Source: Oscillospiraceae bacterium
GTDB lineage: Bacteria; Bacillota; Clostridia; Oscillospirales; Ruminococcaceae
DNA: 64,000 nucleotides
Direction: 5' to 3'
NCBI GenBank assembly: GCA_017427265.1
Contig: JAFRTG010000028.1
Span: 38,679 to 102,678 of the forward strand
In this document: positions 1-64,000 of the stretch, piece by piece
How positions within the stretch are numbered: the stretch's first letter is position 1
How the letters are laid out: each line of letters opens with the position of its first letter
The notes under the pieces: model-generated
Told to the model about the DNA's origin: nothing
Seen by the model: only the letters and a program-made list of their open reading frames with translations
The model's database searches: none
Program-made: the position numbers and the translations under genes

Positions 1-283
1 AGACAACTGCAATGCCGAACAGACTTTTCAGTGAACCGGCAAGGCGGTTCTCCGGCTCGAAGTCAGAGAAATAATCTTTGCAGAATGTCTCGATATCCGT
101 ACCGACAATCTTTTCCGCAGGCTTTCCGTCCGTCTGTGCGGTCAGCAGCAGATCGTAAAGCTCTGCCATTTTTTCATCGAAATACGACGCGGGAAAGCTC
201 TGCGTCAGAACATATTTATATGCGCCGTCAAATGCCTCGCGGTAATCACCGGAGAATTGCGATTTCATTGTTTCCAGATTCAT
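1..283 (-). CDS. Partial membrane-associated protein next to PadR (DUF1048/DUF1129-like)
   Basis: Only the first 94 codons are in the window; the gene runs off the left edge. The ATG at 283 overlaps the stop of the upstream PadR gene in an ATGA arrangement, so the two are translationally coupled. The visible part has the pattern ELYDLLLTAQTDGKPAEKI-VG-DIE-FC, which I associate with small membrane proteins encoded beside PadR regulators (DUF1048/DUF1129-type). That family assignment comes from memory of the motif and is tentative. A hydrophobic stretch seems to begin at the window edge (SLFGIAVV), consistent with a first membrane segment. It is presumably the target of PadR control; its substrate or function is unknown. 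Confidence 0.6.
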   Translation of the reverse strand, partial: MNLETMKSQFSGDYREAFDGAYKYVLTQSFPASYFDEKMAELYDLLLTAQTDGKPAEKIVGTDIETFCKDYFSDFEPENRLAGSLKSLFGIAVV

Positions 284-609
284 GATTCAGACTCCTTTCC
301 GAGTATTGCTTCTGCGCTCTGTGTCAGCAGGCGATAGCGTTTCAGAAAATCCTGCAGTTCTTGCCGCCCTTTTTCTGTCACGGAATAGTATTTGCGGATC
401 GGTCCCAGCGGGGACTTGGCTTTCCGGCACGCGATCAGACCGTTTTTGTCGAGCCGTGTCAGCACCGGATACAGTGTGCCCTCGCCGAGCGATTCAAAGC
501 CCGCTTCTTCCAGAATTCCGAGGATTTCATAGCCGTAGGTTTCACCGCGTGCCACAATGCTCAGCACGCAGCCTTCGAGAACGCCTTTCATCAGCTGTGC
601 GTTATCCAT
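280..609 (-). CDS. PadR family transcriptional regulator
   Basis: A 109-residue winged-helix repressor. The PadR core is clear: LEGCVLSIVARGETYGYEI near residues 10-28, the recognition-helix stretch GEGTLYPVLTRL around 42-53, and the wing RKYYSVTEKGRQEL around 72-85. Length is normal for the short PadR-s2 type. The start is set by GGAGGTGATCGG just before the ATG. Its own promoter is flanked by two related dyad sites, so it very likely represses itself and the coupled downstream membrane gene. PadR proteins usually lose DNA binding on meeting a small-molecule or antimicrobial signal; the effector here is unknown. Confidence 0.93.
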   Translation of the reverse strand: MDNAQLMKGVLEGCVLSIVARGETYGYEILGILEEAGFESLGEGTLYPVLTRLDKNGLIACRKAKSPLGPIRKYYSVTEKGRQELQDFLKRYRLLTQSAEAILGKESES

Positions 610-624
610 CCGATCACCTCCAAC

Positions 625-685
625 TACTTTGCATTGCCAAGTATCTTACCTGTATTATACCGCATCTACTTTGTATTGTCAAGTA
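625..685 (-). promoter_or_regulatory. padR promoter with two PadR-type operators
   Basis: On the minus strand TTGACA (682-677) and TATAAT (659-654) are spaced by exactly 17 bases. Two related dyads with TACTT...AAGTA arms lie at 625-643 and 667-685; the second covers the -35 box and the first lies just downstream of the -10, before the ribosome binding site. This geometry fits autorepression. Confidence 0.8.
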
Positions 686-900
686 GTTCTGATATAATTG
701 GTAAGTTTGCACGGGTTTAGCGCCGAGTATCTCGATTTGATTGTACGGTTTGTATATATTTTCGCGGGTTTTCGCCTGTGTGTCTGCGCAGCGCCGATCT
801 GTGCTGCTGCCGGCAGCCTCGTTTCAGAGATAATCAGAAATGCCGCCTTCATAATTGAAAGCGGCATGATGTGATCTTGATGCACAGAGCATAATACAGA

Positions 901-939
901 AAAAGCGCCGTCAAATTTTCATTTGATGGCGCTTTCTTT
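901..939 (-). terminator. Intrinsic terminator after tRNA-Gln
   Basis: A long stem (AAAGCGCC-TCAAAT pairing with ATTTGATGGCGCTTT, loop TTTC) sits directly downstream of tRNA-Gln on the minus strand, with A/T-rich flanks on both sides. It could stop transcription from either direction. The rest of 690-900 holds nothing else I can identify. Confidence 0.75.
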
Positions 940-942
940 ATT

Positions 943-1017
943 GGTTGGGGTGGAAGGATTTGAACCCTCGAAATAACGGAGTCAGAGTCCGCTGCCTTAC
1001 CGCTTGGCGACACCCCA
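943..1017 (-). tRNA. tRNA-Gln (anticodon CTG)
   Basis: Folds as a full cloverleaf: acceptor TGGGGTG/CACCCCA, anticodon stem GCGGA/TCCGT with loop CTCTGAC giving anticodon CTG, T-arm GAGGG-TTCAAAT-CCTTC. Discriminator A is followed by an encoded CCA (943-945). A promoter and terminator flank it, so it is a single-gene unit. Confidence 0.93.
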
Positions 1018-1048
1018 ATGTTTAGCCGCTTCGTTTGGCGACTTGTAT

Positions 1049-1077
1049 ATTATAGCATAAAACGCATTGTTTGTAAA
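1049..1077 (-). promoter_or_regulatory. Promoter of tRNA-Gln
   Basis: TTTACA (1077-1072) and TATAAT (1054-1049) with a 17-base spacer, about 30 bases upstream of the tRNA 5' end. Confidence 0.8.
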
Positions 1078-1125
1078 GCCCTTTTTACGAATTTTTTGAA
1101 ATTTTTGGGTTTTCACAAAAAAGAC

Positions 1126-1154
1126 TTGCATTTTTCGTGCAAATTTGCTATAAT
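1126..1154 (+). promoter_or_regulatory. Promoter of the diacylglycerol-kinase-like gene
   Basis: TTGCAT (1126-1131), 17-base spacer, TATAAT (1149-1154). It leaves a leader of about 130 bases. The leader starts with a 10-bp hairpin (ATGGGAGCAG pairing with CTGTTCCCAT, 1160-1189). Confidence 0.75.
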
Positions 1155-1289
1155 GATATCATGGGAGCAGAATACCTGTCTGTTCCCATGCAGAGAAGGA
1201 TGTCTCCCGGCGGCTGCCTGCGGAGCTTCGTGCGTTCTGCAGTCAGATTGGCTGTGCATCCTGAAAACGGCATAGAGGAAATGAATGCA

Positions 1290-2252
1290 ATGAAGAAGCT
1301 ATACTTTATTACGAATCTTCGCTCCGGCAAAAATGCAATGCGCGGAAAGCTCGCTTCCGTCATTGATATTTTTACGGCAGCGGGCTATCAGGTAACGGTT
1401 CGTACCACGCAGGGACCCAAGGATGCAACGGCCGCCGCAGAATATGCATGTCTGACCGGCGGATATGATCTGATCGTCTGCTCCGGCGGCGACGGGACGC
1501 TGAACGAGGTTGTGCAGGGACTGATGCACAGCCAGGATCCGCTGCCTGTCGGCTATATTCCCTGCGGCTCCACCAATGACTTCGGAAGATCGCTCAAAAT
1601 TCCTTCTGATATTGAAAAAGCTGCCCGCCAGATCGTGGACGGTCATCCGTTCCGCTGTGATATCGGCAGCTTCAACAACAGGAATTTCCTTTATGTTGCA
1701 GCCTTCGGCGCGTTTACGGAGGCAGTTTACGATACGCCGCAGAATGTGAAGAATGTAATCGGTCACATGGCGTATCTGCTGCACGGACTCACGCTGATTC
1801 CGTCCATTCGCTCGCTCCATATGAAAATTGAGTACAACGGCAAGGTCACAGAGGATGACTTTCTGTTCGGCATGGTCAGCAACACCGCCTCGGTCGGCGG
1901 CATGCTGAAGCTCAATAACTTCCGTCTGGATGACGGCATGTTTGAGGTCATGCTGATCCGCCGTCCGCCGAATGTCCTGCAGCTCAATAAGATTATCACG
2001 CAGCTGCTGGATATCAATATGGATATTGACGAGGAATACGTTTCCTATTTCCGCGCAAGTCATCTGCGGTTTATTTCCAATGAGGAGATCCCGTGGACGC
2101 TGGACGGCGAATACGGCGGCGCATCCTGCGACACAGAGGTCGGAATCTGCAATCATGCAGTCACCTTTATGGTCGGTGACGATGCGACGTATAACGATGA
2201 CGAGATCCGGAGGCTGTTCACACAGGAGCAGGAGGAGGCACCTCATTTTTAA
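1290..2252 (+). CDS. Diacylglycerol kinase / YegS-BmrU family lipid kinase
   Basis: A 320-residue protein of the DAGK catalytic family, which phosphorylates lipids such as diacylglycerol at the inner membrane face. Seen: N-terminal NLRSG (the N-x-x-SG motif), the nucleotide-binding SGGDGTLNEVV with G66-G67-D68-G69-T70, the GSTNDF motif near residue 92, and the C-terminal half DDGMFEVMLIR with WTLDGE near the end, where the D-G-E triad is typical. Length is usual for the family. ATGs occur at 1281 and 1290; I prefer 1290 because AGAGGAA (1274-1280) sits about 9 bases before it, whereas it directly abuts 1281. The lipid substrate cannot be read from the sequence. Confidence 0.9.
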   Translation: MKKLYFITNLRSGKNAMRGKLASVIDIFTAAGYQVTVRTTQGPKDATAAAEYACLTGGYDLIVCSGGDGTLNEVVQGLMHSQDPLPVGYIPCGSTNDFGRSLKIPSDIEKAARQIVDGHPFRCDIGSFNNRNFLYVAAFGAFTEAVYDTPQNVKNVIGHMAYLLHGLTLIPSIRSLHMKIEYNGKVTEDDFLFGMVSNTASVGGMLKLNNFRLDDGMFEVMLIRRPPNVLQLNKIITQLLDINMDIDEEYVSYFRASHLRFISNEEIPWTLDGEYGGASCDTEVGICNHAVTFMVGDDATYNDDEIRRLFTQEQEEAPHF

Positions 2253-2265
2253 AAAGGAGGAATGC

Positions 2266-3090
2266 GTGCCGACCCCACCGGAACGCATCAACACTATGCG
2301 ACTCTTTTTAATTGATTATGAAAATGTCAACTCGGCAGGTCTGCACGGCATCGGGCAGGCAGAAACGGATGACCGGTTCATTCTGTTTTACAGCCGGGAG
2401 GCAAACACGCTTTCGTTCGAGATTATGGACGAAATGCTGGAAGCAGGCATTATGCCGGAGCGCGTCTGTCTGGAGCATACCGGCAAGAACGCACTGGATT
2501 TTCAGCTCGTCACATTTCTCGGATATCTGATTGCGAAGGAGAAGGCTGATTCCTACTATATTATCAGCCGGGATTCCGGTTTTCAGTCTGCGGTGGTGTT
2601 CTGCCAGACCTATCTTGGCATCAAGGTGCATCTGAAGCCGTCGATCAAAATTGCAATCGGAAACAAACCGAAGAAAGCAAAGAAGAATGATGTGCAGAAT
2701 GAAGCTGCAGTCATAACAAAGCACTCTGCCAAGGCAAAGCCTGTGCTGAAAAAAGCCAAAAAGACCGAGGAAAAGCCGGAGCCGAAAAAGAAGGGCAAGC
2801 CCGCCGCCGTCAGTTTGCGGAAAAAGGCAACCGTGATTCAGGTGCAGCCGTTCAGCGGGCCGGTACACACCGCGGTGCAGGCGGACAGGGTTCCGATTGA
2901 TCTGGAAACCGTGCTGAGCCTTGTGCAGCCGGCCGTCAACGCCGATACCGCTGCGGAGATCCTGCACTGCCTGCAGGAAAGCCACAGCAAAACAGAGTTT
3001 CACAATGCACTGCAGCAGCATTTCGACAATGACAATGTCAAGCAGTATTACCATTGCATGAAGCCCTGCTTTATCACATTTGTAGAATGA
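2266..3090 (+). CDS. NYN/PIN-like putative nuclease with Lys-rich linker
   Basis: A 274-residue protein with an N-terminal PIN-like fold: LIDYENVN carries the first acidic residue (D17), ALDFQL the second, and ISRDSGFQ the third, spread over residues 11-125. This acidic set matches NYN domains, which are metal-dependent RNases. Residues about 130-205 are a lysine/alanine/proline-rich linker, possibly nucleic-acid binding, followed by a C-terminal domain of roughly 70 residues that I do not recognise. The start is GTG at 2266, with AAAGGAGG (2253-2260) five bases upstream; the ATG at 2296 has no ribosome binding site. It lies 13 bases after the lipid kinase gene in the same transcript. Nuclease activity is inferred. 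Confidence 0.75.
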   Translation: MPTPPERINTMRLFLIDYENVNSAGLHGIGQAETDDRFILFYSREANTLSFEIMDEMLEAGIMPERVCLEHTGKNALDFQLVTFLGYLIAKEKADSYYIISRDSGFQSAVVFCQTYLGIKVHLKPSIKIAIGNKPKKAKKNDVQNEAAVITKHSAKAKPVLKKAKKTEEKPEPKKKGKPAAVSLRKKATVIQVQPFSGPVHTAVQADRVPIDLETVLSLVQPAVNADTAAEILHCLQESHSKTEFHNALQQHFDNDNVKQYYHCMKPCFITFVE

Positions 3091-3094
3091 AGAA

Positions 3095-3129
3095 GAGAGC
3101 CGTGTTCAGTCCGCACGGCTCTCTTTTTT
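3095..3129 (+). terminator. Intrinsic terminator
   Basis: GAGAGCCGTG (3095-3104) pairs with CACGGCTCTC (3114-3123) and is followed by TTTTTT. It ends the kinase/NYN operon. Confidence 0.9.
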
Positions 3130-3240
3130 GTGTTCCGGAAAAGAATGCTGACGGAATCGAAACAGCAACGCGGCGGAGCAGTGCAAATCCTTAATGTTTT
3201 CTTAAATTCTGTAAACAGAGATTAAGATTTTTATTTGGAA

Positions 3241-3269
3241 TTGACAAGCGGATATTGCTGTGCTATAAT
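3241..3269 (+). promoter_or_regulatory. Promoter of the CotH gene
   Basis: TTGACA (3241-3246), 17-base spacer, TATAAT (3264-3269): a full consensus promoter preceded by an A/T-rich stretch. Confidence 0.88.
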
Positions 3270-3275
3270 AAAATT

Positions 3276-3404
3276 GATCTGCCGGACAGCAGATGCCGCA
3301 GCTTGCGAAATATCGCAGCGGATGGATCCTGCACGGGGGAGAAATCTGCGGAAAGCCTGACAGATCACAGTACGGGAATTAAATTTGATAGGGAGCGAGA
3401 AAAG
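3276..3404 (+). other. Structured 5' leader of the CotH gene
   Basis: The roughly 130-base leader contains hairpins, including ATCTGC...GCAGAT and GCGA-AATA-TCGC nested inside CCGC...CGG. I could not match it to a named riboswitch consensus. A regulatory role is a guess from length and pairing. Confidence 0.3.
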
Positions 3405-5726
3405 ATGAAAAAACGATTGTCTATGCGATCATGTACCACACTGCTCATCGCAGCCTTTGTTCTGCTGCCTGCGCAAAAAGCGTATGCGGCGGACAAGCCG
3501 GATGCAGAATCAGTCTACGCACTGCAGCAGTATCTGCTGACCGGGGAGACGCCGGATGCATATGCGGATGCCGACGAAAACGGCATTCTGAATGCGGCGG
3601 ATCTGACTTTGCTGAAGCGCACCGTACTGGAGGGCGGTACGCCGGGGACGCTGCCGGGCGAGCTTGCTGCGCTGAAGCTGAACGAAATCTGTGCGTCCAA
3701 TCAGAATTCCTTCCTGCTTTCAGACGGCAGTGCCCCGGACTGGATTGAGCTTTACAACAGCGGAGAAACACCGCTGCTGCTGGACGGCGTCGGACTTTCC
3801 GACAGCAAAAAAGACCGCTACAGCTTTGAATTCCATGACGGGATTACGCTGAATCCGCATGAATATCTGCTTGTGCTCTGTGACGGCAAGGAAAATGCGG
3901 ACGGCGAACTGCACGCGCCGTTCAAGCTGAGTGCTTCCGGTGAGACGGTCTATCTGACCGCGCCGAAAAACCATGACAGTACCGACGGCGAGACACTGGA
4001 AAAGATCGAATTTCCGCTGCTGGATCCTGACATGACCTACGCGAAGAATCCGGACGGCACCGGCGAATGGAAGCTCCTTGCTGCGACGGCCGGCCGTTCC
4101 AATACCGATGCGCAGCAGCTGCGCGTCTCAGAGCCGGAATTCTCAGAGAAAGCAGGCTTTTACGACGATGCCTTCGAGCTGACACTTTCCGCGCAGGCGG
4201 GCGATACCATCCTGTATACAACGGACTGTTCGGATCCGACGACGTCCCCGACCGCGCAGACCTATACAGACGGCATCCGGATCCGTGACCTCGCCGGAGA
4301 ACCCTGCACGCTGCTGGAGAAATGCGGCATGCTGGATGACTGGTATCATTGTCCGAGCAGTATGGCTGACCGGGGCATGGTAATCCGTGCGGTCTGCAAA
4401 AACGAAAAGACCGGCAATTTCAGCCGCGTGGTCTCAAATACATATTTCGTGAAGCAGGATGAACCGTTCTATCAGACGCTGAAGGTCATTTCCATCTCAA
4501 CGGATGAAGCCAATCTGGCAGACCCCGTTACGGGCATTTATACTTCATATAACTATTACAATCAGGGCAAGGAATGGGAACGCCCGGTCAATATTCAGGT
4601 GTTTGAAAAGGGCAAGCCGCGCTATTCCGAGGATGTCGGTATGCGGCTCGCCGGCAGCTATTCCCGCACGAATACCCAGAAGAGCATGACATTCTTTGCA
4701 CGCAGCGAATACGGCGCCTCCAAGATGAAATATGATTTCTTTGACGGCGAAGCAGTTGACTGTGACGGCAACAAGATCAAGGAATTTGAAAAGATCACGC
4801 TCCGCAACGGCGGCTGTGCATTTGAGGAGCTGCGCTTCCGGGATGACATGAACGCATATTTCGCCAAGGGGCTGGACATTGCCGTGCAGGCAAAGGCCGA
4901 CTGCGTTGTATTCCTGAACGGCGAATTCTGGGGCGAATACTCTTTGCAGGAAAAGCTGGACGAAAACTACTGTGCATCACATTACCATGTGAAAAAGAGC
5001 AATGTCACGACTGCCAAAAACAATGTGGCAGACGGCGATGCCGATCTGTTCAACGTGGATTTTTATGATCTTTATAAATGGGCGCTGACAGTGGATATGT
5101 CTGATGATGAGAATTATCAGAAGGTCTGCGATGCGCTCGATGTCCAGAGCTTTGCAGAATATGCGGCGGTGGAAAGCTATGTCAGCAACTGGGATTCCTT
5201 CCAGACCAATAATAATATCATGCTCTGGCGTGCAAATGAAATAATCCCGGAGAATCCTTACGCGGACGGCCGCTGGCGGTTCATGCTGTTTGATACGGAG
5301 TGGTCTGCAAACTTCCAGGGTGAGATCCCGCCGGAAAATAACTATCTGGAGGTAATGGATGATCCGAACATGTGGTTCGATCCCTGGGGTTCGTCAGATA
5401 TCCCGGATATCCATTACGGAAGGCTGTTCAATAAGCTGATTGACAATGCGGATTTTGCGGCGCGGTTCCGGGCAGCCAATGTGCGGCTTGCAACGGAGAT
5501 TTTTGAGCCGCAGCGCGTCCATGAACGCATTGACTACTATATGGAGCGGCTGACAGGCGCATATCTTGCAACCGGTGAACGGTACGGAATTGATTTCAAT
5601 CTGAGTCAGCGCGAAGAGTGGATCCGTTCGTTTTTTGCGGAACGTCCGCATTATGCGATTGCACACTGCGATCATCTGCTGAAAATGCACGGGCACGGGA
5701 ATCTGGTGCCTGATACGCAGGAATAA
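3405..5726 (+). CDS. Secreted CotH-kinase protein with dockerin-like, lamin-tail and chitobiase-type domains
   Basis: A 773-residue secreted protein. Order: signal peptide (residues 1-28, cut after AYA); a dockerin-like segment (about 30-77) with one clear calcium loop DADENGILNAADL but a degenerate first half; a lamin-tail domain (about 90-185, LNEICASN...DWIELYNSG); a chitobiase/HEX C-terminal type beta-sandwich (about 235-330, ILYTTDCSDPT); and a CotH kinase-like domain (about 355-740) with RLAGSYSR, LNGEFWGEYSLQEKLDE and LFDTEWS. CotH proteins in ruminococci are often cell-surface or cellulosome linked; some family members are protein kinases, and substrates here are unknown. The start at 3405 follows GGGAGCGAG and opens directly into the signal peptide. 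It is transcribed alone. Confidence 0.88.
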   Translation: MKKRLSMRSCTTLLIAAFVLLPAQKAYAADKPDAESVYALQQYLLTGETPDAYADADENGILNAADLTLLKRTVLEGGTPGTLPGELAALKLNEICASNQNSFLLSDGSAPDWIELYNSGETPLLLDGVGLSDSKKDRYSFEFHDGITLNPHEYLLVLCDGKENADGELHAPFKLSASGETVYLTAPKNHDSTDGETLEKIEFPLLDPDMTYAKNPDGTGEWKLLAATAGRSNTDAQQLRVSEPEFSEKAGFYDDAFELTLSAQAGDTILYTTDCSDPTTSPTAQTYTDGIRIRDLAGEPCTLLEKCGMLDDWYHCPSSMADRGMVIRAVCKNEKTGNFSRVVSNTYFVKQDEPFYQTLKVISISTDEANLADPVTGIYTSYNYYNQGKEWERPVNIQVFEKGKPRYSEDVGMRLAGSYSRTNTQKSMTFFARSEYGASKMKYDFFDGEAVDCDGNKIKEFEKITLRNGGCAFEELRFRDDMNAYFAKGLDIAVQAKADCVVFLNGEFWGEYSLQEKLDENYCASHYHVKKSNVTTAKNNVADGDADLFNVDFYDLYKWALTVDMSDDENYQKVCDALDVQSFAEYAAVESYVSNWDSFQTNNNIMLWRANEIIPENPYADGRWRFMLFDTEWSANFQGEIPPENNYLEVMDDPNMWFDPWGSSDIPDIHYGRLFNKLIDNADFAARFRAANVRLATEIFEPQRVHERIDYYMERLTGAYLATGERYGIDFNLSQREEWIRSFFAERPHYAIAHCDHLLKMHGHGNLVPDTQE

Positions 5727-5760
5727 CGGCGGTTAAGTGCCTATTTATTTGTATTTTAAG

Positions 5761-5798
5761 TAAAGGATACAGTATTCGTGTGAATACTGTATCCTTTA
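5761..5798. terminator. Perfect 17-bp inverted repeat downstream of CotH
   Basis: TAAAGGATACAGTATTC and its exact complement are separated by a 4-base loop (GTGT). There is no clean U-run after either arm, so it is an atypical terminator or an mRNA 3'-end stabilising hairpin. Confidence 0.55.
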
Positions 5799-5882
5799 TG
5801 AATACTTTGTTGTTTAAGATATGAATTTGATAACTGGCTGTTGTCAGATTGCGACTAATTAGAGAGGAATGTGTATTGAGTT

Positions 5883-7007
5883 ATGGACGAGAAAATGGAA
5901 ATTTTTACATTAAATTGCAGAGATAATGTTCTTTACGACGTTGTTAGAAATATCTTCGATCTTTCCGAGGCGAAAACTAATGAATTCATTCATCATGAGT
6001 ATCAGACGATGAGAGAACGGCTAAAAAAAAAAGGAATCGAATACGAAACATTAAAAAGAGCATTAGTACCTTGTCAAGAAAAAAAGAAAACGGAAGTATG
6101 CCTAGTATTTGATTCTGTTGCTACTGGGTCTGATTTTTACGGATTATTTATTTTTGATTTGCTAATCCCATTATTGGATAAAAAGAGTACATATAGTATT
6201 TTGATAGGAGATTATTGTAATGTATTGGAAGGAGAAAGAAATTCTGAAAAGGTTTTGAAAAAAATGATGTTTGATCCTGATGATAATAATTTTATTGGTA
6301 TAAATTCATCCGAATACTATAACAGTAATCAGTATTTTTTAGTTTATATCAACAGTATCACGGAATTTCAATTAAATACAATCGTTGAAGGAATGAAAGA
6401 ATATGGCTTTTTTACAGGATATGTAAGAATAAAGACAGCTTCGAGATTCAAAGCGTATTTGGCCAGCATTTTGACGCCTTTATGTATTAAAGCAAAAGAA
6501 ACTGTAATTCTTATGAATAGTGATGAAATTGATGATGAGGATAATATCAATGAAAGAGGTTATCCATTTGAGAAAAGCGGTTTTAGAGTTATAAGTATAA
6601 ATGAGATGAGCTTTCTTCCTTTTTTGAGTTATAAAATTGAATCTGTTTTTGCAGACGAGGATGATAATTCCTTTGCATTTAATGCACTGTATCCGCAAGC
6701 GTGTTCACTAAAGGGGATGAAGCTAATTCTTAAAGATAGAAGATGGGAATACCTTCAAAAGGAGAAGGGAGGAATAATAGAATCATTTGGAGAGTTGTCA
6801 CAAGATAAGAAATCTTTCTGTGATTTAATTCTCCTTAAAGTGAGAAAAAATTATATATACAGATTGAGACAAGACGAACATGATGGTGCCTTGATGTTTG
6901 ATGTTTGTGTCGATATTCCAACAAATAACAAAGGCATTAGAAAAAGTACAGTGGGATTGAAATATTATCCGAAGGATAAAACTATGGAGATTGTTACTAT
7001 TACCTAA
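5883..7007 (+). CDS. AT-rich orphan protein of unknown function
   Basis: A 374-residue soluble protein with no signal peptide or membrane segment and no motif I recognise. It is rich in charged and aromatic residues and alternates hydrophobic beta-like strands (VCLVFDSVATG, YSILIGDYCNV, KETVILMNSDE) with acidic loops. The DNA is strikingly AT-rich, using AGA, TTA, ATA and AAA freely where neighbours use CGC, CTG and AAG; this suggests recent acquisition. The ATG at 5883 has a weak upstream AGAGAGGAA about 14 bases away; the ATG at 5895 is an alternative. It stands alone between the CotH hairpin and the promoter of the next gene. It could be an accessory or conflict-system protein, but nothing in the sequence shows that. 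Confidence 0.7.
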   Translation: MDEKMEIFTLNCRDNVLYDVVRNIFDLSEAKTNEFIHHEYQTMRERLKKKGIEYETLKRALVPCQEKKKTEVCLVFDSVATGSDFYGLFIFDLLIPLLDKKSTYSILIGDYCNVLEGERNSEKVLKKMMFDPDDNNFIGINSSEYYNSNQYFLVYINSITEFQLNTIVEGMKEYGFFTGYVRIKTASRFKAYLASILTPLCIKAKETVILMNSDEIDDEDNINERGYPFEKSGFRVISINEMSFLPFLSYKIESVFADEDDNSFAFNALYPQACSLKGMKLILKDRRWEYLQKEKGGIIESFGELSQDKKSFCDLILLKVRKNYIYRLRQDEHDGALMFDVCVDIPTNNKGIRKSTVGLKYYPKDKTMEIVTIT

Positions 7008-7070
7008 TGATTTGGGACGCATATAAGTTTTAAATGCATCGATAAGAATTGTTATAGTTAAAATGATGGT

Positions 7071-7099
7071 TTGACTTTTTCTTTTTGTTGTGTTATAAT
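7071..7099 (+). promoter_or_regulatory. Promoter of the flavoprotein gene
   Basis: TTGACT (7071-7076), 17-base spacer, TATAAT (7094-7099). Confidence 0.85.
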
Positions 7100-7164
7100 A
7101 GACACAGTTCGTTTGCGGAATGCATGTATCTTAAACGAATGATGAGGATAAAGGGGCTTATGAT

Positions 7165-8559
7165 ATGAGTCAGAATACAAACGGGATGGATTATGATGTG
7201 CTGATCGTCGGCGCAGGGCCGGGCGGCATCTTTACCGCCTATGAGCTTTGTCAGGCGAACCGCGGTCTGCGGATCGGCGTGTTTGAATGCGGAAATCCGC
7301 TGCACGCGCGCAAGTGTCCGATCGACGGCAAAAAGATCAAAAGCTGCATCGGATGCAGAACCTGCGCGATCATGAACGGCTTCGGCGGTGCCGGGGCGTT
7401 CTCGGACGGCAAGTACAATATCACGAACCAGTTCGGCGGCACGCTCTATGAATATGTCGGCAAGGCGGAAGCGCTGGAGCTGATGCGCTATGTCGATCAG
7501 ATCAATCTGTCACACGGCGGCGACGGCACAAAGCTCTATTCAACCGCGAATACCGCGATCAAGAAGAAATGCTTTGAAAATGATCTGCATCTGCTGGATG
7601 CGCAGGTGCGGCATCTCGGTACGGACAAGAACTATATTGTTTTACAGAACCTTTACGATGAATTAAAGGATCAGGTAGACTTTTACTTCTCGACGGAAAT
7701 CGACATGGTGGAGCGGCTGGAATCCGGCTATGCGCTGGTCTCCGGACAGAAGCGCTTTACCGGCAGGCGCTGCGTGATTTCGGTCGGCAGAAGCGGCAGC
7801 AAGTGGATGGAAAGCGTCTGTGCGGCGCTGGAAATTCCGACGCGCTCGAACCGTGTGGATATCGGTGTGCGCGTGGAGCTGCCTGCGGCGGTTTTCTCGC
7901 ATCTGACAGACGAGCTCTACGAGAGCAAGATCGTCTACCGCACGAAGCAGTTTGAGGATCTGGTGCGCACCTTCTGCATGAATCCGCACGGCGTTGTGGT
8001 CAATGAGAATACCAACGGCATCGTGACGGTCAACGGCCACAGCTATGAGGATCCTGCGCTGCACACGGAGAATACGAATTTTGCGCTGCTTGTCAGCAAG
8101 CATTTTTCGGAGCCCTTCCGGGACAGCAACGGCTACGGCGAGAGCATCGCAAGGCTCTCGAATATGCTCGGCGGCGGCGTGATCGTGCAGCGCTTCGGCG
8201 ATCTGATCCGCGGACGGCGCAGCAATGTGCAGCGCATCTCCGAGAGCTTTGTCGTGCCGACGCTGGCTGCACAGCCCGGTGATCTGAGCCTCGTGATTCC
8301 CAAGCGGATTCTTGACGGCATCATCGAGATGATCTATGCACTGGACAAGATTGCGCCCGGTACGGCCAATGACGATACGCTGCTTTACGGCGTGGAGGTC
8401 AAGTTCTACAATATGGAGGTCGAGATAGACCGCAATCTCCAGACAAAACACAAGGGACTGTATGTCATCGGCGACTGCTCCGGTGTCACGCATTCGCTTT
8501 CCCATGCTTCGGCTTCGGGTGTCTATGTCGCAAGACATATCCTCGGAACGCAGGCGTGA
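7165..8559 (+). CDS. FAD-dependent dehydrogenase, COG2509 type
   Basis: A 464-residue flavoprotein. The Rossmann motif VGAGPGG (residues 15-21) binds FAD; the C-terminal VIGDCSGVTHSLSHASASG is the second FAD contact typical of this family. A conserved cysteine cluster, C51-x9-C61-xx-C64-xx-C67, precedes GFGGAGAFSDGK, matching COG2509 proteins annotated as NAD/FAD-utilising dehydrogenases; the cysteines may bind a metal or iron-sulfur centre (inference). The reaction catalysed by this family is not established to my knowledge. The start at 7165 follows AAAGGGGCT. The next gene follows by 50 bases and may be cotranscribed. Confidence 0.85.
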   Translation: MSQNTNGMDYDVLIVGAGPGGIFTAYELCQANRGLRIGVFECGNPLHARKCPIDGKKIKSCIGCRTCAIMNGFGGAGAFSDGKYNITNQFGGTLYEYVGKAEALELMRYVDQINLSHGGDGTKLYSTANTAIKKKCFENDLHLLDAQVRHLGTDKNYIVLQNLYDELKDQVDFYFSTEIDMVERLESGYALVSGQKRFTGRRCVISVGRSGSKWMESVCAALEIPTRSNRVDIGVRVELPAAVFSHLTDELYESKIVYRTKQFEDLVRTFCMNPHGVVVNENTNGIVTVNGHSYEDPALHTENTNFALLVSKHFSEPFRDSNGYGESIARLSNMLGGGVIVQRFGDLIRGRRSNVQRISESFVVPTLAAQPGDLSLVIPKRILDGIIEMIYALDKIAPGTANDDTLLYGVEVKFYNMEVEIDRNLQTKHKGLYVIGDCSGVTHSLSHASASGVYVARHILGTQA

Positions 8560-8608
8560 ACCGTCAGAAAGAAAAAATCAGAAAGAAATAAGAAAGTAAG
8601 AGGATAGT

Positions 8609-9100
8609 ATGATGGAAGAGGTTAACAAGTCTGAGGTTATGAAGAAAGTGGAACGCAGAATGGGCATTCTGATGGGTGTTTCCCTGAGCCTTTGCCTGTC
8701 GCTGTTCGGCTGCTGGTTTTCCGGGCATTTTTCACTCGGCGCATTTGTCACCAGCTTTCTCATCAGCACGGTAATCAGCCTGCTGATCGGGTTTCTGATC
8801 CCGACGCATAAAATCGGCATTGCAGCCTGCCGGAAGCTCCGGGCGCAGGAGCACAGTCTGAAGGGCGGAGCCGTCACAAGTCTGGTCTCCGATCTGATCT
8901 ACACGCCGCTGATTTCGCTGGTGATGACTGCACATGCCTTCAACAATGCGCTGAAGCACGGCGCTTCGATCTCGTTCGGCGGCATGTTTGTGACTTCGCT
9001 GCTGCCTTCGCTGCTGATCGGCTTTGTGCTGATTTTCATTCTGACGCCGCTGTTTGTAAAGATGCTGCTGAAAAAAGAGGGCATTCAGAAACCGGAGTAA
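8609..9100 (+). CDS. Small polytopic membrane protein, DUF2798-like
   Basis: A 163-residue integral membrane protein with four hydrophobic segments: about residues 20-40, 45-65, 93-113 and 125-150. The two halves look alike (SLGAFVTSFLISTVISLLIGF versus SFGGMFVTSLLPSLLIGFVLIF), an internal duplication expected for DUF2798-type proteins. The start ATG at 8609 follows AAGAGGATAGT; the ATG at 8612 is equally possible. Function unknown; probably cotranscribed with the flavoprotein. Confidence 0.7.
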   Translation: MMEEVNKSEVMKKVERRMGILMGVSLSLCLSLFGCWFSGHFSLGAFVTSFLISTVISLLIGFLIPTHKIGIAACRKLRAQEHSLKGGAVTSLVSDLIYTPLISLVMTAHAFNNALKHGASISFGGMFVTSLLPSLLIGFVLIFILTPLFVKMLLKKEGIQKPE

Positions 9101-9107
9101 TCAGCTG

Positions 9108-9158
9108 CAAAAAGCATCCTGCATCCCGTGAAAACGCGGGGGACGGGATGCTTTTTCT
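9108..9158 (+). terminator. Intrinsic terminator
   Basis: AAAAAGCATCC (9109-9119) pairs with GGATGCTTTTT (9146-9156), enclosing an inner stem, and ends in a U-run. Confidence 0.85.
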
Positions 9159-9247
9159 GTAGGCTGCGGCGGATTGCCTTTCAGACTTTTTGTGCAGAGT
9201 TGCTAAAACCGGGCGGGATATACAGACAATTTCGCTGAAATGCCGTC

Positions 9248-9276
9248 TTGCATTTTCTGCCAAATTCCGATATAAT
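9248..9276 (+). promoter_or_regulatory. Promoter of xpt
   Basis: TTGCAT (9248-9253), 17-base spacer, TATAAT (9271-9276). Confidence 0.8.
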
Positions 9277-9294
9277 AAAATTATAGCATTAGCG

Positions 9295-9349
9295 CCGGAT
9301 TCAGACCTTTGCACAGTGGATGTCAATAGTCTGTTTTTTTATTTTCCGG
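9295..9349 (+). promoter_or_regulatory. Possible attenuator in the xpt leader
   Basis: CAGAC (9302-9306) pairs with GTCTG (9329-9333), followed by seven Ts (9334-9340): a terminator-like hairpin between promoter and gene. CCGGA (9295-9299) can pair with TCCGG (9345-9349) around the whole unit, a possible alternative fold. The conserved core of the classical purine riboswitch is not visible. Confidence 0.45.
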
Positions 9350-9368
9350 TGAAAAGGGGTGTACGGAT

Positions 9369-9950
9369 ATGAAGGCTCTGGAAGACAAAATCCGGGCAGA
9401 GGGAAAGATTCTTCCCGGTCCTGTCCTGAAGGTTTCCTCGTTTCTGAATCATCAGATCGACGCGGATTTCATGATGGAGATCGGCAGAGAGCTTGCGGCG
9501 CGCTTTCAGGATGCAGGCGCGACGAAGATTCTGACGATCGAATCCTCCGGCATTGCAGTTGCGACGGCCGTCGGCGCGGCGCTGCACATTCCGGTGCTGT
9601 TTGCGAAAAAACACCGTACCAGCAATGTTTCCGGTATGCTCTATCAGACGCTTGTGCACTCCTATACTCACGGAACGGATTATACCGTTGTTGTGGAGCG
9701 GGACTATCTGAAGGCGGGCGACCGCGTACTGATGATCGACGATTTTCTGGCGAACGGCAAGGCGGTCGAAGGCCTGCTCGACCTGATTGCACAGGCCGGG
9801 GCTGAGGCCGTCGGCGCGGGCATTGTCATTGAAAAGGGCTTTCAGGAGGGAGGCGCGCTGCTGCGTGCCGCCGGACTGCGCGTCGAATCGCTTGCAGTCA
9901 TTGACAGCATGGACGAAAACGGCATCGTGTTCCGGAATGAAAACGTATAA
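9369..9950 (+). CDS. xpt: Xanthine phosphoribosyltransferase
   Basis: A 193-residue type I phosphoribosyltransferase that converts xanthine and PRPP to XMP in purine salvage. Seen: the N-terminal FLNHQID characteristic of Xpt, the IESSGIAVAT loop, the KKHRTSN flexible-loop region, and the PRPP-binding VLMIDDFLANGKA near residues 120-132 with its paired acidic residues. Length matches Xpt. The start is fixed by AAAGGGGTG upstream. The nucleoside transporter operon follows at once, so this gene probably opens a purine uptake and salvage operon. Confidence 0.93.
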   Translation: MKALEDKIRAEGKILPGPVLKVSSFLNHQIDADFMMEIGRELAARFQDAGATKILTIESSGIAVATAVGAALHIPVLFAKKHRTSNVSGMLYQTLVHSYTHGTDYTVVVERDYLKAGDRVLMIDDFLANGKAVEGLLDLIAQAGAEAVGAGIVIEKGFQEGGALLRAAGLRVESLAVIDSMDENGIVFRNENV

Positions 9951-9952
9951 AC

Positions 9953-9989
9953 TATGCGGCAATGCTGCATGATCCTGCAATGCCGCATA
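9953..9989 (+). other. Intercistronic stem-loop between xpt and the BMP lipoprotein
   Basis: TATGCGGCA pairs perfectly with TGCCGCATA. No U-run follows, so it looks like an mRNA processing or stability element within the operon rather than a full terminator. Confidence 0.5.
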
Positions 9990-10027
9990 TAAAATCATTA
10001 TGCTGAAAATGCAGAAGGAGTAAAAAA

Positions 10028-11251
10028 ATGAAAAAGAATCTGATTCGTCTTGTCTCGGCTGTACTGGCCGGTTCGGTCTGCATGGGGCTTTCCGCCTGCG
10101 GAGAGCCGGGCAACGGCGGCGGCGACACGGAAAAATCCGGCATCAAGGTCGGTCTGATCTGCCTGCACGACGAGAATTCGACCTATGACCTCAACTTCCT
10201 CAACGCGATGGACGAGGCGAAAAAGCAGCTCGGCCTCTCGGACGATCAGGTTATCATCAAGAAGAATATTCCGGAATCGAACGACTGCAAGGAGGCAGCT
10301 GCCGATCTTGCCGACCGCGGCTGCAACATCATCTTTGCCGATTCCTTCGGCCATGAGCCCTATCTGCTGGAGGCTGCCGAGTCCAATCCGGATGTGCAGT
10401 TCTGCCACGCGACCGGCACCATGGCGCATACGGAAAAGAAGGCGAATTTCCACAATGCCTTTGCCTCGATCTATCAGGGCAGATATCTTGCCGGCATCGC
10501 GGCCGGTCTCAAGCTCAATGAGATGATCGACGACGGCAAAATCAAGCCGGAGGAGGCCGTCATGGGCTATGTCGGCGCATATACCTACGCAGAGGTGATC
10601 TCCGGTTATACTTCGTTCTATCTCGGTGCAAAGTCGGTCTGCCCGAGCACGACCATGAAGGTGCAGTTCACCGGCTCGTGGTACGACGAGACCGCCGAAA
10701 AGGAAGCCGCAACCACGCTGCTCAGCAAGGACTGTGTGCTGATCTCGCAGCACGCGGACTCGATGGGCGCTCCGACGGCCTGCGAGAACGCCGGTGTTCC
10801 GAATGTTTCCTATAACGGCTCCACGAAGGATGCCTGCCCGAATACCTTTATCGTCTCCTCGCGCATTGACTGGGCTCCGTATTATGTTTACGCCATTCAG
10901 TGCGTGCTCGACGGCAAGGATATCGGCTATGACTGGACGGGCGACCTCGCTGCGGGCTCCGTCAAGCTGACCGAGGTCAATGAGCAGGCCGCGGCTCCCG
11001 GTACGCAGGCTGCAATCGACGAAGCTGCTGCAAAGCTCAAGAGCGGCGAGATCCATGTTTTTGATACGGCAAACTTTACCGTCGGCGGCAAGGTGCTGGA
11101 ATCCTATCTGGCTGACGTCGATACCGATCCGGAATATCAGCCGGATACCGAGGCAATCAAGGACGGCTATTTCCACGAATCCGAGTTCCGCTCTGCACCG
11201 TATTTCGATGTGCAGATCGACGGCATCGAGCAGCTGAACACAATGTTCTGA
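10028..11251 (+). CDS. BMP family nucleoside-binding lipoprotein
   Basis: A 407-residue substrate-binding lipoprotein of the BmpA/PnrA/TmpC family. The signal peptide ends in a lipobox LSAC (C24), followed by a Gly-rich linker. Family features are IKVGLICLHDENSTYDLNFLNAMDEAKK, IIFADSFGHEPYLLEAA and the Asp-rich ISQHADSMGAP loop that contacts purine nucleosides in known members. It starts after AGAAGGAGTAAAAAA. It sits between xpt and a matching ATPase and two permeases, so a purine nucleoside ligand is likely but not proved. Confidence 0.93.
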   Translation: MKKNLIRLVSAVLAGSVCMGLSACGEPGNGGGDTEKSGIKVGLICLHDENSTYDLNFLNAMDEAKKQLGLSDDQVIIKKNIPESNDCKEAAADLADRGCNIIFADSFGHEPYLLEAAESNPDVQFCHATGTMAHTEKKANFHNAFASIYQGRYLAGIAAGLKLNEMIDDGKIKPEEAVMGYVGAYTYAEVISGYTSFYLGAKSVCPSTTMKVQFTGSWYDETAEKEAATTLLSKDCVLISQHADSMGAPTACENAGVPNVSYNGSTKDACPNTFIVSSRIDWAPYYVYAIQCVLDGKDIGYDWTGDLAAGSVKLTEVNEQAAAPGTQAAIDEAAAKLKSGEIHVFDTANFTVGGKVLESYLADVDTDPEYQPDTEAIKDGYFHESEFRSAPYFDVQIDGIEQLNTMF

Positions 11252-11260
11252 GTCATTATC

Positions 11261-11335
11261 AGGCGGGGCAGCGATGCTGTCCCGCCTGCGGTGTTTTCAC
11301 TGAAAACGGAAGTCAGACCGCAGGTGCGCCTGCGG
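11261..11335 (+). other. Two intercistronic stem-loops in the transporter operon
   Basis: AGGCGGGGCAGC pairs with GCTGTCCCGCCT (11261-11287, loop GAT), and CCGCAGG pairs with CCTGCGG (11318-11335). Neither has a U-run. Placed after the binding-protein gene, they could keep that mRNA segment more abundant than the ATPase and permease parts. Confidence 0.5.
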
Positions 11336-11352
11336 CTGCGAAAGGAAAAATC

Positions 11353-12933
11353 ATGAGCAAAGCAGTCTCACAGGAAGAACAGGTTCCGGCAATCCGGCTG
11401 CAGCATATTACCAAACGGTTCGGCAGTGTCGTCGCAAATGATGATGTCAGCCTTTCCGTTGCGCACGGGCAGATTCTCTCTGTCCTTGGCGAAAACGGCA
11501 GCGGCAAGACAACGCTGATGAATATGATCGCCGGCATTTATTTCCCCGATCACGGGCAGATTTTTGTGGACGGCAAAGAGGTGCTGATCCGTTCGCCGAA
11601 GGATGCGTTCCGATACGGCATCGGCATGATTCATCAGCATTTCAAGCTGGTGGATGTGTTCTCCGCAACGGAAAATATCGTGCTCGGTCTTGATGAAGCA
11701 GAGCGGTTCAGCCTGAAGCGCTCCGCCGGCCGCGTGCGTGAGATCACCGCGCAGTATGGCTTTGAGCTGGATCCGGACAAGAAAATCTATGAGATGTCCG
11801 TTTCGGAAAAGCAGACCGTCGAGATCATCAAGGTGCTCTACCGCGGTGCGGATATCCTGATTCTCGATGAGCCGACCGCCGTGCTGACCCCGCAGGAAAC
11901 GCAGAAGCTGTTTGCGGTGCTCCGCAGAATGCGCGACAGCGGCAAGGCCATTATCATCATCACGCACAAGCTGAACGAGGTGCTCTCGCTCTCGGACAGA
12001 GTGGCGGTGCTCTGCAAGGGAAAGTATATCGGTACGGTCAATACGGCGGAGACAAGCGAAAGCGAGCTCACCGAAATGATGGTCGGCAAAAAGGTCGATC
12101 TCAACATTGAACGCTCTGAGCCGAAGGATTCTGTTGACCGTCTGACCGTCGAGGGCATCAGCTGCAAAAACCGCGAGGGTACGGAGCTGCTGCATGATAT
12201 CAGCTTTACAGCGCGCTCCGGCGAAATCCTCGGTATTGCGGGCATTGCGGGCAGCGGCCAGCGCGAGCTGCTCGAAGCGATTGCCGGCTTGCAGCATGTG
12301 GACGGCAAAATCCTTTATCTCAACCCGAAAACCGGGCAGACGGACAATCTGCGGGACAAGACCCCGATGCAGATCCGTGAGCTCGGCGTGCGGCTCTCCT
12401 TTGTGCCGGAGGACCGTCTCGGCATGGGTCTGGTCGGCAATATGGACATTGTCGATAACATCATGCTCCGCAGCTATAAAAAGGGAAAATCGGTCTTTCT
12501 GGAGCGGAAAAAGCCGCGCTCACTGGCAGAGAAGATCATCAAGGAGCTGGAGGTCGTAACGCCGAGCGCGAATACGCCGGTGCGGCGGCTTTCCGGGGGC
12601 AATGTGCAGAAGGTGCTCGTCGGACGCGAAATCGCAGCATCTCCGACGGTTCTGATGGCAGCCTATCCCGTCCGCGGACTGGATATCAACGCTTCCTTTA
12701 CGATTTATAACCTGCTCAATCAGCAGAAGGAGAACGGCGTCGCGGTCATTTTCGTCGGCGAGGATCTGGATGTGCTGCTGGCGCTGTGTGACCGGATTAT
12801 GGTCATCAGCTCCGGCCGGATTTCCGGAACGGTCGATGCAAGAACGGCAACAAAAGAGGAGATCGGCCTGCTCATGACGAAGAATGCGGCAGCGCCGGAA
12901 CCGGAGGGAGGTGCGGCAGATGGAAACGCATAA
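11353..12933 (+). CDS. Nucleoside ABC transporter ATPase (two ABC domains)
   Basis: A 526-residue cytoplasmic protein with two fused ATPase domains, like BmpB/NupA-type and ribose transporters. Domain 1: Walker A GENGSGKTT (about residues 47-55), Walker B ILILDEPTAVL (about 170-180), signature replaced by VSEKQ. Domain 2 lacks a true Walker A (GIAGSGQRE) but has the full signature LSGGNVQK and a variant Walker B LMAAYPVRGLD. This asymmetry is normal for the family. It begins after AAAGGA and overlaps the next gene by 14 bases, so coupling with the permease is likely. Confidence 0.93.
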   Translation: MSKAVSQEEQVPAIRLQHITKRFGSVVANDDVSLSVAHGQILSVLGENGSGKTTLMNMIAGIYFPDHGQIFVDGKEVLIRSPKDAFRYGIGMIHQHFKLVDVFSATENIVLGLDEAERFSLKRSAGRVREITAQYGFELDPDKKIYEMSVSEKQTVEIIKVLYRGADILILDEPTAVLTPQETQKLFAVLRRMRDSGKAIIIITHKLNEVLSLSDRVAVLCKGKYIGTVNTAETSESELTEMMVGKKVDLNIERSEPKDSVDRLTVEGISCKNREGTELLHDISFTARSGEILGIAGIAGSGQRELLEAIAGLQHVDGKILYLNPKTGQTDNLRDKTPMQIRELGVRLSFVPEDRLGMGLVGNMDIVDNIMLRSYKKGKSVFLERKKPRSLAEKIIKELEVVTPSANTPVRRLSGGNVQKVLVGREIAASPTVLMAAYPVRGLDINASFTIYNLLNQQKENGVAVIFVGEDLDVLLALCDRIMVISSGRISGTVDARTATKEEIGLLMTKNAAAPEPEGGAADGNA

Positions 12934-14020
12934 GCCAAAGGAGCCGCTGTTCCGCATTGCCAAACGGGACAGCATTGTCTGGTGGAAGGCATGGGGCATC
13001 CGTGCAGCGGCGATTCTGGCCGCACTGGTGTTCAGCGGGCTTGTCGCATTTTTGCTGACAAAGGAGAATCCGCTGAAAATCTATGCGACGATGCTGGACG
13101 GCGCATTCGGGACACAGCGCCGCATCTGGGGTCTGCTGCAGAATCTGGCAATGCTGCTTTGTGTCTCGGTCGCAGTGACGCCGGCGTTCAAGATGCGCTT
13201 CTGGAACATCGGCGCCGAGGGGCAGGTGCTGGTCGGCGGACTGGCCTCTGCCGCGTGCATGATTCTGCTCGGCGATCAGCTGCCGAATGCCGTGCTGCTG
13301 CTCGTGATCGCTGCAGTGAGCATTCTGGCGGGCGCACTCTGGGCGGTGATTCCGGCCTTTTTCCGGGCGCACTGGCAGACGAACGAAACGCTCTTCACTT
13401 TGATGATGAACTATATTGCGATTCAGCTGGTTGCGTTTTTCGTCTATAAATGGTCGGTGCCGAAGGGCTCCGGACAGGTCGGCGTCATCAACCGCGCAAC
13501 CCATGCGGGATGGCTCCCGGCAATCGGAAAATACGACTATCTGCTGAATATTCTGATTGTTGCAGTCATTACGGCATTCATGTATATCTATCTGAAATAC
13601 AGCAAGCACGGCTATGAAATTGCCGTTGTCGGCGAGAGCGAGAACACCGCGCGGTATATCGGCATTCCGGTGAAAAAGGTCATCATCCGGACGATGCTGA
13701 TTTCCGGCGCGCTCTGCGGCATTGCCGGCATGCTGCTGGTATCCGGCACGGATCACACAATCTCCCGCGATACAGCGGCCGGGCGCGGCTTTACTGCCAT
13801 CATGGTCTCATGGCTTGCAAAGTTCAATCCGGTGTTCATGGTGCTGACGTCGTTCCTGATTGTCTTTCTGCAAAAGGGCGCAACGGAGATTTCCACGGCC
13901 TTTGCGCTGAATGAATCCTTCTCGGAGATTATCACGGGCATCATCATTTTCTTTATCATCGGCTGCGAATTCTTCATTCAGTATACGGTCAGATTCCGGG
14001 AAAAGGAGGCGGCAAAATGA
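12920..14020 (+). CDS. Nucleoside ABC transporter permease 1
   Basis: A 366-residue permease of the BPD_transp_2 family (BmpC/YufP type), with about eight to nine hydrophobic segments and the family stretch FKMRFWNIGAEGQVLVGGL near residues 90-110 and GESENTARYIGIPVKK around 240-255. The ATG at 12920 is preferred because GGAGGGAGG lies about eight bases upstream and the protein then begins in a short cytoplasmic tail; it overlaps the ATPase gene. Forms the membrane channel with the second permease. Confidence 0.93.
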   Translation: METHKPKEPLFRIAKRDSIVWWKAWGIRAAAILAALVFSGLVAFLLTKENPLKIYATMLDGAFGTQRRIWGLLQNLAMLLCVSVAVTPAFKMRFWNIGAEGQVLVGGLASAACMILLGDQLPNAVLLLVIAAVSILAGALWAVIPAFFRAHWQTNETLFTLMMNYIAIQLVAFFVYKWSVPKGSGQVGVINRATHAGWLPAIGKYDYLLNILIVAVITAFMYIYLKYSKHGYEIAVVGESENTARYIGIPVKKVIIRTMLISGALCGIAGMLLVSGTDHTISRDTAAGRGFTAIMVSWLAKFNPVFMVLTSFLIVFLQKGATEISTAFALNESFSEIITGIIIFFIIGCEFFIQYTVRFREKEAAK

Positions 14021-14997
14021 TGTGGGCAGGTTTTTTGCAGCGCGCGATCATGCAGGGCATTCCGCTGCTGTTCGGTTCGACCGGTGAGATCATCACCGAA
14101 AAATCCGGCAATCTGAACCTCGGCATTCCGGGCATTATGTATGTCGGCGGCATCAGCGGTGTCATCGGCGCATTTCTCTACGAGCAGAATGCAGCCGCGA
14201 TGAATCCGTTTCTGGCTGTGCTGATTCCGCTGCTTTGCTCGGTGACCGGTTCGCTGCTGATGGGGCTGCTTTACAGCTTCCTGACGGTTACGCTGCGGGC
14301 GAATCAGAACGTCACGGGTCTGGCGCTGACGACCTTCGGCGTCGGCTTCGGCAATTTCTTCGGCGGCTCGCTGGTCAAGCTGACCGGCAGCGACATCCCG
14401 TCAATCAACCTCACCGCAACGAGCAATTATTTCCGCACCTCGCTGCCGTTTGCCGGAAAGCTCGGCTGGTTCGGACAGGTGTTCCTGTCGCACAGCTTTC
14501 TTGCGTATACGGCGGTCATCATTGCGGTTGTGACGGCGGTCATCCTTTCCCGCACGCGCGTCGGTCTGCATCTGCGGGCTGTCGGCGAAAATCCCGCAAC
14601 GGCGGATGCAGCCGGCATCAATGTCGGAAAATACAAGTATCTTGCAACATGCATCGGCAGCGTAATCGCCGGACTCGGCGGCCTGTATTACGTGATGGAC
14701 TATGCAAACGGCGTCTGGTCGAACGACGGCTTCGGCGACCGCGGCTGGCTTGCGATTGCGCTGGTCATTTTCGCAGTCTGGCGGCCGAATATCAGTATTT
14801 TCGGCTCGATTCTGTTCGGCGGACTTTATATCGTGCACAACTACATCCCCGGTCTGGATGTCAGCGGACAGGAGCTGTTCAAGATGCTCCCGTATGCCGT
14901 GACGATCCTGTTCCTTGTGTTTATCAGTATGCGCCGCAAGCGCGAGGCGCAGCCGCCGGCCCATCTCGGACTGCCGTATTTCCGCGAGGAGCGCTGA
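14017..14997 (+). CDS. Nucleoside ABC transporter permease 2
   Basis: A 326-residue permease of the same superfamily (BmpD/YufQ type). It starts in an ATGA overlap with permease 1. Seen: GSTGEIITEKSGNLNLGIPGIMYVGG near residues 20-48, the signature of this second subunit, and RAVGENPATADAAGINV around 186-202. Together with the lipoprotein and ATPase it completes the transporter. Confidence 0.93.
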   Translation: MMWAGFLQRAIMQGIPLLFGSTGEIITEKSGNLNLGIPGIMYVGGISGVIGAFLYEQNAAAMNPFLAVLIPLLCSVTGSLLMGLLYSFLTVTLRANQNVTGLALTTFGVGFGNFFGGSLVKLTGSDIPSINLTATSNYFRTSLPFAGKLGWFGQVFLSHSFLAYTAVIIAVVTAVILSRTRVGLHLRAVGENPATADAAGINVGKYKYLATCIGSVIAGLGGLYYVMDYANGVWSNDGFGDRGWLAIALVIFAVWRPNISIFGSILFGGLYIVHNYIPGLDVSGQELFKMLPYAVTILFLVFISMRRKREAQPPAHLGLPYFREER

Positions 14998-15012
14998 CAA
15001 GAGGAGAGACTT

Positions 15013-15360
15013 ATGAGAAAACTGTTCTGGACACTGACTGCCTTGTTCGGCGGCTTTTCGCTGTTCCGTCTGGTGCTGGGGCTGCTGACGCTGCGTTTTT
15101 CGCTTCCGCTGACGGGACAGAATCAACTGCTGATTACCGCGGCAGCTTCGGCGCTGTTTGCGCTGATCGCACTGCTCGCCGCCGGCAGCCGGAATCATCG
15201 GCGGCAGCAGCTTGCTGAATATGCAAAGCAGGCCTGTGCGCCGGACTCCGACCGCAGACGGCTGAAACGGCAGCTGACCGCAGAGATTGTTGTTCTGATT
15301 CTGCTCAATCTGCTGTTTGCCGCCGCTGCACTGTACCTTCCGGTGCTCCGGCACGGCTGA
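15013..15360 (+). CDS. Small membrane protein of unknown function
   Basis: A 115-residue protein with three hydrophobic segments (about residues 7-30, 40-60, 90-110) and a positively charged loop between the second and third. GAGGAGAGACTT precedes the ATG, and the gene lies 15 bases after permease 2, so it is probably the last member of the transporter transcript. I do not recognise the family. Confidence 0.7.
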   Translation: MRKLFWTLTALFGGFSLFRLVLGLLTLRFSLPLTGQNQLLITAAASALFALIALLAAGSRNHRRQQLAEYAKQACAPDSDRRRLKRQLTAEIVVLILLNLLFAAAALYLPVLRHG

Positions 15361-15431
15361 ATCACAGATCCGGATTCTGCGGAACCGGAAACAATCACCG
15401 CGGGGAAGCCCGCAGAGAGGAAACCCATACC

Positions 15432-16307
15432 TTGGATACAACCAGACAAAAGGACTACCGGCTCGGCGTTTTGTTTATTCTGACTTCGGCGTTCTGCTTT
15501 GCGCTGATGAATCTGTTCATCCGTCTGACCGGCGATGTTCCCACACTGCAAAAATGCTTTTTCCGCAATTTGTTTGCATTGCTGATTGCAGCGGGCACAT
15601 TGTTCCGGAGCAAGGCGCCGCTCAAAATCGGAAAAGGAAATTTCAAGTATCTGCTGGCACGTTCGGCAGCAGGTGCGCTCGGCATGGTCTGCCATTTTTA
15701 TGCCGTCGATCACATGGCGCTCCCGGACGCATCCATTCTCAATAAGCTGTCGCCGTTTTTTGCGATCATCTTTTCGGTATTGCTGCTGAAGGAAAAGGCA
15801 GGGCTATACGAATGGATTTCCGTCGTGGTCGCATTTGCGGGTGCAGTATTCGTCGTCAAGCCGACATTCAGCTTTGCGGTGCTTCCGGCGGCCTCCGGCG
15901 TGCTGGGCGGACTCGGCGCCGGTCTTGCGTATACCTTCGTGCGGAAGCTCGGTATGCGCGGGGAAAACAGCATGATGATCGTGACGTTTTTCTCCGGCTT
16001 CACGACGCTGATGCTGACGCCCTATCTGCTGTTCCGGCATGTGCCGATGACCGGCAGGCAATGGCTGTTTCTGGTGCTGACCGGACTTGCCGCGGCAGGC
16101 GGACAGATCTTCATCACCAAGGCCTATGCCAAGGCGCCTGCAAAGGAAATCTCGGTCTACGATTTTTCCATTGTCATTTTTGCAGCCGTATTCGGCATGA
16201 TGTTCCTCGGACAGAAGCCGGACTGGCTCAGCGTCATCGGCTATGTCATCATCGTCGGAACGGCCGTCTGGAAATGGCGCTGCATGATGCGGCAGAATCA
16301 CGCATAA
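15432..16307 (+). CDS. EamA/DMT family transporter
   Basis: A 291-residue integral membrane protein with ten hydrophobic segments arranged as two EamA repeats (about residues 10-140 and 150-285). Typical pieces are the N-terminal LTSAFCFALMNLFIRLTG and ALPDASILNKLSPFFAIIFSVLLLKEK, and the second-repeat DFSIVIFAAVFGMMFLGQKP. DMT proteins export metabolites or amino acids; the substrate is unknown. The start is TTG at 15432, with GAGAGG about 11 bases upstream; no ATG is usable nearby. Confidence 0.88.
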   Translation: MDTTRQKDYRLGVLFILTSAFCFALMNLFIRLTGDVPTLQKCFFRNLFALLIAAGTLFRSKAPLKIGKGNFKYLLARSAAGALGMVCHFYAVDHMALPDASILNKLSPFFAIIFSVLLLKEKAGLYEWISVVVAFAGAVFVVKPTFSFAVLPAASGVLGGLGAGLAYTFVRKLGMRGENSMMIVTFFSGFTTLMLTPYLLFRHVPMTGRQWLFLVLTGLAAAGGQIFITKAYAKAPAKEISVYDFSIVIFAAVFGMMFLGQKPDWLSVIGYVIIVGTAVWKWRCMMRQNHA

Positions 16308-16311
16308 ACAG

Positions 16312-16353
16312 AATCCCCGCGGCAGAAAAACGCTCTGCTGCGGGGATTTTTTC
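16312..16353. terminator. Bidirectional intrinsic terminator
   Basis: ATCCCCGCGGCAG pairs with CTGCTGCGGGGAT, flanked by T6 on the plus side, between two convergent genes. Confidence 0.9.
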
Positions 16354-17011
16354 AGGATTTCTGAATCCGTTCTTTGATTCTGAGGCCGGCTTCAATATGC
16401 ATGATCCAGTGCCGCGAAAACGGCATCCGGATGAGCCCGCGGATATCTTTTTCACACCAGTAGTCAATCAGCCATGCGGCGGATTCCTGTTCGCTGACAA
16501 CATGCAGTGCGCGCAGGGCTTCCTTTTTTTCGTCCGGGATTTTGCGGCGCAGATCGTCAAAGGAAAGCGATTGCAGCAGCTGCTCGGTGCTCTCCCTGAC
16601 TTCGGCAATATAGTCATACAGAGCAGGGAGATTCAGCTGCCCGGAGAACGCTGCAATTTCCGCGCCCTGCAGCTCATTGCCCGTGGTGATAACCGGTGCG
16701 CCGATCCGCCCGCGGTAACCGCTGCGGAAGAAGATCTGTGCATCGCCTTTTATCAGCGTGTGTGCGACGATATCCTCAATGCGGAAGATATGCCAGAGCG
16801 AATAGGCGATCGTCTTGCTGTGACAGCCGTTTGCATTCGGAAAAGGCATTGCGCTGAAATCTTCCCTTTGCAGCTCGCCCCGGAATGACAAGATCGTTTC
16901 ATTCAGCTGGCTGCGCAGCGCAAAAAGCGTCTGCAGTCCGGCAGGATAGGTCTCCCGCTTCATGATCTGCTGCTGCATGGTTTTGTTCAGCTCTGACCAT
17001 TCCCTGTTCAT
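16352..17011 (-). CDS. DinB-like four-helix protein
   Basis: A 219-residue, mainly alpha-helical soluble protein. Histidines at SLWHIFRIEDIVAH (near residue 74) and SRHWIMHIEAG (near residue 200) are placed like the metal-binding positions of DinB/YfiT-type proteins; the assignment rests on this pattern. The start at 17011 follows AGGAGA; longer versions lack a site. It lies 14 bases after the ABC-F gene and is cotranscribed. DinB-like enzymes often act as thiol-dependent S-transferases; the activity here is unknown. Confidence 0.6.
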   Translation of the reverse strand: MNREWSELNKTMQQQIMKRETYPAGLQTLFALRSQLNETILSFRGELQREDFSAMPFPNANGCHSKTIAYSLWHIFRIEDIVAHTLIKGDAQIFFRSGYRGRIGAPVITTGNELQGAEIAAFSGQLNLPALYDYIAEVRESTEQLLQSLSFDDLRRKIPDEKKEALRALHVVSEQESAAWLIDYWCEKDIRGLIRMPFSRHWIMHIEAGLRIKERIQKS

Positions 17012-17025
17012 ATCTGTTCTCCTGT

Positions 17026-18579
17026 TCAGATGATCTTCGTTGACCACTCCTCAATATTCCAGACGGTGTCCGCAATATCCATATAGAATTCCGGCTCATG
17101 GCTGACGATGAGCACGGTGCCTTTATAGTCCCGGAGCGCCTGTTTGAGTGCATCCTTGGCGTCGGTATCGAGGTGATTGGTCGGCTCGTCGAGCACCAGC
17201 AGATTGACCTCCCGCAGCATGATTCTGCAAAGGCGGACCTTGGCGTTCTCGCCGCCGGATAAAACACGCATCTGCGAGGAAATATGCTCGGTTGTCAGGC
17301 CGCACTGTGCAAGCGCGCCGCGCACCTCTGCATTTGTCATTGCGGGAAATTCATTCCAGATGACCTCCAGCGGCGTCTGCGCGGTGCTTTCCTCCTCCTG
17401 CTCGAAATAGCCGGGAATGACAAAATGGTCATGCTCGACCGTGCCGGAGACCGGCGGAATCAGCTTCAGCAGGGTTTTCAGCAGCGTGGACTTGCCGATG
17501 CCGTTGACGCCGCGAATTGCAATTTTCTTGCCCTGCTCGACCTGCACGGAGACCGGTTTGGTCAGCGGTTCGTCATAGCCGAGGACAAGATCCTTGCATT
17601 CAATGACGATCCGGCCGGGCGTTCTGGCCTTCCGGAACACAAAGACCGGCTTCGGCTTTTCGCGCATCAGCGTGATTTTGTCCATCTTGTCGAGCTTTTT
17701 CTGGCGGGATTTGGCCATGTTCGTCGTTGCGACGCGCGCCTTGTTCCGCGCAATAAAATCCTCAAGCTCAGCAATTTCCTTCTGCTGCTTTTCGTAGGCC
17801 TGCTCGGTCTGGCGTTTTTTCAGCTCGTACATGCGCATGAAATTGTCATAGTCGCCGGTATAGCGCGACATGACGGCGTTTTCCACATGGTAGACCACAT
17901 TGATGACGCTGTTCAGGAACGGAATATCATGCGAAACGAGAATAAACGCATTTTCGTAGTTTTTCAGGAATTCGGTCAGCCATGCGATATGGTTCTCGTC
18001 GAGGAAGTTCGTCGGCTCGTCGAGAATCAGGATCATCGGGTTTTCGAGCAGCACCTTGGCGAGCAGAACCTTCGCGCGCTGTCCGCCGGAAAGCTCCGAG
18101 ACATCGCGGTCAAGGCCGATCTCGTTCAGGCCGAGACCGTTGGCGTATTCCGAGATTTTGGCGTCGATCGTGTAGTAGCCGCTGTAGTCGAGAATGCTCT
18201 GGATTTCGCCGACCTCGTCCATCAGCTCCGCCATTTCCTCCTCGGAGCAGTCGGACATCTTGTCGTAGAGGCCGATCATTTCGGCTTCCAGCTCCGCGAG
18301 ATGCAGGAAGGCATCCCGCAGCACATCGCGGATGGTTTTGCCCTTTTCCAGCGTGCTGTACTGGTCGAGATAGCCGGTTGTGATGTGCCGGCACCATTCG
18401 ACCTTGCCCTCATCGGGCATCAGCTTGCCGGTGATGATGTTGAGAAAGGTCGATTTGCCTTCTCCGTTTGCGCCGACAAGTCCCACATGCTCGCCGCGCA
18501 GCAGCCGGAAGGAGGCGTCGTTCAGAATCTGTCTTGCACCGAAGCCGTGCGTGACATGCTCTACATTCAGAATACTCAT
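17026..18579 (-). CDS. ABC-F family ATPase (translation factor type)
   Basis: A 517-residue soluble protein with two ABC domains and no membrane segment. Domain 1: Walker A GANGEGKST, signature LSGGQRAK, Walker B LILDEPTNFLD. The interdomain linker is charged and helical (about residues 240-300). Domain 2: Walker A GVNGIGKST, signature LSGGENAK, Walker B LLVLDEPTNHLD. The general layout fits YkpA/YbiT-like ABC-F proteins, which act on the ribosomal E site; whether this one is housekeeping or antibiotic protective cannot be told. It starts after CGGAG and is cotranscribed with the DinB-like gene. Confidence 0.92.
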   Translation of the reverse strand: MSILNVEHVTHGFGARQILNDASFRLLRGEHVGLVGANGEGKSTFLNIITGKLMPDEGKVEWCRHITTGYLDQYSTLEKGKTIRDVLRDAFLHLAELEAEMIGLYDKMSDCSEEEMAELMDEVGEIQSILDYSGYYTIDAKISEYANGLGLNEIGLDRDVSELSGGQRAKVLLAKVLLENPMILILDEPTNFLDENHIAWLTEFLKNYENAFILVSHDIPFLNSVINVVYHVENAVMSRYTGDYDNFMRMYELKKRQTEQAYEKQQKEIAELEDFIARNKARVATTNMAKSRQKKLDKMDKITLMREKPKPVFVFRKARTPGRIVIECKDLVLGYDEPLTKPVSVQVEQGKKIAIRGVNGIGKSTLLKTLLKLIPPVSGTVEHDHFVIPGYFEQEEESTAQTPLEVIWNEFPAMTNAEVRGALAQCGLTTEHISSQMRVLSGGENAKVRLCRIMLREVNLLVLDEPTNHLDTDAKDALKQALRDYKGTVLIVSHEPEFYMDIADTVWNIEEWSTKII

Positions 18580-18610
18580 AGCTCATTCTCCGTTTTTCAT
18601 ATTTCTCCTT

Positions 18611-18639
18611 ATTATACCATACCGGATGTGAAATTGCAA
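18611..18639 (-). promoter_or_regulatory. Promoter of the ABC-F operon
   Basis: TTGCAA (18639-18634), 17-base spacer, TATAAT (18616-18611). The -10 is so close to the gene that the leader is only about 25 bases. Confidence 0.8.
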
Positions 18640-18705
18640 GCGGATGCCGTGCGGGGGAGAACCGCTGCCGCTGGATGCATTCTGCTGCGTTTTTTCAAAA
18701 TACGG

Positions 18706-18734
18706 TTGACAACACAGATTGGATATGTTATACT
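18706..18734 (+). promoter_or_regulatory. Promoter of the dockerin-esterase gene
   Basis: TTGACA (18706-18711), 17-base spacer, TATACT (18729-18734). Confidence 0.85.
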
Positions 18735-18841
18735 AGAAACCGTCGGAAGCAAAAGATTCACTTGTTTATTTTGCTAAAAACGTGATCAAATCGCTTCTTG
18801 TTTGGGGATTTTATATGATTTTATTTCAGGGGAGATGTCAA

Positions 18842-19966
18842 ATGAAAAAGAAAATCCTTTCCGCACTGGCAGCGGTGCTGACCGTCTGCACCGTGACGGC
18901 TGCGCCGGCGAACATGACCGTTCCTGCTGCAGCCGCAGAACAGAGCCTTTCCGGCGACCTTGACGGCAACGGCAAGCTGGAGAAAAACGATGTGACCGCG
19001 CTCACGGACTACCTGCTCTGCAAAAGCAGTCAGGCGGAACGGGCGGATCTGGACGGCAACAGCGTTCTGAATGCCGCCGATCTTTCCCGGCTGAAGGCCG
19101 CTGTGCTCAATCCCAAGCCGATTGAACAGCAGCACACCGATCCGAAAACGTATATGGAGCAGGTGCGCAGCAGCTATACGCACAGCATCCCGGAGAGTGC
19201 GCAGCATGCACAGGGCGGTGAGCTCTCGCATATCACCTATTTTTCCAAGAAGGCCAACAAGCAGAAGGGCGCAAATGTCTGGCTCCCGCCCGGATATTCG
19301 GAGTCGGAATCGTATCCGGTTTTCTATGTCAATCACGGCATTCAGAACAATGAATATTCGATGCTGCAGGGCTTCAATATCCTTGAAAGCGCAAATGCAC
19401 TGATCGCAAGCGGCGAGGCCGTTCCCATGATTATCGTCTTTACCTATATGTATACGAACCCGAACAAGGACAGCTGCGACGGCATCAATGCAAGCGAAGT
19501 GCCGTTCTATGATGCGTTCCTTGATGACCTGACCGACAGCCTCATGCCCTATATCGAGGAGCATTATTCCTGCAAGACCGGACGCGAAAATACGGCAATC
19601 GGCGGCTTTTCGATGGGCGGCAGAGAGTCGCTGTACATCGGCATCATGCGGCCGGATCTGTTCGGCTATATCGCAGCAAGCTCTCCGGCACCGGGCGTTG
19701 TCCCTGCACATGATAACTTCATGGATCATGTCGGCAGCATCAGTGAAAGCGAGTTCCGGATGTCAGAGCCGTATCTCCCGTATCTGCTGATGATTGCAGG
19801 CGGAACCGCTGACGGCATGGTGCAGGATTTCCCGGAGCAGTATCACAAGCTGTTCGAGCGGAACAATACCGACCATATCTGGATTTCCGTGCCGAACGGC
19901 GGTCATGACGGCGGCGTCGGCGGTCCGCTGTTCTATCACTTTATTCGCGCATTGTTCAAAGCATAA
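18842..19966 (+). CDS. Secreted CE1-type esterase with N-terminal dockerin
   Basis: A 374-residue secreted enzyme. Residues 1-33 form a signal peptide. A type I dockerin follows (about 35-90) with two calcium loops, DLDGNGKLEKNDV and DLDGNSVLNAADL. The rest (about 115-374) is an alpha/beta-hydrolase of the feruloyl/acetyl-xylan esterase CE1 group: the nucleophile elbow is GFSMGG and the catalytic histidine is probably in NGGHDGG near residue 358. It would remove ester side groups from hemicellulose while attached to a cellulosomal scaffold. The dockerin being at the N-terminus is less common than at the C-terminus. GGGGAG precedes the ATG; transcribed alone. Confidence 0.9.
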   Translation: MKKKILSALAAVLTVCTVTAAPANMTVPAAAAEQSLSGDLDGNGKLEKNDVTALTDYLLCKSSQAERADLDGNSVLNAADLSRLKAAVLNPKPIEQQHTDPKTYMEQVRSSYTHSIPESAQHAQGGELSHITYFSKKANKQKGANVWLPPGYSESESYPVFYVNHGIQNNEYSMLQGFNILESANALIASGEAVPMIIVFTYMYTNPNKDSCDGINASEVPFYDAFLDDLTDSLMPYIEEHYSCKTGRENTAIGGFSMGGRESLYIGIMRPDLFGYIAASSPAPGVVPAHDNFMDHVGSISESEFRMSEPYLPYLLMIAGGTADGMVQDFPEQYHKLFERNNTDHIWISVPNGGHDGGVGGPLFYHFIRALFKA

Positions 19967-19973
19967 ACCGTTC

Positions 19974-20010
19974 AGAGCCGGTATCTTCCGCGGATACCGG
20001 CTCTCTGTTT
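19974..20010 (+). terminator. Intrinsic terminator
   Basis: AGAGCCGGTATC (19974-19985) pairs with GATACCGGCTCT (19993-20004), followed by a short T-rich tail. Confidence 0.8.
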
Positions 20011-20026
20011 GTAGAAAAAGGTATCG

Positions 20027-20307
20027 CTGCGCGATGATTTTTGATGAGGGCTTTGCCCTCAAACTCCCACCGGGGACGTATCCCCGGACCCCATTTTGTA
20101 TAACAGATAGCAGTCATTCACATTTCATCAAAGCGGATGAGCTTGTGAATCGCTATTACGGGAACATGCTCGATAAAGAAAGTGAGAAAGTGAATCATGA
20201 GTAACATAATCGTAAGTAACAAATTGCCGTGGCATATTCGTGGTACAGAGAATCACCTTTTCAGGTGTTTAGTCACCACATCAGGTGATAAATCAATATA
20301 TTTCGGC
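20027..20307. other. Gene-free stretch with small hairpins and possible gene remnant
   Basis: Contains GAGGGC-TTT-GCCCTC (20046-20060) and CCGGGGA...TCCCCGG (20070-20087), the same style of GC-rich mini-hairpins as the long repeats elsewhere in the window. A short coding-like tail (ELVNRYYGNMLDKESEK, ending near 20204) has no start of its own and may be a remnant of a lost gene. No functional gene is seen. Confidence 0.35.
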
Positions 20308-20345
20308 AAATAAAAATCACGTACCTGCAAAACAGATACGTGACT
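20308..20345 (-). terminator. Terminator of the tRNA-Thr/tRNA-Tyr operon
   Basis: On the minus strand, AGTCACGTATCTG pairs with the CAGGTACGTGA arm and is followed by TTTTTATTTG, just downstream of tRNA-Tyr. Confidence 0.8.
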
Positions 20346-20351
20346 CTGAGA

Positions 20352-20437
20352 TGGTGGGAGAGGGTGGATTCGAACCACCGAAGTTAAAGAACAACAGATT
20401 TACAGTCTGCCCCCTTTGGCCACTCGGGAACTCTCCC
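20352..20437 (-). tRNA. tRNA-Tyr (anticodon GTA)
   Basis: A class II tRNA with a long variable arm. Acceptor GGGAGAG/CTCTCCC, anticodon stem GCAGA/TCTGT with loop CTGTAAA, T-arm GGTGG-TTCGAAT-CCACC. Discriminator A and an encoded CCA (20352-20354). Confidence 0.95.
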
Positions 20438-20453
20438 ATATGAAATTTTATGA

Positions 20454-20526
20454 AGCTGGTGGACGGACTCGAACCCCCGACCTGCTGATTACAAATCAGC
20501 TGCTCTACCAACTGAGCTACACCAGC
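20454..20526 (-). tRNA. tRNA-Thr (anticodon TGT)
   Basis: Cloverleaf with acceptor GCTGGTG/CACCAGC, D-arm AGCTCAGTTGGTAGAGC, anticodon stem CTGAT/ATCAG with loop TTGTA giving TGT, T-arm CGGGG-TTCGAGT-CC. CCA is not encoded. It is transcribed before tRNA-Tyr. Confidence 0.93.
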
Positions 20527-20564
20527 ACTTGGTTGCGTTCGCGTGTCCCGCGGTCAGCTTGTTT

Positions 20565-20593
20565 ATTATAGCACAGGTAAAGGGGAAAGTCAA
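20565..20593 (-). promoter_or_regulatory. Promoter of the tRNA-Thr/tRNA-Tyr operon
   Basis: TTGACT (20593-20588), 17-base spacer, TATAAT (20570-20565). Confidence 0.85.
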
Positions 20594-20675
20594 GCATTTT
20601 TTTGAAAATTGGCAAAAACCGTCAGATTGCACAAATACGGTTCACAAGTGGAGAAGATTGCATCATTGCGGCGTG

Positions 20676-21461
20676 CTATTCCGCATGAAGCTCCAGCTCC
20701 GAGAACCGGGAGCTGCGCCGCGGCTGCAGATGCCGCTGCGCACGCGCACAGCGTACCTGCTCGGCGGCAAGCAGAATGGGCAGCGCCCGGACGGCCGGAT
20801 ACGGCAGCAGCAGAAGCGGCAGAACCGTCAGCCGTGTGCAGAGAATCCGCGCAGACTGTCCCCGTGTGAGCCGGAATGCCTGCCGGATTACCGTATGCAG
20901 CGGCATGTGCGGGGATTTAAGAAAGCAATAGGGGAGCGCGGCAGAGGCTGCACAGACCCGCAGCGGAAGCAGCGCCGCAAAGACCGCGAGTATGCCGGTA
21001 TGCAGCACGGTCAGCAGCTCCGTGAGGCGTTCGCCGTCCGCGGGAATCAGCAGCCAGAGTCCCTTGGTACATGCTGTGAGCAGCAGCGGCGGGATACACG
21101 AGGCCGCCTGCAGCAGCGCTGTCAGGATTTGCAGCGCATAGGCTCTGCACCAGAGCCACAGCGGATTGCTGCATGCAAGGAATCCGAGATCGTTTGCGTT
21201 CAGCGTGCCTGCAAGCTCGCCGATCAGACGGTCCGTCCGGAACCGCAGCGGCGTATAGCCCGCAAGCAGCGCCGCAAGTACCCCGATGCACCACAGATCC
21301 TGCCGGAGCGAGCCGGCGTCTGAAAAGGGCGGCATCCGCTTCAGGAGAAACACGGTCAGGATGCACAGAATCAGGGAGATGAGTCTTGCGGCCCCTGCCG
21401 CAGCCGCACTGCGCCGGCAGGAACGCAGACGGCGTGCCGATTCATGCCAGACGCGCATCAT
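20676..21461 (-). CDS. Polytopic membrane protein of unknown function
   Basis: A 261-residue Leu/Ala/Arg-rich protein with about five hydrophobic segments (residues 25-43, 57-75, 105-130, 150-175, 210-230). No family motif is recognised; the layout recalls DUF975-type membrane proteins but the match is weak. The start overlaps the stop of the BofC-like gene in an ATGA, so the two are made together. The DNA is very GC-rich, with unusual arginine clusters at both protein ends. Confidence 0.6.
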   Translation of the reverse strand: MMRVWHESARRLRSCRRSAAAAGAARLISLILCILTVFLLKRMPPFSDAGSLRQDLWCIGVLAALLAGYTPLRFRTDRLIGELAGTLNANDLGFLACSNPLWLWCRAYALQILTALLQAASCIPPLLLTACTKGLWLLIPADGERLTELLTVLHTGILAVFAALLPLRVCAASAALPYCFLKSPHMPLHTVIRQAFRLTRGQSARILCTRLTVLPLLLLPYPAVRALPILLAAEQVRCARAQRHLQPRRSSRFSELELHAE

Positions 21462-21835
21462 GATACGTAGTCCTCAAGCAGACGGCGGAGCTCCCTTGCA
21501 TTGCCGGCGCGCAGACCGTATTCCAGCAGGATCCGGTCATAATCCGGGAGCCAGCCTGCCGGGAGATCATATTCCGCAACAGGATTGCGTTCCCCCTCTG
21601 CAAAAACGGACAGCCGGTCGCCGCTGAGCTTCAGCAGATAGGCCGTGTCCGGCAGCGATTCCGGCGCTGCGGCGGGTGCAGACTGCGTCTCTGCGGCCTG
21701 TGCGGCTGCATATTCCATGGGGAGAACGGGCTGCGGGAGCAGGGGCGCCGGAACGGTCAGAATGGTTGCTGCAATCGCAGTTGCGGCTGCGATCATCGCG
21801 GCAATGCATGTCCAGAGCCATCTGTTATTTGTCAT
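21458..21835 (-). CDS. BofC-C-like membrane-anchored protein
   Basis: A 125-residue protein: an N-terminal membrane anchor (about residues 6-28), an Ala/Pro/Gln-rich linker (30-60), and a C-terminal domain with YLLKLSGDRLSVFAEG, LPAGWLPDYDRILLEYGL and a final LRRLLEDYVS. This C-terminal layout (beta hairpin, short acidic helix, LEDY ending) resembles the BofC C-terminal domain found in Firmicutes forespore and surface proteins. The similarity is by eye. AAGGAAGTATCGTTT precedes the ATG. It is first in a two-gene operon with the membrane protein and divergent from the PBP gene. Confidence 0.6.
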   Translation of the reverse strand: MTNNRWLWTCIAAMIAAATAIAATILTVPAPLLPQPVLPMEYAAAQAAETQSAPAAAPESLPDTAYLLKLSGDRLSVFAEGERNPVAEYDLPAGWLPDYDRILLEYGLRAGNARELRRLLEDYVS

Positions 21836-21944
21836 AAACGATACTTCCTTTCGGTGTTTTTGGGCGGAGCTATGGTCATTATGCTGTATTTTTTCCGGAA
21901 ATATTCTGAAACACTAAAAAAAGATGAAAATTTCCTGAAAGTGC

Positions 21945-21973
21945 TTAACATGCCGCCGATTTTGTGCTATAAT
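21945..21973 (+). promoter_or_regulatory. Promoter of the PBP gene
   Basis: TTAACA (21945-21950), 17-base spacer, TATAAT (21968-21973). A leader of about 110 bases follows. Confidence 0.8.
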
Positions 21974-22093
21974 ATACGGTGTACGATTATGGAATCTGCG
22001 CGCCCGTGCCGGAATGAGCGGCTTTCGGGTGCGATGATGCGACGGCAGAGCAGCCTGTTTCCGGCGCTGCCGTCTCCGAAAGGAGTTCTGTTC

Positions 22094-24532
22094 ATGAGTG
22101 TTTCTACCCGAACCCGGCGGCCTTCATCCGGCAGGAAGCAATCTTCCGGAAAACGGAAAAAATCCAACCGCAAGCCCTGGATCCTGCGCTTCCTCAGAGG
22201 CACCGGAACTGTGATCCTGACGACGTTCCTTTCCCTGTTCCTGCTGTTCGCCGTCACGGGCACGATCTGCGCGATCGCGGCGACAATCTATGTGACGAAC
22301 TATATGGAATCGACGCAGAAGGTCAGCATCACGGAGCTTTCCGCGAGCTTTGAGACCAATATCTGGGAGCGCGACAAGAAGGGCAAGTGGGTCAAGGCCT
22401 ACACGGTGCCGAGTGAGATCAAGCGTCTGCCGGTCGATCTGGAAAGGATCCCGCAGCATGTGCGCGATGCGTTTGTCTACGGTGAGGACGAGCGTTTCTA
22501 TTCGCATGAGGGCGTGGACTACAAGCGTACTGCCGCTTCCTTCGCAAACATGATCCTCAAGTTCTGGGCGACTGACCAGGGCGGTTCCACGATCACGCAG
22601 CAGCTCATCAAGAACCTCACCGGCGACGACGAGACGAGCCCGCAGCGTAAGATCCGCGAGATCAAGCGCGCCATGCTGCTTGAGAAGGAATACTCCAAGG
22701 ACGAGATCCTTGAGGCTTACATGAACTATATCGGCTTCGGCGGTGCTGCAAACGGCATCCAGATGGCCGCAAACAAGTATTTTGACAAGGACGTTTCCGA
22801 GCTGTCCATCGCGGAGGCTGCATGTCTTGCCGCAATTCCGCAGAGCCCGGAGAAAAACAACCCGTTTGCAGGCAAAAACGAAAAGGCCTATAACGACGTT
22901 ACCCATACGTATTATTATACGGATACGTTCAACAACACCGGCCGTGAGGTCAACCGCAAGCGTATGGAGTACATTCTGATGCAGATGTACAAGAACGGTG
23001 CCATCACCTTTGACGAGTATCAGGAGGCGCTGAACGAGCATCTGGTCTTTACGGATTCCGCTGAATATCTGATGGCACATCCGGACAAGCAGAAGGTCGA
23101 GGATGACGGTACCATCGTGCTGAACAACGACTACGAGCAGGAAGCAACCTCGTGGGCTGTCGATGAGGCGCTGAACGAGTTTGCGGAGATGCTGATGGAG
23201 GAGCGCGGTATCTCCAAGGAGCGCGCCATGACTCTCATCAACAACGGCGGCTATCAGATCTATACGACGATCGACCGCGAGATGCAGGACTATATCGAAG
23301 CAAAATACTCTGACCTGGACAACCTGCTCGCCGGCATGACGAATACGCAGGCGACGACGTTCTTCCGTGACCTCGACGGCGACGGTGAGTATGAGGACGA
23401 GGAGAATATGACGCTGCAGTCGGGCTTCTCCGCCATCGACTATAAGGGCAGAGTGCTCTGCACGGTCGGCGGCATCGGCGAAAAGACCTCCTCGCTCGGT
23501 ACGAACTTTGCCTCCGGCGAGCCGCAGCAGCCGGGTTCTGCCATCAAGCCGGTCACGGCCTATGGCTTTGCCCTGCAGAATGACCTCATCACATGGGGTA
23601 CGCAGGTGCTCGACGCGCCCTGTATCGAGGTCGATGACCCGAAGCGGCCGGGACAGAAAAAATGGTGGCCGACAAACTATGCGGACACAAATGACGTCAC
23701 GGTCTATACAAACCAGATGGTCAACATCTATTATGCCCTGCAGGTCTCCAAGAACACCATCCCGGCGCTCATTACCAAGACCTACGGCAGAAACCGCGTT
23801 TACGACTTTGCAAAGAATACCCTCGGCCTGAAGCTCGATGCCAAGGACGAGGACTATGCACCGCTCTCCGTGGGCGCTCTGCGCTACGGCGTTACGGTCA
23901 AGAATCTGGCCAATGCTTATATGGTATACGGCAACGGCGGTTACTATGCGCCGGCACATGTCATCGAGCGCATCACGACCTCTGACGGCATCGACGTCCC
24001 GGTTCCGGGCGATGAATACAAGCAGGTCATCGACGCCGATACCTCCTATATCATGAACAAGCTGCTGCAGAACGTCGTGCAGAACGGTACCGGTACCGCT
24101 GCACAGATGATGCACAACGGCAAGTTCATCCCGATTGCCGGCAAGACCGGTACAACCTCCGACTGGTTCGACCTGATGTTCGTCGGCCTGAACCCGCACT
24201 TCGTCAGTGCAGTCTGGATCGGCTATCCGCAGAACAAGGAAATCCGGAATCACTGGTCGATCAAGTCGCCGCTGATCTGGAAGAACGCCATCGGCGAATG
24301 GATTCAGCAGCACTACGATGACGAGGACTTTGAAAAGGACTTCCCGGAATGCGAGGAGGTCATGGCAATCCCGGTCTGCATGGCGACCGGTAAGGCTGCA
24401 AACAATGCCTGCCCGAAGGGCGAGATCGGCTACTGGAAAACCAAGAATATTCCGTGGTGCGACAACCGCCAGCTCGGCCTCGGCTACAACGCCTTCGACG
24501 ATTACGCTGAGGAAGATGAAGTGCAGGAATGA
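22094..24532 (+). CDS. Class A penicillin-binding protein (PBP1A/2A-like)
   Basis: An 812-residue bifunctional cell-wall synthase. A basic cytoplasmic tail (residues 1-35, SSGRKQSSGKRKKSNRK) precedes one membrane anchor (about 40-70). The GT51 glycosyltransferase domain carries EDERFYSHEG with catalytic E131 and GGSTITQQLIKNL. The transpeptidase domain carries the active-site S482-A-I-K485 in PGSAIKP, an SKNT motif and K684-T-G-T. It polymerises and cross-links peptidoglycan outside the membrane. The C-terminus is acidic (DDYAEEDEVQE). AGGAG precedes the ATG at 22094; the longer upstream frame is non-coding leader. Overlaps the next gene. Confidence 0.94.
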   Translation: MSVSTRTRRPSSGRKQSSGKRKKSNRKPWILRFLRGTGTVILTTFLSLFLLFAVTGTICAIAATIYVTNYMESTQKVSITELSASFETNIWERDKKGKWVKAYTVPSEIKRLPVDLERIPQHVRDAFVYGEDERFYSHEGVDYKRTAASFANMILKFWATDQGGSTITQQLIKNLTGDDETSPQRKIREIKRAMLLEKEYSKDEILEAYMNYIGFGGAANGIQMAANKYFDKDVSELSIAEAACLAAIPQSPEKNNPFAGKNEKAYNDVTHTYYYTDTFNNTGREVNRKRMEYILMQMYKNGAITFDEYQEALNEHLVFTDSAEYLMAHPDKQKVEDDGTIVLNNDYEQEATSWAVDEALNEFAEMLMEERGISKERAMTLINNGGYQIYTTIDREMQDYIEAKYSDLDNLLAGMTNTQATTFFRDLDGDGEYEDEENMTLQSGFSAIDYKGRVLCTVGGIGEKTSSLGTNFASGEPQQPGSAIKPVTAYGFALQNDLITWGTQVLDAPCIEVDDPKRPGQKKWWPTNYADTNDVTVYTNQMVNIYYALQVSKNTIPALITKTYGRNRVYDFAKNTLGLKLDAKDEDYAPLSVGALRYGVTVKNLANAYMVYGNGGYYAPAHVIERITTSDGIDVPVPGDEYKQVIDADTSYIMNKLLQNVVQNGTGTAAQMMHNGKFIPIAGKTGTTSDWFDLMFVGLNPHFVSAVWIGYPQNKEIRNHWSIKSPLIWKNAIGEWIQQHYDDEDFEKDFPECEEVMAIPVCMATGKAANNACPKGEIGYWKTKNIPWCDNRQLGLGYNAFDDYAEEDEVQE

Positions 24533-26138
24533 GGCTTCAGGAAACGGCACGCAGAGCCGTCTCCTGAAGCGAAAATGGTATCTGTATCTCACCGAGTTCT
24601 TCGCCGGCATGTCCGTCATGGCGGTGGAGCTCGGTGCAAGCAGACTGCTCGCGCCGTACTTCAGCTCCTCCCAGATCGTCTGGACAATCATCATCGGCAC
24701 GATCATGATTGCGATGGCGCTGGGCAATGTCTGGGGCGGACGCGCGGCCGACAAAAATCCGGATCCGGATAAGCTCTACAGTCGGATGCTGGTCGCAGCG
24801 GTCTGGATTGCTGCGATTCCGTTCGCCGGAAAAATGGTCATTGCCCTGATTTCGGGGCTGCTGGTTGTCACAATCAGCACGAACTTCCTGATTTGGGCGG
24901 CGTTCCTTTCCTGCATGATCGTGTTTGTCTATCCGCTGTTTCTGCTCGGCACCGTGACGCCCTCGCTGGTCAAGTACACGGTCAGCAGCCTCGATGACAG
25001 CGGCAAGACCGTCGGCACGCTCGGTGCTGCGAATACGGTCGGCAGCATCATCGGTACCTTTGTGCCGACCTTTCTTTCGATTCCGGCCGTCGGAACGGCA
25101 GCGACCTTCGTGATCTTTTCCGGGATCCTGCTGCTGCTCTCAGCGGTATATTTTCTCTCACAGCGGCGCGGCATCGTCAAAACGGTGATCGCCGCCGTGC
25201 TGTTTGCAGGCGCCTCTGCTGCGGCACTTTCGCTTGGATTTGCGTTCTGGGAGAAGGGGCTGACGCTTGAGGACGAATCGGTTTACAATTATTTGCAGGT
25301 GCGTGAGGATGACGACCGTGTCATCCTCTCGACCAATGTGCTGTTCGGCGTGCAGTCCGTCTATGTCAAGGACGGCTCGCTCTCCGGCATGTACTATGAC
25401 TACGCGCTGGCCGCGCCCATGATGACCCCGCAGCCGCAGGCACAGAAGGATCTGCTGATCCTCGGCATGGGTACGGGCACTTATGCGACGCAGTACCGGC
25501 GCTTTTTTCCGTCTGACAGCATTGAGGGCGTGGAGATCGACGAGAAAATCACCGGTCTTGCACGCGAATATTTTTCACTGGATGCGTCGGTTCCCGTTGT
25601 GACCTACGACGGGCGGGCGTATCTGGCCGGGACGGACAGACAGTATGACGTCATCATGGTCGATGCCTATCAGGATATCACGATTCCGTTTCAGATGTCC
25701 ACGGTCGAGTTCTTCTCTGCCGTGCGCGCGCATCTCAAGCCGGACGGCGTGATGATCGTCAACATGAATATGAAGGCTGCAAACGGCAGCAGCATCGGCG
25801 ATTATCTGCTCGATACGATCGCAACCGTGTTCGGAACGGTCTATACCGCAGAGGTGCCGTATTCCGATAACCGCGAGGTCTTTGCGTCGCAGAGCCCGGA
25901 GATCCGGGAGCGGCTCAGAGCCAATACGGCGGAATGTGCGGACGAATCGCTCCGGCAGATGATGGAGAAGGCCGATCGTCTGCTTGTGCCTTATCAGCCG
26001 GGCGGCCTGCTCCTGACCGACGACAAGGCGCCCGTCGAGCTGCTCGGTATGCGCACGATTGACGGCATGATCGCCGGGGAGCTTGCATATTATAAGGAAA
26101 AATTCAGGGAAGAGGGCATCAGCGGCCTGATCGGCTGA
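24516..26138 (+). CDS. Membrane-fused spermidine-synthase-like protein
   Basis: A 540-residue fusion. Residues about 20-270 hold seven or so membrane segments (opening with TEFFAGMSVMAVELGASRLLAPYF, typical of these fusions); residues about 290-520 form a SpeE-like methyltransferase-fold domain with GMGTGTYATQY (cosubstrate loop), GVEIDEKI and VDAYQD. It may transfer an aminopropyl group or a related moiety, but the membrane-fused branch is poorly characterised. Its ATG at 24516 lies inside the end of the PBP gene, with GAGGAA very close; translation is probably coupled to the PBP gene. Confidence 0.8.
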   Translation: MKCRNEASGNGTQSRLLKRKWYLYLTEFFAGMSVMAVELGASRLLAPYFSSSQIVWTIIIGTIMIAMALGNVWGGRAADKNPDPDKLYSRMLVAAVWIAAIPFAGKMVIALISGLLVVTISTNFLIWAAFLSCMIVFVYPLFLLGTVTPSLVKYTVSSLDDSGKTVGTLGAANTVGSIIGTFVPTFLSIPAVGTAATFVIFSGILLLLSAVYFLSQRRGIVKTVIAAVLFAGASAAALSLGFAFWEKGLTLEDESVYNYLQVREDDDRVILSTNVLFGVQSVYVKDGSLSGMYYDYALAAPMMTPQPQAQKDLLILGMGTGTYATQYRRFFPSDSIEGVEIDEKITGLAREYFSLDASVPVVTYDGRAYLAGTDRQYDVIMVDAYQDITIPFQMSTVEFFSAVRAHLKPDGVMIVNMNMKAANGSSIGDYLLDTIATVFGTVYTAEVPYSDNREVFASQSPEIRERLRANTAECADESLRQMMEKADRLLVPYQPGGLLLTDDKAPVELLGMRTIDGMIAGELAYYKEKFREEGISGLIG

Positions 26139-26174
26139 GCCCTCGCTGTGGCGGATTTCCGCCGGAGATGATAT

Positions 26175-27293
26175 ATGTATCGTATTTGCTGCCCGTGTCA
26201 TTTCGGGCTTGAAAGTGTACTGAAATTTGAGCTTGTCCGGCTCAGCGCGGCGGAGATTTCCGCAGCGAACGGCAGAGTCTCGTTTTCCGGCGGATGGGAT
26301 GATATTGCGCGGGCGAATGTCTGTCTGACGGCTGCCGAGCGCGTGCTCATCGAGCTGGGGACGTTCTCTGTGCGGGCGCAGGCCGGAAAAACCGCCTTTG
26401 ACCCGCTTTTCGAGGGCGTCATGCAGGCGCCGCTTGAGGACTTTATCGGGCAGGATGATGCCGTGATTGTCAAGGGCAGCTCGCTGAATTCGGCGCTGCA
26501 TTCGGTGCCGGCGTGTCAGGCGATTGTCAAGAAGGCGGCGGTCAAACGGCTGCAGAAGGCCTATCACACGCAGACGCTCCCGGAGACCGGCTCGCCGCAT
26601 ACGCTGCAGTTCCAGATCCGCAATGACGTCTGCACGCTGTACCTCGACACGACGGGAATCCCGCTCTATAAACGCGGCTGGCGGCAGCAGTCTGTGCTTG
26701 CGCCGATCCGCGAGACGCTTGCAGCGGGGATTCTCGACCTTTCGCATGTGCGGAGCGACACGCAGCTCTGCGACCCGTTCTGCGGCAGCGGCACCTTCCT
26801 GATCGAGGGTGCAAGACGCGCCATGCATATTGCGCCGGGACTGCACCGCAAATTCGTCTGCGAGCAGTGGGCGAAGGCACCGCAGGAGGCTTTCCGGAAG
26901 GCGCGGGCTGAGGCGGCTGAGAAAATCGACCGGAGTGTGCAGTTCCATGCGTATGGATTTGACAAGGATCCGGCGGCGGTCGAGCTGACGCTTGCCAATG
27001 CGAAAAAGGCCGGCGTTGCGGAGAGGATCACCGTGAAACAGCAGGAGATTCGTGATTTTCAGGCGGATGGCGAGTGGAATATCGTCTGCAATCCGCCCTA
27101 TGGCGAGCGGATGCTCGATGTGGAGCAGGCGCGGGAGATTTACCGCGTGATGCAGAAGGCGGTTCCGCAGACGCTCCCGTGCAGCGTCATCACGCCGGAC
27201 ACGGAATTTGAAAAGCAGTTCGGGCGGAAGGCACGCAAGCGCCGCAAGCTCTATAACGGCATGATGCAGTGCCAGCTTTACCAGTACTATTAA
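26175..27293 (+). CDS. THUMP-domain RNA methyltransferase (RlmL/YpsC type)
   Basis: A 372-residue SAM-dependent N2-guanine rRNA methyltransferase. An N-terminal ferredoxin-like plus THUMP region (about residues 1-155) is followed by a Rossmann domain with DPFCGSGTF (starting at D199) for SAM and the catalytic NPPYGERM (near 306) typical of N-methyltransferases. YKRGWR around 160-166 is also a family mark. Length matches YpsC rather than the longer RlmL of Gammaproteobacteria. GGAGATGATAT precedes the ATG; it follows the previous gene by 36 bases. The exact rRNA target is inferred by family. Confidence 0.9.
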   Translation: MYRICCPCHFGLESVLKFELVRLSAAEISAANGRVSFSGGWDDIARANVCLTAAERVLIELGTFSVRAQAGKTAFDPLFEGVMQAPLEDFIGQDDAVIVKGSSLNSALHSVPACQAIVKKAAVKRLQKAYHTQTLPETGSPHTLQFQIRNDVCTLYLDTTGIPLYKRGWRQQSVLAPIRETLAAGILDLSHVRSDTQLCDPFCGSGTFLIEGARRAMHIAPGLHRKFVCEQWAKAPQEAFRKARAEAAEKIDRSVQFHAYGFDKDPAAVELTLANAKKAGVAERITVKQQEIRDFQADGEWNIVCNPPYGERMLDVEQAREIYRVMQKAVPQTLPCSVITPDTEFEKQFGRKARKRRKLYNGMMQCQLYQYY

Positions 27294-27297
27294 ATAG

Positions 27298-27829
27298 TGC
27301 GGGGGCTCCCGCCCGGAGGGAATTGGCTGTCGGCACTGCCGACCTGCCGACCAAGAATCCGTGATTTCATGAGTGGGAAATTGAATTCTTGGAAGTATGT
27401 TGTGATGTGCTATTTATTGCTGTATACATGAAATACCGCGTATCTGCGTGAATATCCGCTTTGCCATGTTGATTTATGCGCAAATATACATATGAATATA
27501 CATGGAATCCTGCGCAATATTATTGTATACTTGCTTCCCGCAGACATGAAGAAGCCCTGTTTTTCATGCGCACGCAGCTCGGAGCTGACTGCCGTCAGCT
27601 TCTATGCTGCCGTTGTGCGCGCTGCGAATCTCTCTGAGATTCGCCTGGGGACGCCCTCTCTTACAGGGCTTCCCCCTTCCAAAAATGATCCGCAGGATCA
27701 TTTTTGAAATTCCCCCTTGCGGTGCGCCTGACGATAGGGGAGTTTCGCTCTCTGCGGAGAGCGACGAGGGCGCTGCCCTCGACCCGCGACCTTTTTGTAA
27801 AAAGCTCGACCAAAAACTTTAATTTTGGG
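27298..27829 (+). repeat. Long intergenic repeat, copy 1
   Basis: About 530 bases, closely similar by eye to copy 2 at 30752-31259 in the same orientation. It contains ordered hairpins: AATCTC-TCT-GAGATT, an AAAATGATCC-GCA-GGATCATTTT palindrome (near 27680-27705) and CTCT-CTGCG-GAGAG. The short open frames inside are shifted by indels between the copies, so it is probably not coding. Confidence 0.85.
27313..27344 (+). repeat. 32-nt REP-like module (copy a)
   Basis: A module with the hairpin GTCGGC-ACT-GCCGAC. An identical copy lies at 27902-27932, a diverged tandem copy at 27940-27971 (with GCGGGC-GCT-GCCCGC), and an inverted copy at 30637-30667. It behaves like a small mosaic REP element around the longer repeat. 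Confidence 0.7.
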
Positions 27830-27901
27830 GAGCAGCGACCTTTGAGAAGCCGCGAACAGCGGCGTGAACCTGTCTTATTGGGAGAGCTCCGCTTCCTGCT
27901 C

Positions 27902-27971
27902 CCGGAGGGAATTGGCTGTCGGCACTGCCGACCCGCACTCCGAAGGGAATTGACAGCGGGCGCTGCCCGCG
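27902..27971 (+). repeat. REP-like modules (copies b and c) before lysA
   Basis: Two adjacent modules, one identical to the module at 27313 and one diverged. They end only about 20 bases before lysA, directly upstream of its ribosome binding site. No clear promoter is seen between 27830 and 27989. Confidence 0.65.
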
Positions 27972-27989
27972 TGGAAAGGATGGTAAAAT

Positions 27990-29285
27990 ATGTTAACACC
28001 GAATCTCACAGTCAACGCAGAGGGTCATCTCTGCTTCGGCGGCGCCGATACCGTCGCGCTCGCAAAACAGCACGGCACCCCGCTCTACGTCATGGACGAG
28101 AATATGATCCGCGAAAACTGCCGCGGCTATGAATCCGTCATCGCGCAGGAGTACGGCGGCAGAGGCCTCATCTGCTACGCCAGCAAGGCGCTCTCCTGCA
28201 TGGAGCTCTACCGCATCGTCGATTCCGAAGGCCTCGGCGCCGATGTCATCTCCGGCGGCGAGCTCTATACCGCGCTCAAGGCCGGTATGCCCGCCGAAAA
28301 AATCGTCATGCACGGCAACAGCAAGTCCGATTCGGAGCTGCATATGGCCGTGACGCGCGGCGTCGGCAGAATCGTCTGCGACCATCTCCCGGAGCTCGAA
28401 CGGCTCGACCGGATCGCCGGTGCTGCCGGTAAAACTGTAAATATCTTGCTGCGTATCAAGCCCGGCATCGACGCGCATACGCACGATTTCGTCAAGACCG
28501 GCTGCATCGACAGCAAATTCGGCTTCGCACTCGAAACCGGCGAAGCAATGGCCGCAGTCAAGGCCGCAAGCCTTTATCCGAACCTCAATCTCGTCGGCCT
28601 GCACTGCCACATCGGCTCGCAGATTCTCGAAACGGAGCCCTTCGCAGAGGCCGCGCGCGTCATGGTGAAGTTTCTCGCGCAGATCCGCTCTGAGCTCGGC
28701 GTCACGCTGCCGGAGCTGAATCTCGGCGGCGGCCCCGGCATCCGCTATACCGAGGCGGACGACCCCAAGCCCTTCGGCGAGATCATTCGCGCGATTCTCG
28801 GCGCGGTCAAGGAAAGCTGCGCATCTGCTGAATTTCCGGAGCCGTTTATCCTCTTTGAGCCCGGCCGTTCCATCGTCGGCGGCGCCGGCCTGACGCTCTA
28901 TACCGTCATGGCAAAAAAGACCATTCCGGACATCCGCACCTACGTCCTCGTGGACGGCGGCATGTGCGATAACCCGCGCTATGCGCTCTATCATTCCCGC
29001 TATGAGGCGCTGATTGCCAACAAGGCCGCTGCGCCGCGCAGCGCATCCGTCACGATCGGCGGAAAATGCTGCGAGAGCGGCGACCTCATCGGCGAGGACA
29101 TGCCCTTGCAGGAGGCCGTGCCGGGCGATACGCTGGCTGTGCTGGCGACCGGCGCTTATAACTATTCGATGGCTTCCAACTATAACCGCAATCCGCGGGC
29201 GGAGATCGTCATGGTCAGGGACGGCGCTGCGCGAACCGTCGTGAAGCGCGAGAGCTATTTGGACATTATTGCGAACGATATCTGA
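27990..29285 (+). CDS. lysA: Diaminopimelate decarboxylase
   Basis: A 431-residue PLP enzyme that makes lysine from meso-diaminopimelate, the last step of lysine synthesis. Seen: the PLP lysine K66 in CYASKALSC, the HCHIGSQ motif (about residues 205-211), the phosphate-binding NLGGGPGI, EPGRSIVG and the C-terminal CESGDLI with ATGAYNYSMASNYN. It fits the monomer length of bacterial LysA. GAAAGGATGG precedes the ATG. The upstream 160 bases hold repeat modules rather than a lysine riboswitch. Downstream, the pseudouridine synthase gene follows after 92 bases. Confidence 0.95.
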   Translation: MLTPNLTVNAEGHLCFGGADTVALAKQHGTPLYVMDENMIRENCRGYESVIAQEYGGRGLICYASKALSCMELYRIVDSEGLGADVISGGELYTALKAGMPAEKIVMHGNSKSDSELHMAVTRGVGRIVCDHLPELERLDRIAGAAGKTVNILLRIKPGIDAHTHDFVKTGCIDSKFGFALETGEAMAAVKAASLYPNLNLVGLHCHIGSQILETEPFAEAARVMVKFLAQIRSELGVTLPELNLGGGPGIRYTEADDPKPFGEIIRAILGAVKESCASAEFPEPFILFEPGRSIVGGAGLTLYTVMAKKTIPDIRTYVLVDGGMCDNPRYALYHSRYEALIANKAAAPRSASVTIGGKCCESGDLIGEDMPLQEAVPGDTLAVLATGAYNYSMASNYNRNPRAEIVMVRDGAARTVVKRESYLDIIANDI

Positions 29286-29377
29286 CCGGGCTGCGGGAAC
29301 AGATCATGATTCCCCCGGAACTGCGCGGTGTATGCCGCCGAATCCGGGGGATGCTTTATGATAAAGGAGGCACGCAG

Positions 29378-30328
29378 ATGCGTGTGTTTCAGATTGGCAG
29401 GAACGATGCCGGACAGCGTGCGGATAAGTTTCTCTGCAAGGCATGCCCCAAGCTGCCGAAGTCGCTGCTCTATAAGACGTTCCGCAAGAAAGACATAAAA
29501 TGCAACGGCAGACGCATCCCGCCGGAGACCTTTTTGCAGGCGGGTGATGTGCTGCAGGTCTATCTGCCGGACGACTGCTTCGGGACGGCGCAGAAGCCCA
29601 AGCCCGCGCCGGTGCTCCCGATGCCGGAAATCGTCTATGAGGATGCGCAGATCGCGCTGCTGAAAAAGCCCGTGAATCTGCCGGTGCACGCCGATGACAG
29701 GGGCAGTGCGGATACGCTGGCCGGACGATTTTTGCAGTATCTTGCCAAGACCGGCGCATACGATCCGGCAAAGGAGCAGAGCTTTACGCCGGCGCTCTGC
29801 AACCGGCTCGACCGCAACACAGAGGGCTTTGTGATCGGCGCCAAAACCGCGGAAGCGCTGCGGACAGTCAATGAGATGATCCGCGAAAACCGCGTAACAA
29901 AGCGCTATCTGTGTATCACAGCGGGATTCCCGCCGAAGCAGCAGGATACGGTTTCGGCCTATCACCGGCGCGAGGAGGGGCAGAAGGCGGAGATTTCATC
30001 GCGGCCGCGCGAGGGCTTCAAGCCGATCCGCACAGGGTATGAGGTGCTGCAAAAGCATGACGATCTTGCTTTGGTGCTTGTGACGCTGCACACGGGACGG
30101 ACGCATCAGATCCGTGCGCAGATGGCCGCGCTCGGCTGCCCGGTGCTCGGCGACAAGCGCTACGGAAACCGCGATGCGAACCGGCATTACAGCATCTCGC
30201 ACCAGCTGCTCGCGGCGTGCATTTTGCAGCTTGACGTCCCTGCGGAGGGACATCTGCTCTCGGCGCTGTGCGGGCGGACGTTCTCGTATACGCCGGAATT
30301 CTGTGCGCGGTACGGGTTTGATATCTGA
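29378..30328 (+). CDS. RluA-family pseudouridine synthase
   Basis: A 316-residue enzyme that isomerises uridine to pseudouridine in rRNA or tRNA. An N-terminal S4 RNA-binding domain (about residues 10-70, ADKFLCKACPKLPKSLLYKTFRKKDIKCNGRR) is followed by the catalytic domain with NRLDRNTEG (catalytic D145) and HTGRTHQIRAQMAALGCPVLGDKRYG near 235-265. The start is ATG at 29378 with AAAGGAGG seven bases upstream. Which of the RluA subfamilies (RluC or RluD-like) it belongs to cannot be settled by eye. Confidence 0.92.
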   Translation: MRVFQIGRNDAGQRADKFLCKACPKLPKSLLYKTFRKKDIKCNGRRIPPETFLQAGDVLQVYLPDDCFGTAQKPKPAPVLPMPEIVYEDAQIALLKKPVNLPVHADDRGSADTLAGRFLQYLAKTGAYDPAKEQSFTPALCNRLDRNTEGFVIGAKTAEALRTVNEMIRENRVTKRYLCITAGFPPKQQDTVSAYHRREEGQKAEISSRPREGFKPIRTGYEVLQKHDDLALVLVTLHTGRTHQIRAQMAALGCPVLGDKRYGNRDANRHYSISHQLLAACILQLDVPAEGHLLSALCGRTFSYTPEFCARYGFDI

Positions 30329-30636
30329 GCAAGATCGGCAAAGAATTCAGGGCTGGCATACATGAAATCATGAACCCTTGGACAGTGAATCTGCACAATG
30401 AATATGCGCTTTGAATTATGATATTTGACGGATACAGCATTTTGATTCGGAAATCAGGCTTTATTTGCTGTAAAAGGCAAAATAGAACTGATTTGTTGCT
30501 GATTATCGGTAAAACGATCTTGCTTTTTATATAACTGATGAGATGTTATCATGAACGACTTGACACCCAAAATAAGCTGCAATTTCTTGATCCGGTGTCC
30601 GATGTATATTTTCGCTGGGCGCGGGGCGCGATTGCG

Positions 30637-30667
30637 GCGGGCAGTGCCCGCTTCCAATTCCCTTCGG
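30637..30667 (-). repeat. REP-like module, inverted copy
   Basis: Reverse complement of the modules near 27313 and 27940 (hairpin GCGGGC-ACT-GCCCGC). The preceding stretch 30329-30636 is A/T-rich and holds nothing else I recognise. Confidence 0.6.
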
Positions 30668-30717
30668 AGGGCGGAGTGAGAATTGAGTTAAAATATTTAT
30701 ATTTATACTTTCATTAA

Positions 30718-30745
30718 GACATTTCGCATCCGGCGAACTTTAGAT
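30718..30745 (+). repeat. 28-bp direct repeat, left of long repeat copy 2
   Basis: Begins GACATTTCGCATCCGGCG and matches 31280-31307 at 26 of 28 positions. The pair brackets the long repeat copy 2. No such pair is seen around copy 1. Confidence 0.75.
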
Positions 30746-30751
30746 CATGCC

Positions 30752-31259
30752 TGCGGGGGCTCCCCGCCGGCACTGCCAAGGGTTCAAGAGTCCAAGATTT
30801 CATGAGTGTGAAATTGAATTCTTGAAAGCATGTTGCTATGCACTATTTATTGCTGTATACATGAAATACTGCGTATCTGTGTTATTATATGTTTTATGAT
30901 ATTGATTTATGCATAAATATACACTGGAATATACACGAAATCATGCGCAATATCATTGTATGCTTGCTTCCCGCAGACATGAAGAAACCCTGTTTTTATG
31001 CGCACGCAGCTCGAACTGACTATCGTCAGCTTCTATGCTGCCTTGGTGCGCACTGCGAATCTCTCTGAGATTCGCTTGGGGACGCCCTCTCTTACAGGGC
31101 TTCCCCCTTCCAAAAACGATCCGCAGGATCATTTTTGAAATTCCCCCTTGCGGTGCGCCTGACGATAGGGGAGTTTCGCTCTCTGCGGAGAGCGACGAGG
31201 GCGCTGCCCCTCGACCCTGCAAGCCTTTGTAAAGGCTTGACCGAAACTTTAATTTTGGG
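30752..31259 (+). repeat. Long intergenic repeat, copy 2
   Basis: Second copy of the roughly 500-base repeat (copy 1: 27298-27829), same orientation, differing by scattered substitutions and single-base indels. Like copy 1 it lies downstream of an RNA-modification gene and upstream of another transcription unit. Confidence 0.85.
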
Positions 31260-31279
31260 CGAAACCGGACATTGATTAT

Positions 31280-31307
31280 GACATTTCGCATCCGGCGGGC
31301 TTTAGAT
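31280..31307 (+). repeat. 28-bp direct repeat, right of long repeat copy 2
   Basis: Partner of 30718-30745, with two mismatches (AA versus GG in the middle). Could be an old duplication or part of the mosaic repeat. Confidence 0.75.
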
Positions 31308-31339
31308 ATATCCATACTCGTTTTTTCACAATTCTGCCA

Positions 31340-31368
31340 TTGAAATTTCACGCAGAATGTGATATAAT
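31340..31368 (+). promoter_or_regulatory. Promoter of the TerB/BrxD-like operon
   Basis: TTGAAA (31340-31345), 17-base spacer, TATAAT (31363-31368), about 40 bases before the TerB-N gene. Confidence 0.8.
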
Positions 31369-31406
31369 AAAAGGGATACCTATGCGCGAAAGGAGGCGCC
31401 GTCTGC

Positions 31407-33038
31407 ATGAGCCTGCTGTCTATGCTCAAACAACTGCTCACGGAGGTCGGTGAGGCCTATCTCGATGAGAAAATCCCCGCGGCGCCAAAAACACCCGCCG
31501 CGCGGAAGCCCGCTGCCAAAAAGTCCGCCGCTCCCGCAAAGAGGAAGATGGTCAAAAAGGAAGCACCTCCTGTGAAAATCACGCCCGTCGAGGGTGAGCG
31601 GTCACCCGTCTGGGGCTCATGGCAGGCCTACGGCGCACAGCCGATCACCCGCCCGCGCGGCGCGGGATTCGTGCAGGTGCCGGAGCAGATTCGCAGAATG
31701 CGCACGCTCTCCGGCTACATCACGCTTGACGGCACGCGCTCGATGGAAAGCCTGTTTTATCAGCAGGGCAAATTCATGGAGCAGTACACCGACGATTTCC
31801 CCGATCTGGTGCACTGCGGCCGCTCTACGCCGATGTACTATAATCTCAAGGACGACGAGCTCCGCGCCTACTTCACATGGCGCACGCGCTACCGCGAAGG
31901 GGCGCTGCCCGCGTCGCAAAATGCGTTTTTATTGCTCTACGCCTACGAGATTCTGAACCTGATCGGCTTTGCCGACGCTGCCGCCGCCTACGACGCACTC
32001 GCGCGGCTTTATGCGGATTACGGCGGACAGTTCCCGGCCGTGCGCAAGGCGGTTCTGCGCTGGATGCCCGATTTTGCGGTGTATTACCGGCAGCCCTACC
32101 GCGTCGAGGACGCCAAAGAGGCCGCGGCAATTACCATGCTCCGGCACAGCTCGCATACCGCGGAGGAGCTGCTCACCGCAGCGGACACGCTTTCCAAATA
32201 TCACATCCGCAATTCCAGCCTGTATCAGGCTCAGCCGGAGCAGGTTTCTGAGATTTTCAAGGCCGTTTATCAGGCGCTGCTGACGCATTATGCCGAGCAG
32301 AAGCAGCAGTCGTTTTCCGCGTATCTGCTGGGAGATAAGAGACGCGAGCAGCATATGATGTTCGAGGGCGCGGTGTTCTGTAACCGCACGCCCCAGCCCG
32401 ACGGCGAATATCGCCTGTCACCGCTCTGCGTCTATCACTGCTTCCGCGGTCAGTGGGCGAAGGAGACCTTCTGCACGGCGCCCGATACCGCAAAGATCGG
32501 CGCGCTGCTGCGTACATTTGATTCCATTCTCCGCGAGCAGCTGCAATTTCGTACCAAATTGAAGGCAGGCGAGCTCCCGGACGGCGATGCCGATGTCATC
32601 CGGCAGGCGATTGCGGATTATTTTGAGGAGCAGAAGCGCAAGAATGCGCCTGTTATCACGCTGAATGCGGATGAGCTTGAGCAGATCCGGCAGGCGGCTG
32701 CCCATACGGCGGACATGCTGACGCTGCCGGAGGATAACGCCGCTGAGATGCCGGAACCGCCTGCGCCCGCGCCCGATACGGACGACGGGGACGACGGCGG
32801 CGAGCTGCCCGATCTGCCGCTGAGCACGCCTGCCATGGCGCTGCTGATCTGCCTTGTGACGGGCGAATCCTATCAGCCGCTGCTTGATGCCGGGCACATG
32901 CTCTCGGTGCTGACCGACGAGATCAACGAGAATCTCTATGACAGCTTCGGGGACACGGTGCTCGAAGCCGGCGAGGACGGCGCGCCCGTGATCGTGCCGG
33001 ATTATCTCGACGAACTGAAAGGAATGCTGGAAACATGA
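31407..33038 (+). CDS. TerB-N/TerB-C domain protein
   Basis: A 543-residue cytoplasmic protein. A Lys/Ala/Pro-rich linker (about residues 25-60) precedes a TerB-N region (about 90-180) with MRTLSGYITLDG, ESLFYQQGKFM and FTWRTRYREG; the W-R-x-R step is characteristic. A long helical middle part follows, then an acidic Pro-rich linker (about 440-475) and a C-terminal segment consistent with TerB-C. Such proteins have been linked by comparative genomics to DNA-processing ATPases and helicases. AAAGGAGG precedes the ATG. Its last codons overlap the next gene in ATGA, so it is translated together with the BrxD-like ATPase. Its biochemical role is unknown. Confidence 0.8.
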   Translation: MSLLSMLKQLLTEVGEAYLDEKIPAAPKTPAARKPAAKKSAAPAKRKMVKKEAPPVKITPVEGERSPVWGSWQAYGAQPITRPRGAGFVQVPEQIRRMRTLSGYITLDGTRSMESLFYQQGKFMEQYTDDFPDLVHCGRSTPMYYNLKDDELRAYFTWRTRYREGALPASQNAFLLLYAYEILNLIGFADAAAAYDALARLYADYGGQFPAVRKAVLRWMPDFAVYYRQPYRVEDAKEAAAITMLRHSSHTAEELLTAADTLSKYHIRNSSLYQAQPEQVSEIFKAVYQALLTHYAEQKQQSFSAYLLGDKRREQHMMFEGAVFCNRTPQPDGEYRLSPLCVYHCFRGQWAKETFCTAPDTAKIGALLRTFDSILREQLQFRTKLKAGELPDGDADVIRQAIADYFEEQKRKNAPVITLNADELEQIRQAAAHTADMLTLPEDNAAEMPEPPAPAPDTDDGDDGGELPDLPLSTPAMALLICLVTGESYQPLLDAGHMLSVLTDEINENLYDSFGDTVLEAGEDGAPVIVPDYLDELKGMLET

Positions 33039-34354
33039 ATATTCCGAAGCGAATGGCCGGTGCGGTGATTCACGCGCTGCAGGGCGGTGTCGTGCCGCGC
33101 ATCGGTTTGCAGTATATTGCTGTCGGCAGAGAGCGCGAGATCGAAGCGCTGCTGCATGATATCGAGGTCATGGCGGACGGCGGCGCGTCGTTCCGGTTTA
33201 TCAGCGGCAAATACGGCAGCGGCAAGAGCTTTCTGCTGCAAACAATCCGCAATTACGCGATGGACAGGGGCTTTGCGGTCTGTGACGCAGACCTTTCCCC
33301 GGAGCGCAGACTGCAGGGCGCGAACGGTCAGGGGCTCGGCACGTATAAAGAGCTGATGCAGAACCTTTCGACCAAAACCAAGCCCGACGGCGGCGCACTG
33401 ACGCTGATTCTCGACCGCTGGATCAACGGCATCCGCACGAATGTCGCGGCGGAAAGCGGTCTGGAGCTGAATGACCCGCAGTTTCACAAGCTGGTCGAAA
33501 AGCAGATCTATACGGTCGTCGATTCGCTGAGCACGCTCGTGCACGGCTTTGATTTTGCAACATTATTGCGCATCTACTACCAGTCCTTCGTCAATGACGA
33601 CGGCGACACCAAGGCGAAGGTCGTCAAGTGGTTCCGCGGCGAATACCAGAACAAAACCGAGGCGAAAAACGACCTCGGCGTGAGCATCTGCATCCGCGAT
33701 GATGACTGGTATGAGTACATCAAGCTGTTTGCGATGTTTCTCAGGCAGGCGGGCTATCAGGGGCTCATCGTGCTTGTGGACGAGCTTGTGAACCTCTACA
33801 AGATTCCGCAGAGCATCTCCCGCGAGAAGAATTACGAGAAGATCCTGACGATGTATAACGATACCATGCAGGGCAAAGCGCAGTATCTCGGCATCGTGAT
33901 GTGCGGGACGCCGCAGTGCATGGAGGATCCGCGCCGCGGCATTTACAGCTACGAGGCGCTGCGTTCGCGTCTGGCGGACGGCAAATACTGCGACGGGCAG
34001 AACAATCTGAACGCGCCGGTTATCCGTCTGGAGCCGCTGAGCTACGCAGAAATGCGCATTCTCGTGGAAAAGCTCGCAGAGATCCACGCGCTGCTCTATG
34101 ACTATCAGCAGATCGTGACGGCGGCGGACATGGATGCCTTCATCAGGATTGAGTACGGGCGCATCGGCGCGGACAGCAACCTGACGCCGCGCGAGGTCAT
34201 CCGGGACTTCATTGAGGTGCTGGATATTCTGCAGCAGCATCCGGGCAGTACGGTCGCAGGCCTGCTGGGCGGCGAATCAGGCTTTGCCTTCACCCCGACG
34301 GCACTGGAATCGCAGGAGCCGGTCGCGGACGAATACGCCGAATTTACGGTGTAA
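33035..34354 (+). CDS. BrxD-like ATPase (DUF2791 family)
   Basis: A 439-residue AAA-type P-loop ATPase of the BREX BrxC/BrxD family. Seen: N-terminal VPRIGLQYIAVGREREI typical of BrxD, Walker A G58-KYGSGKS65, Walker B LIVLVDEL with D249-E250, and a sensor-like VMCGTPQCMED. The LTPREVIRDFIEVLDIL near the end recalls the C-terminal winged region. In type 2 BREX a protein like this is encoded with the Lhr-like helicase BrxHI. Here it is coupled to a TerB-N protein, and no BrxC/PglY, PglX methylase or PglZ is in the window. Possible role: DNA-loading ATPase in phage or DNA-damage response (inference). Confidence 0.85.
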   Translation: MNIPKRMAGAVIHALQGGVVPRIGLQYIAVGREREIEALLHDIEVMADGGASFRFISGKYGSGKSFLLQTIRNYAMDRGFAVCDADLSPERRLQGANGQGLGTYKELMQNLSTKTKPDGGALTLILDRWINGIRTNVAAESGLELNDPQFHKLVEKQIYTVVDSLSTLVHGFDFATLLRIYYQSFVNDDGDTKAKVVKWFRGEYQNKTEAKNDLGVSICIRDDDWYEYIKLFAMFLRQAGYQGLIVLVDELVNLYKIPQSISREKNYEKILTMYNDTMQGKAQYLGIVMCGTPQCMEDPRRGIYSYEALRSRLADGKYCDGQNNLNAPVIRLEPLSYAEMRILVEKLAEIHALLYDYQQIVTAADMDAFIRIEYGRIGADSNLTPREVIRDFIEVLDILQQHPGSTVAGLLGGESGFAFTPTALESQEPVADEYAEFTV

Positions 34355-34364
34355 AAGAAAGATC

Positions 34365-34382
34365 CGCGAAGCATTTTTCGCG
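34365..34382 (+). other. Small hairpin after the BrxD-like gene
   Basis: CGCGAA pairs with TTCGCG. A TATAAT at 34389-34394 follows without a good -35, so the cyclophilin gene may be read through from the operon or have a weak promoter. Confidence 0.4.
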
Positions 34383-34429
34383 TGTCTATATAATATTTTC
34401 CATATTTCACAAAGGAGCGATTGATTACT

Positions 34430-35182
34430 ATGAAAATCAAATCTTTGGCTGTATGCGCAGCCTCTGCACTGATGATGGCACTGCTTTCCGGCTGCGGACA
34501 GACTTCTGCACCGGGTACAGCCGAGAGCGGCGATGCTGCCGCGGTTGCAGAGATCGACGGTGCAGTTGTCGGCGAGAATGCATTTATCATCACGCTGTAT
34601 CCGGACGTTGCGCCGATTACCTGCGAGAATTTTGAGGGACTCGTCAAGAACGGCTTCTATGACGGCCTGACCTTCCACCGTGTCATTGACGACTTCATGG
34701 CACAGGGCGGCGACCCGAACGGCGACGGCACCGGCGGCAGCGACAAGGAAATCAAGGGCGAGTTCAGCTCGAACGGCGTGGAGAACAATCTGTCGCATCA
34801 GCGCGGCGTCATCTCGATGGCGCGCAGCATGGATATGAACAGCGCATCCAGCCAGTTCTTCATCTGCTATGCAGACTGCACGTTCTTAGACGGTCAGTAT
34901 GCAGCATTCGGTGAGGTCAAGGAGGGCATGGAGGTTGTTGACAGCTTCCTGAAGGTTGAGCGCACAATGGGCGGCGACGGCGCACCTTCCGCACCGGTTG
35001 AGCCGATCGTGATGGAGAAGGTTGCCATGATCTCTGACGATGCAGAGGGACATCCGCGTGTCGAGGTCAAGATGGCACCGATCCCGGTCAGCGAGCAGGC
35101 TGAGGAGGCTCCCGCTGAGGAAGCTCCGGCTGAGGAAGCTCCGGCAGAGGAAGCGCCTGCAGAGATCCCGACGGGAGATTAA
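34430..35182 (+). CDS. Cyclophilin-type peptidyl-prolyl isomerase lipoprotein
   Basis: A 250-residue extracytoplasmic lipoprotein that speeds proline isomerisation in folding exported proteins. The signal peptide ends in LSGC (lipobox). The cyclophilin domain (about residues 38-205) has GLTFHRVIDDFMAQGGDPNGDGTGG, the catalytic Arg in FHRV, and SQFFICYAD. The tail carries four repeats of EEAPA (about 222-245). ATG at 34430 is chosen over TTG at 34421 because AAAGGAG is then about 12 bases upstream. It separates the BrxD-like ATPase from the helicase; a functional link with them is doubtful because it works outside the membrane. Confidence 0.92.
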   Translation: MKIKSLAVCAASALMMALLSGCGQTSAPGTAESGDAAAVAEIDGAVVGENAFIITLYPDVAPITCENFEGLVKNGFYDGLTFHRVIDDFMAQGGDPNGDGTGGSDKEIKGEFSSNGVENNLSHQRGVISMARSMDMNSASSQFFICYADCTFLDGQYAAFGEVKEGMEVVDSFLKVERTMGGDGAPSAPVEPIVMEKVAMISDDAEGHPRVEVKMAPIPVSEQAEEAPAEEAPAEEAPAEEAPAEIPTGD

Positions 35183-35228
35183 GAGAAGAGGGCGTCCTGC
35201 ACAGAAACTGCGCAAGACACAGCAAAGA

Positions 35229-35268
35229 CGCGGCAGGAACCTGAATCTCCGGTTCTTGCCGCGACGTG
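35229..35268. terminator. Terminator between convergent genes
   Basis: CGCGGCAGGAACC (35229-35241) pairs with GGTTCTTGCCGCG (35251-35263), with one G-T step. T-rich on the plus side; serves the cyclophilin gene and perhaps the convergent XRE operon. Confidence 0.75.
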
Positions 35269-35286
35269 TTTATTCGGATTTTGTTC

Positions 35287-35505
35287 TTATGTCTCCGGTT
35301 CGTCCTCAGTAAATTCCAGAATATCGCCGGGCTGACAGTGCAGCGCCGTGCAGATTGCGTTGAGCGTGGAAAAGCGGATTGCGCTGACCTTGCCGGTCTT
35401 GAGCTTGGAGAGGTTGACATTGCTGACGCCGACCTTCTCGCTCAGCTCATTGAGACTCATTTTTCTGTCTGCCATGACGCGATCCAGCCGCAGAATAATT
35501 GCCAT
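35287..35505 (-). CDS. XRE-family small transcriptional regulator (YozG type)
   Basis: A 72-residue protein that is just one helix-turn-helix domain: LDRVMADRKMSLNELSEKVGVSNVNLSKLKTGKVSAIRFSTL, with Q/N-rich recognition helix SNVNLSKL. Size and sequence fit the YozG-like regulators encoded with DUF2975 membrane proteins. GAGGTG lies just upstream of the ATG at 35505. It is the last gene of a minus-strand cassette and probably controls the divergent promoter at 36827-36857. Confidence 0.9.
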   Translation of the reverse strand: MAIILRLDRVMADRKMSLNELSEKVGVSNVNLSKLKTGKVSAIRFSTLNAICTALHCQPGDILEFTEDEPET

Positions 35506-35513
35506 ATTGCACC

Positions 35514-35690
35514 TCACAGGATTTCGTTCAGGAATTTGCGGAACAGGACATATTTCATGACCGGATCGGGGTCAGCGGCTGCCCGGAGATGAACGGTCAT
35601 CCGGCCGATACATGCAAAATTGAACAGGATTGCCGGAATACAGATGCCGGCGATCCGTTTGCTGCCTTTTCTGAGCTTTTCGATCTTCAT
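35514..35690 (-). pseudogene. Truncated DUF2975-like remnant (58 codons)
   Basis: An intact short frame, MKIEKLRKGSKRIAGICIPAIL..., whose start resembles that of the neighbouring DUF2975 gene (EKLKTGSKWL...). After one hydrophobic segment it jumps to the end PDPVMKYVLFRKFLNEIL, as if the central part of a DUF2975 gene had been deleted. It ends nine bases before the XRE start and could still supply coupling for its translation. It may alternatively be a functional small membrane protein. Confidence 0.6.
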
Positions 35691-35704
35691 GCTGCACTCT
35701 TTTG

Positions 35705-36190
35705 TCAGACGGTTTCGTCCGCTTCGGTCTGAAGCAATGTGCCGTATTTCATCATCTTTGCCGCAAACAGGAACAAAAATCCCTCTGCGATGATATGCAG
35801 CGGAAACAGGTCTGCGGGAGAAAAGAACGGCGCCCGTGCAAGCAGAGAAGCAAGGAGATGCGAACCCATGCCCTGAAAGATGCAGATGCAGCCGATTATG
35901 CGCACCGAACGGATTGTTTTGGCATCAAACGGGACGCCGCTGCGGGAAATACGCCGGAAAATGAACGCCGCAGTCAGCAGCATCGCTGCAAGCAGAAGGC
36001 TTTCTGCCGCACGCTGCACGCCGTCATAGATCATAAAATCCGGATCGGCCGGTTCATTTTTCATATCGGTCAGCAGCGCGAAGAGTCTGCTGCAAGCCCG
36101 GATGATACTGCCGGTTCCGCCGGCTGCAAACACAACCGTCAGCCATTTGCTGCCCGTTTTGAGCTTTTCAGTGATATTGGTCTGTTTCAC
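35705..36190 (-). CDS. DUF2975 family membrane protein (copy 2)
   Basis: A 161-residue protein with about four hydrophobic segments (residues 14-33, 58-78, 93-112, 125-148) in the DUF2975 pattern, including RRISRSGVPFDAKTIRSVRIIG where a loop links the second and third segments, and KYGTLLQTEADETV at the end. The start is taken as GTG at 36190 because GGGAGG lies eight bases upstream; ATG at 36223 overlaps the previous gene. Function of DUF2975 proteins is unknown; they are typically paired with YozG-like regulators, as here. Confidence 0.8.
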   Translation of the reverse strand: MKQTNITEKLKTGSKWLTVVFAAGGTGSIIRACSRLFALLTDMKNEPADPDFMIYDGVQRAAESLLLAAMLLTAAFIFRRISRSGVPFDAKTIRSVRIIGCICIFQGMGSHLLASLLARAPFFSPADLFPLHIIAEGFLFLFAAKMMKYGTLLQTEADETV

Positions 36191-36209
36191 GGTAACACCT
36201 CCCTGATAT

Positions 36210-36767
36210 TCACAGTGTTTCATCGGATGCCTGCTGCAAAACCGCGCCGTACCGGATGACCCATCCGAGGAAAAACAGCATCACGGCATTTGCAAGCAGC
36301 CAGTAGGAAAAGCGATCCGGGCTGAACAGAAACAGGATGCTTTCGATATCGAGCCTTTCGCCCGGTCTGAAAAGCCGCAGTATGATCTGTTCAATGTTTT
36401 CGGTAAAGGGGAAGATTCCCTGCAAAACTGCAATGATCTGCAGGATTTTTCCGTGCCGTTCCTGAAAGGGAGATTCACTGTTCCGGATGCGCACAAACAG
36501 CCCGATCAGAATGACAACGGATGCGATCATCAAAGCCGCACGCGCGGCCTGCACCGGCACGGAACCGTACCGGACTGCGTTCAGATAATCCAGAATATTG
36601 CTGCTTGCTCCCGCTTTCTTCTGCATCTGAACCGTATAGAGCAGCTGCAGCGGTCTGGAAATCAGCTGCATCAGCAGAAACAGGATGGCAGCAATCAGAA
36701 CCGTCCTGCTGCTTTTCCGGATTTTTGTGAGTGAGGCGGTTTTCATCATGTCGTGATTCTTTTCCAT
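36210..36767 (-). CDS. DUF2975 family membrane protein (copy 1)
   Basis: A 185-residue paralog of the downstream gene, with the same four-segment plan and the same ending (RYGAVLQQASDETL against KYGTLLQTEADETV) and SPFQERHGKILQIIAVLQG in the central loop. GGAGGT precedes the ATG at 36767. First gene of the cassette, followed by copy 2, the truncated remnant and the XRE regulator. The tandem paralogs point to local duplication. Confidence 0.8.
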   Translation of the reverse strand: MEKNHDMMKTASLTKIRKSSRTVLIAAILFLLMQLISRPLQLLYTVQMQKKAGASSNILDYLNAVRYGSVPVQAARAALMIASVVILIGLFVRIRNSESPFQERHGKILQIIAVLQGIFPFTENIEQIILRLFRPGERLDIESILFLFSPDRFSYWLLANAVMLFFLGWVIRYGAVLQQASDETL

Positions 36768-36828
36768 TTTGTACCTCCGTTTACTGAAAATCGTCCTGTT
36801 GTCCGGAGCCTTTTGCTCCGCTGCCTGT

Positions 36829-36857
36829 ATCATAGCACAGAGTTTAATGTTTGTCAA
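36829..36857 (-). promoter_or_regulatory. Promoter of the DUF2975/XRE cassette
   Basis: TTGACA (36857-36852), 17-base spacer, TATGAT (36834-36829). Confidence 0.85.
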
Positions 36858-36867
36858 CTAGTTTTTA

Positions 36868-36881
36868 ACGATAAACGATAA
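36868..36881 (+). promoter_or_regulatory. Operator-like tandem ACGATAA repeats
   Basis: Two perfect tandem 7-mers, ACGATAA-ACGATAA, just upstream of the cassette -35. An inverted copy lies at 36951-36964. Likely binding sites for the small XRE regulator (inference). Confidence 0.6.
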
Positions 36882-36936
36882 AAATTAGATGCTTGCACAA
36901 TCCGGCATGACGGATCCGCGAGCCCCATTATGCATG

Positions 36937-36964
36937 TTACCGATCAGAATTTATCGTTTATCAT
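36937..36964 (+). promoter_or_regulatory. Helicase promoter region with inverted operator copy
   Basis: TTATCGT-TTATCAT (36951-36964) is the reverse complement of the tandem repeats at 36868, with one mismatch. It overlaps a plausible -10 (TATCAT, 36959-36964) served by TTACCG (36937-36942), so a factor bound here would block helicase transcription. Confidence 0.5.
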
Positions 36965-36972
36965 AAAACGGA

Positions 36973-36991
36973 ACGGAGGCGAAACTTCCGT
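36973..36991 (+). promoter_or_regulatory. Hairpin hiding the helicase ribosome binding site
   Basis: ACGGAGG pairs with CTTCCGT (one G-T step, loop CGAAA) and ends on the base before the ATG. It buries the only Shine-Dalgarno sequence, suggesting low or switchable translation. Confidence 0.5.
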
Positions 36992-39238
36992 ATGGATGCA
37001 TTTTCACGCTATGCGCCCTTTATACAGGACTATATTTTCCGGCAGGGCTGGGAGCAGCTGCGGGCGGTACAGGTTGCCGCTGCGGACGCGGTCTTCAATA
37101 CAGAGGACAATGTGCTGCTGTCCGCCTCGACGGCTTCCGGCAAGACCGAAGCGGCCTTTTTTCCGGTGCTGACGCTGCTGGAGGAGAACCCGCCTGCATC
37201 CGTCGGCGCAATCTATATTGCCCCGCTGAAGGCGCTCATCAACGACCAGTTTTCCCGCATGACCGAGCTCTGCGAGCCTGCGGATATCAAGGTCTGGCGC
37301 TGGCACGGGGACGTCGGGCAGTCACAGAAGGCAAAGCTCTTGAAGCACCCGTCGGGCATTCTGCAAATCACGCCGGAATCGCTCGAAGCGCTGATGCTGC
37401 ACAAGCACGCAATGATTCCCGCGCTGTTCCGCGATCTGCGCTTTGTCATCATTGACGAGGTACACTCGCTGCTGCGGGGCGACCGCGGCGGCCAGACGCT
37501 CTGCCTGATTGAGCGCCTTTCAGACCTGTCCGGTGCAAAACCGCGCAGAATCGGGCTTTCCGCGACAATCGGCAACATTGAGCAGGCGGCGGAATATCTC
37601 GGCACCGGTTCGGGACGGCGCACCGTCATCCCGCAGCTCGCGCCGCAGAAGAGCACATGGCGGCTCTCGATGGAGCATTTTTATGCGATGGATACGCAGG
37701 CAGCAGAGGGCAGGGAGATCGAAGCAGCCGAGCCGCTCGAACGCGAAACAGACCCCGCTCCGTCCGCCGCAGACCCCGCATACGGCTATATTTTCGCGCA
37801 TACGCAGGGGAAAAAGTGTCTGGTCTTTGTCAATTCCCGCGAGGAATGCGAGGCTGTGACGACCTCTCTGCGGCAGTATTGCGAGACAAAGCATGAGCCG
37901 GAGCGCTTCCTGATTCATCACGGCAATCTCTCTGCGGCGATCCGCGAAACGGCAGAGGCGGTCATGAAGGACGAGGAGCAGTGTCTGACGACCGTCACCA
38001 CGGCGACGCTGGAGCTCGGCATCGACATCGGCAAGCTGGAGCGGGCATTTCAGCTCGATGCGCCGTTCACGGTCTCGTCGTTCCTGCAGCGTATGGGGCG
38101 CACGGGGCGGCGCGGTCTGCCCCCGGAGATGTGGTTTGTCATGCGCGAGGAGGAGCCGGAAGCGCGTGCGATGCTGCCCGCAACGGTTCCGTGGAAGCTG
38201 CTGCAGGGCATTGCGCTGGTGCAGCTTTATGCCGAGGAGCACTGGGTTGAGCCGCCGAAGCTCGACCGGCTGCCGTTCAGCCTGCTCTATCACCAGACGA
38301 TGAGCACGCTGGCCGCAAACGGCGAAATGACGCCCGCACAGCTTGCAGGAAGGGTTCTGAAGCTGCAGCCGTTCCACCGCATCACACAGGACGATTACCG
38401 CATTCTGCTGCGGCATCTGATTGAAAAGGATCACATTCAGCGCACGGAGCGCGGCGGCCTGATTGCAGGGCTTGCCGGCGAGCGTGTCCTCAATCACTAT
38501 AAATTCTACGCGGTTTTCCAGGACAGCGAGGAGTTCACGGTGCGGTCGGAATCGCAGGAGATCGGCACGATCGTACAGCCGCCGCCCGCCGGAGAGAAAA
38601 TTGCGATTGCAGGGCGCGTGTGGGTTGTGGATGAGGTCGATTTTGACCGCCACACGGTCTACTGCACAATGGTCAAGGGCAAGGTGCCGGCGTATTTCGG
38701 CGACTGCCCCGGTGATATCCAGACAAAGATTCTGGAGCGGATGCGCAGGGTGCTGCAGGAGGAGCAGCAGTATCCGTATCTGATGAAGAACGCGGCTGCA
38801 AGGCTTGCGCAGGCGCGGCATACGGCGGAGAACTCCGGCCTGCTGCATGAGCCGCTGATCTGTCTGGGCGGCGACATGTGGGCGCTGTTCCCGTGGCTCG
38901 GCAGCTATGCATTTCTGGCGCTGGAACGCTTCCTGAAGATCCGCTGCGCGAAGGAGCTGTTTTTATCCGGTCTGTCGCCGGCGCGGCCGTATTTCATCAC
39001 GTTTAAGATGAAGGCGGATAAGGCGGCGTTCTTCCGCGTATTGCGGGAGCAGGCCGAAGCGGAGTGGGATCCGATGGAGCTTGTCTATCCGGATGAGATT
39101 CCGCTGTTTGAAAAGTATGATGAATATGTTCCGGCAGAGCTGGTGCGCAAGGGCTTTGCCTATGGCATTCTGGCTGTGGATGAGATGAAGGCGCGTGTGC
39201 TGGAATGGGCAGGCACGATGCTTCCCGCAGTGCAGTGA
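36992..39238 (+). CDS. Lhr/BrxHI-like DEAD/DEAH helicase
   Basis: A 748-residue superfamily II helicase. Motif I is STASGKTEAA (K51), motif II D155-E-V-H158, motif III LSAT, and motif VI QRMGRTGRRG near residues 365-374. After the two RecA-like domains comes a winged-helix and Lhr-type C-terminal extension (about 440-740), shorter than in full-length Lhr. The size fits BrxHI of type 2 BREX. No nuclease or DUF1998 domain is seen. It faces the DUF2975/XRE cassette across shared operator-like sites and lies 2.6 kb from the BrxD-like ATPase with which such helicases are usually encoded. Confidence 0.85.
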   Translation: MDAFSRYAPFIQDYIFRQGWEQLRAVQVAAADAVFNTEDNVLLSASTASGKTEAAFFPVLTLLEENPPASVGAIYIAPLKALINDQFSRMTELCEPADIKVWRWHGDVGQSQKAKLLKHPSGILQITPESLEALMLHKHAMIPALFRDLRFVIIDEVHSLLRGDRGGQTLCLIERLSDLSGAKPRRIGLSATIGNIEQAAEYLGTGSGRRTVIPQLAPQKSTWRLSMEHFYAMDTQAAEGREIEAAEPLERETDPAPSAADPAYGYIFAHTQGKKCLVFVNSREECEAVTTSLRQYCETKHEPERFLIHHGNLSAAIRETAEAVMKDEEQCLTTVTTATLELGIDIGKLERAFQLDAPFTVSSFLQRMGRTGRRGLPPEMWFVMREEEPEARAMLPATVPWKLLQGIALVQLYAEEHWVEPPKLDRLPFSLLYHQTMSTLAANGEMTPAQLAGRVLKLQPFHRITQDDYRILLRHLIEKDHIQRTERGGLIAGLAGERVLNHYKFYAVFQDSEEFTVRSESQEIGTIVQPPPAGEKIAIAGRVWVVDEVDFDRHTVYCTMVKGKVPAYFGDCPGDIQTKILERMRRVLQEEQQYPYLMKNAAARLAQARHTAENSGLLHEPLICLGGDMWALFPWLGSYAFLALERFLKIRCAKELFLSGLSPARPYFITFKMKADKAAFFRVLREQAEAEWDPMELVYPDEIPLFEKYDEYVPAELVRKGFAYGILAVDEMKARVLEWAGTMLPAVQ

Positions 39239-39313
39239 ACCGGAAATGCGATACAGTCGGCGGCGGACGGATACAGCCGCAAACGGGTGAATCATAAAAA
39301 AGGGGATGGGTTT

Positions 39314-42300
39314 ATGAACCGAAGAAAAATCGGCAGCCTGCTGACGGCGGCTGCCATGATGATGCAGACTGCGGGGCAGCTTCCGGTCTGTGCGGCAGAT
39401 CTGACCGCATTGCCGGCAGAGACACTCACGGATTTTGCGGAGGATGTCCGGGCACTGACGCAGGGGGATGCAGGGCATTCGTTTTATCAGGCGCTGCAAT
39501 ACGATCCGGCACGCGGTGTGCTGGAAGCGGACGGCGAAGCGCAGAACGGCTTCTGCGGCGACCTGACGGTTCGCAGCGGCAGACTGATGATCTGTGCGCA
39601 GCAGCCTGCAAAAGGCGCGTCCGGCTTGCAGACCGCAGGCTGGATTCTGCCGTATTCAGAGGAAGCGGCATCGCAGCTCGGCTATGAAACGGAAACGGCT
39701 GACGGCGTGCTGTCGATCACAAACGAGTTCCAGACCGCGCGCCTGATTGTCAAGGCAGCGGGAAAGGTCGATCCGCACGGCGCCTGCGAGGCCGCCGAGG
39801 GCTACCGCGATCTGCACATTCTGCAATATGCGTCCCCGGCAGAGGCCTATGCGGCATATCAGTTGTATCAGCAGGAGCCCGGCGTGCAGTACGTGCAGCC
39901 GTCGCACCGCGTCTTTCTCGATACGCAGGACTGCGATGCGCAGCTCAGCGGCGTCGATACGGATGTTTATATGACATGGGGCGCCGACCTGATCGGCACG
40001 AAGAGCTTTATCGACGAATATCTGACTGCGGAAACGCTGCCGGAGGTGACGGTTGCGGTTGTGGATACCGGCATCAACCGGAAGCCTGCGCTGTTTGAGG
40101 GCAGAATTCTGGACGGCGTGAACTTCTCCGATTCCGGCGACGATACGGATACAGACGATCTTTATCACGGCACGCATGTCACCGGCACAATCTGCGAGCT
40201 GACCGGCAGCAATGTCAGAATTCTTCCGATCAAATCATTTGACAATTCCGGGAGTGCGTCCGACGAGCAGATCTATATCGGCATTATGTATGCACTGGAG
40301 CACAATGCGGATGTGCTGAACATGAGCTTCGGCGGACTGGGCGTCAGCCCGCTGGAGGTCGAGGCGATGACGATTGCGGACGAAAACGGCATGATCTGCT
40401 GTGCTGCCGCGGGCAATGAGGGCGACGATGCGGGGTATTACTATCCCGGCAGCATTGACAGCTGCATCACGGTTGCGGCGGTCAGTCAGGAGATGAAGCG
40501 GGCGGATTTCTCCAATTACGGCAGCTCGCTGGACGTCGCCGCGCCGGGCGTCGGCATTGTCAGCTACGTGGCAGCCGGCGAAAATCTGAAGGAGAGCAAG
40601 AACGGCACGAGCATGGCGACACCGCATGTTTCGGCGTGCTGCGCGCTGCTCCGGAGCTATGATAAGCAGATGACGGCGAAACGCGCAGAGAATCTGCTGC
40701 GGCTCAATGCCGTGGATCTCGGCGAACCGGGCTTTGACAAGGATACCGGCTGGGGTCTTGTCTGCATGAAGCATTTTCAGTGGGATGACGGTGTCTGCGC
40801 TGCCCCGGCGTACTCTGTGAAATCCGGCAATTACGGCACGGCACAGACCGTCGAAATCACGACGTCCCAGCCCGATGCGGAGATCTACTACACGACGGAC
40901 GGCTCACAGCCGGATGCGGCGCACGGCATCCGCTATACCGGGCCGGTCAGGGTGACGGAATCCGTCCGGCTTCTTGCAGTGACGGTCTCCGAAGGCTGGG
41001 TGGACAGTGTGCCTTCCGAAGCGGTCTATACGATCGGCGGCAAGGATATTGCCGGCGCAATGCAGATTGAGGACGGTGTGCTCGTGCGCTACAGCGGTGT
41101 GCGGGAGCAGGTCAATGTGCCGGAATCGGCAGACGGCGTGCCGGTGACATCGGTTGCGGAGGATGCGTTTGCGGGCAATCATTTTGTGGTGCAGGTGAAG
41201 CTGCCGGGCTCGGTGACCGAGATCGGGGCGCGTGCCTTTGCGGGCTGCTCAGCGCTGGAGAGCATCTCTGCGCGCGGTGTCAGAGTGCTCCGCGACGAGG
41301 TCTTTTCCGGTGACGAAAAACTGAAATCCGCCCTGTTCAGTGAGGCAGCCGACGCGGTCGGTGTACGCTGCTTCTGCGGCTGTACTGCGCTGAAATCGCT
41401 CCGGCTCCCGAATGTCCGGAGCATCCCGGAGGAATGCTTCCGGGAATGCAAGGCGCTGACGGAGCTGTATCTGCCGGCAGCGGATTCCTTCGGAAACAGG
41501 GCATGTCTCGACTGTGCCGCCCTGACCGCGCTGACGGTCAGCTGGCCGGATGTCAGAATGATCGGTGTGCGCAGCTTTTCGGGCTGCAAGGCGTGGCCGG
41601 GCGATCTCTGCCTGGATGCGCTGACATTTCTCGGAGAGGCAGCCTTTGAGGATGACCGTGCACTGCTGCGCGTTGTTCTGCCGAAGGCGATCAAAAAGCT
41701 GCCGCTGAGTGCTCTGGCAGGCTGTACGGGTCTGCGGGAGCTTGATCTGCGCTATATTACGGATTTTGCAGGCGATTCGCTGGCGGTCAAATCCGTCCGC
41801 GACGATCTGCAGGCTGTGCTGAGCTATGACAAAATTACATCGGTCGGCACGAATGCATTCAGCGGGTTCCGGCTCGGTGACGGCTATGAAACGGTGACAT
41901 TCTCTGCACTGGAGGCGCTGAGCTTCCGGGCATTTGCGGGCGCAGCGGCGGGCGTTGTCTCGCTGCCGCAGATTTCTGCAATTCCGCGTTATACCTTTGC
42001 AGAATCGAAGATTTTCGGCGTTGTGCTGGAAAATACGGAGGTGCTGGAGCCGGAGAGTCTGCAGGGCGTGTGCGCAGCCGTTCTGACAGACAAGGTGACG
42101 GAGGCTGCAGCCGATGCGGTTCCGCAGAATACATGGATTGTCACAAAGGATACGATTCCGGCGCTGGAAAACTGCGGCGAGCTGCATTACTGCGATGAGC
42201 CGCTGATTCTGCGTGCCAATACAAAAACGCTGTCGCTGATGCTGCATGAATACGCGGATTTCCGGATCGCGGCCTGCGGCAGTGCACTGCAGGCACAGTG

Positions 42301-45300
42301 GTACCGCATGGACGGCGGGGAGGCGGTTCTGCTCGAAGGCGAAACGAACATGACCTTTGCGCCGGATACCGGCAAAGCGGGCGAAACGGTTTACCGCTGC
42401 GTGCTGACGGATTCCGAGGGCAAAACAGAACAGTCTGATTTCCGTGCGATTGTCTCCGGCGACAGAGAACGGCAGACGCTTCTGCCGGACGAATCGCTTT
42501 GCTGCGGAACGGCAGCGGCCGTCTTTTATCAGCTGACGGTTCCGGTTTCCGGCAGCTGGCAGATTGCGTCCTCCGGTTCGGCTCCGGCAGCGGGTGTCCT
42601 GACGGATGAAAACGGTGCATTTCAGGCGGGATTTGTGCGCGGGGCAGATCACAATATGTATCTGACTGCGGAGCTTGCAGCAGACAAGACCTATTATCTT
42701 GAGGTGCGCGGCCGCTGGGCGGGCAGCTATATGCTGCGGCTATCTGTGAAAAAAGCGGCGGAAAACCGCATTGAGGACTGCCGGCTCAGCACATCCGCTG
42801 CGGCCTCTGCGGCGTATGACACCGGCTATCAGCCCTCGCTGACGGTGATCGGCAAGGACGGCACCGAGCTGCAGGCAGACCGCGACTATACGCTTTCGGT
42901 GACAAAGCACAATCAGAATTATATCATGGAGGTTTACGGCATCGGCGATTACTGCGGCTACAGCGCCGTGACGGTTCCGGTGCTTGACCGGATTCCGTCG
43001 GATACGCCGGTTCCGGTGCATCTGAACGGCAAGGATGACCATGCCGTGTTCATGTTTATCCCGAAAACAACCGATACCTATTACTATTACGCGACGATTG
43101 CGCCGGGCTACGCGGAGGAGCAGGCGGTCTATAACCGCAGAGGTTCCTACAGTGCCGATGCCTGCTGCGTCAATCTGCGGACGAAGTGCACGGTTTCTTC
43201 CAAAGCGGATGCTGACGGCATCATCTATTCTGAAAACAGCTATTCGCCGGTGAGCGGAAAATCGTTCCTTGAATCGGTTGTGCTGAATGCCGGTCAGGTT
43301 TATTACTTCACATGCATCTCTGATATCCGTTCGGAGTTTTCGCTCGTGGTTTCGCAGCAGCGCCGGGATATCCGCGATGCAAAGGTCACCGGCATCTCGT
43401 TCGGCGAGTACGAGCCGGGCAAGGCCTGTACGCCGAAGCCGACCGTGAAGCGCAACGGCGAGCTGCTGACGGAAGGCGTGGACTATCAGCTGATCTATAC
43501 GGACAACGATGTTCCCGGAAATGCGAAGGTGACGATCGAGGGCATGGGACTTTATACCGGACGGCTTGTGCAGGAATTTGAAATTGCAATCGGTGATACA
43601 CCCGCTCCGGCAGAATATATCGGGATTGACGAGCCTGTGCGCACATCTTGCACGGACGGCCGCATCACGATGCTCTGGTTCCGGACGGAGACCGGCAGCA
43701 CGCCGAATGAAACGGTACGCTACCGCGTGCTGAACGAGCGCGAAAGCGGCGGCGCAATCCTTTACCGGCTGTATTCCTATCATGCAAAAAGCCAGACACT
43801 TTCTCCGGTTTATCCGATGAATGAGGCCAGCGACGATTATATGCTGGTCAACGGCACATACTGCATCATCCTGTACCGTCAGTTCGCGGAAAAGGCCGGT
43901 ACAACAAATGTCTCGGTGTTCCGGCCGTATTCCGTCACGGATGCTGCAATGGAGATCGGTACGGCGGTTTATACCGGAAGCGAGGTGCCGCCGCCGCTGA
44001 CATTCACGGCTGCCGACGGCTATGTGCTGCAGTACCAGAAGGATTATACGGTCAGCTATCCGGAGGGCAATATCATGTTCGGTGAGGTGCCGTTCACGGT
44101 GCGTGCAACCAAGCGCACCTACGGCTCTGCGACCGGTACGTTTGAGATTGCCGTGAAGCTGCCGGCAGATGCGCCGGAGCTGACGCCCGGAGAACATACG
44201 GCAAGCGTGACGCTGGAGGATCGCCTTGCGGTATACAGGCTCACGCCGGAAACTGACATGACCTATCTGCTGGCCTGTGAGGATGCCCCGAACATTGTAC
44301 TGAGAGTGTTCTCGCCGGAGGCAGAGATGCTGGAGCAGGTCTACGGCGCCGGTACGAAGGCGGTTTCCTTTGAGGTGCCTGCCGGAGAGACGCGCTATAT
44401 CATGGTAAAGTATAACGGCACGGAGCGTGAGGGTACGATTCACTTCCGGCTCGAAACGGACGAAAAAATGCTCAGTGCGTGCGAGGTCACGGCAAATCCC
44501 GTGATCTGGACGGGCGAGGCCGTCACGCCGGATATTACGCTGACGGACGGCGGCTATGTGCTGCAGGAAGGCACGGATTATGTGCAGCGCTATATTGTGG
44601 ACGATGTCAGTCTCGGCACGGCAACGGTCAATTACATCGGCAAGGGCCGCTATGTCGGCATGACGGATGTGACCTTCCCGGTGATTGCAGAGAGCCTGCT
44701 GCAGCATCCGGATACGGAGACGGTCAGATTCCGGTCGGAGACTGTGCCGGACGCGATTCCGCTTCCGCTGAATCAGCTGCGCAATCTGCGCAATACCGAG
44801 CACAAGCCGTTCCTGCTGATGAGCTATACGGCAGGCATTGACATGCAGCTGCATATCACGGTTCTGAATTCGTATTCCAAGCTCACGCTGCAGCTTTACA
44901 ATGAAGCGGGCGAATATCAGGACAGTCTGTTCTTCCGCAAGAACGGCCAGACGGATTACGATATGAAGCAGGGCGAAACCTGTTATCTGCTCGCTGCTGC
45001 AACCGATATTTCCGGCACGAATCAGGTGTTTGACATTTTGCTGACAGACAAGAGCAATCCCGGCATGGAATGGTTCTCCGACCCTGAGACCGGCATTGCG
45101 TTCCGGACGGATCCGGCACTTCACTATACCGAAGCGTGCTTTATCGTGCCGAACGGCAAGCCGCTGGTACTGCCTGAGACAATCCGGGAGCAGCCTGTGA
45201 CGGTATATTCCCCGGCAGTGTTTGCAGCGCTCGGCATCGGGGATACCGTGATCGGTGATCCGAACGGCCCTGCACCTGTTTACGCGGATTTGTACCGCTA

Positions 45301-45622
45301 TCTGTTCCTGCCCGCGGCAGATGCGGAGCAGCCCGCAGAGCATCTGACCGGAGATCTGAACGGCGACGGCCGTCTCTCACAGGCGGATCTGATTGCGTTT
45401 GCGGCGTTCCTCGCGGAATATACCGCTGAGGGTGCTGCGCCGTATTCCTTTGAAGGAATGGATCTGAACGGCGACGGACTCTATGCTTTTGATGATCTGA
45501 TGCTGCTTGCAAAGCAGATCAGTGAAGCAGAGAATGCCGAACAGCCTGCCGATCCCCCGGCGGATGTGCCCGCGGAGCCGCAGGAACCAGTTCCGCCGGC
45601 AGAAACCGGCACAGAGCAGTAA
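39314..45622 (+). CDS. Giant secreted subtilase with LRR, beta-sandwich repeats and dockerin
   Basis: A 2102-residue exported protein. Signal peptide (1-28); propeptide-like part (about 30-220); S8 peptidase domain (about 240-480) with the triad D251 (VVDTG), H285 (HGTHV) and S433 (NGTSMATPH); a chitobiase-type domain (about 495-575, IYYTTDGSQPD); BspA-type leucine-rich repeats (about 600-930, VTEIGARAFAGCSALESI); an Ig-like region; then alternating PPC-like sandwiches and four repeats with the pattern DY...NxxxGxAxVxxxGxGxYxG (starting near 1155, 1360, 1540 and 1720); and near the end a dockerin with loops DLNGDGRLSQADL and DLNGDGLYAFDDL, followed by a Pro/Glu-rich tail. Probably a cell-surface or cellulosome-attached protease. 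ATG at 39314 follows AAGGGGATGGG. Transcribed as a single gene. Confidence 0.88.
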   Translation: MNRRKIGSLLTAAAMMMQTAGQLPVCAADLTALPAETLTDFAEDVRALTQGDAGHSFYQALQYDPARGVLEADGEAQNGFCGDLTVRSGRLMICAQQPAKGASGLQTAGWILPYSEEAASQLGYETETADGVLSITNEFQTARLIVKAAGKVDPHGACEAAEGYRDLHILQYASPAEAYAAYQLYQQEPGVQYVQPSHRVFLDTQDCDAQLSGVDTDVYMTWGADLIGTKSFIDEYLTAETLPEVTVAVVDTGINRKPALFEGRILDGVNFSDSGDDTDTDDLYHGTHVTGTICELTGSNVRILPIKSFDNSGSASDEQIYIGIMYALEHNADVLNMSFGGLGVSPLEVEAMTIADENGMICCAAAGNEGDDAGYYYPGSIDSCITVAAVSQEMKRADFSNYGSSLDVAAPGVGIVSYVAAGENLKESKNGTSMATPHVSACCALLRSYDKQMTAKRAENLLRLNAVDLGEPGFDKDTGWGLVCMKHFQWDDGVCAAPAYSVKSGNYGTAQTVEITTSQPDAEIYYTTDGSQPDAAHGIRYTGPVRVTESVRLLAVTVSEGWVDSVPSEAVYTIGGKDIAGAMQIEDGVLVRYSGVREQVNVPESADGVPVTSVAEDAFAGNHFVVQVKLPGSVTEIGARAFAGCSALESISARGVRVLRDEVFSGDEKLKSALFSEAADAVGVRCFCGCTALKSLRLPNVRSIPEECFRECKALTELYLPAADSFGNRACLDCAALTALTVSWPDVRMIGVRSFSGCKAWPGDLCLDALTFLGEAAFEDDRALLRVVLPKAIKKLPLSALAGCTGLRELDLRYITDFAGDSLAVKSVRDDLQAVLSYDKITSVGTNAFSGFRLGDGYETVTFSALEALSFRAFAGAAAGVVSLPQISAIPRYTFAESKIFGVVLENTEVLEPESLQGVCAAVLTDKVTEAAADAVPQNTWIVTKDTIPALENCGELHYCDEPLILRANTKTLSLMLHEYADFRIAACGSALQAQWYRMDGGEAVLLEGETNMTFAPDTGKAGETVYRCVLTDSEGKTEQSDFRAIVSGDRERQTLLPDESLCCGTAAAVFYQLTVPVSGSWQIASSGSAPAAGVLTDENGAFQAGFVRGADHNMYLTAELAADKTYYLEVRGRWAGSYMLRLSVKKAAENRIEDCRLSTSAAASAAYDTGYQPSLTVIGKDGTELQADRDYTLSVTKHNQNYIMEVYGIGDYCGYSAVTVPVLDRIPSDTPVPVHLNGKDDHAVFMFIPKTTDTYYYYATIAPGYAEEQAVYNRRGSYSADACCVNLRTKCTVSSKADADGIIYSENSYSPVSGKSFLESVVLNAGQVYYFTCISDIRSEFSLVVSQQRRDIRDAKVTGISFGEYEPGKACTPKPTVKRNGELLTEGVDYQLIYTDNDVPGNAKVTIEGMGLYTGRLVQEFEIAIGDTPAPAEYIGIDEPVRTSCTDGRITMLWFRTETGSTPNETVRYRVLNERESGGAILYRLYSYHAKSQTLSPVYPMNEASDDYMLVNGTYCIILYRQFAEKAGTTNVSVFRPYSVTDAAMEIGTAVYTGSEVPPPLTFTAADGYVLQYQKDYTVSYPEGNIMFGEVPFTVRATKRTYGSATGTFEIAVKLPADAPELTPGEHTASVTLEDRLAVYRLTPETDMTYLLACEDAPNIVLRVFSPEAEMLEQVYGAGTKAVSFEVPAGETRYIMVKYNGTEREGTIHFRLETDEKMLSACEVTANPVIWTGEAVTPDITLTDGGYVLQEGTDYVQRYIVDDVSLGTATVNYIGKGRYVGMTDVTFPVIAESLLQHPDTETVRFRSETVPDAIPLPLNQLRNLRNTEHKPFLLMSYTAGIDMQLHITVLNSYSKLTLQLYNEAGEYQDSLFFRKNGQTDYDMKQGETCYLLAAATDISGTNQVFDILLTDKSNPGMEWFSDPETGIAFRTDPALHYTEACFIVPNGKPLVLPETIREQPVTVYSPAVFAALGIGDTVIGDPNGPAPVYADLYRYLFLPAADAEQPAEHLTGDLNGDGRLSQADLIAFAAFLAEYTAEGAAPYSFEGMDLNGDGLYAFDDLMLLAKQISEAENAEQPADPPADVPAEPQEPVPPAETGTEQ

Positions 45623-45630
45623 GAAAAACC

Positions 45631-45681
45631 CCGGCAGCGAAGCCGAAAGCAGGCTTCGCTGCCGGAACTGCAAATTTTTTT
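45631..45681 (+). terminator. Intrinsic terminator
   Basis: CCGGCAGCGAAGCC (45631-45644) pairs with GGCTTCGCTGCCGG (45652-45665); a T-run lies nine bases on. Confidence 0.75.
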
Positions 45682-45691
45682 GAAAAAACCC

Positions 45692-45720
45692 TTGACAAGT
45701 ATCCGAAACTGTGCTATAAT
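45692..45720 (+). promoter_or_regulatory. Promoter of rplJ-rplL
   Basis: TTGACA (45692-45697), 17-base spacer, TATAAT (45715-45720): perfect consensus. Confidence 0.92.
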
Positions 45721-45727
45721 AAACAGG

Positions 45728-45880
45728 CTTGAATGAAACAGACGAATCCCGTGTTCCACAGACAGCAGGCAGCTGTGCTCCGGTACAGCAGAAGTCCAGC
45801 CGAGGAGTGCCGGTCGTTCCGCTTCGCATTTGCGATAATTCTGGGACTCCGCCTCTTCCGCTATCGGGAGAGGCTTTTTT
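45728..45880 (+). ncRNA. L10 ribosomal protein leader with attenuator
   Basis: The leader has the L10-binding features seen in Firmicutes (AGACAGCAGGC... and CCAGCCGAGGAG) and then a terminator, GCCTCTTCCG-CTAT-CGGGAGAGGC followed by T6 (45851-45880). L10/L12 bound to the RNA is expected to shut down its own operon. Confidence 0.8.
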
Positions 45881-45958
45881 ATCGGCAGTCGTATCTGCCG
45901 GAATGCCTCCGGTCGCTGCGTTTGTTTGAGTGATTACATTTGCGGAGGTGAAACCATT

Positions 45959-46468
45959 ATGCCAAGTGAAAAGGTTTTGCAGGCAAAGCAGGCAAAGGTC
46001 GCTGCTCTGACCGAACAGCTGAAGAATGCTGCTGCTTGCGTGCTCGTGGACTACAAGGGCATCACCGTTGAGGATGATACCAAGCTGCGCCGTGAGCTGC
46101 GTGAGGCAGGCGTTTCCTATGCTGTTCAGAAGAACACCCTGATCCGCCTTGCTATGCACGAAATCGGTTTCGAGCAGTTTGACAGTGTCCTCGAGGGCAC
46201 GACCGCAATCGCTACCTGCGAAAGCGATCAGACTGCAGCTGCCAGAATCCTCGGCGCATTTGCTGAGAAGTCTGACGGCAAGTTCAGCCTGAAGGCTGGC
46301 TTCGTCGAAGGTCAGTTCTACGATGAGGCAGGCGTCAAGGCACTTTCCAAGATTCCGTCCAAGGAAGTTCTGCTGGCACAGCTCGTCGGTTCCCTGCAGG
46401 GTCCGATGCAGAAGCTCGCTGCAACACTGCAGGCTCTTGCGGACAAGAAGAACGAAGAGGCTGCCTGA
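45959..46468 (+). CDS. rplJ: 50S ribosomal protein L10
   Basis: A 169-residue L10, base of the ribosomal stalk. Typical pieces are the N-terminal SEKVLQAKQAKVAALTEQLKNAA, VDYKGITVEDDTKLRRELREAGV and LIRLA, and the C-terminal helix QLVGSLQGPMQKLAATLQALADKK that binds L12 dimers. The start at 45959 follows GGAGGTGAAACCATT. It is followed by rplL after 55 bases. Confidence 0.97.
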   Translation: MPSEKVLQAKQAKVAALTEQLKNAAACVLVDYKGITVEDDTKLRRELREAGVSYAVQKNTLIRLAMHEIGFEQFDSVLEGTTAIATCESDQTAAARILGAFAEKSDGKFSLKAGFVEGQFYDEAGVKALSKIPSKEVLLAQLVGSLQGPMQKLAATLQALADKKNEEAA

Positions 46469-46523
46469 TTGTAAGGCTGCCTGAATCCCAAATTATTTTT
46501 ATTTTTGAAAAGGAGATATTATC

Positions 46524-46895
46524 ATGGCTTCCGAAAAGACACTGAAGTTTATCGAAGATATCAAGGCTCTTTCCGTTCTCGAGCTCGCTGAGCTGGTCGA
46601 GGCAATCCAGGAAGAGTTCGGCGTTACCGCTGTTGTTGCAGCAGCAGGTCCGGCAGCAGGCGCAGGCGCAGCTGCTGAGGCTGAGAAGACCGAGTTTGAC
46701 GTTGTTCTGAAGTCCTTCGGCGATGCAAAGATGAACGTCATCAAGGCTGCTAAGGACATTCTGGGTCTCGGCCTCAAGGAGGCAAAGGCTGCTGTTGAGG
46801 GTCTGGGCACTCTGAAAGAGGCTGTGCCGAAGGCTGAGGCAGAGGAGATCAAGAAGAAGTTTGAAGAGGCTGGCGCTACCATCGAGCTGAAGTAA
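46524..46895 (+). CDS. rplL: 50S ribosomal protein L7/L12
   Basis: A 123-residue stalk protein. N-terminal dimerisation part ([26 protein letters not shown]), Ala/Gly-rich hinge ([19 protein letters not shown]) and C-terminal factor-binding domain ([38 protein letters not shown] split over residues 53-88). AAAAGGAGA precedes the ATG. Neither rplKA nor rpoBC adjoins it: upstream is a protease gene and downstream an unrelated membrane gene. Confidence 0.97.
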
Positions 46896-46924
46896 TTTCT
46901 GCTTCTCTTCTCTATGAAAAAACA

Positions 46925-46957
46925 AGGGGCTGTTTCCGTTTGGAAGCAGCCCTTTTT
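46925..46957 (+). terminator. Terminator of rplJ-rplL
   Basis: GGGCTG-TTTCC pairs with GGAAG-CAGCCC, followed by T5. A further hairpin (ACACCTGCATA...TATGCAGGTGT, 46969-47000) lies just behind. Confidence 0.85.
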
Positions 46958-47013
46958 GTATGAATGAAACACCTGCATACCGCGGCGGATATGCAGGTGT
47001 TTTCTTGCCAAAC

Positions 47014-47043
47014 AAAGGCGCCGAGCCGATTCTCAGCGCCTTT
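47014..47043 (-). terminator. Terminator of the minus-strand membrane gene
   Basis: AAAGGCGC pairs with GCGCCTTT around a GAG/CTC inner step, and a T-rich tract follows on the minus strand. Confidence 0.7.
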
Positions 47044-47057
47044 ATATGGATGATGGA

Positions 47058-47474
47058 TTATTGCTCTGCGGGTGCAGTGTCATCGGGTTCCGGCGCTGTC
47101 CGCAGATGGGAAATCAGCGTCAGGACGGCAAGCACACCGCCGATCACAGGATAAATGAGCAGGAGCTGATTGTTCCGGCCGGTGATGCGGATGATGCCCG
47201 CTGCAATACTGCCGACTGTGAGCGTCACCGCACAGGTATAAAGCAGGAACATGGTCCGCGGCTGCAGCGGCCGGCGTCCCATTGCGGCAAACAGCAGCAG
47301 GAGCCCCGCCGTCAGAAAGGGGACAAACGCATAGAGCATGTAGTTGGAATAGACGCCGTAGCTGAAATGTTCGTATACTGCGCCGAAAAATGCGAGGAAG
47401 AGCGATGCGCAGATGCAGCCCGCCGCATGCCGGAGCAGGCGCTTTCGTTCAGCATCAATATCCGATGTAAACAA
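47058..47474 (-). CDS. Four-segment membrane protein of unknown function
   Basis: A 138-residue integral membrane protein with four hydrophobic segments (about residues 15-33, 43-63, 74-95, 104-122) and a charged, Pro-rich tail. No family recognised. Translation seems to start at TTG (47474) inside the end of the preceding gene, with AGGAG about 11 bases upstream; a shorter start is not obvious. It is coupled to the phosphodiester-glycosidase-like gene. Confidence 0.65.
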   Translation of the reverse strand: MFTSDIDAERKRLLRHAAGCICASLFLAFFGAVYEHFSYGVYSNYMLYAFVPFLTAGLLLLFAAMGRRPLQPRTMFLLYTCAVTLTVGSIAAGIIRITGRNNQLLLIYPVIGGVLAVLTLISHLRTAPEPDDTAPAEQ

Positions 47475-48705
47475 TATCGCTCACGCTCCTTTCCTCAATC
47501 GTCCGGCCGGTGTTGGTCGGCACATTGATGATATTGCCGTTGAAGATCATGGTCGAGGAACCGCCGCCGTCGAGATTGTAGGCCTTATAGGCGCCGAGAC
47601 GGTCCATGAACTCTGCCAGCTGATAGAGCGATAGCCCCGCGCTTTCGCTGGTACGGCCGTCCGACACGACGAATGCATAGTGCAGATCACCGAGAATGCC
47701 GATGGCCGTGCGCGGATTGCTTGCGAGAGAACGTGCGACCTCCTGCGTCTCGCTGACTTTGATCTCTCCCTCATCGAACAGGACAGGGCCGAACATGAAG
47801 CACTGCCATGTGCCCATATCCATGAGCTCCTGTGCAGTATTCTTGGTGCTGTCCGTGAAGAAGAAGCTGCCGTCTGCCATGATGCACAGCAGCTCTGTCT
47901 CATCACGGCGGACATCGCGGTAAAGCACGCCGTTGCGGATGACATAGCCGCGGTTGTGCGCGCCGTAGAAGTCGCCGTTGACCGCAAAGATCGCCTGCTT
48001 CAGCTCTGCGATTTCAGAGGTCGGAGCGGTGATATTCCGGCCGTAGGTATCATTTGCAAAGCCCGCCTTCAGATATTGTGCAGAGCTCAGCTGCACATCT
48101 GCAACATAGATCTGTGTGTCGTATTCGCGGTACTCGGAAATCGTCAGCGAGATGTTGTCATCGTGATAGCCGAAATCGCTGTACGGCGACGGCGGAGGCG
48201 GCGCTTCCGTGACCGGCTCGGTGACTGTCGTGGTAACGACGGTTGTTGCGCGGGCGGTCGTGGAAACCGTCGTTGCGGCGGTTGTTGTTTTGGTTGTCTT
48301 ATTGGAAGCAGAGGACTTCGGTGCGACGGTGGCCTTCGGGATGGCAGCCGCATTTTTTGCCGTTGTTTCTGTTGCGGAAGCGTTGTTTGCCGCTTCCGTT
48401 CCGGTATTTGTACCGGCTGCCTTTGTGCCGCTCTGCGTGCCGTTCTGTGCGGATGTTCCCGCGACTGCGGTTGCAGCAGATTCATCTTCCTGCTGCGGTT
48501 CTGCTGCATCTGCGGGATCCTCGGTGTCAGCCGTGTCCGGCTCTGCTTCCCGGACGGATTCCTCTTCAAACAGCGAGAGGTTCATCTCGTTTGCCGCAGA
48601 GCGTCCCTCCCGTTCCAGCACAAAGGTATCCAGCATGATAAATGCTGTAAGCCCTGCGAGCGCTGTGCCGAAAACGGCTGCAGGGATTTTATAGCTTTTC
48701 GCCAT
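47455..48705 (-). CDS. Phosphodiester-glycosidase (NAGPA) family exported protein
   Basis: A 416-residue protein with an N-terminal membrane anchor (about residues 8-26), a long low-complexity linker rich in Ala, Thr and Glu (about 40-170, TTTAATTVSTTARATTVV), and a C-terminal NAGPA-type domain (about 180-416) with AVNGDFYG, RTAIGILGD, FVVSDGR and YNLDGGGSSTM. This domain cleaves sugar phosphodiester links in known members and is often attached to the wall or exopolysaccharide systems; the substrate here is unknown. ATG at 48705 follows AAAGGCGG. Confidence 0.88.
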   Translation of the reverse strand: MAKSYKIPAAVFGTALAGLTAFIMLDTFVLEREGRSAANEMNLSLFEEESVREAEPDTADTEDPADAAEPQQEDESAATAVAGTSAQNGTQSGTKAAGTNTGTEAANNASATETTAKNAAAIPKATVAPKSSASNKTTKTTTAATTVSTTARATTVVTTTVTEPVTEAPPPPSPYSDFGYHDDNISLTISEYREYDTQIYVADVQLSSAQYLKAGFANDTYGRNITAPTSEIAELKQAIFAVNGDFYGAHNRGYVIRNGVLYRDVRRDETELLCIMADGSFFFTDSTKNTAQELMDMGTWQCFMFGPVLFDEGEIKVSETQEVARSLASNPRTAIGILGDLHYAFVVSDGRTSESAGLSLYQLAEFMDRLGAYKAYNLDGGGSSTMIFNGNIINVPTNTGRTIEERSVSDIVYIGY

Positions 48706-48742
48706 GTGATAAAAACCGCCTTTCTCATTACTTCGTAACAGG

Positions 48743-48771
48743 ATTATACCATATTCATTATAATATTTCAA
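48743..48771 (-). promoter_or_regulatory. Promoter of the NAGPA-domain operon
   Basis: TTGAAA (48771-48766), 17-base spacer, TATAAT (48748-48743). Confidence 0.82.
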
Positions 48772-48846
48772 GATGTAATCAATCTGAATCATAGCGCAGA
48801 AATATGACAGATTTCTGAAAACGGAGTGAAAGCTCCGCGAATAAAC

Positions 48847-49629
48847 TCAGTTGCCGATTTTCCGGTATTCCCCCGGCGGAATGCCGCAGCAGCTCCGGAA
48901 CTGCCTTGCGAAATGCTCGTAGTTGCGGTAACCGCACTGTTCTGCGATATCCTGAATCGTCATGTTGGATGTGGTCAGCAGCATTTTTGCACGGGCGATC
49001 CGGCTGGCAATCAGATCCTGAATGAAGGTCACGCCGAACTGCTCTTTATAGTGATGCTGGAATGCAGAGCGGCTCATGCTCAGCTCATGAGATGCCCAGT
49101 CCACGGACCATGTGAGATAGGGCATACTGTAAATTTTATTGCGGATGACAAGCAGCTGTTCGTAGTGCGTGCTTTTTGCGAGCTGTGCATCCTCGTGAAT
49201 CTGCTCGCTGACCTTGTTGCACATCAGCCAGAAATAATGTCCGATGGAATCCGCCTTGTGCAGGTGATCGGTGCCGTTTTCGTCCGCAATAGATTTGATA
49301 CAGAAACTAAAAAATTCAATATGCCGGAGCGGGATCGGCGTCGCAACCGGGATGTCCTTGCAGCGGAACCATTCGGGTTCTTCCTTTTCAAACAGGAAGT
49401 GAATCCAGTCGTTTGCGAAGGGCTTCTGCGGGACTGCGCGGTAATGCTGCGGCATGTCCTTCGGATACAAAAAGAAGGTGCTGGCGGGGATTGTGACGTC
49501 CTCGCCGTTCAGATTGAAGATCGCCTCAGAGCGGAGAATCAGCAGCAGATTGTCGCCGCTGCCCTCCGGCCGGTTGACAAGAAAGTCAGCTCCGTGCTGG
49601 TGATTATACCCGACGTTATGAAGAATCAA
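48847..49629 (-). CDS. AraC-family regulator divergent from the GH9 gene
   Basis: A roughly 260-residue regulator. N-terminal AraC-type beta-barrel (about residues 10-110: LLLILRSEAIFNLNG, FFLYPKDMPQHYRA) for ligand sensing, then two helix-turn-helix motifs in the last 100 residues (WASHELSMSRSAFQHHYKEQFG and IQDIAEQCGYRNYEHFARQFRSCCGIPPGEYRK). The start is taken as TTG at 49629 because GAGGTG lies seven bases upstream; GTG at 49659 would add ten residues but has no site. Divergent from the endoglucanase gene, it is the likely activator of it. Confidence 0.85.
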   Translation of the reverse strand: MILHNVGYNHQHGADFLVNRPEGSGDNLLLILRSEAIFNLNGEDVTIPASTFFLYPKDMPQHYRAVPQKPFANDWIHFLFEKEEPEWFRCKDIPVATPIPLRHIEFFSFCIKSIADENGTDHLHKADSIGHYFWLMCNKVSEQIHEDAQLAKSTHYEQLLVIRNKIYSMPYLTWSVDWASHELSMSRSAFQHHYKEQFGVTFIQDLIASRIARAKMLLTTSNMTIQDIAEQCGYRNYEHFARQFRSCCGIPPGEYRKIGN

Positions 49630-49678
49630 AATTGTACACCTCACATTCAGAAATTGCACAAAACATCATATAATATGT

Positions 49679-49718
49679 ATTATATCCTATTCCTTTTTTT
49701 TTGTCAATATTCTATAAT
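49679..49718. promoter_or_regulatory. Divergent promoters of the AraC and GH9 genes
   Basis: Minus strand: TTGACA (49707-49702), 17-base spacer, TATAAT (49684-49679). Plus strand: TATAAT (49713-49718) without a good -35 (TTCCTT at the right distance). The weak -35 fits activator dependence of the GH9 gene. Confidence 0.65.
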
Positions 49719-49840
49719 GAAAATGCAGGGTTGAATGATCCTGCTGTCGGGCTGCTTCCGTGCAATGGAATCGAGAGGGGATTCTGGACAGCCCGCGGAA
49801 TCATTATCCTGTTACGGGTAAATTACGGAGGGAGATTTTC

Positions 49841-52219
49841 ATGAAGAGCATCAAGACCAGAATGCTGTCAGTACTGGCAGCATGCGCAATGCTGACCGGC
49901 GCGGCGCAGGGGATTGCGCCCGCCGTCGGCTTTGCAGCAGACAACCTCATCAGCAATTCCACGTTTGAAACGGGAACAGCTGACTGGGGCACCTACAAGG
50001 AGAGCGGCGGTGCGTGCAAGCTGACGACGGAGGACGGAAAGCTCGCACTGAAGGTCAGTTCGGTCGGAACGAAGAACTATGCCGTGCAGCTTTTCTACGA
50101 CATCATTCCGCTGTATCAGAATGCAACATACCGTCTCAGCTATGAGATCTCCTCTGACGTTGAGCGCTATGTGGAGGGCATGATCCAGCAGAACGGCGGC
50201 ACCTATCAGTCCTACACATGGAAGGGCATTCAGATCGGTCCGGAGCCTGTGAAGGTGGATTATCAGTTCACTATGACAAAAGACACCGATATCATGGCAA
50301 AAATGTGCTTCAACTGCGGTCTGCAGGAGAAGGATCCGGAGCTTCCGGAGCATACGGTCTATCTTGACAATGTCGTGCTGGAAATCGTGGACGACAGCGA
50401 GGTGGATTACAGCCAGGTCGGTCCGTACCGCGCACCGATTCTGACAAACCAGATCGGCTACCGTACCAATGATAAGAAAACGGCTGTTGTCCGTGCAGAC
50501 GGCGGCGATACCTTCAAGGTTGTGAATGCCGATACCAAGGAAGTCGTTTATACCAATACGCTCGGCGAAGCTGTCGAGAACAAAAGCGCACAGGAAACGG
50601 ACCGCATTGCAGATTTCTCCGAGGTCAAGGAAGCCGGCAAATACTATATTACCTGCGGCGATCTCGATCAGTCCTATACCTTTGTGATTGCGGACAATCC
50701 TTATGCAAAGCTGGTTGATGAGAGCGTCAGAATGTTCTATCTCCAGCGCTGCGGCTGTGAGATTCAGGATGAAAAATTCGGCCACAAGGCCTGCCATACG
50801 TCCGAAGCAACCGTTTACGGCACAAGCGACAAGATTGACGTGTCCGGCGGCTGGCACGATGCCGGTGACTACGGCAGATACACCGTTGCAGCTGCAAAGG
50901 CTGTTGCCGATCTGCTCTATGCATACGATGCAAACCCGGAGCTGTTCTCTGACAGCATCGGCATTCCGGAGAGCAACAACGGCGTGCCGGATATCCTCGA
51001 CGAGGTTCGCTATGAGCTTGAGTGGATGCTGAAAATGCAGGCTGCGGACGGCGGTGTTTATCACAAGGTCTCCTGCAAGACCTTCCCGGGCTATGTCGCA
51101 CCGGATAAGGAAGTCGGAGAGCTGGTTGTCACACCGGTTTCCTCGACTGCAACGGCTGACTTCTGTGCATCCATGGCAATGGCCTATACGTTCTACACGA
51201 AGATCGACAAGGATTTTGCCGACAAGTGCCTTGCTGCTGCTGAAAAGGCATGGGCATATCTCGAAGCAAACCCCGACTTCAACTTCAAGAATCCGAAGGA
51301 CATCTCCACCGGTGAGTACGGTGACCTGACCGATAAGGACGAGCGTTACTGGGCAGCCTGCCAGATGTATGCTGCGACATGGGATGTCAAGTATCTGAGC
51401 GGCATTACCGCAGCAAAGACCGGTCTGGACTGGTCCACTGTCGGCGACTACGGCAACATTGCACTGCTGACTCTGACAAAGGAAAAGGATTCCGACTCTG
51501 AGACAGAGTCCACGATGAGAAGCAATGCAGATGCAAGCCTGAAAAAGACTGCTGAGAGCGCTGAGAAGCTCGTGAATGCAAGCCCTTACGGTTCCCCGAT
51601 TTCCACATATAACTGGGGCTCCAACATGACGATTGCAAATGCGGGCGTTGTGCTCAGCCTGCAGGGCAAGAACGATGCGGCGAACGAAGTGCTGAACTAT
51701 CTGCTCGGCAAGAACCCGCTCGGCACCTGTTTCGTGACCGGCTTCGGCACGGTTTCACCGGAAAATCCGCATCACCGTCCGTCGATGGCAGCAAACGCTG
51801 CAATGCCGGGTATGCTGGTCGGCGGCGTCAACGAGAATCTGGAGGACAGCGCTGCGAAGGCATACTGCAAGACAGAGCCGGCAGCAAAGTGCTACATCGA
51901 CAACGCGGAAAGCTATTCCACGAACGAAATCACGATCTACTGGAATTCTCCGCTGGTCTATCTGCTTGCTGTGACTGAGAAGGCTGAGCAGGGCGGTCCG
52001 GTTGATCCGCCGAAGCCGCAGGTCACCATGAAGGGCGATGCAAACCTGGACGGCGCAGTTGATGTTTCGGATGCTGTGCTGGTTGCAAAGTTCTCTTCCG
52101 GCGATTCCGAAGCGAAGATCAACGATCAGGGCAAGATCAACGGCGACTGCGACGGCAAGGAAGGTCTGGATGACGGCGACGTCACCTACATCCTGAAGAT
52201 GATCGTCAAGCTGGTCTAA
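49841..52219 (+). CDS. GH9 endoglucanase with CBM and C-terminal dockerin
   Basis: A 792-residue secreted cellulase. Order: signal peptide (1-27); CBM4/9-type carbohydrate-binding module (about 28-185, NLISNSTFETGTADWGTY...YLDNVVLEI); CelD_N Ig-like domain (about 200-290, LTNQIGYRTNDKKTAVV); GH9 catalytic domain (about 290-715) with the nucleophile-side Asp pair in GGWHDAGDYGRY, the substrate-binding HHRPS, and the general acid Glu in STNEITIYWNSPL; a type I dockerin (about 730-790) with GDANLDGAVDVSDAV and NGDCDGKEGLDDGDV. It hydrolyses cellulose and docks onto a scaffoldin. ACGGAGGGAG precedes the ATG at 49841. Confidence 0.95.
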   Translation: MKSIKTRMLSVLAACAMLTGAAQGIAPAVGFAADNLISNSTFETGTADWGTYKESGGACKLTTEDGKLALKVSSVGTKNYAVQLFYDIIPLYQNATYRLSYEISSDVERYVEGMIQQNGGTYQSYTWKGIQIGPEPVKVDYQFTMTKDTDIMAKMCFNCGLQEKDPELPEHTVYLDNVVLEIVDDSEVDYSQVGPYRAPILTNQIGYRTNDKKTAVVRADGGDTFKVVNADTKEVVYTNTLGEAVENKSAQETDRIADFSEVKEAGKYYITCGDLDQSYTFVIADNPYAKLVDESVRMFYLQRCGCEIQDEKFGHKACHTSEATVYGTSDKIDVSGGWHDAGDYGRYTVAAAKAVADLLYAYDANPELFSDSIGIPESNNGVPDILDEVRYELEWMLKMQAADGGVYHKVSCKTFPGYVAPDKEVGELVVTPVSSTATADFCASMAMAYTFYTKIDKDFADKCLAAAEKAWAYLEANPDFNFKNPKDISTGEYGDLTDKDERYWAACQMYAATWDVKYLSGITAAKTGLDWSTVGDYGNIALLTLTKEKDSDSETESTMRSNADASLKKTAESAEKLVNASPYGSPISTYNWGSNMTIANAGVVLSLQGKNDAANEVLNYLLGKNPLGTCFVTGFGTVSPENPHHRPSMAANAAMPGMLVGGVNENLEDSAAKAYCKTEPAAKCYIDNAESYSTNEITIYWNSPLVYLLAVTEKAEQGGPVDPPKPQVTMKGDANLDGAVDVSDAVLVAKFSSGDSEAKINDQGKINGDCDGKEGLDDGDVTYILKMIVKLV

Positions 52220-52252
52220 TCATCCGTCATTCAGATAACAGATAAAAAATAC

Positions 52253-52283
52253 AGCAGGAGCGCTTCGGTGCTCCTGCTTTTTT
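52253..52283 (+). terminator. Terminator of the GH9 gene
   Basis: AGCAGGAGC (52253-52261) pairs with GCTCCTGCT (52270-52278), followed by T-run. Confidence 0.9.
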
Positions 52284-52386
52284 ATGGAAAAAATTATGCC
52301 GGTATCTGTCTGACAGTACCGGCATATTGCGATTTGTATGACTGCATCTCAGAAAAAACGCAAAAAACTCCGCAATAATTGGGAAG

Positions 52387-53271
52387 TTATTTGTCGCCCA
52401 GCGGTTCTTCGCCCGTCGAGCAGTAAAAACGCTGGAAACTGGAGGGCGTACAGTGCTTGATTTCCTTGAAAATACGATTAAAAGTAGACAGGCTTGAGAA
52501 TCCCGCACGCATTGCGACCTCCGTGATCGGGATGGACGGATCGAGCAGAAGCATCTCCGCGGCGCGCGTTCGGCGGATATTGATGTACTGCAAATAGGAC
52601 ATGGAGTTATACTGCTTGAAGATGCGGGAGAAGTGGAATTTGCTGTAGCCCGCAATTTCCGCAAGCGTGTCCAGCGAAATATCGTACATATAATTCTGGT
52701 CGATATATTTGAGAACGAGCTTGAACTTTTCGTTGTACTGGAACATTTTGTCCTTTGCAAGCGCAAGATTCTGGCGCGTCTGTTCCAGCTGAAACTCGCG
52801 GATGGAGACAAGCATACTGATGAGATTCAGATAAATCCGGATATCGGAAATCTCGGAATTGATATAGTATTCAGAGTAGATATCGAGGATGTTTTTCTTT
52901 GCACGCAGATAGAGATCACGGTCTGTTTCCGGCGTAATGATCGTAGGTGCGTGGAAAACAGGCATGATTGCATTGAGCGCGGAGACCTCATTCAGCACAC
53001 TGTTGTCACACTGGAAGATGATGCGGCGTCCCTCCTGCGGCGGCAGCGTATGCAGCTCGCCGGGCGGGATGATGATGATCTCGCGCTCCTGCAGCGTGTA
53101 TTCCTTGCCGCTGGCATTGACCTGAAAACTGTTCTCAATCGGCATGATGATCTCGACAGCATTGTGCCAGTGTGTCGGATAAAATTCGATTTCGTTGTTG
53201 TCATAGAGCATGACAAAACGCTTGTCCTCATATTCGATTGTCTCAAAATCGCCCGAAATATTCTTGATCAT
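52387..53271 (-). CDS. AraC-family regulator of the xyloside operon
   Basis: A 294-residue regulator with an N-terminal cupin (about residues 25-110: THWHNAVEIIMPIE, IIIIPPGELHTLPP) and a C-terminal AraC DNA-binding domain (about 190-290: LDTLAEIAGYSKFHFSRIFKQY and ITEVAMRAGFSSLSTFNRIFKEIKHCTPSSFQRF). GGGGGG lies eight bases before the ATG at 53271; the frame upstream of it is leader. It is divergent from the mutarotase-fold/GH3/xylA genes and is probably their sugar-responsive activator (inference from position). Confidence 0.88.
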   Translation of the reverse strand: MIKNISGDFETIEYEDKRFVMLYDNNEIEFYPTHWHNAVEIIMPIENSFQVNASGKEYTLQEREIIIIPPGELHTLPPQEGRRIIFQCDNSVLNEVSALNAIMPVFHAPTIITPETDRDLYLRAKKNILDIYSEYYINSEISDIRIYLNLISMLVSIREFQLEQTRQNLALAKDKMFQYNEKFKLVLKYIDQNYMYDISLDTLAEIAGYSKFHFSRIFKQYNSMSYLQYINIRRTRAAEMLLLDPSIPITEVAMRAGFSSLSTFNRIFKEIKHCTPSSFQRFYCSTGEEPLGDK

Positions 53272-53361
53272 ACTGATCGCCCCCCTATATTGACTGCAGA
53301 AATCGGCAATACTCATTATTTGCTCTGTATTTCGGCCTGACGGCCGGTTCTTACAAACTAT

Positions 53362-53390
53362 ATTATAATGCATATTCACGGATTTGTAAA
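53362..53390 (-). promoter_or_regulatory. Promoter of the AraC regulator gene
   Basis: TTTACA (53390-53385), 17-base spacer, TATAAT (53367-53362). Confidence 0.85.
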
Positions 53391-53449
53391 GAACTTTTCT
53401 GAAAATCTGTTAGACTTGCGCAAAAAGCGATGAGAACACCGCAATTTTT

Positions 53450-53481
53450 GGCTAGCCGTTTGTATATTTTTACGATATAAT
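53450..53481 (+). promoter_or_regulatory. Weak promoter of the xyloside operon
   Basis: TATAAT (53476-53481) without a matching -35; an 8-bp palindrome GGCTAGCC (53450-53457) sits where the -35 should be. Suggests activator control. Confidence 0.45.
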
Positions 53482-53509
53482 ACAATTAGATCGGAGGGGA
53501 GAGCAATTT

Positions 53510-54406
53510 ATGACAATCCAGTGCTATGAGATCGAATATCAGAATTTTGGCAGATGTGTCTGCCTCGAAAACGGCTTTATCAAGCTCATGGCGACGGTCG
53601 ATGTCGGACCGCGGATTATCTATTTCAGCACCCGAGGTAACCGCAATATCCTGTTCGAGGACATTAACCGGGATTTCTATGAGATGAATAAGGGCTACGG
53701 GATCTGGTATGCATACGGCGGGCACCGGCTCTGGTCGGCACCGGAGAAAATGCCGGAGACCTACTATCCGGATAATCAGCGCGTGAACTATACATATGAG
53801 GACGGTGTTCTGACACTCGAACCGCGGGAGACGGTTTCCGGAAGACAGTTCCGGCTGACCGTGCAGTTCGTGTCCGATCACGCGGTTCAGATTCGGAATA
53901 CTATTATTAATGTATCCGATGTTCCGCAGCAGTTCGCGCCGTGGTCCGTGACGGGCTTTGCGTCCGGCGGAACAGAGTTCATTCCGCTCTGCAGGGATGA
54001 CAAGGGCTTTCTGCCGAACCGGACAATGGCGCTGTGGAGCTATTCCGATATCCGGGACGAACGGTTCCGGCTGACGGATTCCTACGCAACGCTGACGCAT
54101 GACGAACATGCAGAAAAACCGTTCAAGGCCGGCTTTAATGTCACCGACGGTTATGTGATCTACGCAGCAGGCAACCAGCGGTTCAAAAAGACGTTTTCCG
54201 CCTACGAAAATGTCGCGTATCCCGATTTCTGCTGCAACTTTGAAACCTATACAAACAAGCACTTTTTAGAGTGCGAGCTGCTCGGAGAAGAAAGGGTTTA
54301 TCAGCCCGGAGAAACAGCCGAGATCAACGAAACATGGGAAATTACTGAAACATCACAGACTCCGGAGCAGGAAATCGCGTCCTGCATAGCGGCATGTGAT
54401 ACCTGA
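53510..54406 (+). CDS. Mutarotase-fold protein, putative (xyloside operon)
   Basis: A 298-residue soluble protein, mostly beta-strand, resembling the galactose-mutarotase/aldose-epimerase superfold: MATVDVGPRIIYFS (metal- or sugar-side loop), GHRLWSAPE with a histidine/tryptophan pair, and a late FETYTNKHFLECELLG. The exact family (DUF4380/DUF4432-like) is a guess. GGAGGGGAGAG precedes the ATG. First gene of the operon before the beta-xylosidase; it may interconvert anomers of released sugars. Confidence 0.65.
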   Translation: MTIQCYEIEYQNFGRCVCLENGFIKLMATVDVGPRIIYFSTRGNRNILFEDINRDFYEMNKGYGIWYAYGGHRLWSAPEKMPETYYPDNQRVNYTYEDGVLTLEPRETVSGRQFRLTVQFVSDHAVQIRNTIINVSDVPQQFAPWSVTGFASGGTEFIPLCRDDKGFLPNRTMALWSYSDIRDERFRLTDSYATLTHDEHAEKPFKAGFNVTDGYVIYAAGNQRFKKTFSAYENVAYPDFCCNFETYTNKHFLECELLGEERVYQPGETAEINETWEITETSQTPEQEIASCIAACDT

Positions 54407-54418
54407 GGAGGAGTTTGA

Positions 54419-56494
54419 TTGGAAAAGTTCAGAGATACGTCTCTCTCTGCACAGGAGCGTGCGGAAGCACTTGTTGACATCATGACCACGGAGGAGCAGG
54501 CGAGTCAGCTTCTTTATGATGCGCCCGCAATTCCGCGGCTCGGCATTCCGGCCTATAACTGGTGGAATGAGTGCCTGCACGGGCTTGCCAGAAACGGCAT
54601 TGCAACGATGTTCCCGCAGGCGATTGCACTGGCTGCGATGTTCGACACGGCATCGCATCAGAAAACCGGCGAGATCATTGCAACTGAGACCCGCGCAAAA
54701 TATAATGAGGCTTCCAGGCACGGCGATCGTGACATATATAAAGGTCTGACGCTCTGGACACCGAACATCAATATTTTCCGCGACCCCAGATGGGGCAGAG
54801 GTCAGGAAACCTACGGTGAGGATCCGTTCCTGACCGGCGCGCTCGGCAAGGCATTTGTCAAAGGCCTGCAGGGCGACGGCAAGATCATGAAAACCGCGGC
54901 ATGTGCAAAGCACTTTGCTGTGCACAGCGGTCCTGAGGCACTCCGCCATGCGTTTGATGCGCAGGCATCTGCGAAGGATATGGAGGAAACCTACCTCCCG
55001 GCCTTCAAGGATCTGGTCGGCGCCGGCGTGGAATCTGTGATGGGTGCATATAACCGTCTCAACGGCGAGGGCGCCTGTGCAAGCGATTTCCTGCAGGGCA
55101 AACTGAAGGAATGGGGATTCGACGGGCATTTCGTTTCCGATTTCCGTGCGCTGGAGGATTTCGATTCCAACCACAAGCTGACCGCCTCGGAGGAGGAGAC
55201 CGCAGCGCTTGCAATCAAAAAGGGCTGCGACCTCAATGCGGGATTTGTTTACGAAAAACTGATGGATGCACTGGCTGCCGGCAGAATCACGGAAGCGGAT
55301 ATCCGCAAGGCCTGCGTCCATGTGATGCGGACAAGAATCCGCCTCGGCATGTTTGACGGCCATACGGAGTATGATGACATTCCGTATTCGGTTGTTGCCT
55401 GCGCCGAGCATAAGGCGCATTCTCTGATGTGCGCAGAAAAATCCATGGTGCTGCTGAAGAATAACGGAATTCTTCCGCTGGATGCGTCCAAGTACGGCAC
55501 GATCGGCGTGATCGGCCCGAATGCAAACAGCCGCGCAGCACTGGAGGGCAACTACTGCGGAACTGCTGACCGCTATATCACATTCCTCGAAGGTATTCAG
55601 GATGCGTTCGGCGGCAGAGTGCTGACCGCGGAAGGATGCCACCTTTATAAAGACCGCGTAAGCGGACTGGCCAGAGAAAATGACCGTCTTGCTGAGGCAG
55701 AAACCGTTGCGGAGCAATCCGATCTCGTGATTCTCTGCGTCGGACTGGATGCCTATATCGAAGGCGAGGAGGGCGACGCCGGCAACGAGTTCGCTTCCGG
55801 CGACAAGATCGACCTTCGTCTGCCTGAGCCGCAGCGCCTGCTGGTTTCCAGAGTCATGGAAAAGGGCAAGCCTGTGATTATCGTCACGGCAGCGGGCAGT
55901 GCTATCAATGTGGAAGCAGATGCGGATGCTGTGATTCATGCATGGTATCCGGGTCAGTTCGGCGGAACGGCACTTGCCAATATTCTGTTCGGCAAGGTCT
56001 CGCCTTCCGGAAAGCTGCCTGTCACATTCTATGTGGATGCTGACAAGCTGCCGGATTTTGCCGATTATTCGATGCAGAACCGTACATACCGCTATGTCAG
56101 GGATAATGTGCTGTATCCGTTCGGATTCGGCCTGACCTATTCCGAAACGGTCTGCGAAAACCTGCATGTCGAAGGCAGAACCGCATCGGTGGATATCACC
56201 AACACCGGCAAAACGGATACGGATGATGTTGTACAGTTCTATATTCAGGGCGACAGCACAGCCGATACCCCGAACCCGAAGCTCTGCGGCTTTGCAAGAG
56301 TTTCGCTGAAGGCCGGCGAGAAAAAGACTGTCTCTGTTCCGGTTCCGGACTGTGCGTTCGAGACCGTTGACGAGAACGGCGTCAGAGCGGTGCGCAGCAG
56401 CGCATTCCGTCTGTATGCCGGCACCTGTCAGCCGGACGCGCTGAGCGAGTCCCTGACCGGTACGAAAACACTTTGTACAGAAATTCTTCTGTAA
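54419..56494 (+). CDS. GH3 beta-xylosidase (putative), cytoplasmic
   Basis: A 691-residue GH3 enzyme without a signal peptide. The N-terminal barrel (about 1-330) has LGIPAYNWWNECLHGLARNG and RDPRWGRGQETYGEDP, which are typical of GH3 xylosidases, and the nucleophile Asp in GHFVSDFRAL. The second domain (about 350-560) has the acid/base Glu in the IEGEEGDAGNEF...LPEPQRLL pattern seen in beta-xylosidases; a fibronectin-III-like end (about 590-690) closes it. It would split xylo-oligosaccharides inside the cell. The start is TTG at 54419, eight bases after a strong GAGGAGGAG. Confidence 0.88.
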   Translation: MEKFRDTSLSAQERAEALVDIMTTEEQASQLLYDAPAIPRLGIPAYNWWNECLHGLARNGIATMFPQAIALAAMFDTASHQKTGEIIATETRAKYNEASRHGDRDIYKGLTLWTPNINIFRDPRWGRGQETYGEDPFLTGALGKAFVKGLQGDGKIMKTAACAKHFAVHSGPEALRHAFDAQASAKDMEETYLPAFKDLVGAGVESVMGAYNRLNGEGACASDFLQGKLKEWGFDGHFVSDFRALEDFDSNHKLTASEEETAALAIKKGCDLNAGFVYEKLMDALAAGRITEADIRKACVHVMRTRIRLGMFDGHTEYDDIPYSVVACAEHKAHSLMCAEKSMVLLKNNGILPLDASKYGTIGVIGPNANSRAALEGNYCGTADRYITFLEGIQDAFGGRVLTAEGCHLYKDRVSGLARENDRLAEAETVAEQSDLVILCVGLDAYIEGEEGDAGNEFASGDKIDLRLPEPQRLLVSRVMEKGKPVIIVTAAGSAINVEADADAVIHAWYPGQFGGTALANILFGKVSPSGKLPVTFYVDADKLPDFADYSMQNRTYRYVRDNVLYPFGFGLTYSETVCENLHVEGRTASVDITNTGKTDTDDVVQFYIQGDSTADTPNPKLCGFARVSLKAGEKKTVSVPVPDCAFETVDENGVRAVRSSAFRLYAGTCQPDALSESLTGTKTLCTEILL

Positions 56495-56518
56495 TTCAGA
56501 TCACGGAGGTTTATATCT

Positions 56519-57841
56519 ATGAAGGAATATTTCAGCAATATCGGAAAGATCCCGTATGAGGGAAAGGACAGCACCAATCCGCTGGCTTTCAAGTACTACA
56601 ACCCGGATGAGGTGATTGACGGCAAGCCGATGCGTGAGCATCTGAAGTTTGCTCTTTCCTGGTGGCATACCATGGGCGGCGACGGTACCGATATGTTCGG
56701 TGTCGGCACAGCTGATAAGTCCTGGGGCGAGCAGTCCCCGGAAGCACGCGCAATCGCAAAGGTCGATGCTGCATTTGAGATCATGGATAAGCTCTCCATT
56801 GATTACTACTGCTTCCACGACCGCGATCTCTCCCCGGAATATGCAAACCTTGCTGAATCCAACGAGAAGCTGAAGGTCGTTGTTGACTATCTCGAAAAGA
56901 AGCAGAAGGAAACCGGCAAGAATCTGCTGTGGGGTACCGCAAAGTGCTTCGATCATCCGCGCTATATGCACGGTGCAGGCACCTCTCCTTCCGCAGATGT
57001 TTTCGCATATGCTGCAGCACAGATCAAGTCCGCGATTGACGCAACCGTTCAGTTGGGCGGCAAGGGCTATGTGTTCTGGGGCGGCAGAGAGGGTTATGAG
57101 ACCCTGCTCAACACCGATATGGGTCTTGAGCTCGACAACATGGCACGCCTGATGCATATGGCTGTCGATTATGCAAGAAGCATCGGCTACACCGGTGACT
57201 TCTACATCGAGCCGAAGCCGAAGGAGCCGACCAAGCATCAGTACGATTTCGATACTGCAACGGTGCTCGGCTTCCTCAGAAAGTACGGCCTCGACAAGGA
57301 CTTCAAGATGAACATTGAAGCAAACCACGCAACGCTTGCACAGCACACCTTCCAGCATGAGCTGAATGTGGCCCGTACAAACGGTGTGTTCGGTTCCATC
57401 GACGCCAACCAGGGCGACCCGCTCCTCGGCTGGGATACCGACCAGTTCCCGACCAATGTTTACGATACCACAATGTGCATGTACGAGGTTCTGAAGGCCG
57501 GCGGCTTCACCAACGGCGGTCTGAACTTTGACGCAAAGGCACGCAGAGGCTCCTTCACGCCGGAGGATATCTTCTATTCCTATATCGCCGGTATGGATGC
57601 ATTTGCACTGGGCTTCCTCGCAGCACGCAAGCTGCTTGCTGACGGCAGAATCGAGTCCTTCATCGCGGACAGATATGCTTCCTGGAAGACCGGTATCGGT
57701 GCTGATATCATCGCAGGCAAGGCGGACTTCCGCAGCCTCGAAAAGTATGCGCTCGAAAAGGGCGAGGTGACGGATTCTCTGTCCAGCGGCCGCCAGGAGA
57801 TGCTGGAGTCCATCATCAACAATGTGCTGTTCAGCCTGTGA
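56519..57841 (+). CDS. xylA: Xylose isomerase
   Basis: A 440-residue enzyme converting D-xylose to D-xylulose with two divalent metals. Seen: [10 protein letters not shown] (catalytic His and Asp), [31 protein letters not shown] (metal-binding Glu), [37 protein letters not shown] and [14 protein letters not shown]. Length and these motifs mark the large type II group common in Firmicutes. ACGGAGG precedes the ATG. It lies 24 bases after the beta-xylosidase gene. No xylulokinase gene is in the window. Confidence 0.97.
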
Positions 57842-57861
57842 GCTGAACGCCTAATTCCGGT

Positions 57862-57893
57862 TTCATTCGCTGACCTGACACAGCGAAGGAAAT
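57862..57893 (+). other. Intercistronic stem-loop between xylA and the binding-protein gene
   Basis: TTTCATTCGCT pairs with AGCGAAGGAAA apart from one mismatch. No U-run follows; probably an mRNA processing or stability element. Confidence 0.45.
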
Positions 57894-57927
57894 ATATCAA
57901 TTCAACATTAAGTAGGAGGATTTCATT

Positions 57928-59379
57928 ATGAAAATGAAAAAGGCACTTTCATTGCTCGCAGCACTGAGCCTGATGGCTTCTTTCACAGCCTGCAGCAACA
58001 CCAGCAGCCCCGCAGCAACTGATCCGGTTGATGACAACAGCCCGGCAGACAGCGCTCCCGTTGACAGCGAAGAGGAGACTCCGTCTGAGAGCACAGCAGA
58101 GGAAACCGGCGACAAGAAGGAACTCAGAGTTTGGGCATTTACGGATGAAGTTCCGGGCATGGTTCAGAAGTATCTGGACACCCACGATCTTGGCGACAAG
58201 TACGTCATGAAGGAAAGCATCATCGCTACCACTGACGGTGCTTACCAGCCGGCTCTCGACGCTGCTCTGGCAGGCGACGAGGTTGATATGTACGCTGCTG
58301 AGGCTGCATTCATCCTGAAGTATTCTCAGGGCGAAGCTGCAAAGTATGCTGCAACCTATGAGGATCTGGGCATTGATGTCGATGCAAAGATCAAGGAAGC
58401 TGAGATCGCACAGTACACTGTCGATATCGGTACCAATCCGGACGGCAAGGTCGTCGGTCTGGGCTATCAGGCAACCGGCGGTGCTTTCATCTACCGTCGT
58501 TCCATCGCGAAGGACGCATTCGGTTCTGATGATCCGGATACCGTGAAGAGCGAGATCGGACCGGGCTGGGATAAGTTCTTTGAGGCAGCTGACAAGCTGA
58601 AGGCAAAGGGCTACGGCATCGTTTCCGGTGACGGCGACATCTGGCACGCAGTTGAGAACAGCTCCGACACAGGCTGGATCAAGGACGGCAAGCTCCACAT
58701 TGATCCGAAGCGTGAGGAGTTCCTCGACCTGTCCAAGAAGCTGATGGACAACGATTACCACAATGATACGCAGGACTGGCAGGAAGCATGGTTTGCTGAT
58801 ATGGCAGGCACAGGCAAGAAGGGCGTTCTCGGCTTCTTCGGCCCGGCATGGCTGATCAACTACACCATCGCTAAGAACTGCGGCCGTGAGGTCGATGAGG
58901 CGACCGGTGAGGTCAAGGCAGAAGGCACCTGGGGTGACTGGGCAGTCTGCGAGCCGCCGATCGGCTTCTTCTGGGGCGGCACATGGGTTCTCGGTGCAAA
59001 CGCAAGCCCGAACAAGGATGCTGTCGGTGAGATCATCGAGTGGATCACCCTCGATACTTCCGAGGAAGGCCTCCAGTACATGTGGGCAAACGGCACCTAC
59101 AATCCGGACAACGCAACGAAGGACGCTGTTGCTTCCAACGTCGTTATGAAGAAGTCTGACGGTAAGATCGACTTCCTGTCCGGCCAGAACATGTTCGATA
59201 TCTTCGTTCCGGCGAACGAGTTCGCAAACGGTAAGAACCTCACTCCGTATGATGAGACCATCAACACCGCATGGCGTGATCAGGTCCGTCAGTACACCGC
59301 TGGCAACAAGTCCCGCGATGAGGCGATTGCTGACTTCAAGCAGGCTGTCTCCGATCAGCTTGACATTGACGCTGAGTAA
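57928..59379 (+). CDS. Sugar ABC transporter solute-binding lipoprotein
   Basis: A 483-residue family 1 extracellular solute-binding protein. The signal peptide ends in the lipobox FTAC (C22); an Asp/Glu/Ser-rich linker follows (about 23-65). The mature domain has ELRVWAFTDEVPGM, DMYAAEAAFILKY and GFFWGGTWVLGANASPN, where tryptophans and aromatics would stack on sugar. AGTAGGAGGATTTCATT gives a strong ribosome binding site. Being next to xylA and a beta-xylosidase suggests xylo-oligosaccharides as ligand (inference). Confidence 0.93.
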   Translation: MKMKKALSLLAALSLMASFTACSNTSSPAATDPVDDNSPADSAPVDSEEETPSESTAEETGDKKELRVWAFTDEVPGMVQKYLDTHDLGDKYVMKESIIATTDGAYQPALDAALAGDEVDMYAAEAAFILKYSQGEAAKYAATYEDLGIDVDAKIKEAEIAQYTVDIGTNPDGKVVGLGYQATGGAFIYRRSIAKDAFGSDDPDTVKSEIGPGWDKFFEAADKLKAKGYGIVSGDGDIWHAVENSSDTGWIKDGKLHIDPKREEFLDLSKKLMDNDYHNDTQDWQEAWFADMAGTGKKGVLGFFGPAWLINYTIAKNCGREVDEATGEVKAEGTWGDWAVCEPPIGFFWGGTWVLGANASPNKDAVGEIIEWITLDTSEEGLQYMWANGTYNPDNATKDAVASNVVMKKSDGKIDFLSGQNMFDIFVPANEFANGKNLTPYDETINTAWRDQVRQYTAGNKSRDEAIADFKQAVSDQLDIDAE

Positions 59380-59467
59380 TTCTGCAACCTAAGAAATCTG
59401 CTGCGGAGGGAGCAGACAGAGTCTATGCTGTCTGCTCCCGTGCAGCAAATGAAAGGAGGCGTTTTCT

Positions 59468-60463
59468 TTGAAGTCAGCTCAAAGTCGGATTAAGAGCATT
59501 TCAAACGCAAAGTACGGCTATTTGTTTGCACTGCCGTTCGTTATTGCGTATCTGATCTTCCATTTCTATCCGACAATCTATACGACCGTGCTCGGTTTTA
59601 CGGATTGTCAGGGATTGAATAACACGGAATGGCATTTGCTCAAGGGCAATCTGTTCGAGAACTTCCAGAGGATCCTGACGAACAAATCGTTCATCAATTC
59701 TGTCAAGAATACGGTTATCATCTGGATTATGAACTTCATTCCGCAGATCACACTTGCAATGCTTCTGACTGCTTGGTTCACTGCAAGACGCATCACAGTA
59801 AAGGGGCAGGGTTTCTTCAAGGTCATTTTCTACATGCCGAATATTATTACGGCTGCTACGATTGCAATTCTGTTCCACGCACTTTTTGCTTATCCGACCG
59901 GTCCTGTGAACGATCTGCTCGTTCGCAACGGTATTATTGAAGCCTCGTATAACTTCTATGTCAAAAAGGTTGCTGCAAAGATCCTCGTCGCCTTCATCCA
60001 GTTCTGGACTTGGTACGGCTACACGATGATCATTTTGATTTCGGGCGTGTTGGGCATTAGCCCGGATATCTACGAAGCAGCGGATATTGACGGTGCAAAC
60101 GGTATGCAGATTTTCTTCCGGATTACCATTCCGAATCTGAAGACCGTTCTGCTGTATACTCTCGTTACTTCTCTGATCGGCGGTCTGAATATGTTCGATA
60201 TTCCGAAGCTGTTCCTGAACGGCGGCCCCGATAACTCGACCAAGACCGCGAGCGTGTTCATTTATGAGCAGGCGTTCGCCGGCAAATATCTCTACAACCG
60301 TGCAGCAGCTGCAAGTATGCTGATGTTTGTTGTCATCGCAATTTGCTCTGCAATCCTGTTCTATCTCATGAGAGATAAGGACGCTGCGGCTCTCGCAAAG
60401 CTGAAAAAGCAGGAGCGTAAGGCTGCAAAGAAGCGCGGTACCGGACTGCAAGGGGGATTCTGA
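59468..60463 (+). CDS. Sugar ABC transporter permease (MalF type)
   Basis: A 331-residue permease with six main hydrophobic segments. The EAA loop reads EAADIDGANGMQIFFRITIPNLK (about residues 195-217), the contact site for the ATPase. FALPFVIAYLIFHFYPTIYTT is the typical first segment. Start is TTG at 59468 after AAAGGAGGCG. The stop overlaps the next start by one base. Confidence 0.93.
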   Translation: MKSAQSRIKSISNAKYGYLFALPFVIAYLIFHFYPTIYTTVLGFTDCQGLNNTEWHLLKGNLFENFQRILTNKSFINSVKNTVIIWIMNFIPQITLAMLLTAWFTARRITVKGQGFFKVIFYMPNIITAATIAILFHALFAYPTGPVNDLLVRNGIIEASYNFYVKKVAAKILVAFIQFWTWYGYTMIILISGVLGISPDIYEAADIDGANGMQIFFRITIPNLKTVLLYTLVTSLIGGLNMFDIPKLFLNGGPDNSTKTASVFIYEQAFAGKYLYNRAAAASMLMFVVIAICSAILFYLMRDKDAAALAKLKKQERKAAKKRGTGLQGGF

Positions 60464-61335
60464 TGAGTAAGACGACTTATGATGAGCCGAAAAGCGCAAA
60501 AGGCCCCCTGTATTACGCCTATAAGGTGTTTCAGTATGTGTTCCTTCTGATTCTGGCGGCCATCAGTGTGATGCCGTTCGTAATCATGATCGTGAACTCT
60601 ACACGTAACACGAGTCAGATCGAATCTCATGCAGTTTCGCTGATTCCTTCGCATTACCTGCTGCAGAACTTCAAGATTCTGGGCGGTAAGGCATTCAACC
60701 CGTGGGTTGGTTTTATGAACTCCGTCATTGTGTCGGCCGGTGCAACAATCTGTACGGTCTACTTCTCTACAATGACTGCATATGCAATCGTTGCATATGA
60801 CTGGAAACTCAAAAAGCCGTTCTTCACATTCATCATGTGCGTTCTGATGATCCCGGCACAGGTCACCAGTATCGGTATGTATCAGTTTATGTACAGCATC
60901 GGTATGACCAACAAGCTGATTGCCCTGATCCTTCCGGCGATCGCTGCACCTTCCACCGTGTTCTTTATGCGTCAGTACATGTATTCATCGCTTCCGATGG
61001 AGATTCTGCAGTCTGCACGTATCGACGGTGCGGGTGAATTCCGGATCTTTAACCAGATCGCGCTCCCGATGATGAAGCCGGCTATGGCAACGCAGGCGAT
61101 CTTCGCTTTCGTTTCCAGCTGGAACAACCTGTTCCTGCCGCTCATTCTTCTGACTGATAAGGCAAAGTTCACAATGCCGATCATGGTCAGCCAGCTGAAC
61201 GGCGATATTTACAAAACGGAATACGGCGCGGTCTATCTCGGACTGCTTCTTACCGTGCTTCCTTTGTTTGTAATTTATTTCCTGTTGTCAAAATATATCA
61301 TCGCCGGCGTTGCGCTTGGCGGTGTTAAGGAGTAA
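60463..61335 (+). CDS. Sugar ABC transporter permease (MalG type)
   Basis: A 290-residue permease with six hydrophobic segments and the EAA-like loop ILQSARIDGAGEFRIFNQIALPMMKP (about 180-205). It starts within the stop of the MalF-type gene (TGATG). No ATPase gene follows, so the pair must use an ATPase encoded elsewhere (MsmX/MsmK-like sharing is known in Firmicutes). Confidence 0.93.
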   Translation: MSKTTYDEPKSAKGPLYYAYKVFQYVFLLILAAISVMPFVIMIVNSTRNTSQIESHAVSLIPSHYLLQNFKILGGKAFNPWVGFMNSVIVSAGATICTVYFSTMTAYAIVAYDWKLKKPFFTFIMCVLMIPAQVTSIGMYQFMYSIGMTNKLIALILPAIAAPSTVFFMRQYMYSSLPMEILQSARIDGAGEFRIFNQIALPMMKPAMATQAIFAFVSSWNNLFLPLILLTDKAKFTMPIMVSQLNGDIYKTEYGAVYLGLLLTVLPLFVIYFLLSKYIIAGVALGGVKE

Positions 61336-61383
61336 TCCTCCTTCACTCCTGTTTGGCAACCGGAAGCAATCGGATATTTCCGC

Positions 61384-61430
61384 TGTACCTCTGACCGGAA
61401 GCTGCGCCGGTCAGGGGTACATTGCTTTTC
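61384..61430 (+). terminator. Terminator of the transporter operon
   Basis: TGTACCTCTGACCGG pairs with CCGGTCAGGGGTACA, followed by a T-rich tail. Confidence 0.85.
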
Positions 61431-61466
61431 ATTTGCAGATGCGCATTCCGTATCCATAAAGAGAAA

Positions 61467-61507
61467 ACCGCCCGGTTGTTCATTGAGAACAGTCAGGCGG
61501 CTTTTGC
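61467..61507 (-). terminator. Terminator of the metal-chaperone operon
   Basis: AAAACCGCC pairs with GGCGGCTTTT with an inner TGTTC/GAACA stem; T-rich on the minus strand. Confidence 0.7.
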
Positions 61508-61536
61508 CATATTATGAAATTGTTTGAAGCGGCAGC

Positions 61537-62496
61537 TCAGTAGAAGGTTGCAACCTCCTGCTCAGGCGGTTCCGCATCTGTCAGTTTTGTCACATGCAGC
61601 ATGGGAATAAACTGACCCTGCATCTGGTTGAAGCGCACTTCGATCGCGCCGGTCACCGTGACCCAGTGATCCTTGTGCGGCTTGAAGTTTCTGCCGTACT
61701 GCGCAGCGACCCAGCAATACTGAATGTCGTCCACGCAGCAGGTCATGATGTGCCGGCCGACTGCAAAGACATTCGGCGGAAAGCTGCTGTTTTTCACAGC
61801 GCGTCCTTTGAAGGTAACGGTTTTGTTTTCGTACTTTCTGGCATCCTCCATGATATCGCGGTACCAGAGCGCGAAATCGCGGTCCTCGATCACAATGTTT
61901 TTGGCATTGACATCGAAGGGCAGGGGATCCTCAATATCGTCAAACACCGCGTTGCCGTCGGGATATTCGTAATAGATATCTGTCCGGCGGCTGACACCGC
62001 GGACGATCTGGTGATAGTCCTTCGGCTGCATTTTATCGTTGAAGCGAGTAAAATAGACCAGCTCACAGATGTTCAGCTTATCCACGACGAGGCTGCGCAT
62101 ATTGGCATTGTACTGCATGAATGTGGTTGCGTCCGCAATGAAAACAGCCTGATAGACACCCCAGTCATCGGGCATATTTTCAAACAGCGTCTGAACCTGC
62201 CACATGCCGTTGTACTCGATCATGACGCGCTGTGCACGGGTCTGCCGCAGCAGAAGGCTGAGGTTCTCCTCGTTCAGCTCGCTGATATCCTCGATGACAT
62301 GCATGTGGATGTCGTACTCGTCAAATTTGGAGGTGTCATATTCCTCGATGCCCTCCTCGCAGACGAGCAGCAGCGTGCGTTCGCCGTTGGTGAAATGCGC
62401 ATCCTCCAGTGCATCCTGCATGAATGTGGTTTTGCCGGCTTCCAGAAATCCGAGGAACAGATAAACCGGGATGAATTCCTGCTGATTATTCGGCAT
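61537..62496 (-). CDS. CobW-type P-loop protein fused to a YcgQ-like domain
   Basis: A 319-residue two-domain protein. The N-terminal P-loop domain (about residues 1-190) has LFLGFLEAGKTTFMQDAL as Walker A and is CobW/G3E-like, but lacks a CxCC motif and a clear NKxD (there is YFTRFND). The C-terminal part (about 220-319) reads FKGRAVKN..NVFAVGRHIMTCCVDDIQY and HWVTVTGAIEV, closely like the C-terminal domain of YcgQ/TIGR03943 proteins of zinc-related YcgR/YcgQ permease systems. Such a fusion suggests a metal-insertion or metal-transport accessory role. AAGGAGGG precedes the ATG; ten bases after the CobW gene. Confidence 0.75.
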   Translation of the reverse strand: MPNNQQEFIPVYLFLGFLEAGKTTFMQDALEDAHFTNGERTLLLVCEEGIEEYDTSKFDEYDIHMHVIEDISELNEENLSLLLRQTRAQRVMIEYNGMWQVQTLFENMPDDWGVYQAVFIADATTFMQYNANMRSLVVDKLNICELVYFTRFNDKMQPKDYHQIVRGVSRRTDIYYEYPDGNAVFDDIEDPLPFDVNAKNIVIEDRDFALWYRDIMEDARKYENKTVTFKGRAVKNSSFPPNVFAVGRHIMTCCVDDIQYCWVAAQYGRNFKPHKDHWVTVTGAIEVRFNQMQGQFIPMLHVTKLTDAEPPEQEVATFY

Positions 62497-62506
62497 TGCG
62501 CCCTCC

Positions 62507-63667
62507 TTATTCTGCGCAGAACAGCTTTGCAATCGCTGCTTCGTTCAGTTTTGATCCGATCACGCACAGTCTGCCGATCGGCTCAGCACTGCCTGTACGG
62601 ACATCCGGCGTTCCGGGAACATAATCGAAGTGAATCCACTGTCCGTTTTCGCCCTTGACAATGCCCTTTGCGCGCAGCACCAGACCGAAAGTCTCCTCAT
62701 CAGAGAGGGATTCGAGTGCTGCGGTAATGGCCGCTGCTGTGTAGGTGTTCGGCGTTTCGACACCCCAGCTTGTGAATACCTCGTCTGCATGGTGATGATG
62801 GTGGTGGTCGTGATCGTGGCAGCCGCAGGTGCAGTCCGGGCCGTGATCGTGGTGATGATGCTCGTGCTCGTCATCGTCGTGGTGATGGTGATGCTCGTGC
62901 TCGTCGTCGTCGTGGTGGTGATGATGCTCGTGCTCGTCATCGTCGTGGTGGTGGTGATGCTCATGCTCGTCATCGTCGTGGTGGTGATGATGCTCGTGCT
63001 CGTCATCGTCGTGGTGGTGGTGATGCTCGTGCTCAGCTTCTTCGAGCAGTGCCTTCAGCTCATCATCGAGCGTGTTTTTCTGCGTCATGGATGCGATCAG
63101 CTGCTGACCGGTCAGCTCGTCCCATTCGGTCGTGACAATCGGTGCAGCAGGATTGAATTCCCGCAGGCGCTGCACGGTATCATGCAGCTGCGATTCGGTC
63201 ATACCGGCGGTGTGGCTGAGAATCAGGCAGCTTGCGTAGGTAATCTGGTTGTTGAAGAATTCACCGAAATTCTTCTGATACATCTTGCATTTCTTTGCGT
63301 CCACAATGGTCGTGAAGCCGTCCAGCTCCACATCCTGCATATGCAGATTCTGCACAGCGCTGATGACATCGCTGAGCTTTCCGACGCCGGAGGGCTCAAT
63401 CAGGATGCGGTCCGGGTGATACTCATCCAGAACCTGCTGCAGAGCCTTTCCGAAATCGCCGACCAGACTGCAGCAGATGCAGCCGGAATTCATCTCGTTG
63501 ATCTGAATGCCTGCTTCCTTGAGAAAACCGCCGTCGATGCCGATCTGGCCGAATTCATTTTCGATCAGGACGAGCTTTTCACCCTGATAGCCATCCTGAA
63601 TCAGCTTTTTAATCAGCGTGGTTTTTCCGGCTCCGAGGAAGCCGGAAAAAATGGTAATCTTGGTCAT
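62507..63667 (-). CDS. CobW/G3E-family metallochaperone with His-rich repeats
   Basis: A 386-residue GTPase-like metal chaperone. Walker A GFLGAGKTT (near residues 9-17), Walker B-like ENEFGQIGID, the metal-binding GCICC motif (near 65), and a C-terminal CobW_C region (about 310-386). Between them lies a histidine-rich insert (about 213-295) of five 11-residue repeats, EHEHHHHHDDD, followed by a CTCGCHDHD stretch. The NKxD base-specificity motif is replaced by LSHTAGM. The insert should bind zinc, nickel or cobalt. ATG at 63667 begins directly with MTKITIFSG; longer versions are leader. Confidence 0.9.
   Translation of the reverse strand: MTKITIFSGFLGAGKTTLIKKLIQDGYQGEKLVLIENEFGQIGIDGGFLKEAGIQINEMNSGCICCSLVGDFGKALQQVLDEYHPDRILIEPSGVGKLSDVISAVQNLHMQDVELDGFTTIVDAKKCKMYQKNFGEFFNNQITYASCLILSHTAGMTESQLHDTVQRLREFNPAAPIVTTEWDELTGQQLIASMTQKNTLDDELKALLEEAEHEHHHHHDDDEHEHHHHHDDDEHEHHHHHDDDEHEHHHHHDDDEHEHHHHHDDDEHEHHHHDHGPDCTCGCHDHDHHHHHHADEVFTSWGVETPNTYTAAAITAALESLSDEETFGLVLRAKGIVKGENGQWIHFDYVPGTPDVRTGSAEPIGRLCVIGSKLNEAAIAKLFCAE
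62788..63036 (-). repeat. 33-bp tandem repeats coding the His-rich insert
   Basis: About five near-identical 33-bp units inside the CobW gene, each coding EHEHHHHHDDD. The shadow frame on the other strand is an artefact of this repeat. Confidence 0.85.
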
Positions 63668-63719
63668 GATTTTGCACTTCTTTCCTTGAAATTGCGCCGC
63701 GCATGGGCGTACCGATACT

Positions 63720-63748
63720 ATTATATCACGTTTTGACCGGAAATGCAA
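63720..63748 (-). promoter_or_regulatory. Promoter of the metal-chaperone operon
   Basis: TTGCAT (63748-63743), 17-base spacer, TATAAT (63725-63720). No obvious Zur-type dyad is seen. Confidence 0.8.
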
Positions 63749-63773
63749 CTGTTTCTGCCGGAATGCGTGCGGA

Positions 63774-63813
63774 TAAAAAAGAGATACGCTCCTCAGGGGA
63801 AGAGGAGCGTATC
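63774..63813 (-). terminator. Terminator of the partial gene at the right edge
   Basis: GATACGCTCCTC (63783-63794) pairs with GAGGAGCGTATC (63802-63813); on the minus strand TCTTTTTT follows. Confidence 0.88.
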
Positions 63814-63871
63814 GCAAAGGGATGTTAAATATTAGGGGTTTGGTATCATGTGAATTGAGTTTGGCAGGGGA

Positions 63872-64000
63872 TTAACCGCCTGTCAGTGTGCTGGTTACGA
63901 CTTCATTTCGCTTGATCAGGAAATCGACAACAGAGACCTTTGAGCCGCCGAAGTCGAATCCGCCGCCGCCGCCGGGCCAGCCGCCGCCGCCGCCGGGCCA
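63872..64000 (-). CDS. Partial protein C-terminus with WPGGGGG repeats
   Basis: The last 42 residues of a gene that continues beyond the right edge. It reads two copies of WPGGGGG, then FDFGGSKVSVVDFLIKRNEVVTSTLTGG and a TAA stop. The Gly-rich repeat looks like a surface or linker tail; the repeated GGC/GCC run makes expansion likely. The family cannot be told. Upstream of the metal-chaperone operon but separated from it by a strong terminator. Confidence 0.65.
   Translation of the reverse strand, partial: WPGGGGGWPGGGGGFDFGGSKVSVVDFLIKRNEVVTSTLTGG

Follow-up and report, generated by a model that had tools for sequence, protein, structure and literature searches.

A Shango antiphage locus split by a cyclophilin gene in an Oscillospiraceae genome

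The locus at positions 31,340 to 39,238 of the window, the whole stretch of 64,000 nucleotides of Oscillospiraceae DNA that was analysed, is the known three-gene antiphage system Shango (SngA-SngB-SngC), said to go back to Millman 2022. It encodes a TerB-family protein, a BrxD-like ATPase and an Lhr/BrxHI-like helicase in the order SngA-SngB-SngC on one strand, and the best PADLOC model for each of these window proteins was that of SngA, SngB and SngC, respectively. The ORF list, Pfam and PADLOC indicated that all three open reading frames are real and intact. The locus is likely a complete Shango that was probably present early in the genus, descended mainly vertically, acquired a split in the window's lineage, where a cyclophilin gene and variable cargo lie between SngB and SngC, and would act through the motor and sensor mechanism proposed below. 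The identity of the three proteins, the presence or absence of the block at a common site, the intact motor motifs, purifying selection and the basic SngA N-terminus were computed directly. The window differs from ordinary Shango in this split, in its strongly basic SngA N-terminus, in the presence of the system in most genomes of the genus and in that no defence island was seen in the window; the cyclophilin-split arrangement and the basic SngA tail are new additions to an already known system. The features are as follows.

31340..31368, plus strand: promoter-like TTGAAA-17-TATAAT, its -10 preceded by TG, shortly ahead of the SngA start codon (11/12 consensus positions, consensus match only)
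31407..33038, plus strand: SngA, 543 aa, TerB_N (aa 90-282) and TerB_C (aa 402-538) (Pfam; PADLOC SngA; 54-row alignment A1)
31476..31601, plus strand: Lys/Ala/Pro-rich basic SngA tail, ~aa 24-65, bounds by eye (alignment charge counts)
33035..34354, plus strand: SngB, 439 aa, BrxD-like AAA+ ATPase, ATGA overlap with SngA (PF10923; PADLOC; alignment A2)
34430..35182, plus strand: lipoprotein-like cyclophilin (peptidyl-prolyl isomerase), PF00160 2.2e-45, start and Shine-Dalgarno read from the sequence
35705..36223, minus strand: small membrane-protein-like gene, variable gap cargo, PF11188 (DUF2975) at 23.7 bits, below the cut-off of 27
36210..36857, minus strand: small membrane-protein-like gene, variable gap cargo, no family over cut-off, true start probably ~36767 (by eye)
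36992..39238, plus strand: SngC, 748 aa, Lhr/BrxHI-type SF2 helicase (Pfam DEAD and Helicase_C; PADLOC; alignment A3)
39287..45622, plus strand: large subtilase-like protein, the usual downstream neighbour in the genus, outside Shango

A sequence-only reading of this DNA had described a TerB-N protein overlapping (ATGA) a DUF2791 ATPase with intact Walker motifs, and a BrxHI-sized SF2 helicase 2.6 kb downstream on the same strand. Both descriptions were confirmed, the first by the open reading frames and Pfam (TerB_N, TerB_C, PF10923), with the SngA stop codon overlapping the SngB ATG, and the second by a protein of 748 aa that starts 2637 bp on. SngB matched PF10923 (BrxC_BrxD) at 5.8e-165 and 550 bits in Pfam, and its Walker A (GKYGSGKS) and Walker B (LIVLVDE) motifs are intact. 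SngC contains the motifs ASTASGKTEA, DEVH, SAT and QRMGRTGRR, nearly all residues of which are invariant in a 35-row alignment including the window (S46 at least 90%; V157 and M368 outside the conserved list). Both SngA domains scored over the Pfam cut-offs (TerB_N, E 5e-15; TerB_C, E 1e-19). No central TerB domain was found in SngA by Pfam; this domain is also missing from 8 of 9 other SngA proteins tested, so its absence is not peculiar to the window. Sequence searches gave no usable solved structure for SngA or SngB.

The locus had also been interpreted as a stripped BREX-type module. The underlying homology is real, since PADLOC matched the ATPase to BrxD (2.4e-53, 180 bits) and the helicase to BrxHI (3.4e-128, 427 bits), but the Shango models scored far higher for SngB (PDLC03959, 3e-181, 601 bits) and SngC (PDLC03960, 5.9e-276, 916 bits), and SngA matched no BREX model, its sole PADLOC match being PDLC03958 (2.3e-56). 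Against the NCBIfam BrxD equivalog NF033438, SngB reached 181 bits, short of the cut-off of 350. Profile searches of the whole genome returned one PF10923 match, SngB itself, and no separate BrxC/PglY ATPase, although PF10923 would miss a PglY that has diverged too far. PglZ (PF08665), previously noted as missing, had no match in the whole genome; among 30 genomes of the genus none exceeded the cut-off and 12 gave weak partial matches. With a single BrxC/BrxD-family ATPase in the genome and PglZ unmatched, the BREX interpretation is unsupported and was rejected as extremely unlikely. A complete BREX set elsewhere in the genome, which the earlier reading had itself named as contrary evidence, was likewise not seen with these two profiles. 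BrxD has been proposed to load or activate BrxHI (PMC12839542), and the homologous ATPase and helicase of the window resemble this suggested loader-motor pair of type 2 BREX. Unlike type 2 BREX, the window's genome has no PglZ match or second BrxC/BrxD-family ATPase, a TerB protein is added and the BREX scores are well below those of Shango. The result corrects the reading of a BrxD-like/Lhr-like gene pair as BREX.

The proposal that the TerB/ATPase pair and the helicase belong together was borne out by 197 genomes of the family. SngA was found in 24, SngB in 25 (one match, in G002, at only 19.5 bits) and SngC in 23 (E<=1e-80). All three genes occurred in 23 of the 24 SngA-bearing genomes, and SngA co-occurred with SngC far above chance (Fisher p ~4e-29, genomes taken as independent); a helicase distributed independently of the pair was not seen. 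Of the 24 genomes with a good SngB, 17 carried all three genes on a single contig, and in three more the contig ended inside SngB. The parts lay apart in four genomes with all three genes still present: on three contigs in G094, as SngB-SngC without an adjacent SngA in G019 and G180, and as SngA-SngB without SngC alongside in G122.

Gene arrangement was compared in the best 80 of 230 loci, as judged by resemblance to the window's SngB, and all counts of lineage against other loci rest on those 80. The lineage comprises 20 loci (L050-L069, SngB identity at least 78%) plus the window. All three genes were present in 56 of the 60 non-lineage loci. Seven lineage loci lack a Shango gene: in six the contig breaks off within the block or shortly past it, and L067 is a true exception, where other ORFs separate SngA from SngB and the 10 kb downstream hold no SngC. 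SngC lies at most 500 bp from SngB in 55 of 59 measured non-lineage loci and more than 800 bp away in 4, compared with a gap of at least 873 bp in 15/15 measured lineage loci. The usual direct adjacency of the three genes is thus not found in the window, where SngC lies 2637 bp off and three other genes, two on the opposite strand, intervene. Because of these 4/59 distant non-lineage loci and the 4/24 family genomes with parts far apart, adjacency is counted as a usual, not a defining, Shango feature. The wide lineage gap with its opposed genes would suit a system consisting here of SngA-SngB alone, with SngC an independent Lhr-like helicase left nearby. That explanation is nonetheless very unlikely given the match of SngC to its own model, its proximity to SngB in the non-lineage loci, its constraint, about as strong as that of SngB, and its retention even where the Shango parts lie apart. 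Chance adjacency of the helicase was similarly rejected on its co-occurrence in family genomes and SngB-SngC proximity across loci. Several observations count against the favoured explanation: SngC is parted from SngB by the two opposed genes in the window and has no promoter-like site among those found just ahead of it, linkage is not universal, and five of 30 genomes of the genus have no SngB match.

The 2.6 kb gap holds the cyclophilin gene and the two minus-strand membrane-protein-like genes, which the earlier reading did not mention, and its contents differ among relatives. Within 30200-39400, 10 promoter-like sites were found against 4.5 expected; one lies at 36857-36829 on the minus strand, and none of those found immediately precedes SngC in its own orientation. 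In the same best 80 of 230 loci, 18 of the 20 from the lineage (all but L064 and L067) carry the cyclophilin gene in the SngB-SngC gap, compared with 0 of 60 others. It is also missing from two same-genus loci with divergent Shango, and a 70% relative occurs in the Shango-less genome G201. A signal peptide and lipobox were seen by eye. The cyclophilin is probably exported and therefore probably not a Shango subunit, a role also considered unlikely from its absence at the 60 non-lineage and two divergent same-genus loci; it would be a passenger.

Shango in this genus looks like an inherited, widespread chromosomal component. SngB was found in 25 of 30 genomes of the genus (gut/rumen) and in all 13 high-quality ones; the five without a match are MAGs of 75-88% completeness. 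Family-wide it is far rarer (25 of 197 sampled genomes). Presence and absence were compared at a common site: G208 (L159) has a protease gene followed by GTPase-spoIIGA-PEPCK without Shango, and G216 (L145) has SngC-SngB-SngA between the same flanks, parts of whose upstream side are common to L064, L066 and L067. Across 18 genomes of the lineage, SngB distances correlated with those of the housekeeping gene LysA (r 0.66, equalled in 0 of 2000 permutations). The SngB tree gives weak support to the placements of G216 and G108 and has L146 on a long branch. Because the GC of the Shango genes is similar to that of the flanks and the distances track LysA, recent horizontal gain by the window is unsupported. 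A search of 50,697 phage records gave no match; a viral contig carries one relative at 38%, and two plasmid copies were examined.

Purifying selection was evident from dN/dS values between the window and L050 of 0.03/0.63 for SngB, 0.05/0.78 for SngC, 0.08/0.73 for LysA, 0.13/0.87 for RlmL and 0.21/1.03 for SngA, computed by a simple Nei-Gojobori method with dS often near 1 and with upstream housekeeping genes in four loci only. SngA is the fastest-evolving of the three, and SngB and SngC are slow. Of 19 genomes, 15 showed stronger conservation of SngB than of LysA, and the other four (G108, G216, G200 and G213) showed the reverse. Defence systems are usually patchy and mobile. The wide presence and strong constraint seen here are unusual for a defence system and would also fit a housekeeping role, in which Shango of this genus was co-opted for genome maintenance (fork or damage processing) with defence secondary or lost; the slow SngC and the lack of a visible defence island in the window point the same way. 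This alternative is nevertheless unlikely. Shango is dispensable, because it is absent at the common site in G208 and was unfound in four more genomes; it is patchy across the rest of the family and has the two plasmid copies, and the fast evolution of SngA would suit a recognition protein.

An antiphage role, in line with the suggested action against foreign DNA, is likely. According to Johnson 2023 (PMC10250203), Shango inhibits several phages in P. aeruginosa, and a 2026 review (PMC12926258) tabulates it among systems whose mechanism is unknown. No paper on the Shango mechanism was among the matches listed in literature searches; the subscription literature lay mostly outside these searches, so one could exist. 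An NAR 2026 BREX survey is listed with 0 uses of the word Shango. In the mechanism proposed here, SngB, an ORC/Cdc6-like AAA+ ATPase, would oligomerise and load or activate SngC on invading or abnormally replicating DNA, and SngC translocation or unwinding would stop the phage. Because Pfam shows no nuclease domain in the Shango proteins, damage would be inflicted by the motor itself or by a host nuclease. SngA may serve as the fast-evolving sensor or adaptor that determines when the motor is activated. In a published helicase tree (PMC12278908), SngC shares a potentially distinct clade with BrxHI, DruE of Druantia and DpdJ of Dpd; Hachiman HamB, a sensor helicase, is likewise SF2. These systems differ in their partner proteins, and the window locus has no nuclease domain by Pfam.

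The SngA tail is a single testable feature. Alignment A1 consists of the window plus 53 of the 69 loci that could be extracted. Of its 14 lineage rows, 12 have a net charge of at least +8 in the stretch before Pro92 and the other two (L062 and L067) have +4, compared with 0 of 40 rows at +8 or more outside the lineage (range -4 to +5). This lysine-rich tail would keep SngA on DNA. We tentatively entertain a bolder possibility, in which Shango of this genus would be an immune or genome-surveillance machine of the core genome, passed on vertically, its SngB-SngC more constrained than neighbouring housekeeping genes and its histone-H1-like lysine tail anchoring SngA on DNA without sequence specificity, so that a sporadic system may have become a standing chromosomal guard. 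With Shango in 13/13 high-quality genomes of the genus, tracking a housekeeping gene and combining a conserved motor with a fast TerB subunit, the genus offers a natural experiment on the role of SngA.

The surroundings of the locus gave no sign of a defence island: the 28 window ORFs searched with Pfam showed transport, metabolic and glycoside-hydrolase genes and several without a family, and PADLOC was run on eight window proteins. The subtilase-like protein was excluded from Shango because orthologues occur in Shango-less relatives; its PADLOC matches were a generic subtilase model and a weak match to IetS. A full SngC occurs in 14 lineage loci, and in 13 of them (all but L058) the subtilase-like gene comes next; the same holds for L145 and L146.

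The three intact genes listed below were identified, on the basis of their protein sequences, as a Shango antiphage system; the locus is an already known system in an unusual state.

Shango genes in the window
31407-33038, + strand: SngA, 543 aa, intact; Pfam TerB_N and TerB_C
33035-34354, + strand: SngB, 439 aa, intact, ATGA overlap with SngA; BrxC_BrxD (PF10923), 550 bits
36992-39238, + strand: SngC, 748 aa, intact; Pfam DEAD and Helicase_C

The best PADLOC model for each protein was the corresponding Shango model: SngA (2.3e-56, with no second model matched), SngB (3e-181) and SngC (5.9e-276). BrxD (2.4e-53) and BrxHI (3.4e-128) ranked second for SngB and SngC, whereas SngA had no BREX model. 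The sequence-only reading had described a stripped BREX-related DNA-processing module, a description now replaced by the Shango assignment; its account of a TerB-N protein overlapping a PF10923 ATPase with intact Walker motifs, and of an SF2 helicase downstream on the same strand, was confirmed. Alignment demonstrated that Walker A and B of SngB, and the SngC helicase motifs that we take to be I, II, III and VI, are unbroken and nearly invariant across relatives. No nuclease domain was detected by Pfam in SngA, SngB or SngC. The central TerB domain (PF05099), present in an Azospirillum plasmid SngA (L164:2789-4966), was absent by Pfam from the window SngA and the other 8 SngA proteins tested, so not every Shango system requires it. 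Shango expressed in P. aeruginosa is described as inhibiting several phages (PMC10250203).

The source genome (3.82 Mb in 49 contigs, 99% complete) contains a single PF10923 gene, SngB, and a single TerB_N gene, SngA. Profile search of this genome gave no PglZ match, extending the absence first noticed in the window and arguing against a BREX set elsewhere that uses these proteins. Across the genus, PglZ matches were weak and partial (12 of 30 genomes), with 0 of 30 over the cut-off. The window SngB falls below the BrxD equivalog cut-off which, together with the single PF10923 gene and the missing PglZ match, makes a BREX identity for the trio very unlikely.

Among 197 genomes drawn from the family (SngC threshold E<=1e-80), 24 carried SngA, 25 carried SngB, one of these by a weak match of 19.5 bits, and 23 carried SngC. 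All three occurred together in 23, in keeping with the proposed association of the TerB-N/ATPase pair with the helicase. In the 24 genomes with a good SngB, SngA shared its contig in 21 and SngC in 19, with the whole trio on one contig in 17; the contig terminates within SngB in G133, G080 and G194. The parts are truly dispersed in four genomes: SngB and SngC adjoin with SngA elsewhere in G019 (L011) and G180 (L020), SngA and SngB adjoin with SngC elsewhere in G122 (L022), and all three lie separately beside unrelated genes in G094 (L019). Because these genomes still keep all three genes, a joint function is supported and the split in the window is less odd. When the 80 loci of 230 most similar to the window SngB were compared, the trio was complete in 13 of 20 loci of the window's own lineage (L050-L069, SngB at least 78% identical) and in 56 of 60 others. 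Of the seven lineage loci that are incomplete, six are truncated by a contig end; the true exception is L067, where other ORFs separate SngA and SngB and no SngC lies within 10 kb downstream. SngB relatives below 60% identity were also present in 691 plasmid records (Klebsiella 449, Salmonella 144), 542 of them predicted conjugative, and both plasmid loci opened (Paenibacillus, Azospirillum) were TerB-ATPase-helicase trios.

Within the genus, Shango is a widespread, inherited locus. SngB was found in 25 of 30 genomes (a fragment only in G221), including 13 of 13 high-quality ones; the five genomes without it are MAGs of 1.7-2.1 Mb, 75-88% complete. SngB and LysA distances were correlated over 18 lineage genomes (r 0.66; 0 of 2000 permutations as high), as were SngA and LysA distances (r 0.84 over 15). 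Among the 14 lineage loci with a full-length SngC, 13 (all but L058) have the same large subtilase gene after it. This gene follows SngC in G216 and G108 too; their Shango loci are divergent (SngB at 68% and 62%, respectively) and lack the cyclophilin found in the window. Shango probably predates the arrival of cyclophilin. In the window this neighbour (39287-45622) is a 2111-aa subtilase-like protein, retained through rearrangements; each genome contains many matches to its family, and the protein is also found where Shango is missing. G208 has no SngB, and there GTPase, spoIIGA and PEPCK genes (named by eye) come straight after the protease; in G216 the same neighbours enclose an SngC-SngB-SngA block. 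Parts of that upstream flank are also found in L064, L066 and L067. Taken together, these loci show Shango being gained or lost as one block at a common site. The block now adjoins LysA and pseudouridine synthase in the window, L050, L054 and L060.

The SngB-SngC gap in the window holds cyclophilin and two small membrane-protein-like genes, the latter on the opposite strand. Gaps measured 873-4637 bp in 15 of 15 lineage loci and exceeded 800 bp in 4 of 59 others, and cyclophilin was present at 18 of 20 lineage loci and 0 of 60 others. The remaining gap genes, membrane proteins and a hydrolase, differ between lineage loci, and variable genes of these kinds accumulate at 35705-36857 and in the matching gap of L051, L054, L060 and L065. 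In two loci outside the lineage, different DNA lies between SngB and SngC (4.5 kb in L074, 1.5 kb in L083), each insert with a NUDIX-like ORF judged by eye. As cyclophilin has a lipoprotein look by eye, and an exported isomerase could hardly act with cytoplasmic DNA motors, we infer that it is a passenger. SngA has a good candidate promoter upstream, along with a Shine-Dalgarno sequence. SngC should need its own promoter because opposed genes separate it from SngAB; none of the ten promoter-like sites found lay just upstream of SngC on its strand.

The three proteins have evolved unequally. Between the window and L050, dN/dS was 0.03/0.63 for SngB and 0.05/0.78 for SngC, compared to 0.08/0.73 for LysA, 0.13/0.87 for RlmL and 0.18/0.95 for pseudouridine synthase; SngA (0.21/1.03) exceeded all of these. 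In 15 of 19 genomes, SngB showed stronger conservation than LysA. The SngA stretch before Pro92 is Lys/Ala/Pro-rich in the lineage, with a median net charge of +13 (at least +8 in 12 of 14 rows; +4 in L062 and L067) and a length of 64-106 residues, versus a median charge of 0 (range -4 to +5) in 40 others, including G216 and G108, and a median length of 46. This lineage tail may resemble histone H1-type tails.

In a 2026 review, Shango is one of the systems whose mechanism is given as unknown (PMC12926258). Published views that BrxD possibly acts as a loader or activator of BrxHI (PMC12839542), and that SngC, BrxHI, DruE and DpdJ form a potentially distinct helicase clade (PMC12278908), combined with the evolutionary rates, suggest a division of roles. 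SngB would load SngC, the motor, a step that we slightly favor. SngA would be a fast-evolving trigger or adaptor, with even chances that it is the sensor, and its lineage tail, an equally balanced proposal, might keep it on DNA as an anchor.

Two copies of an intergenic repeat, possibly a non-coding mobile element, precede LysA (27312-27974) and SngA (about 30640-31310), matching over 213 nt at 85% and 197 nt at 96%. A 425-bp query derived from it gave 30 genome matches, most of them confined to portions of its second half. A dockerin-bearing esterase (18782-19966) and a GH9 cellulase (49760-52219) are also encoded, and the host is a fibre degrader, possibly with a cellulosome.
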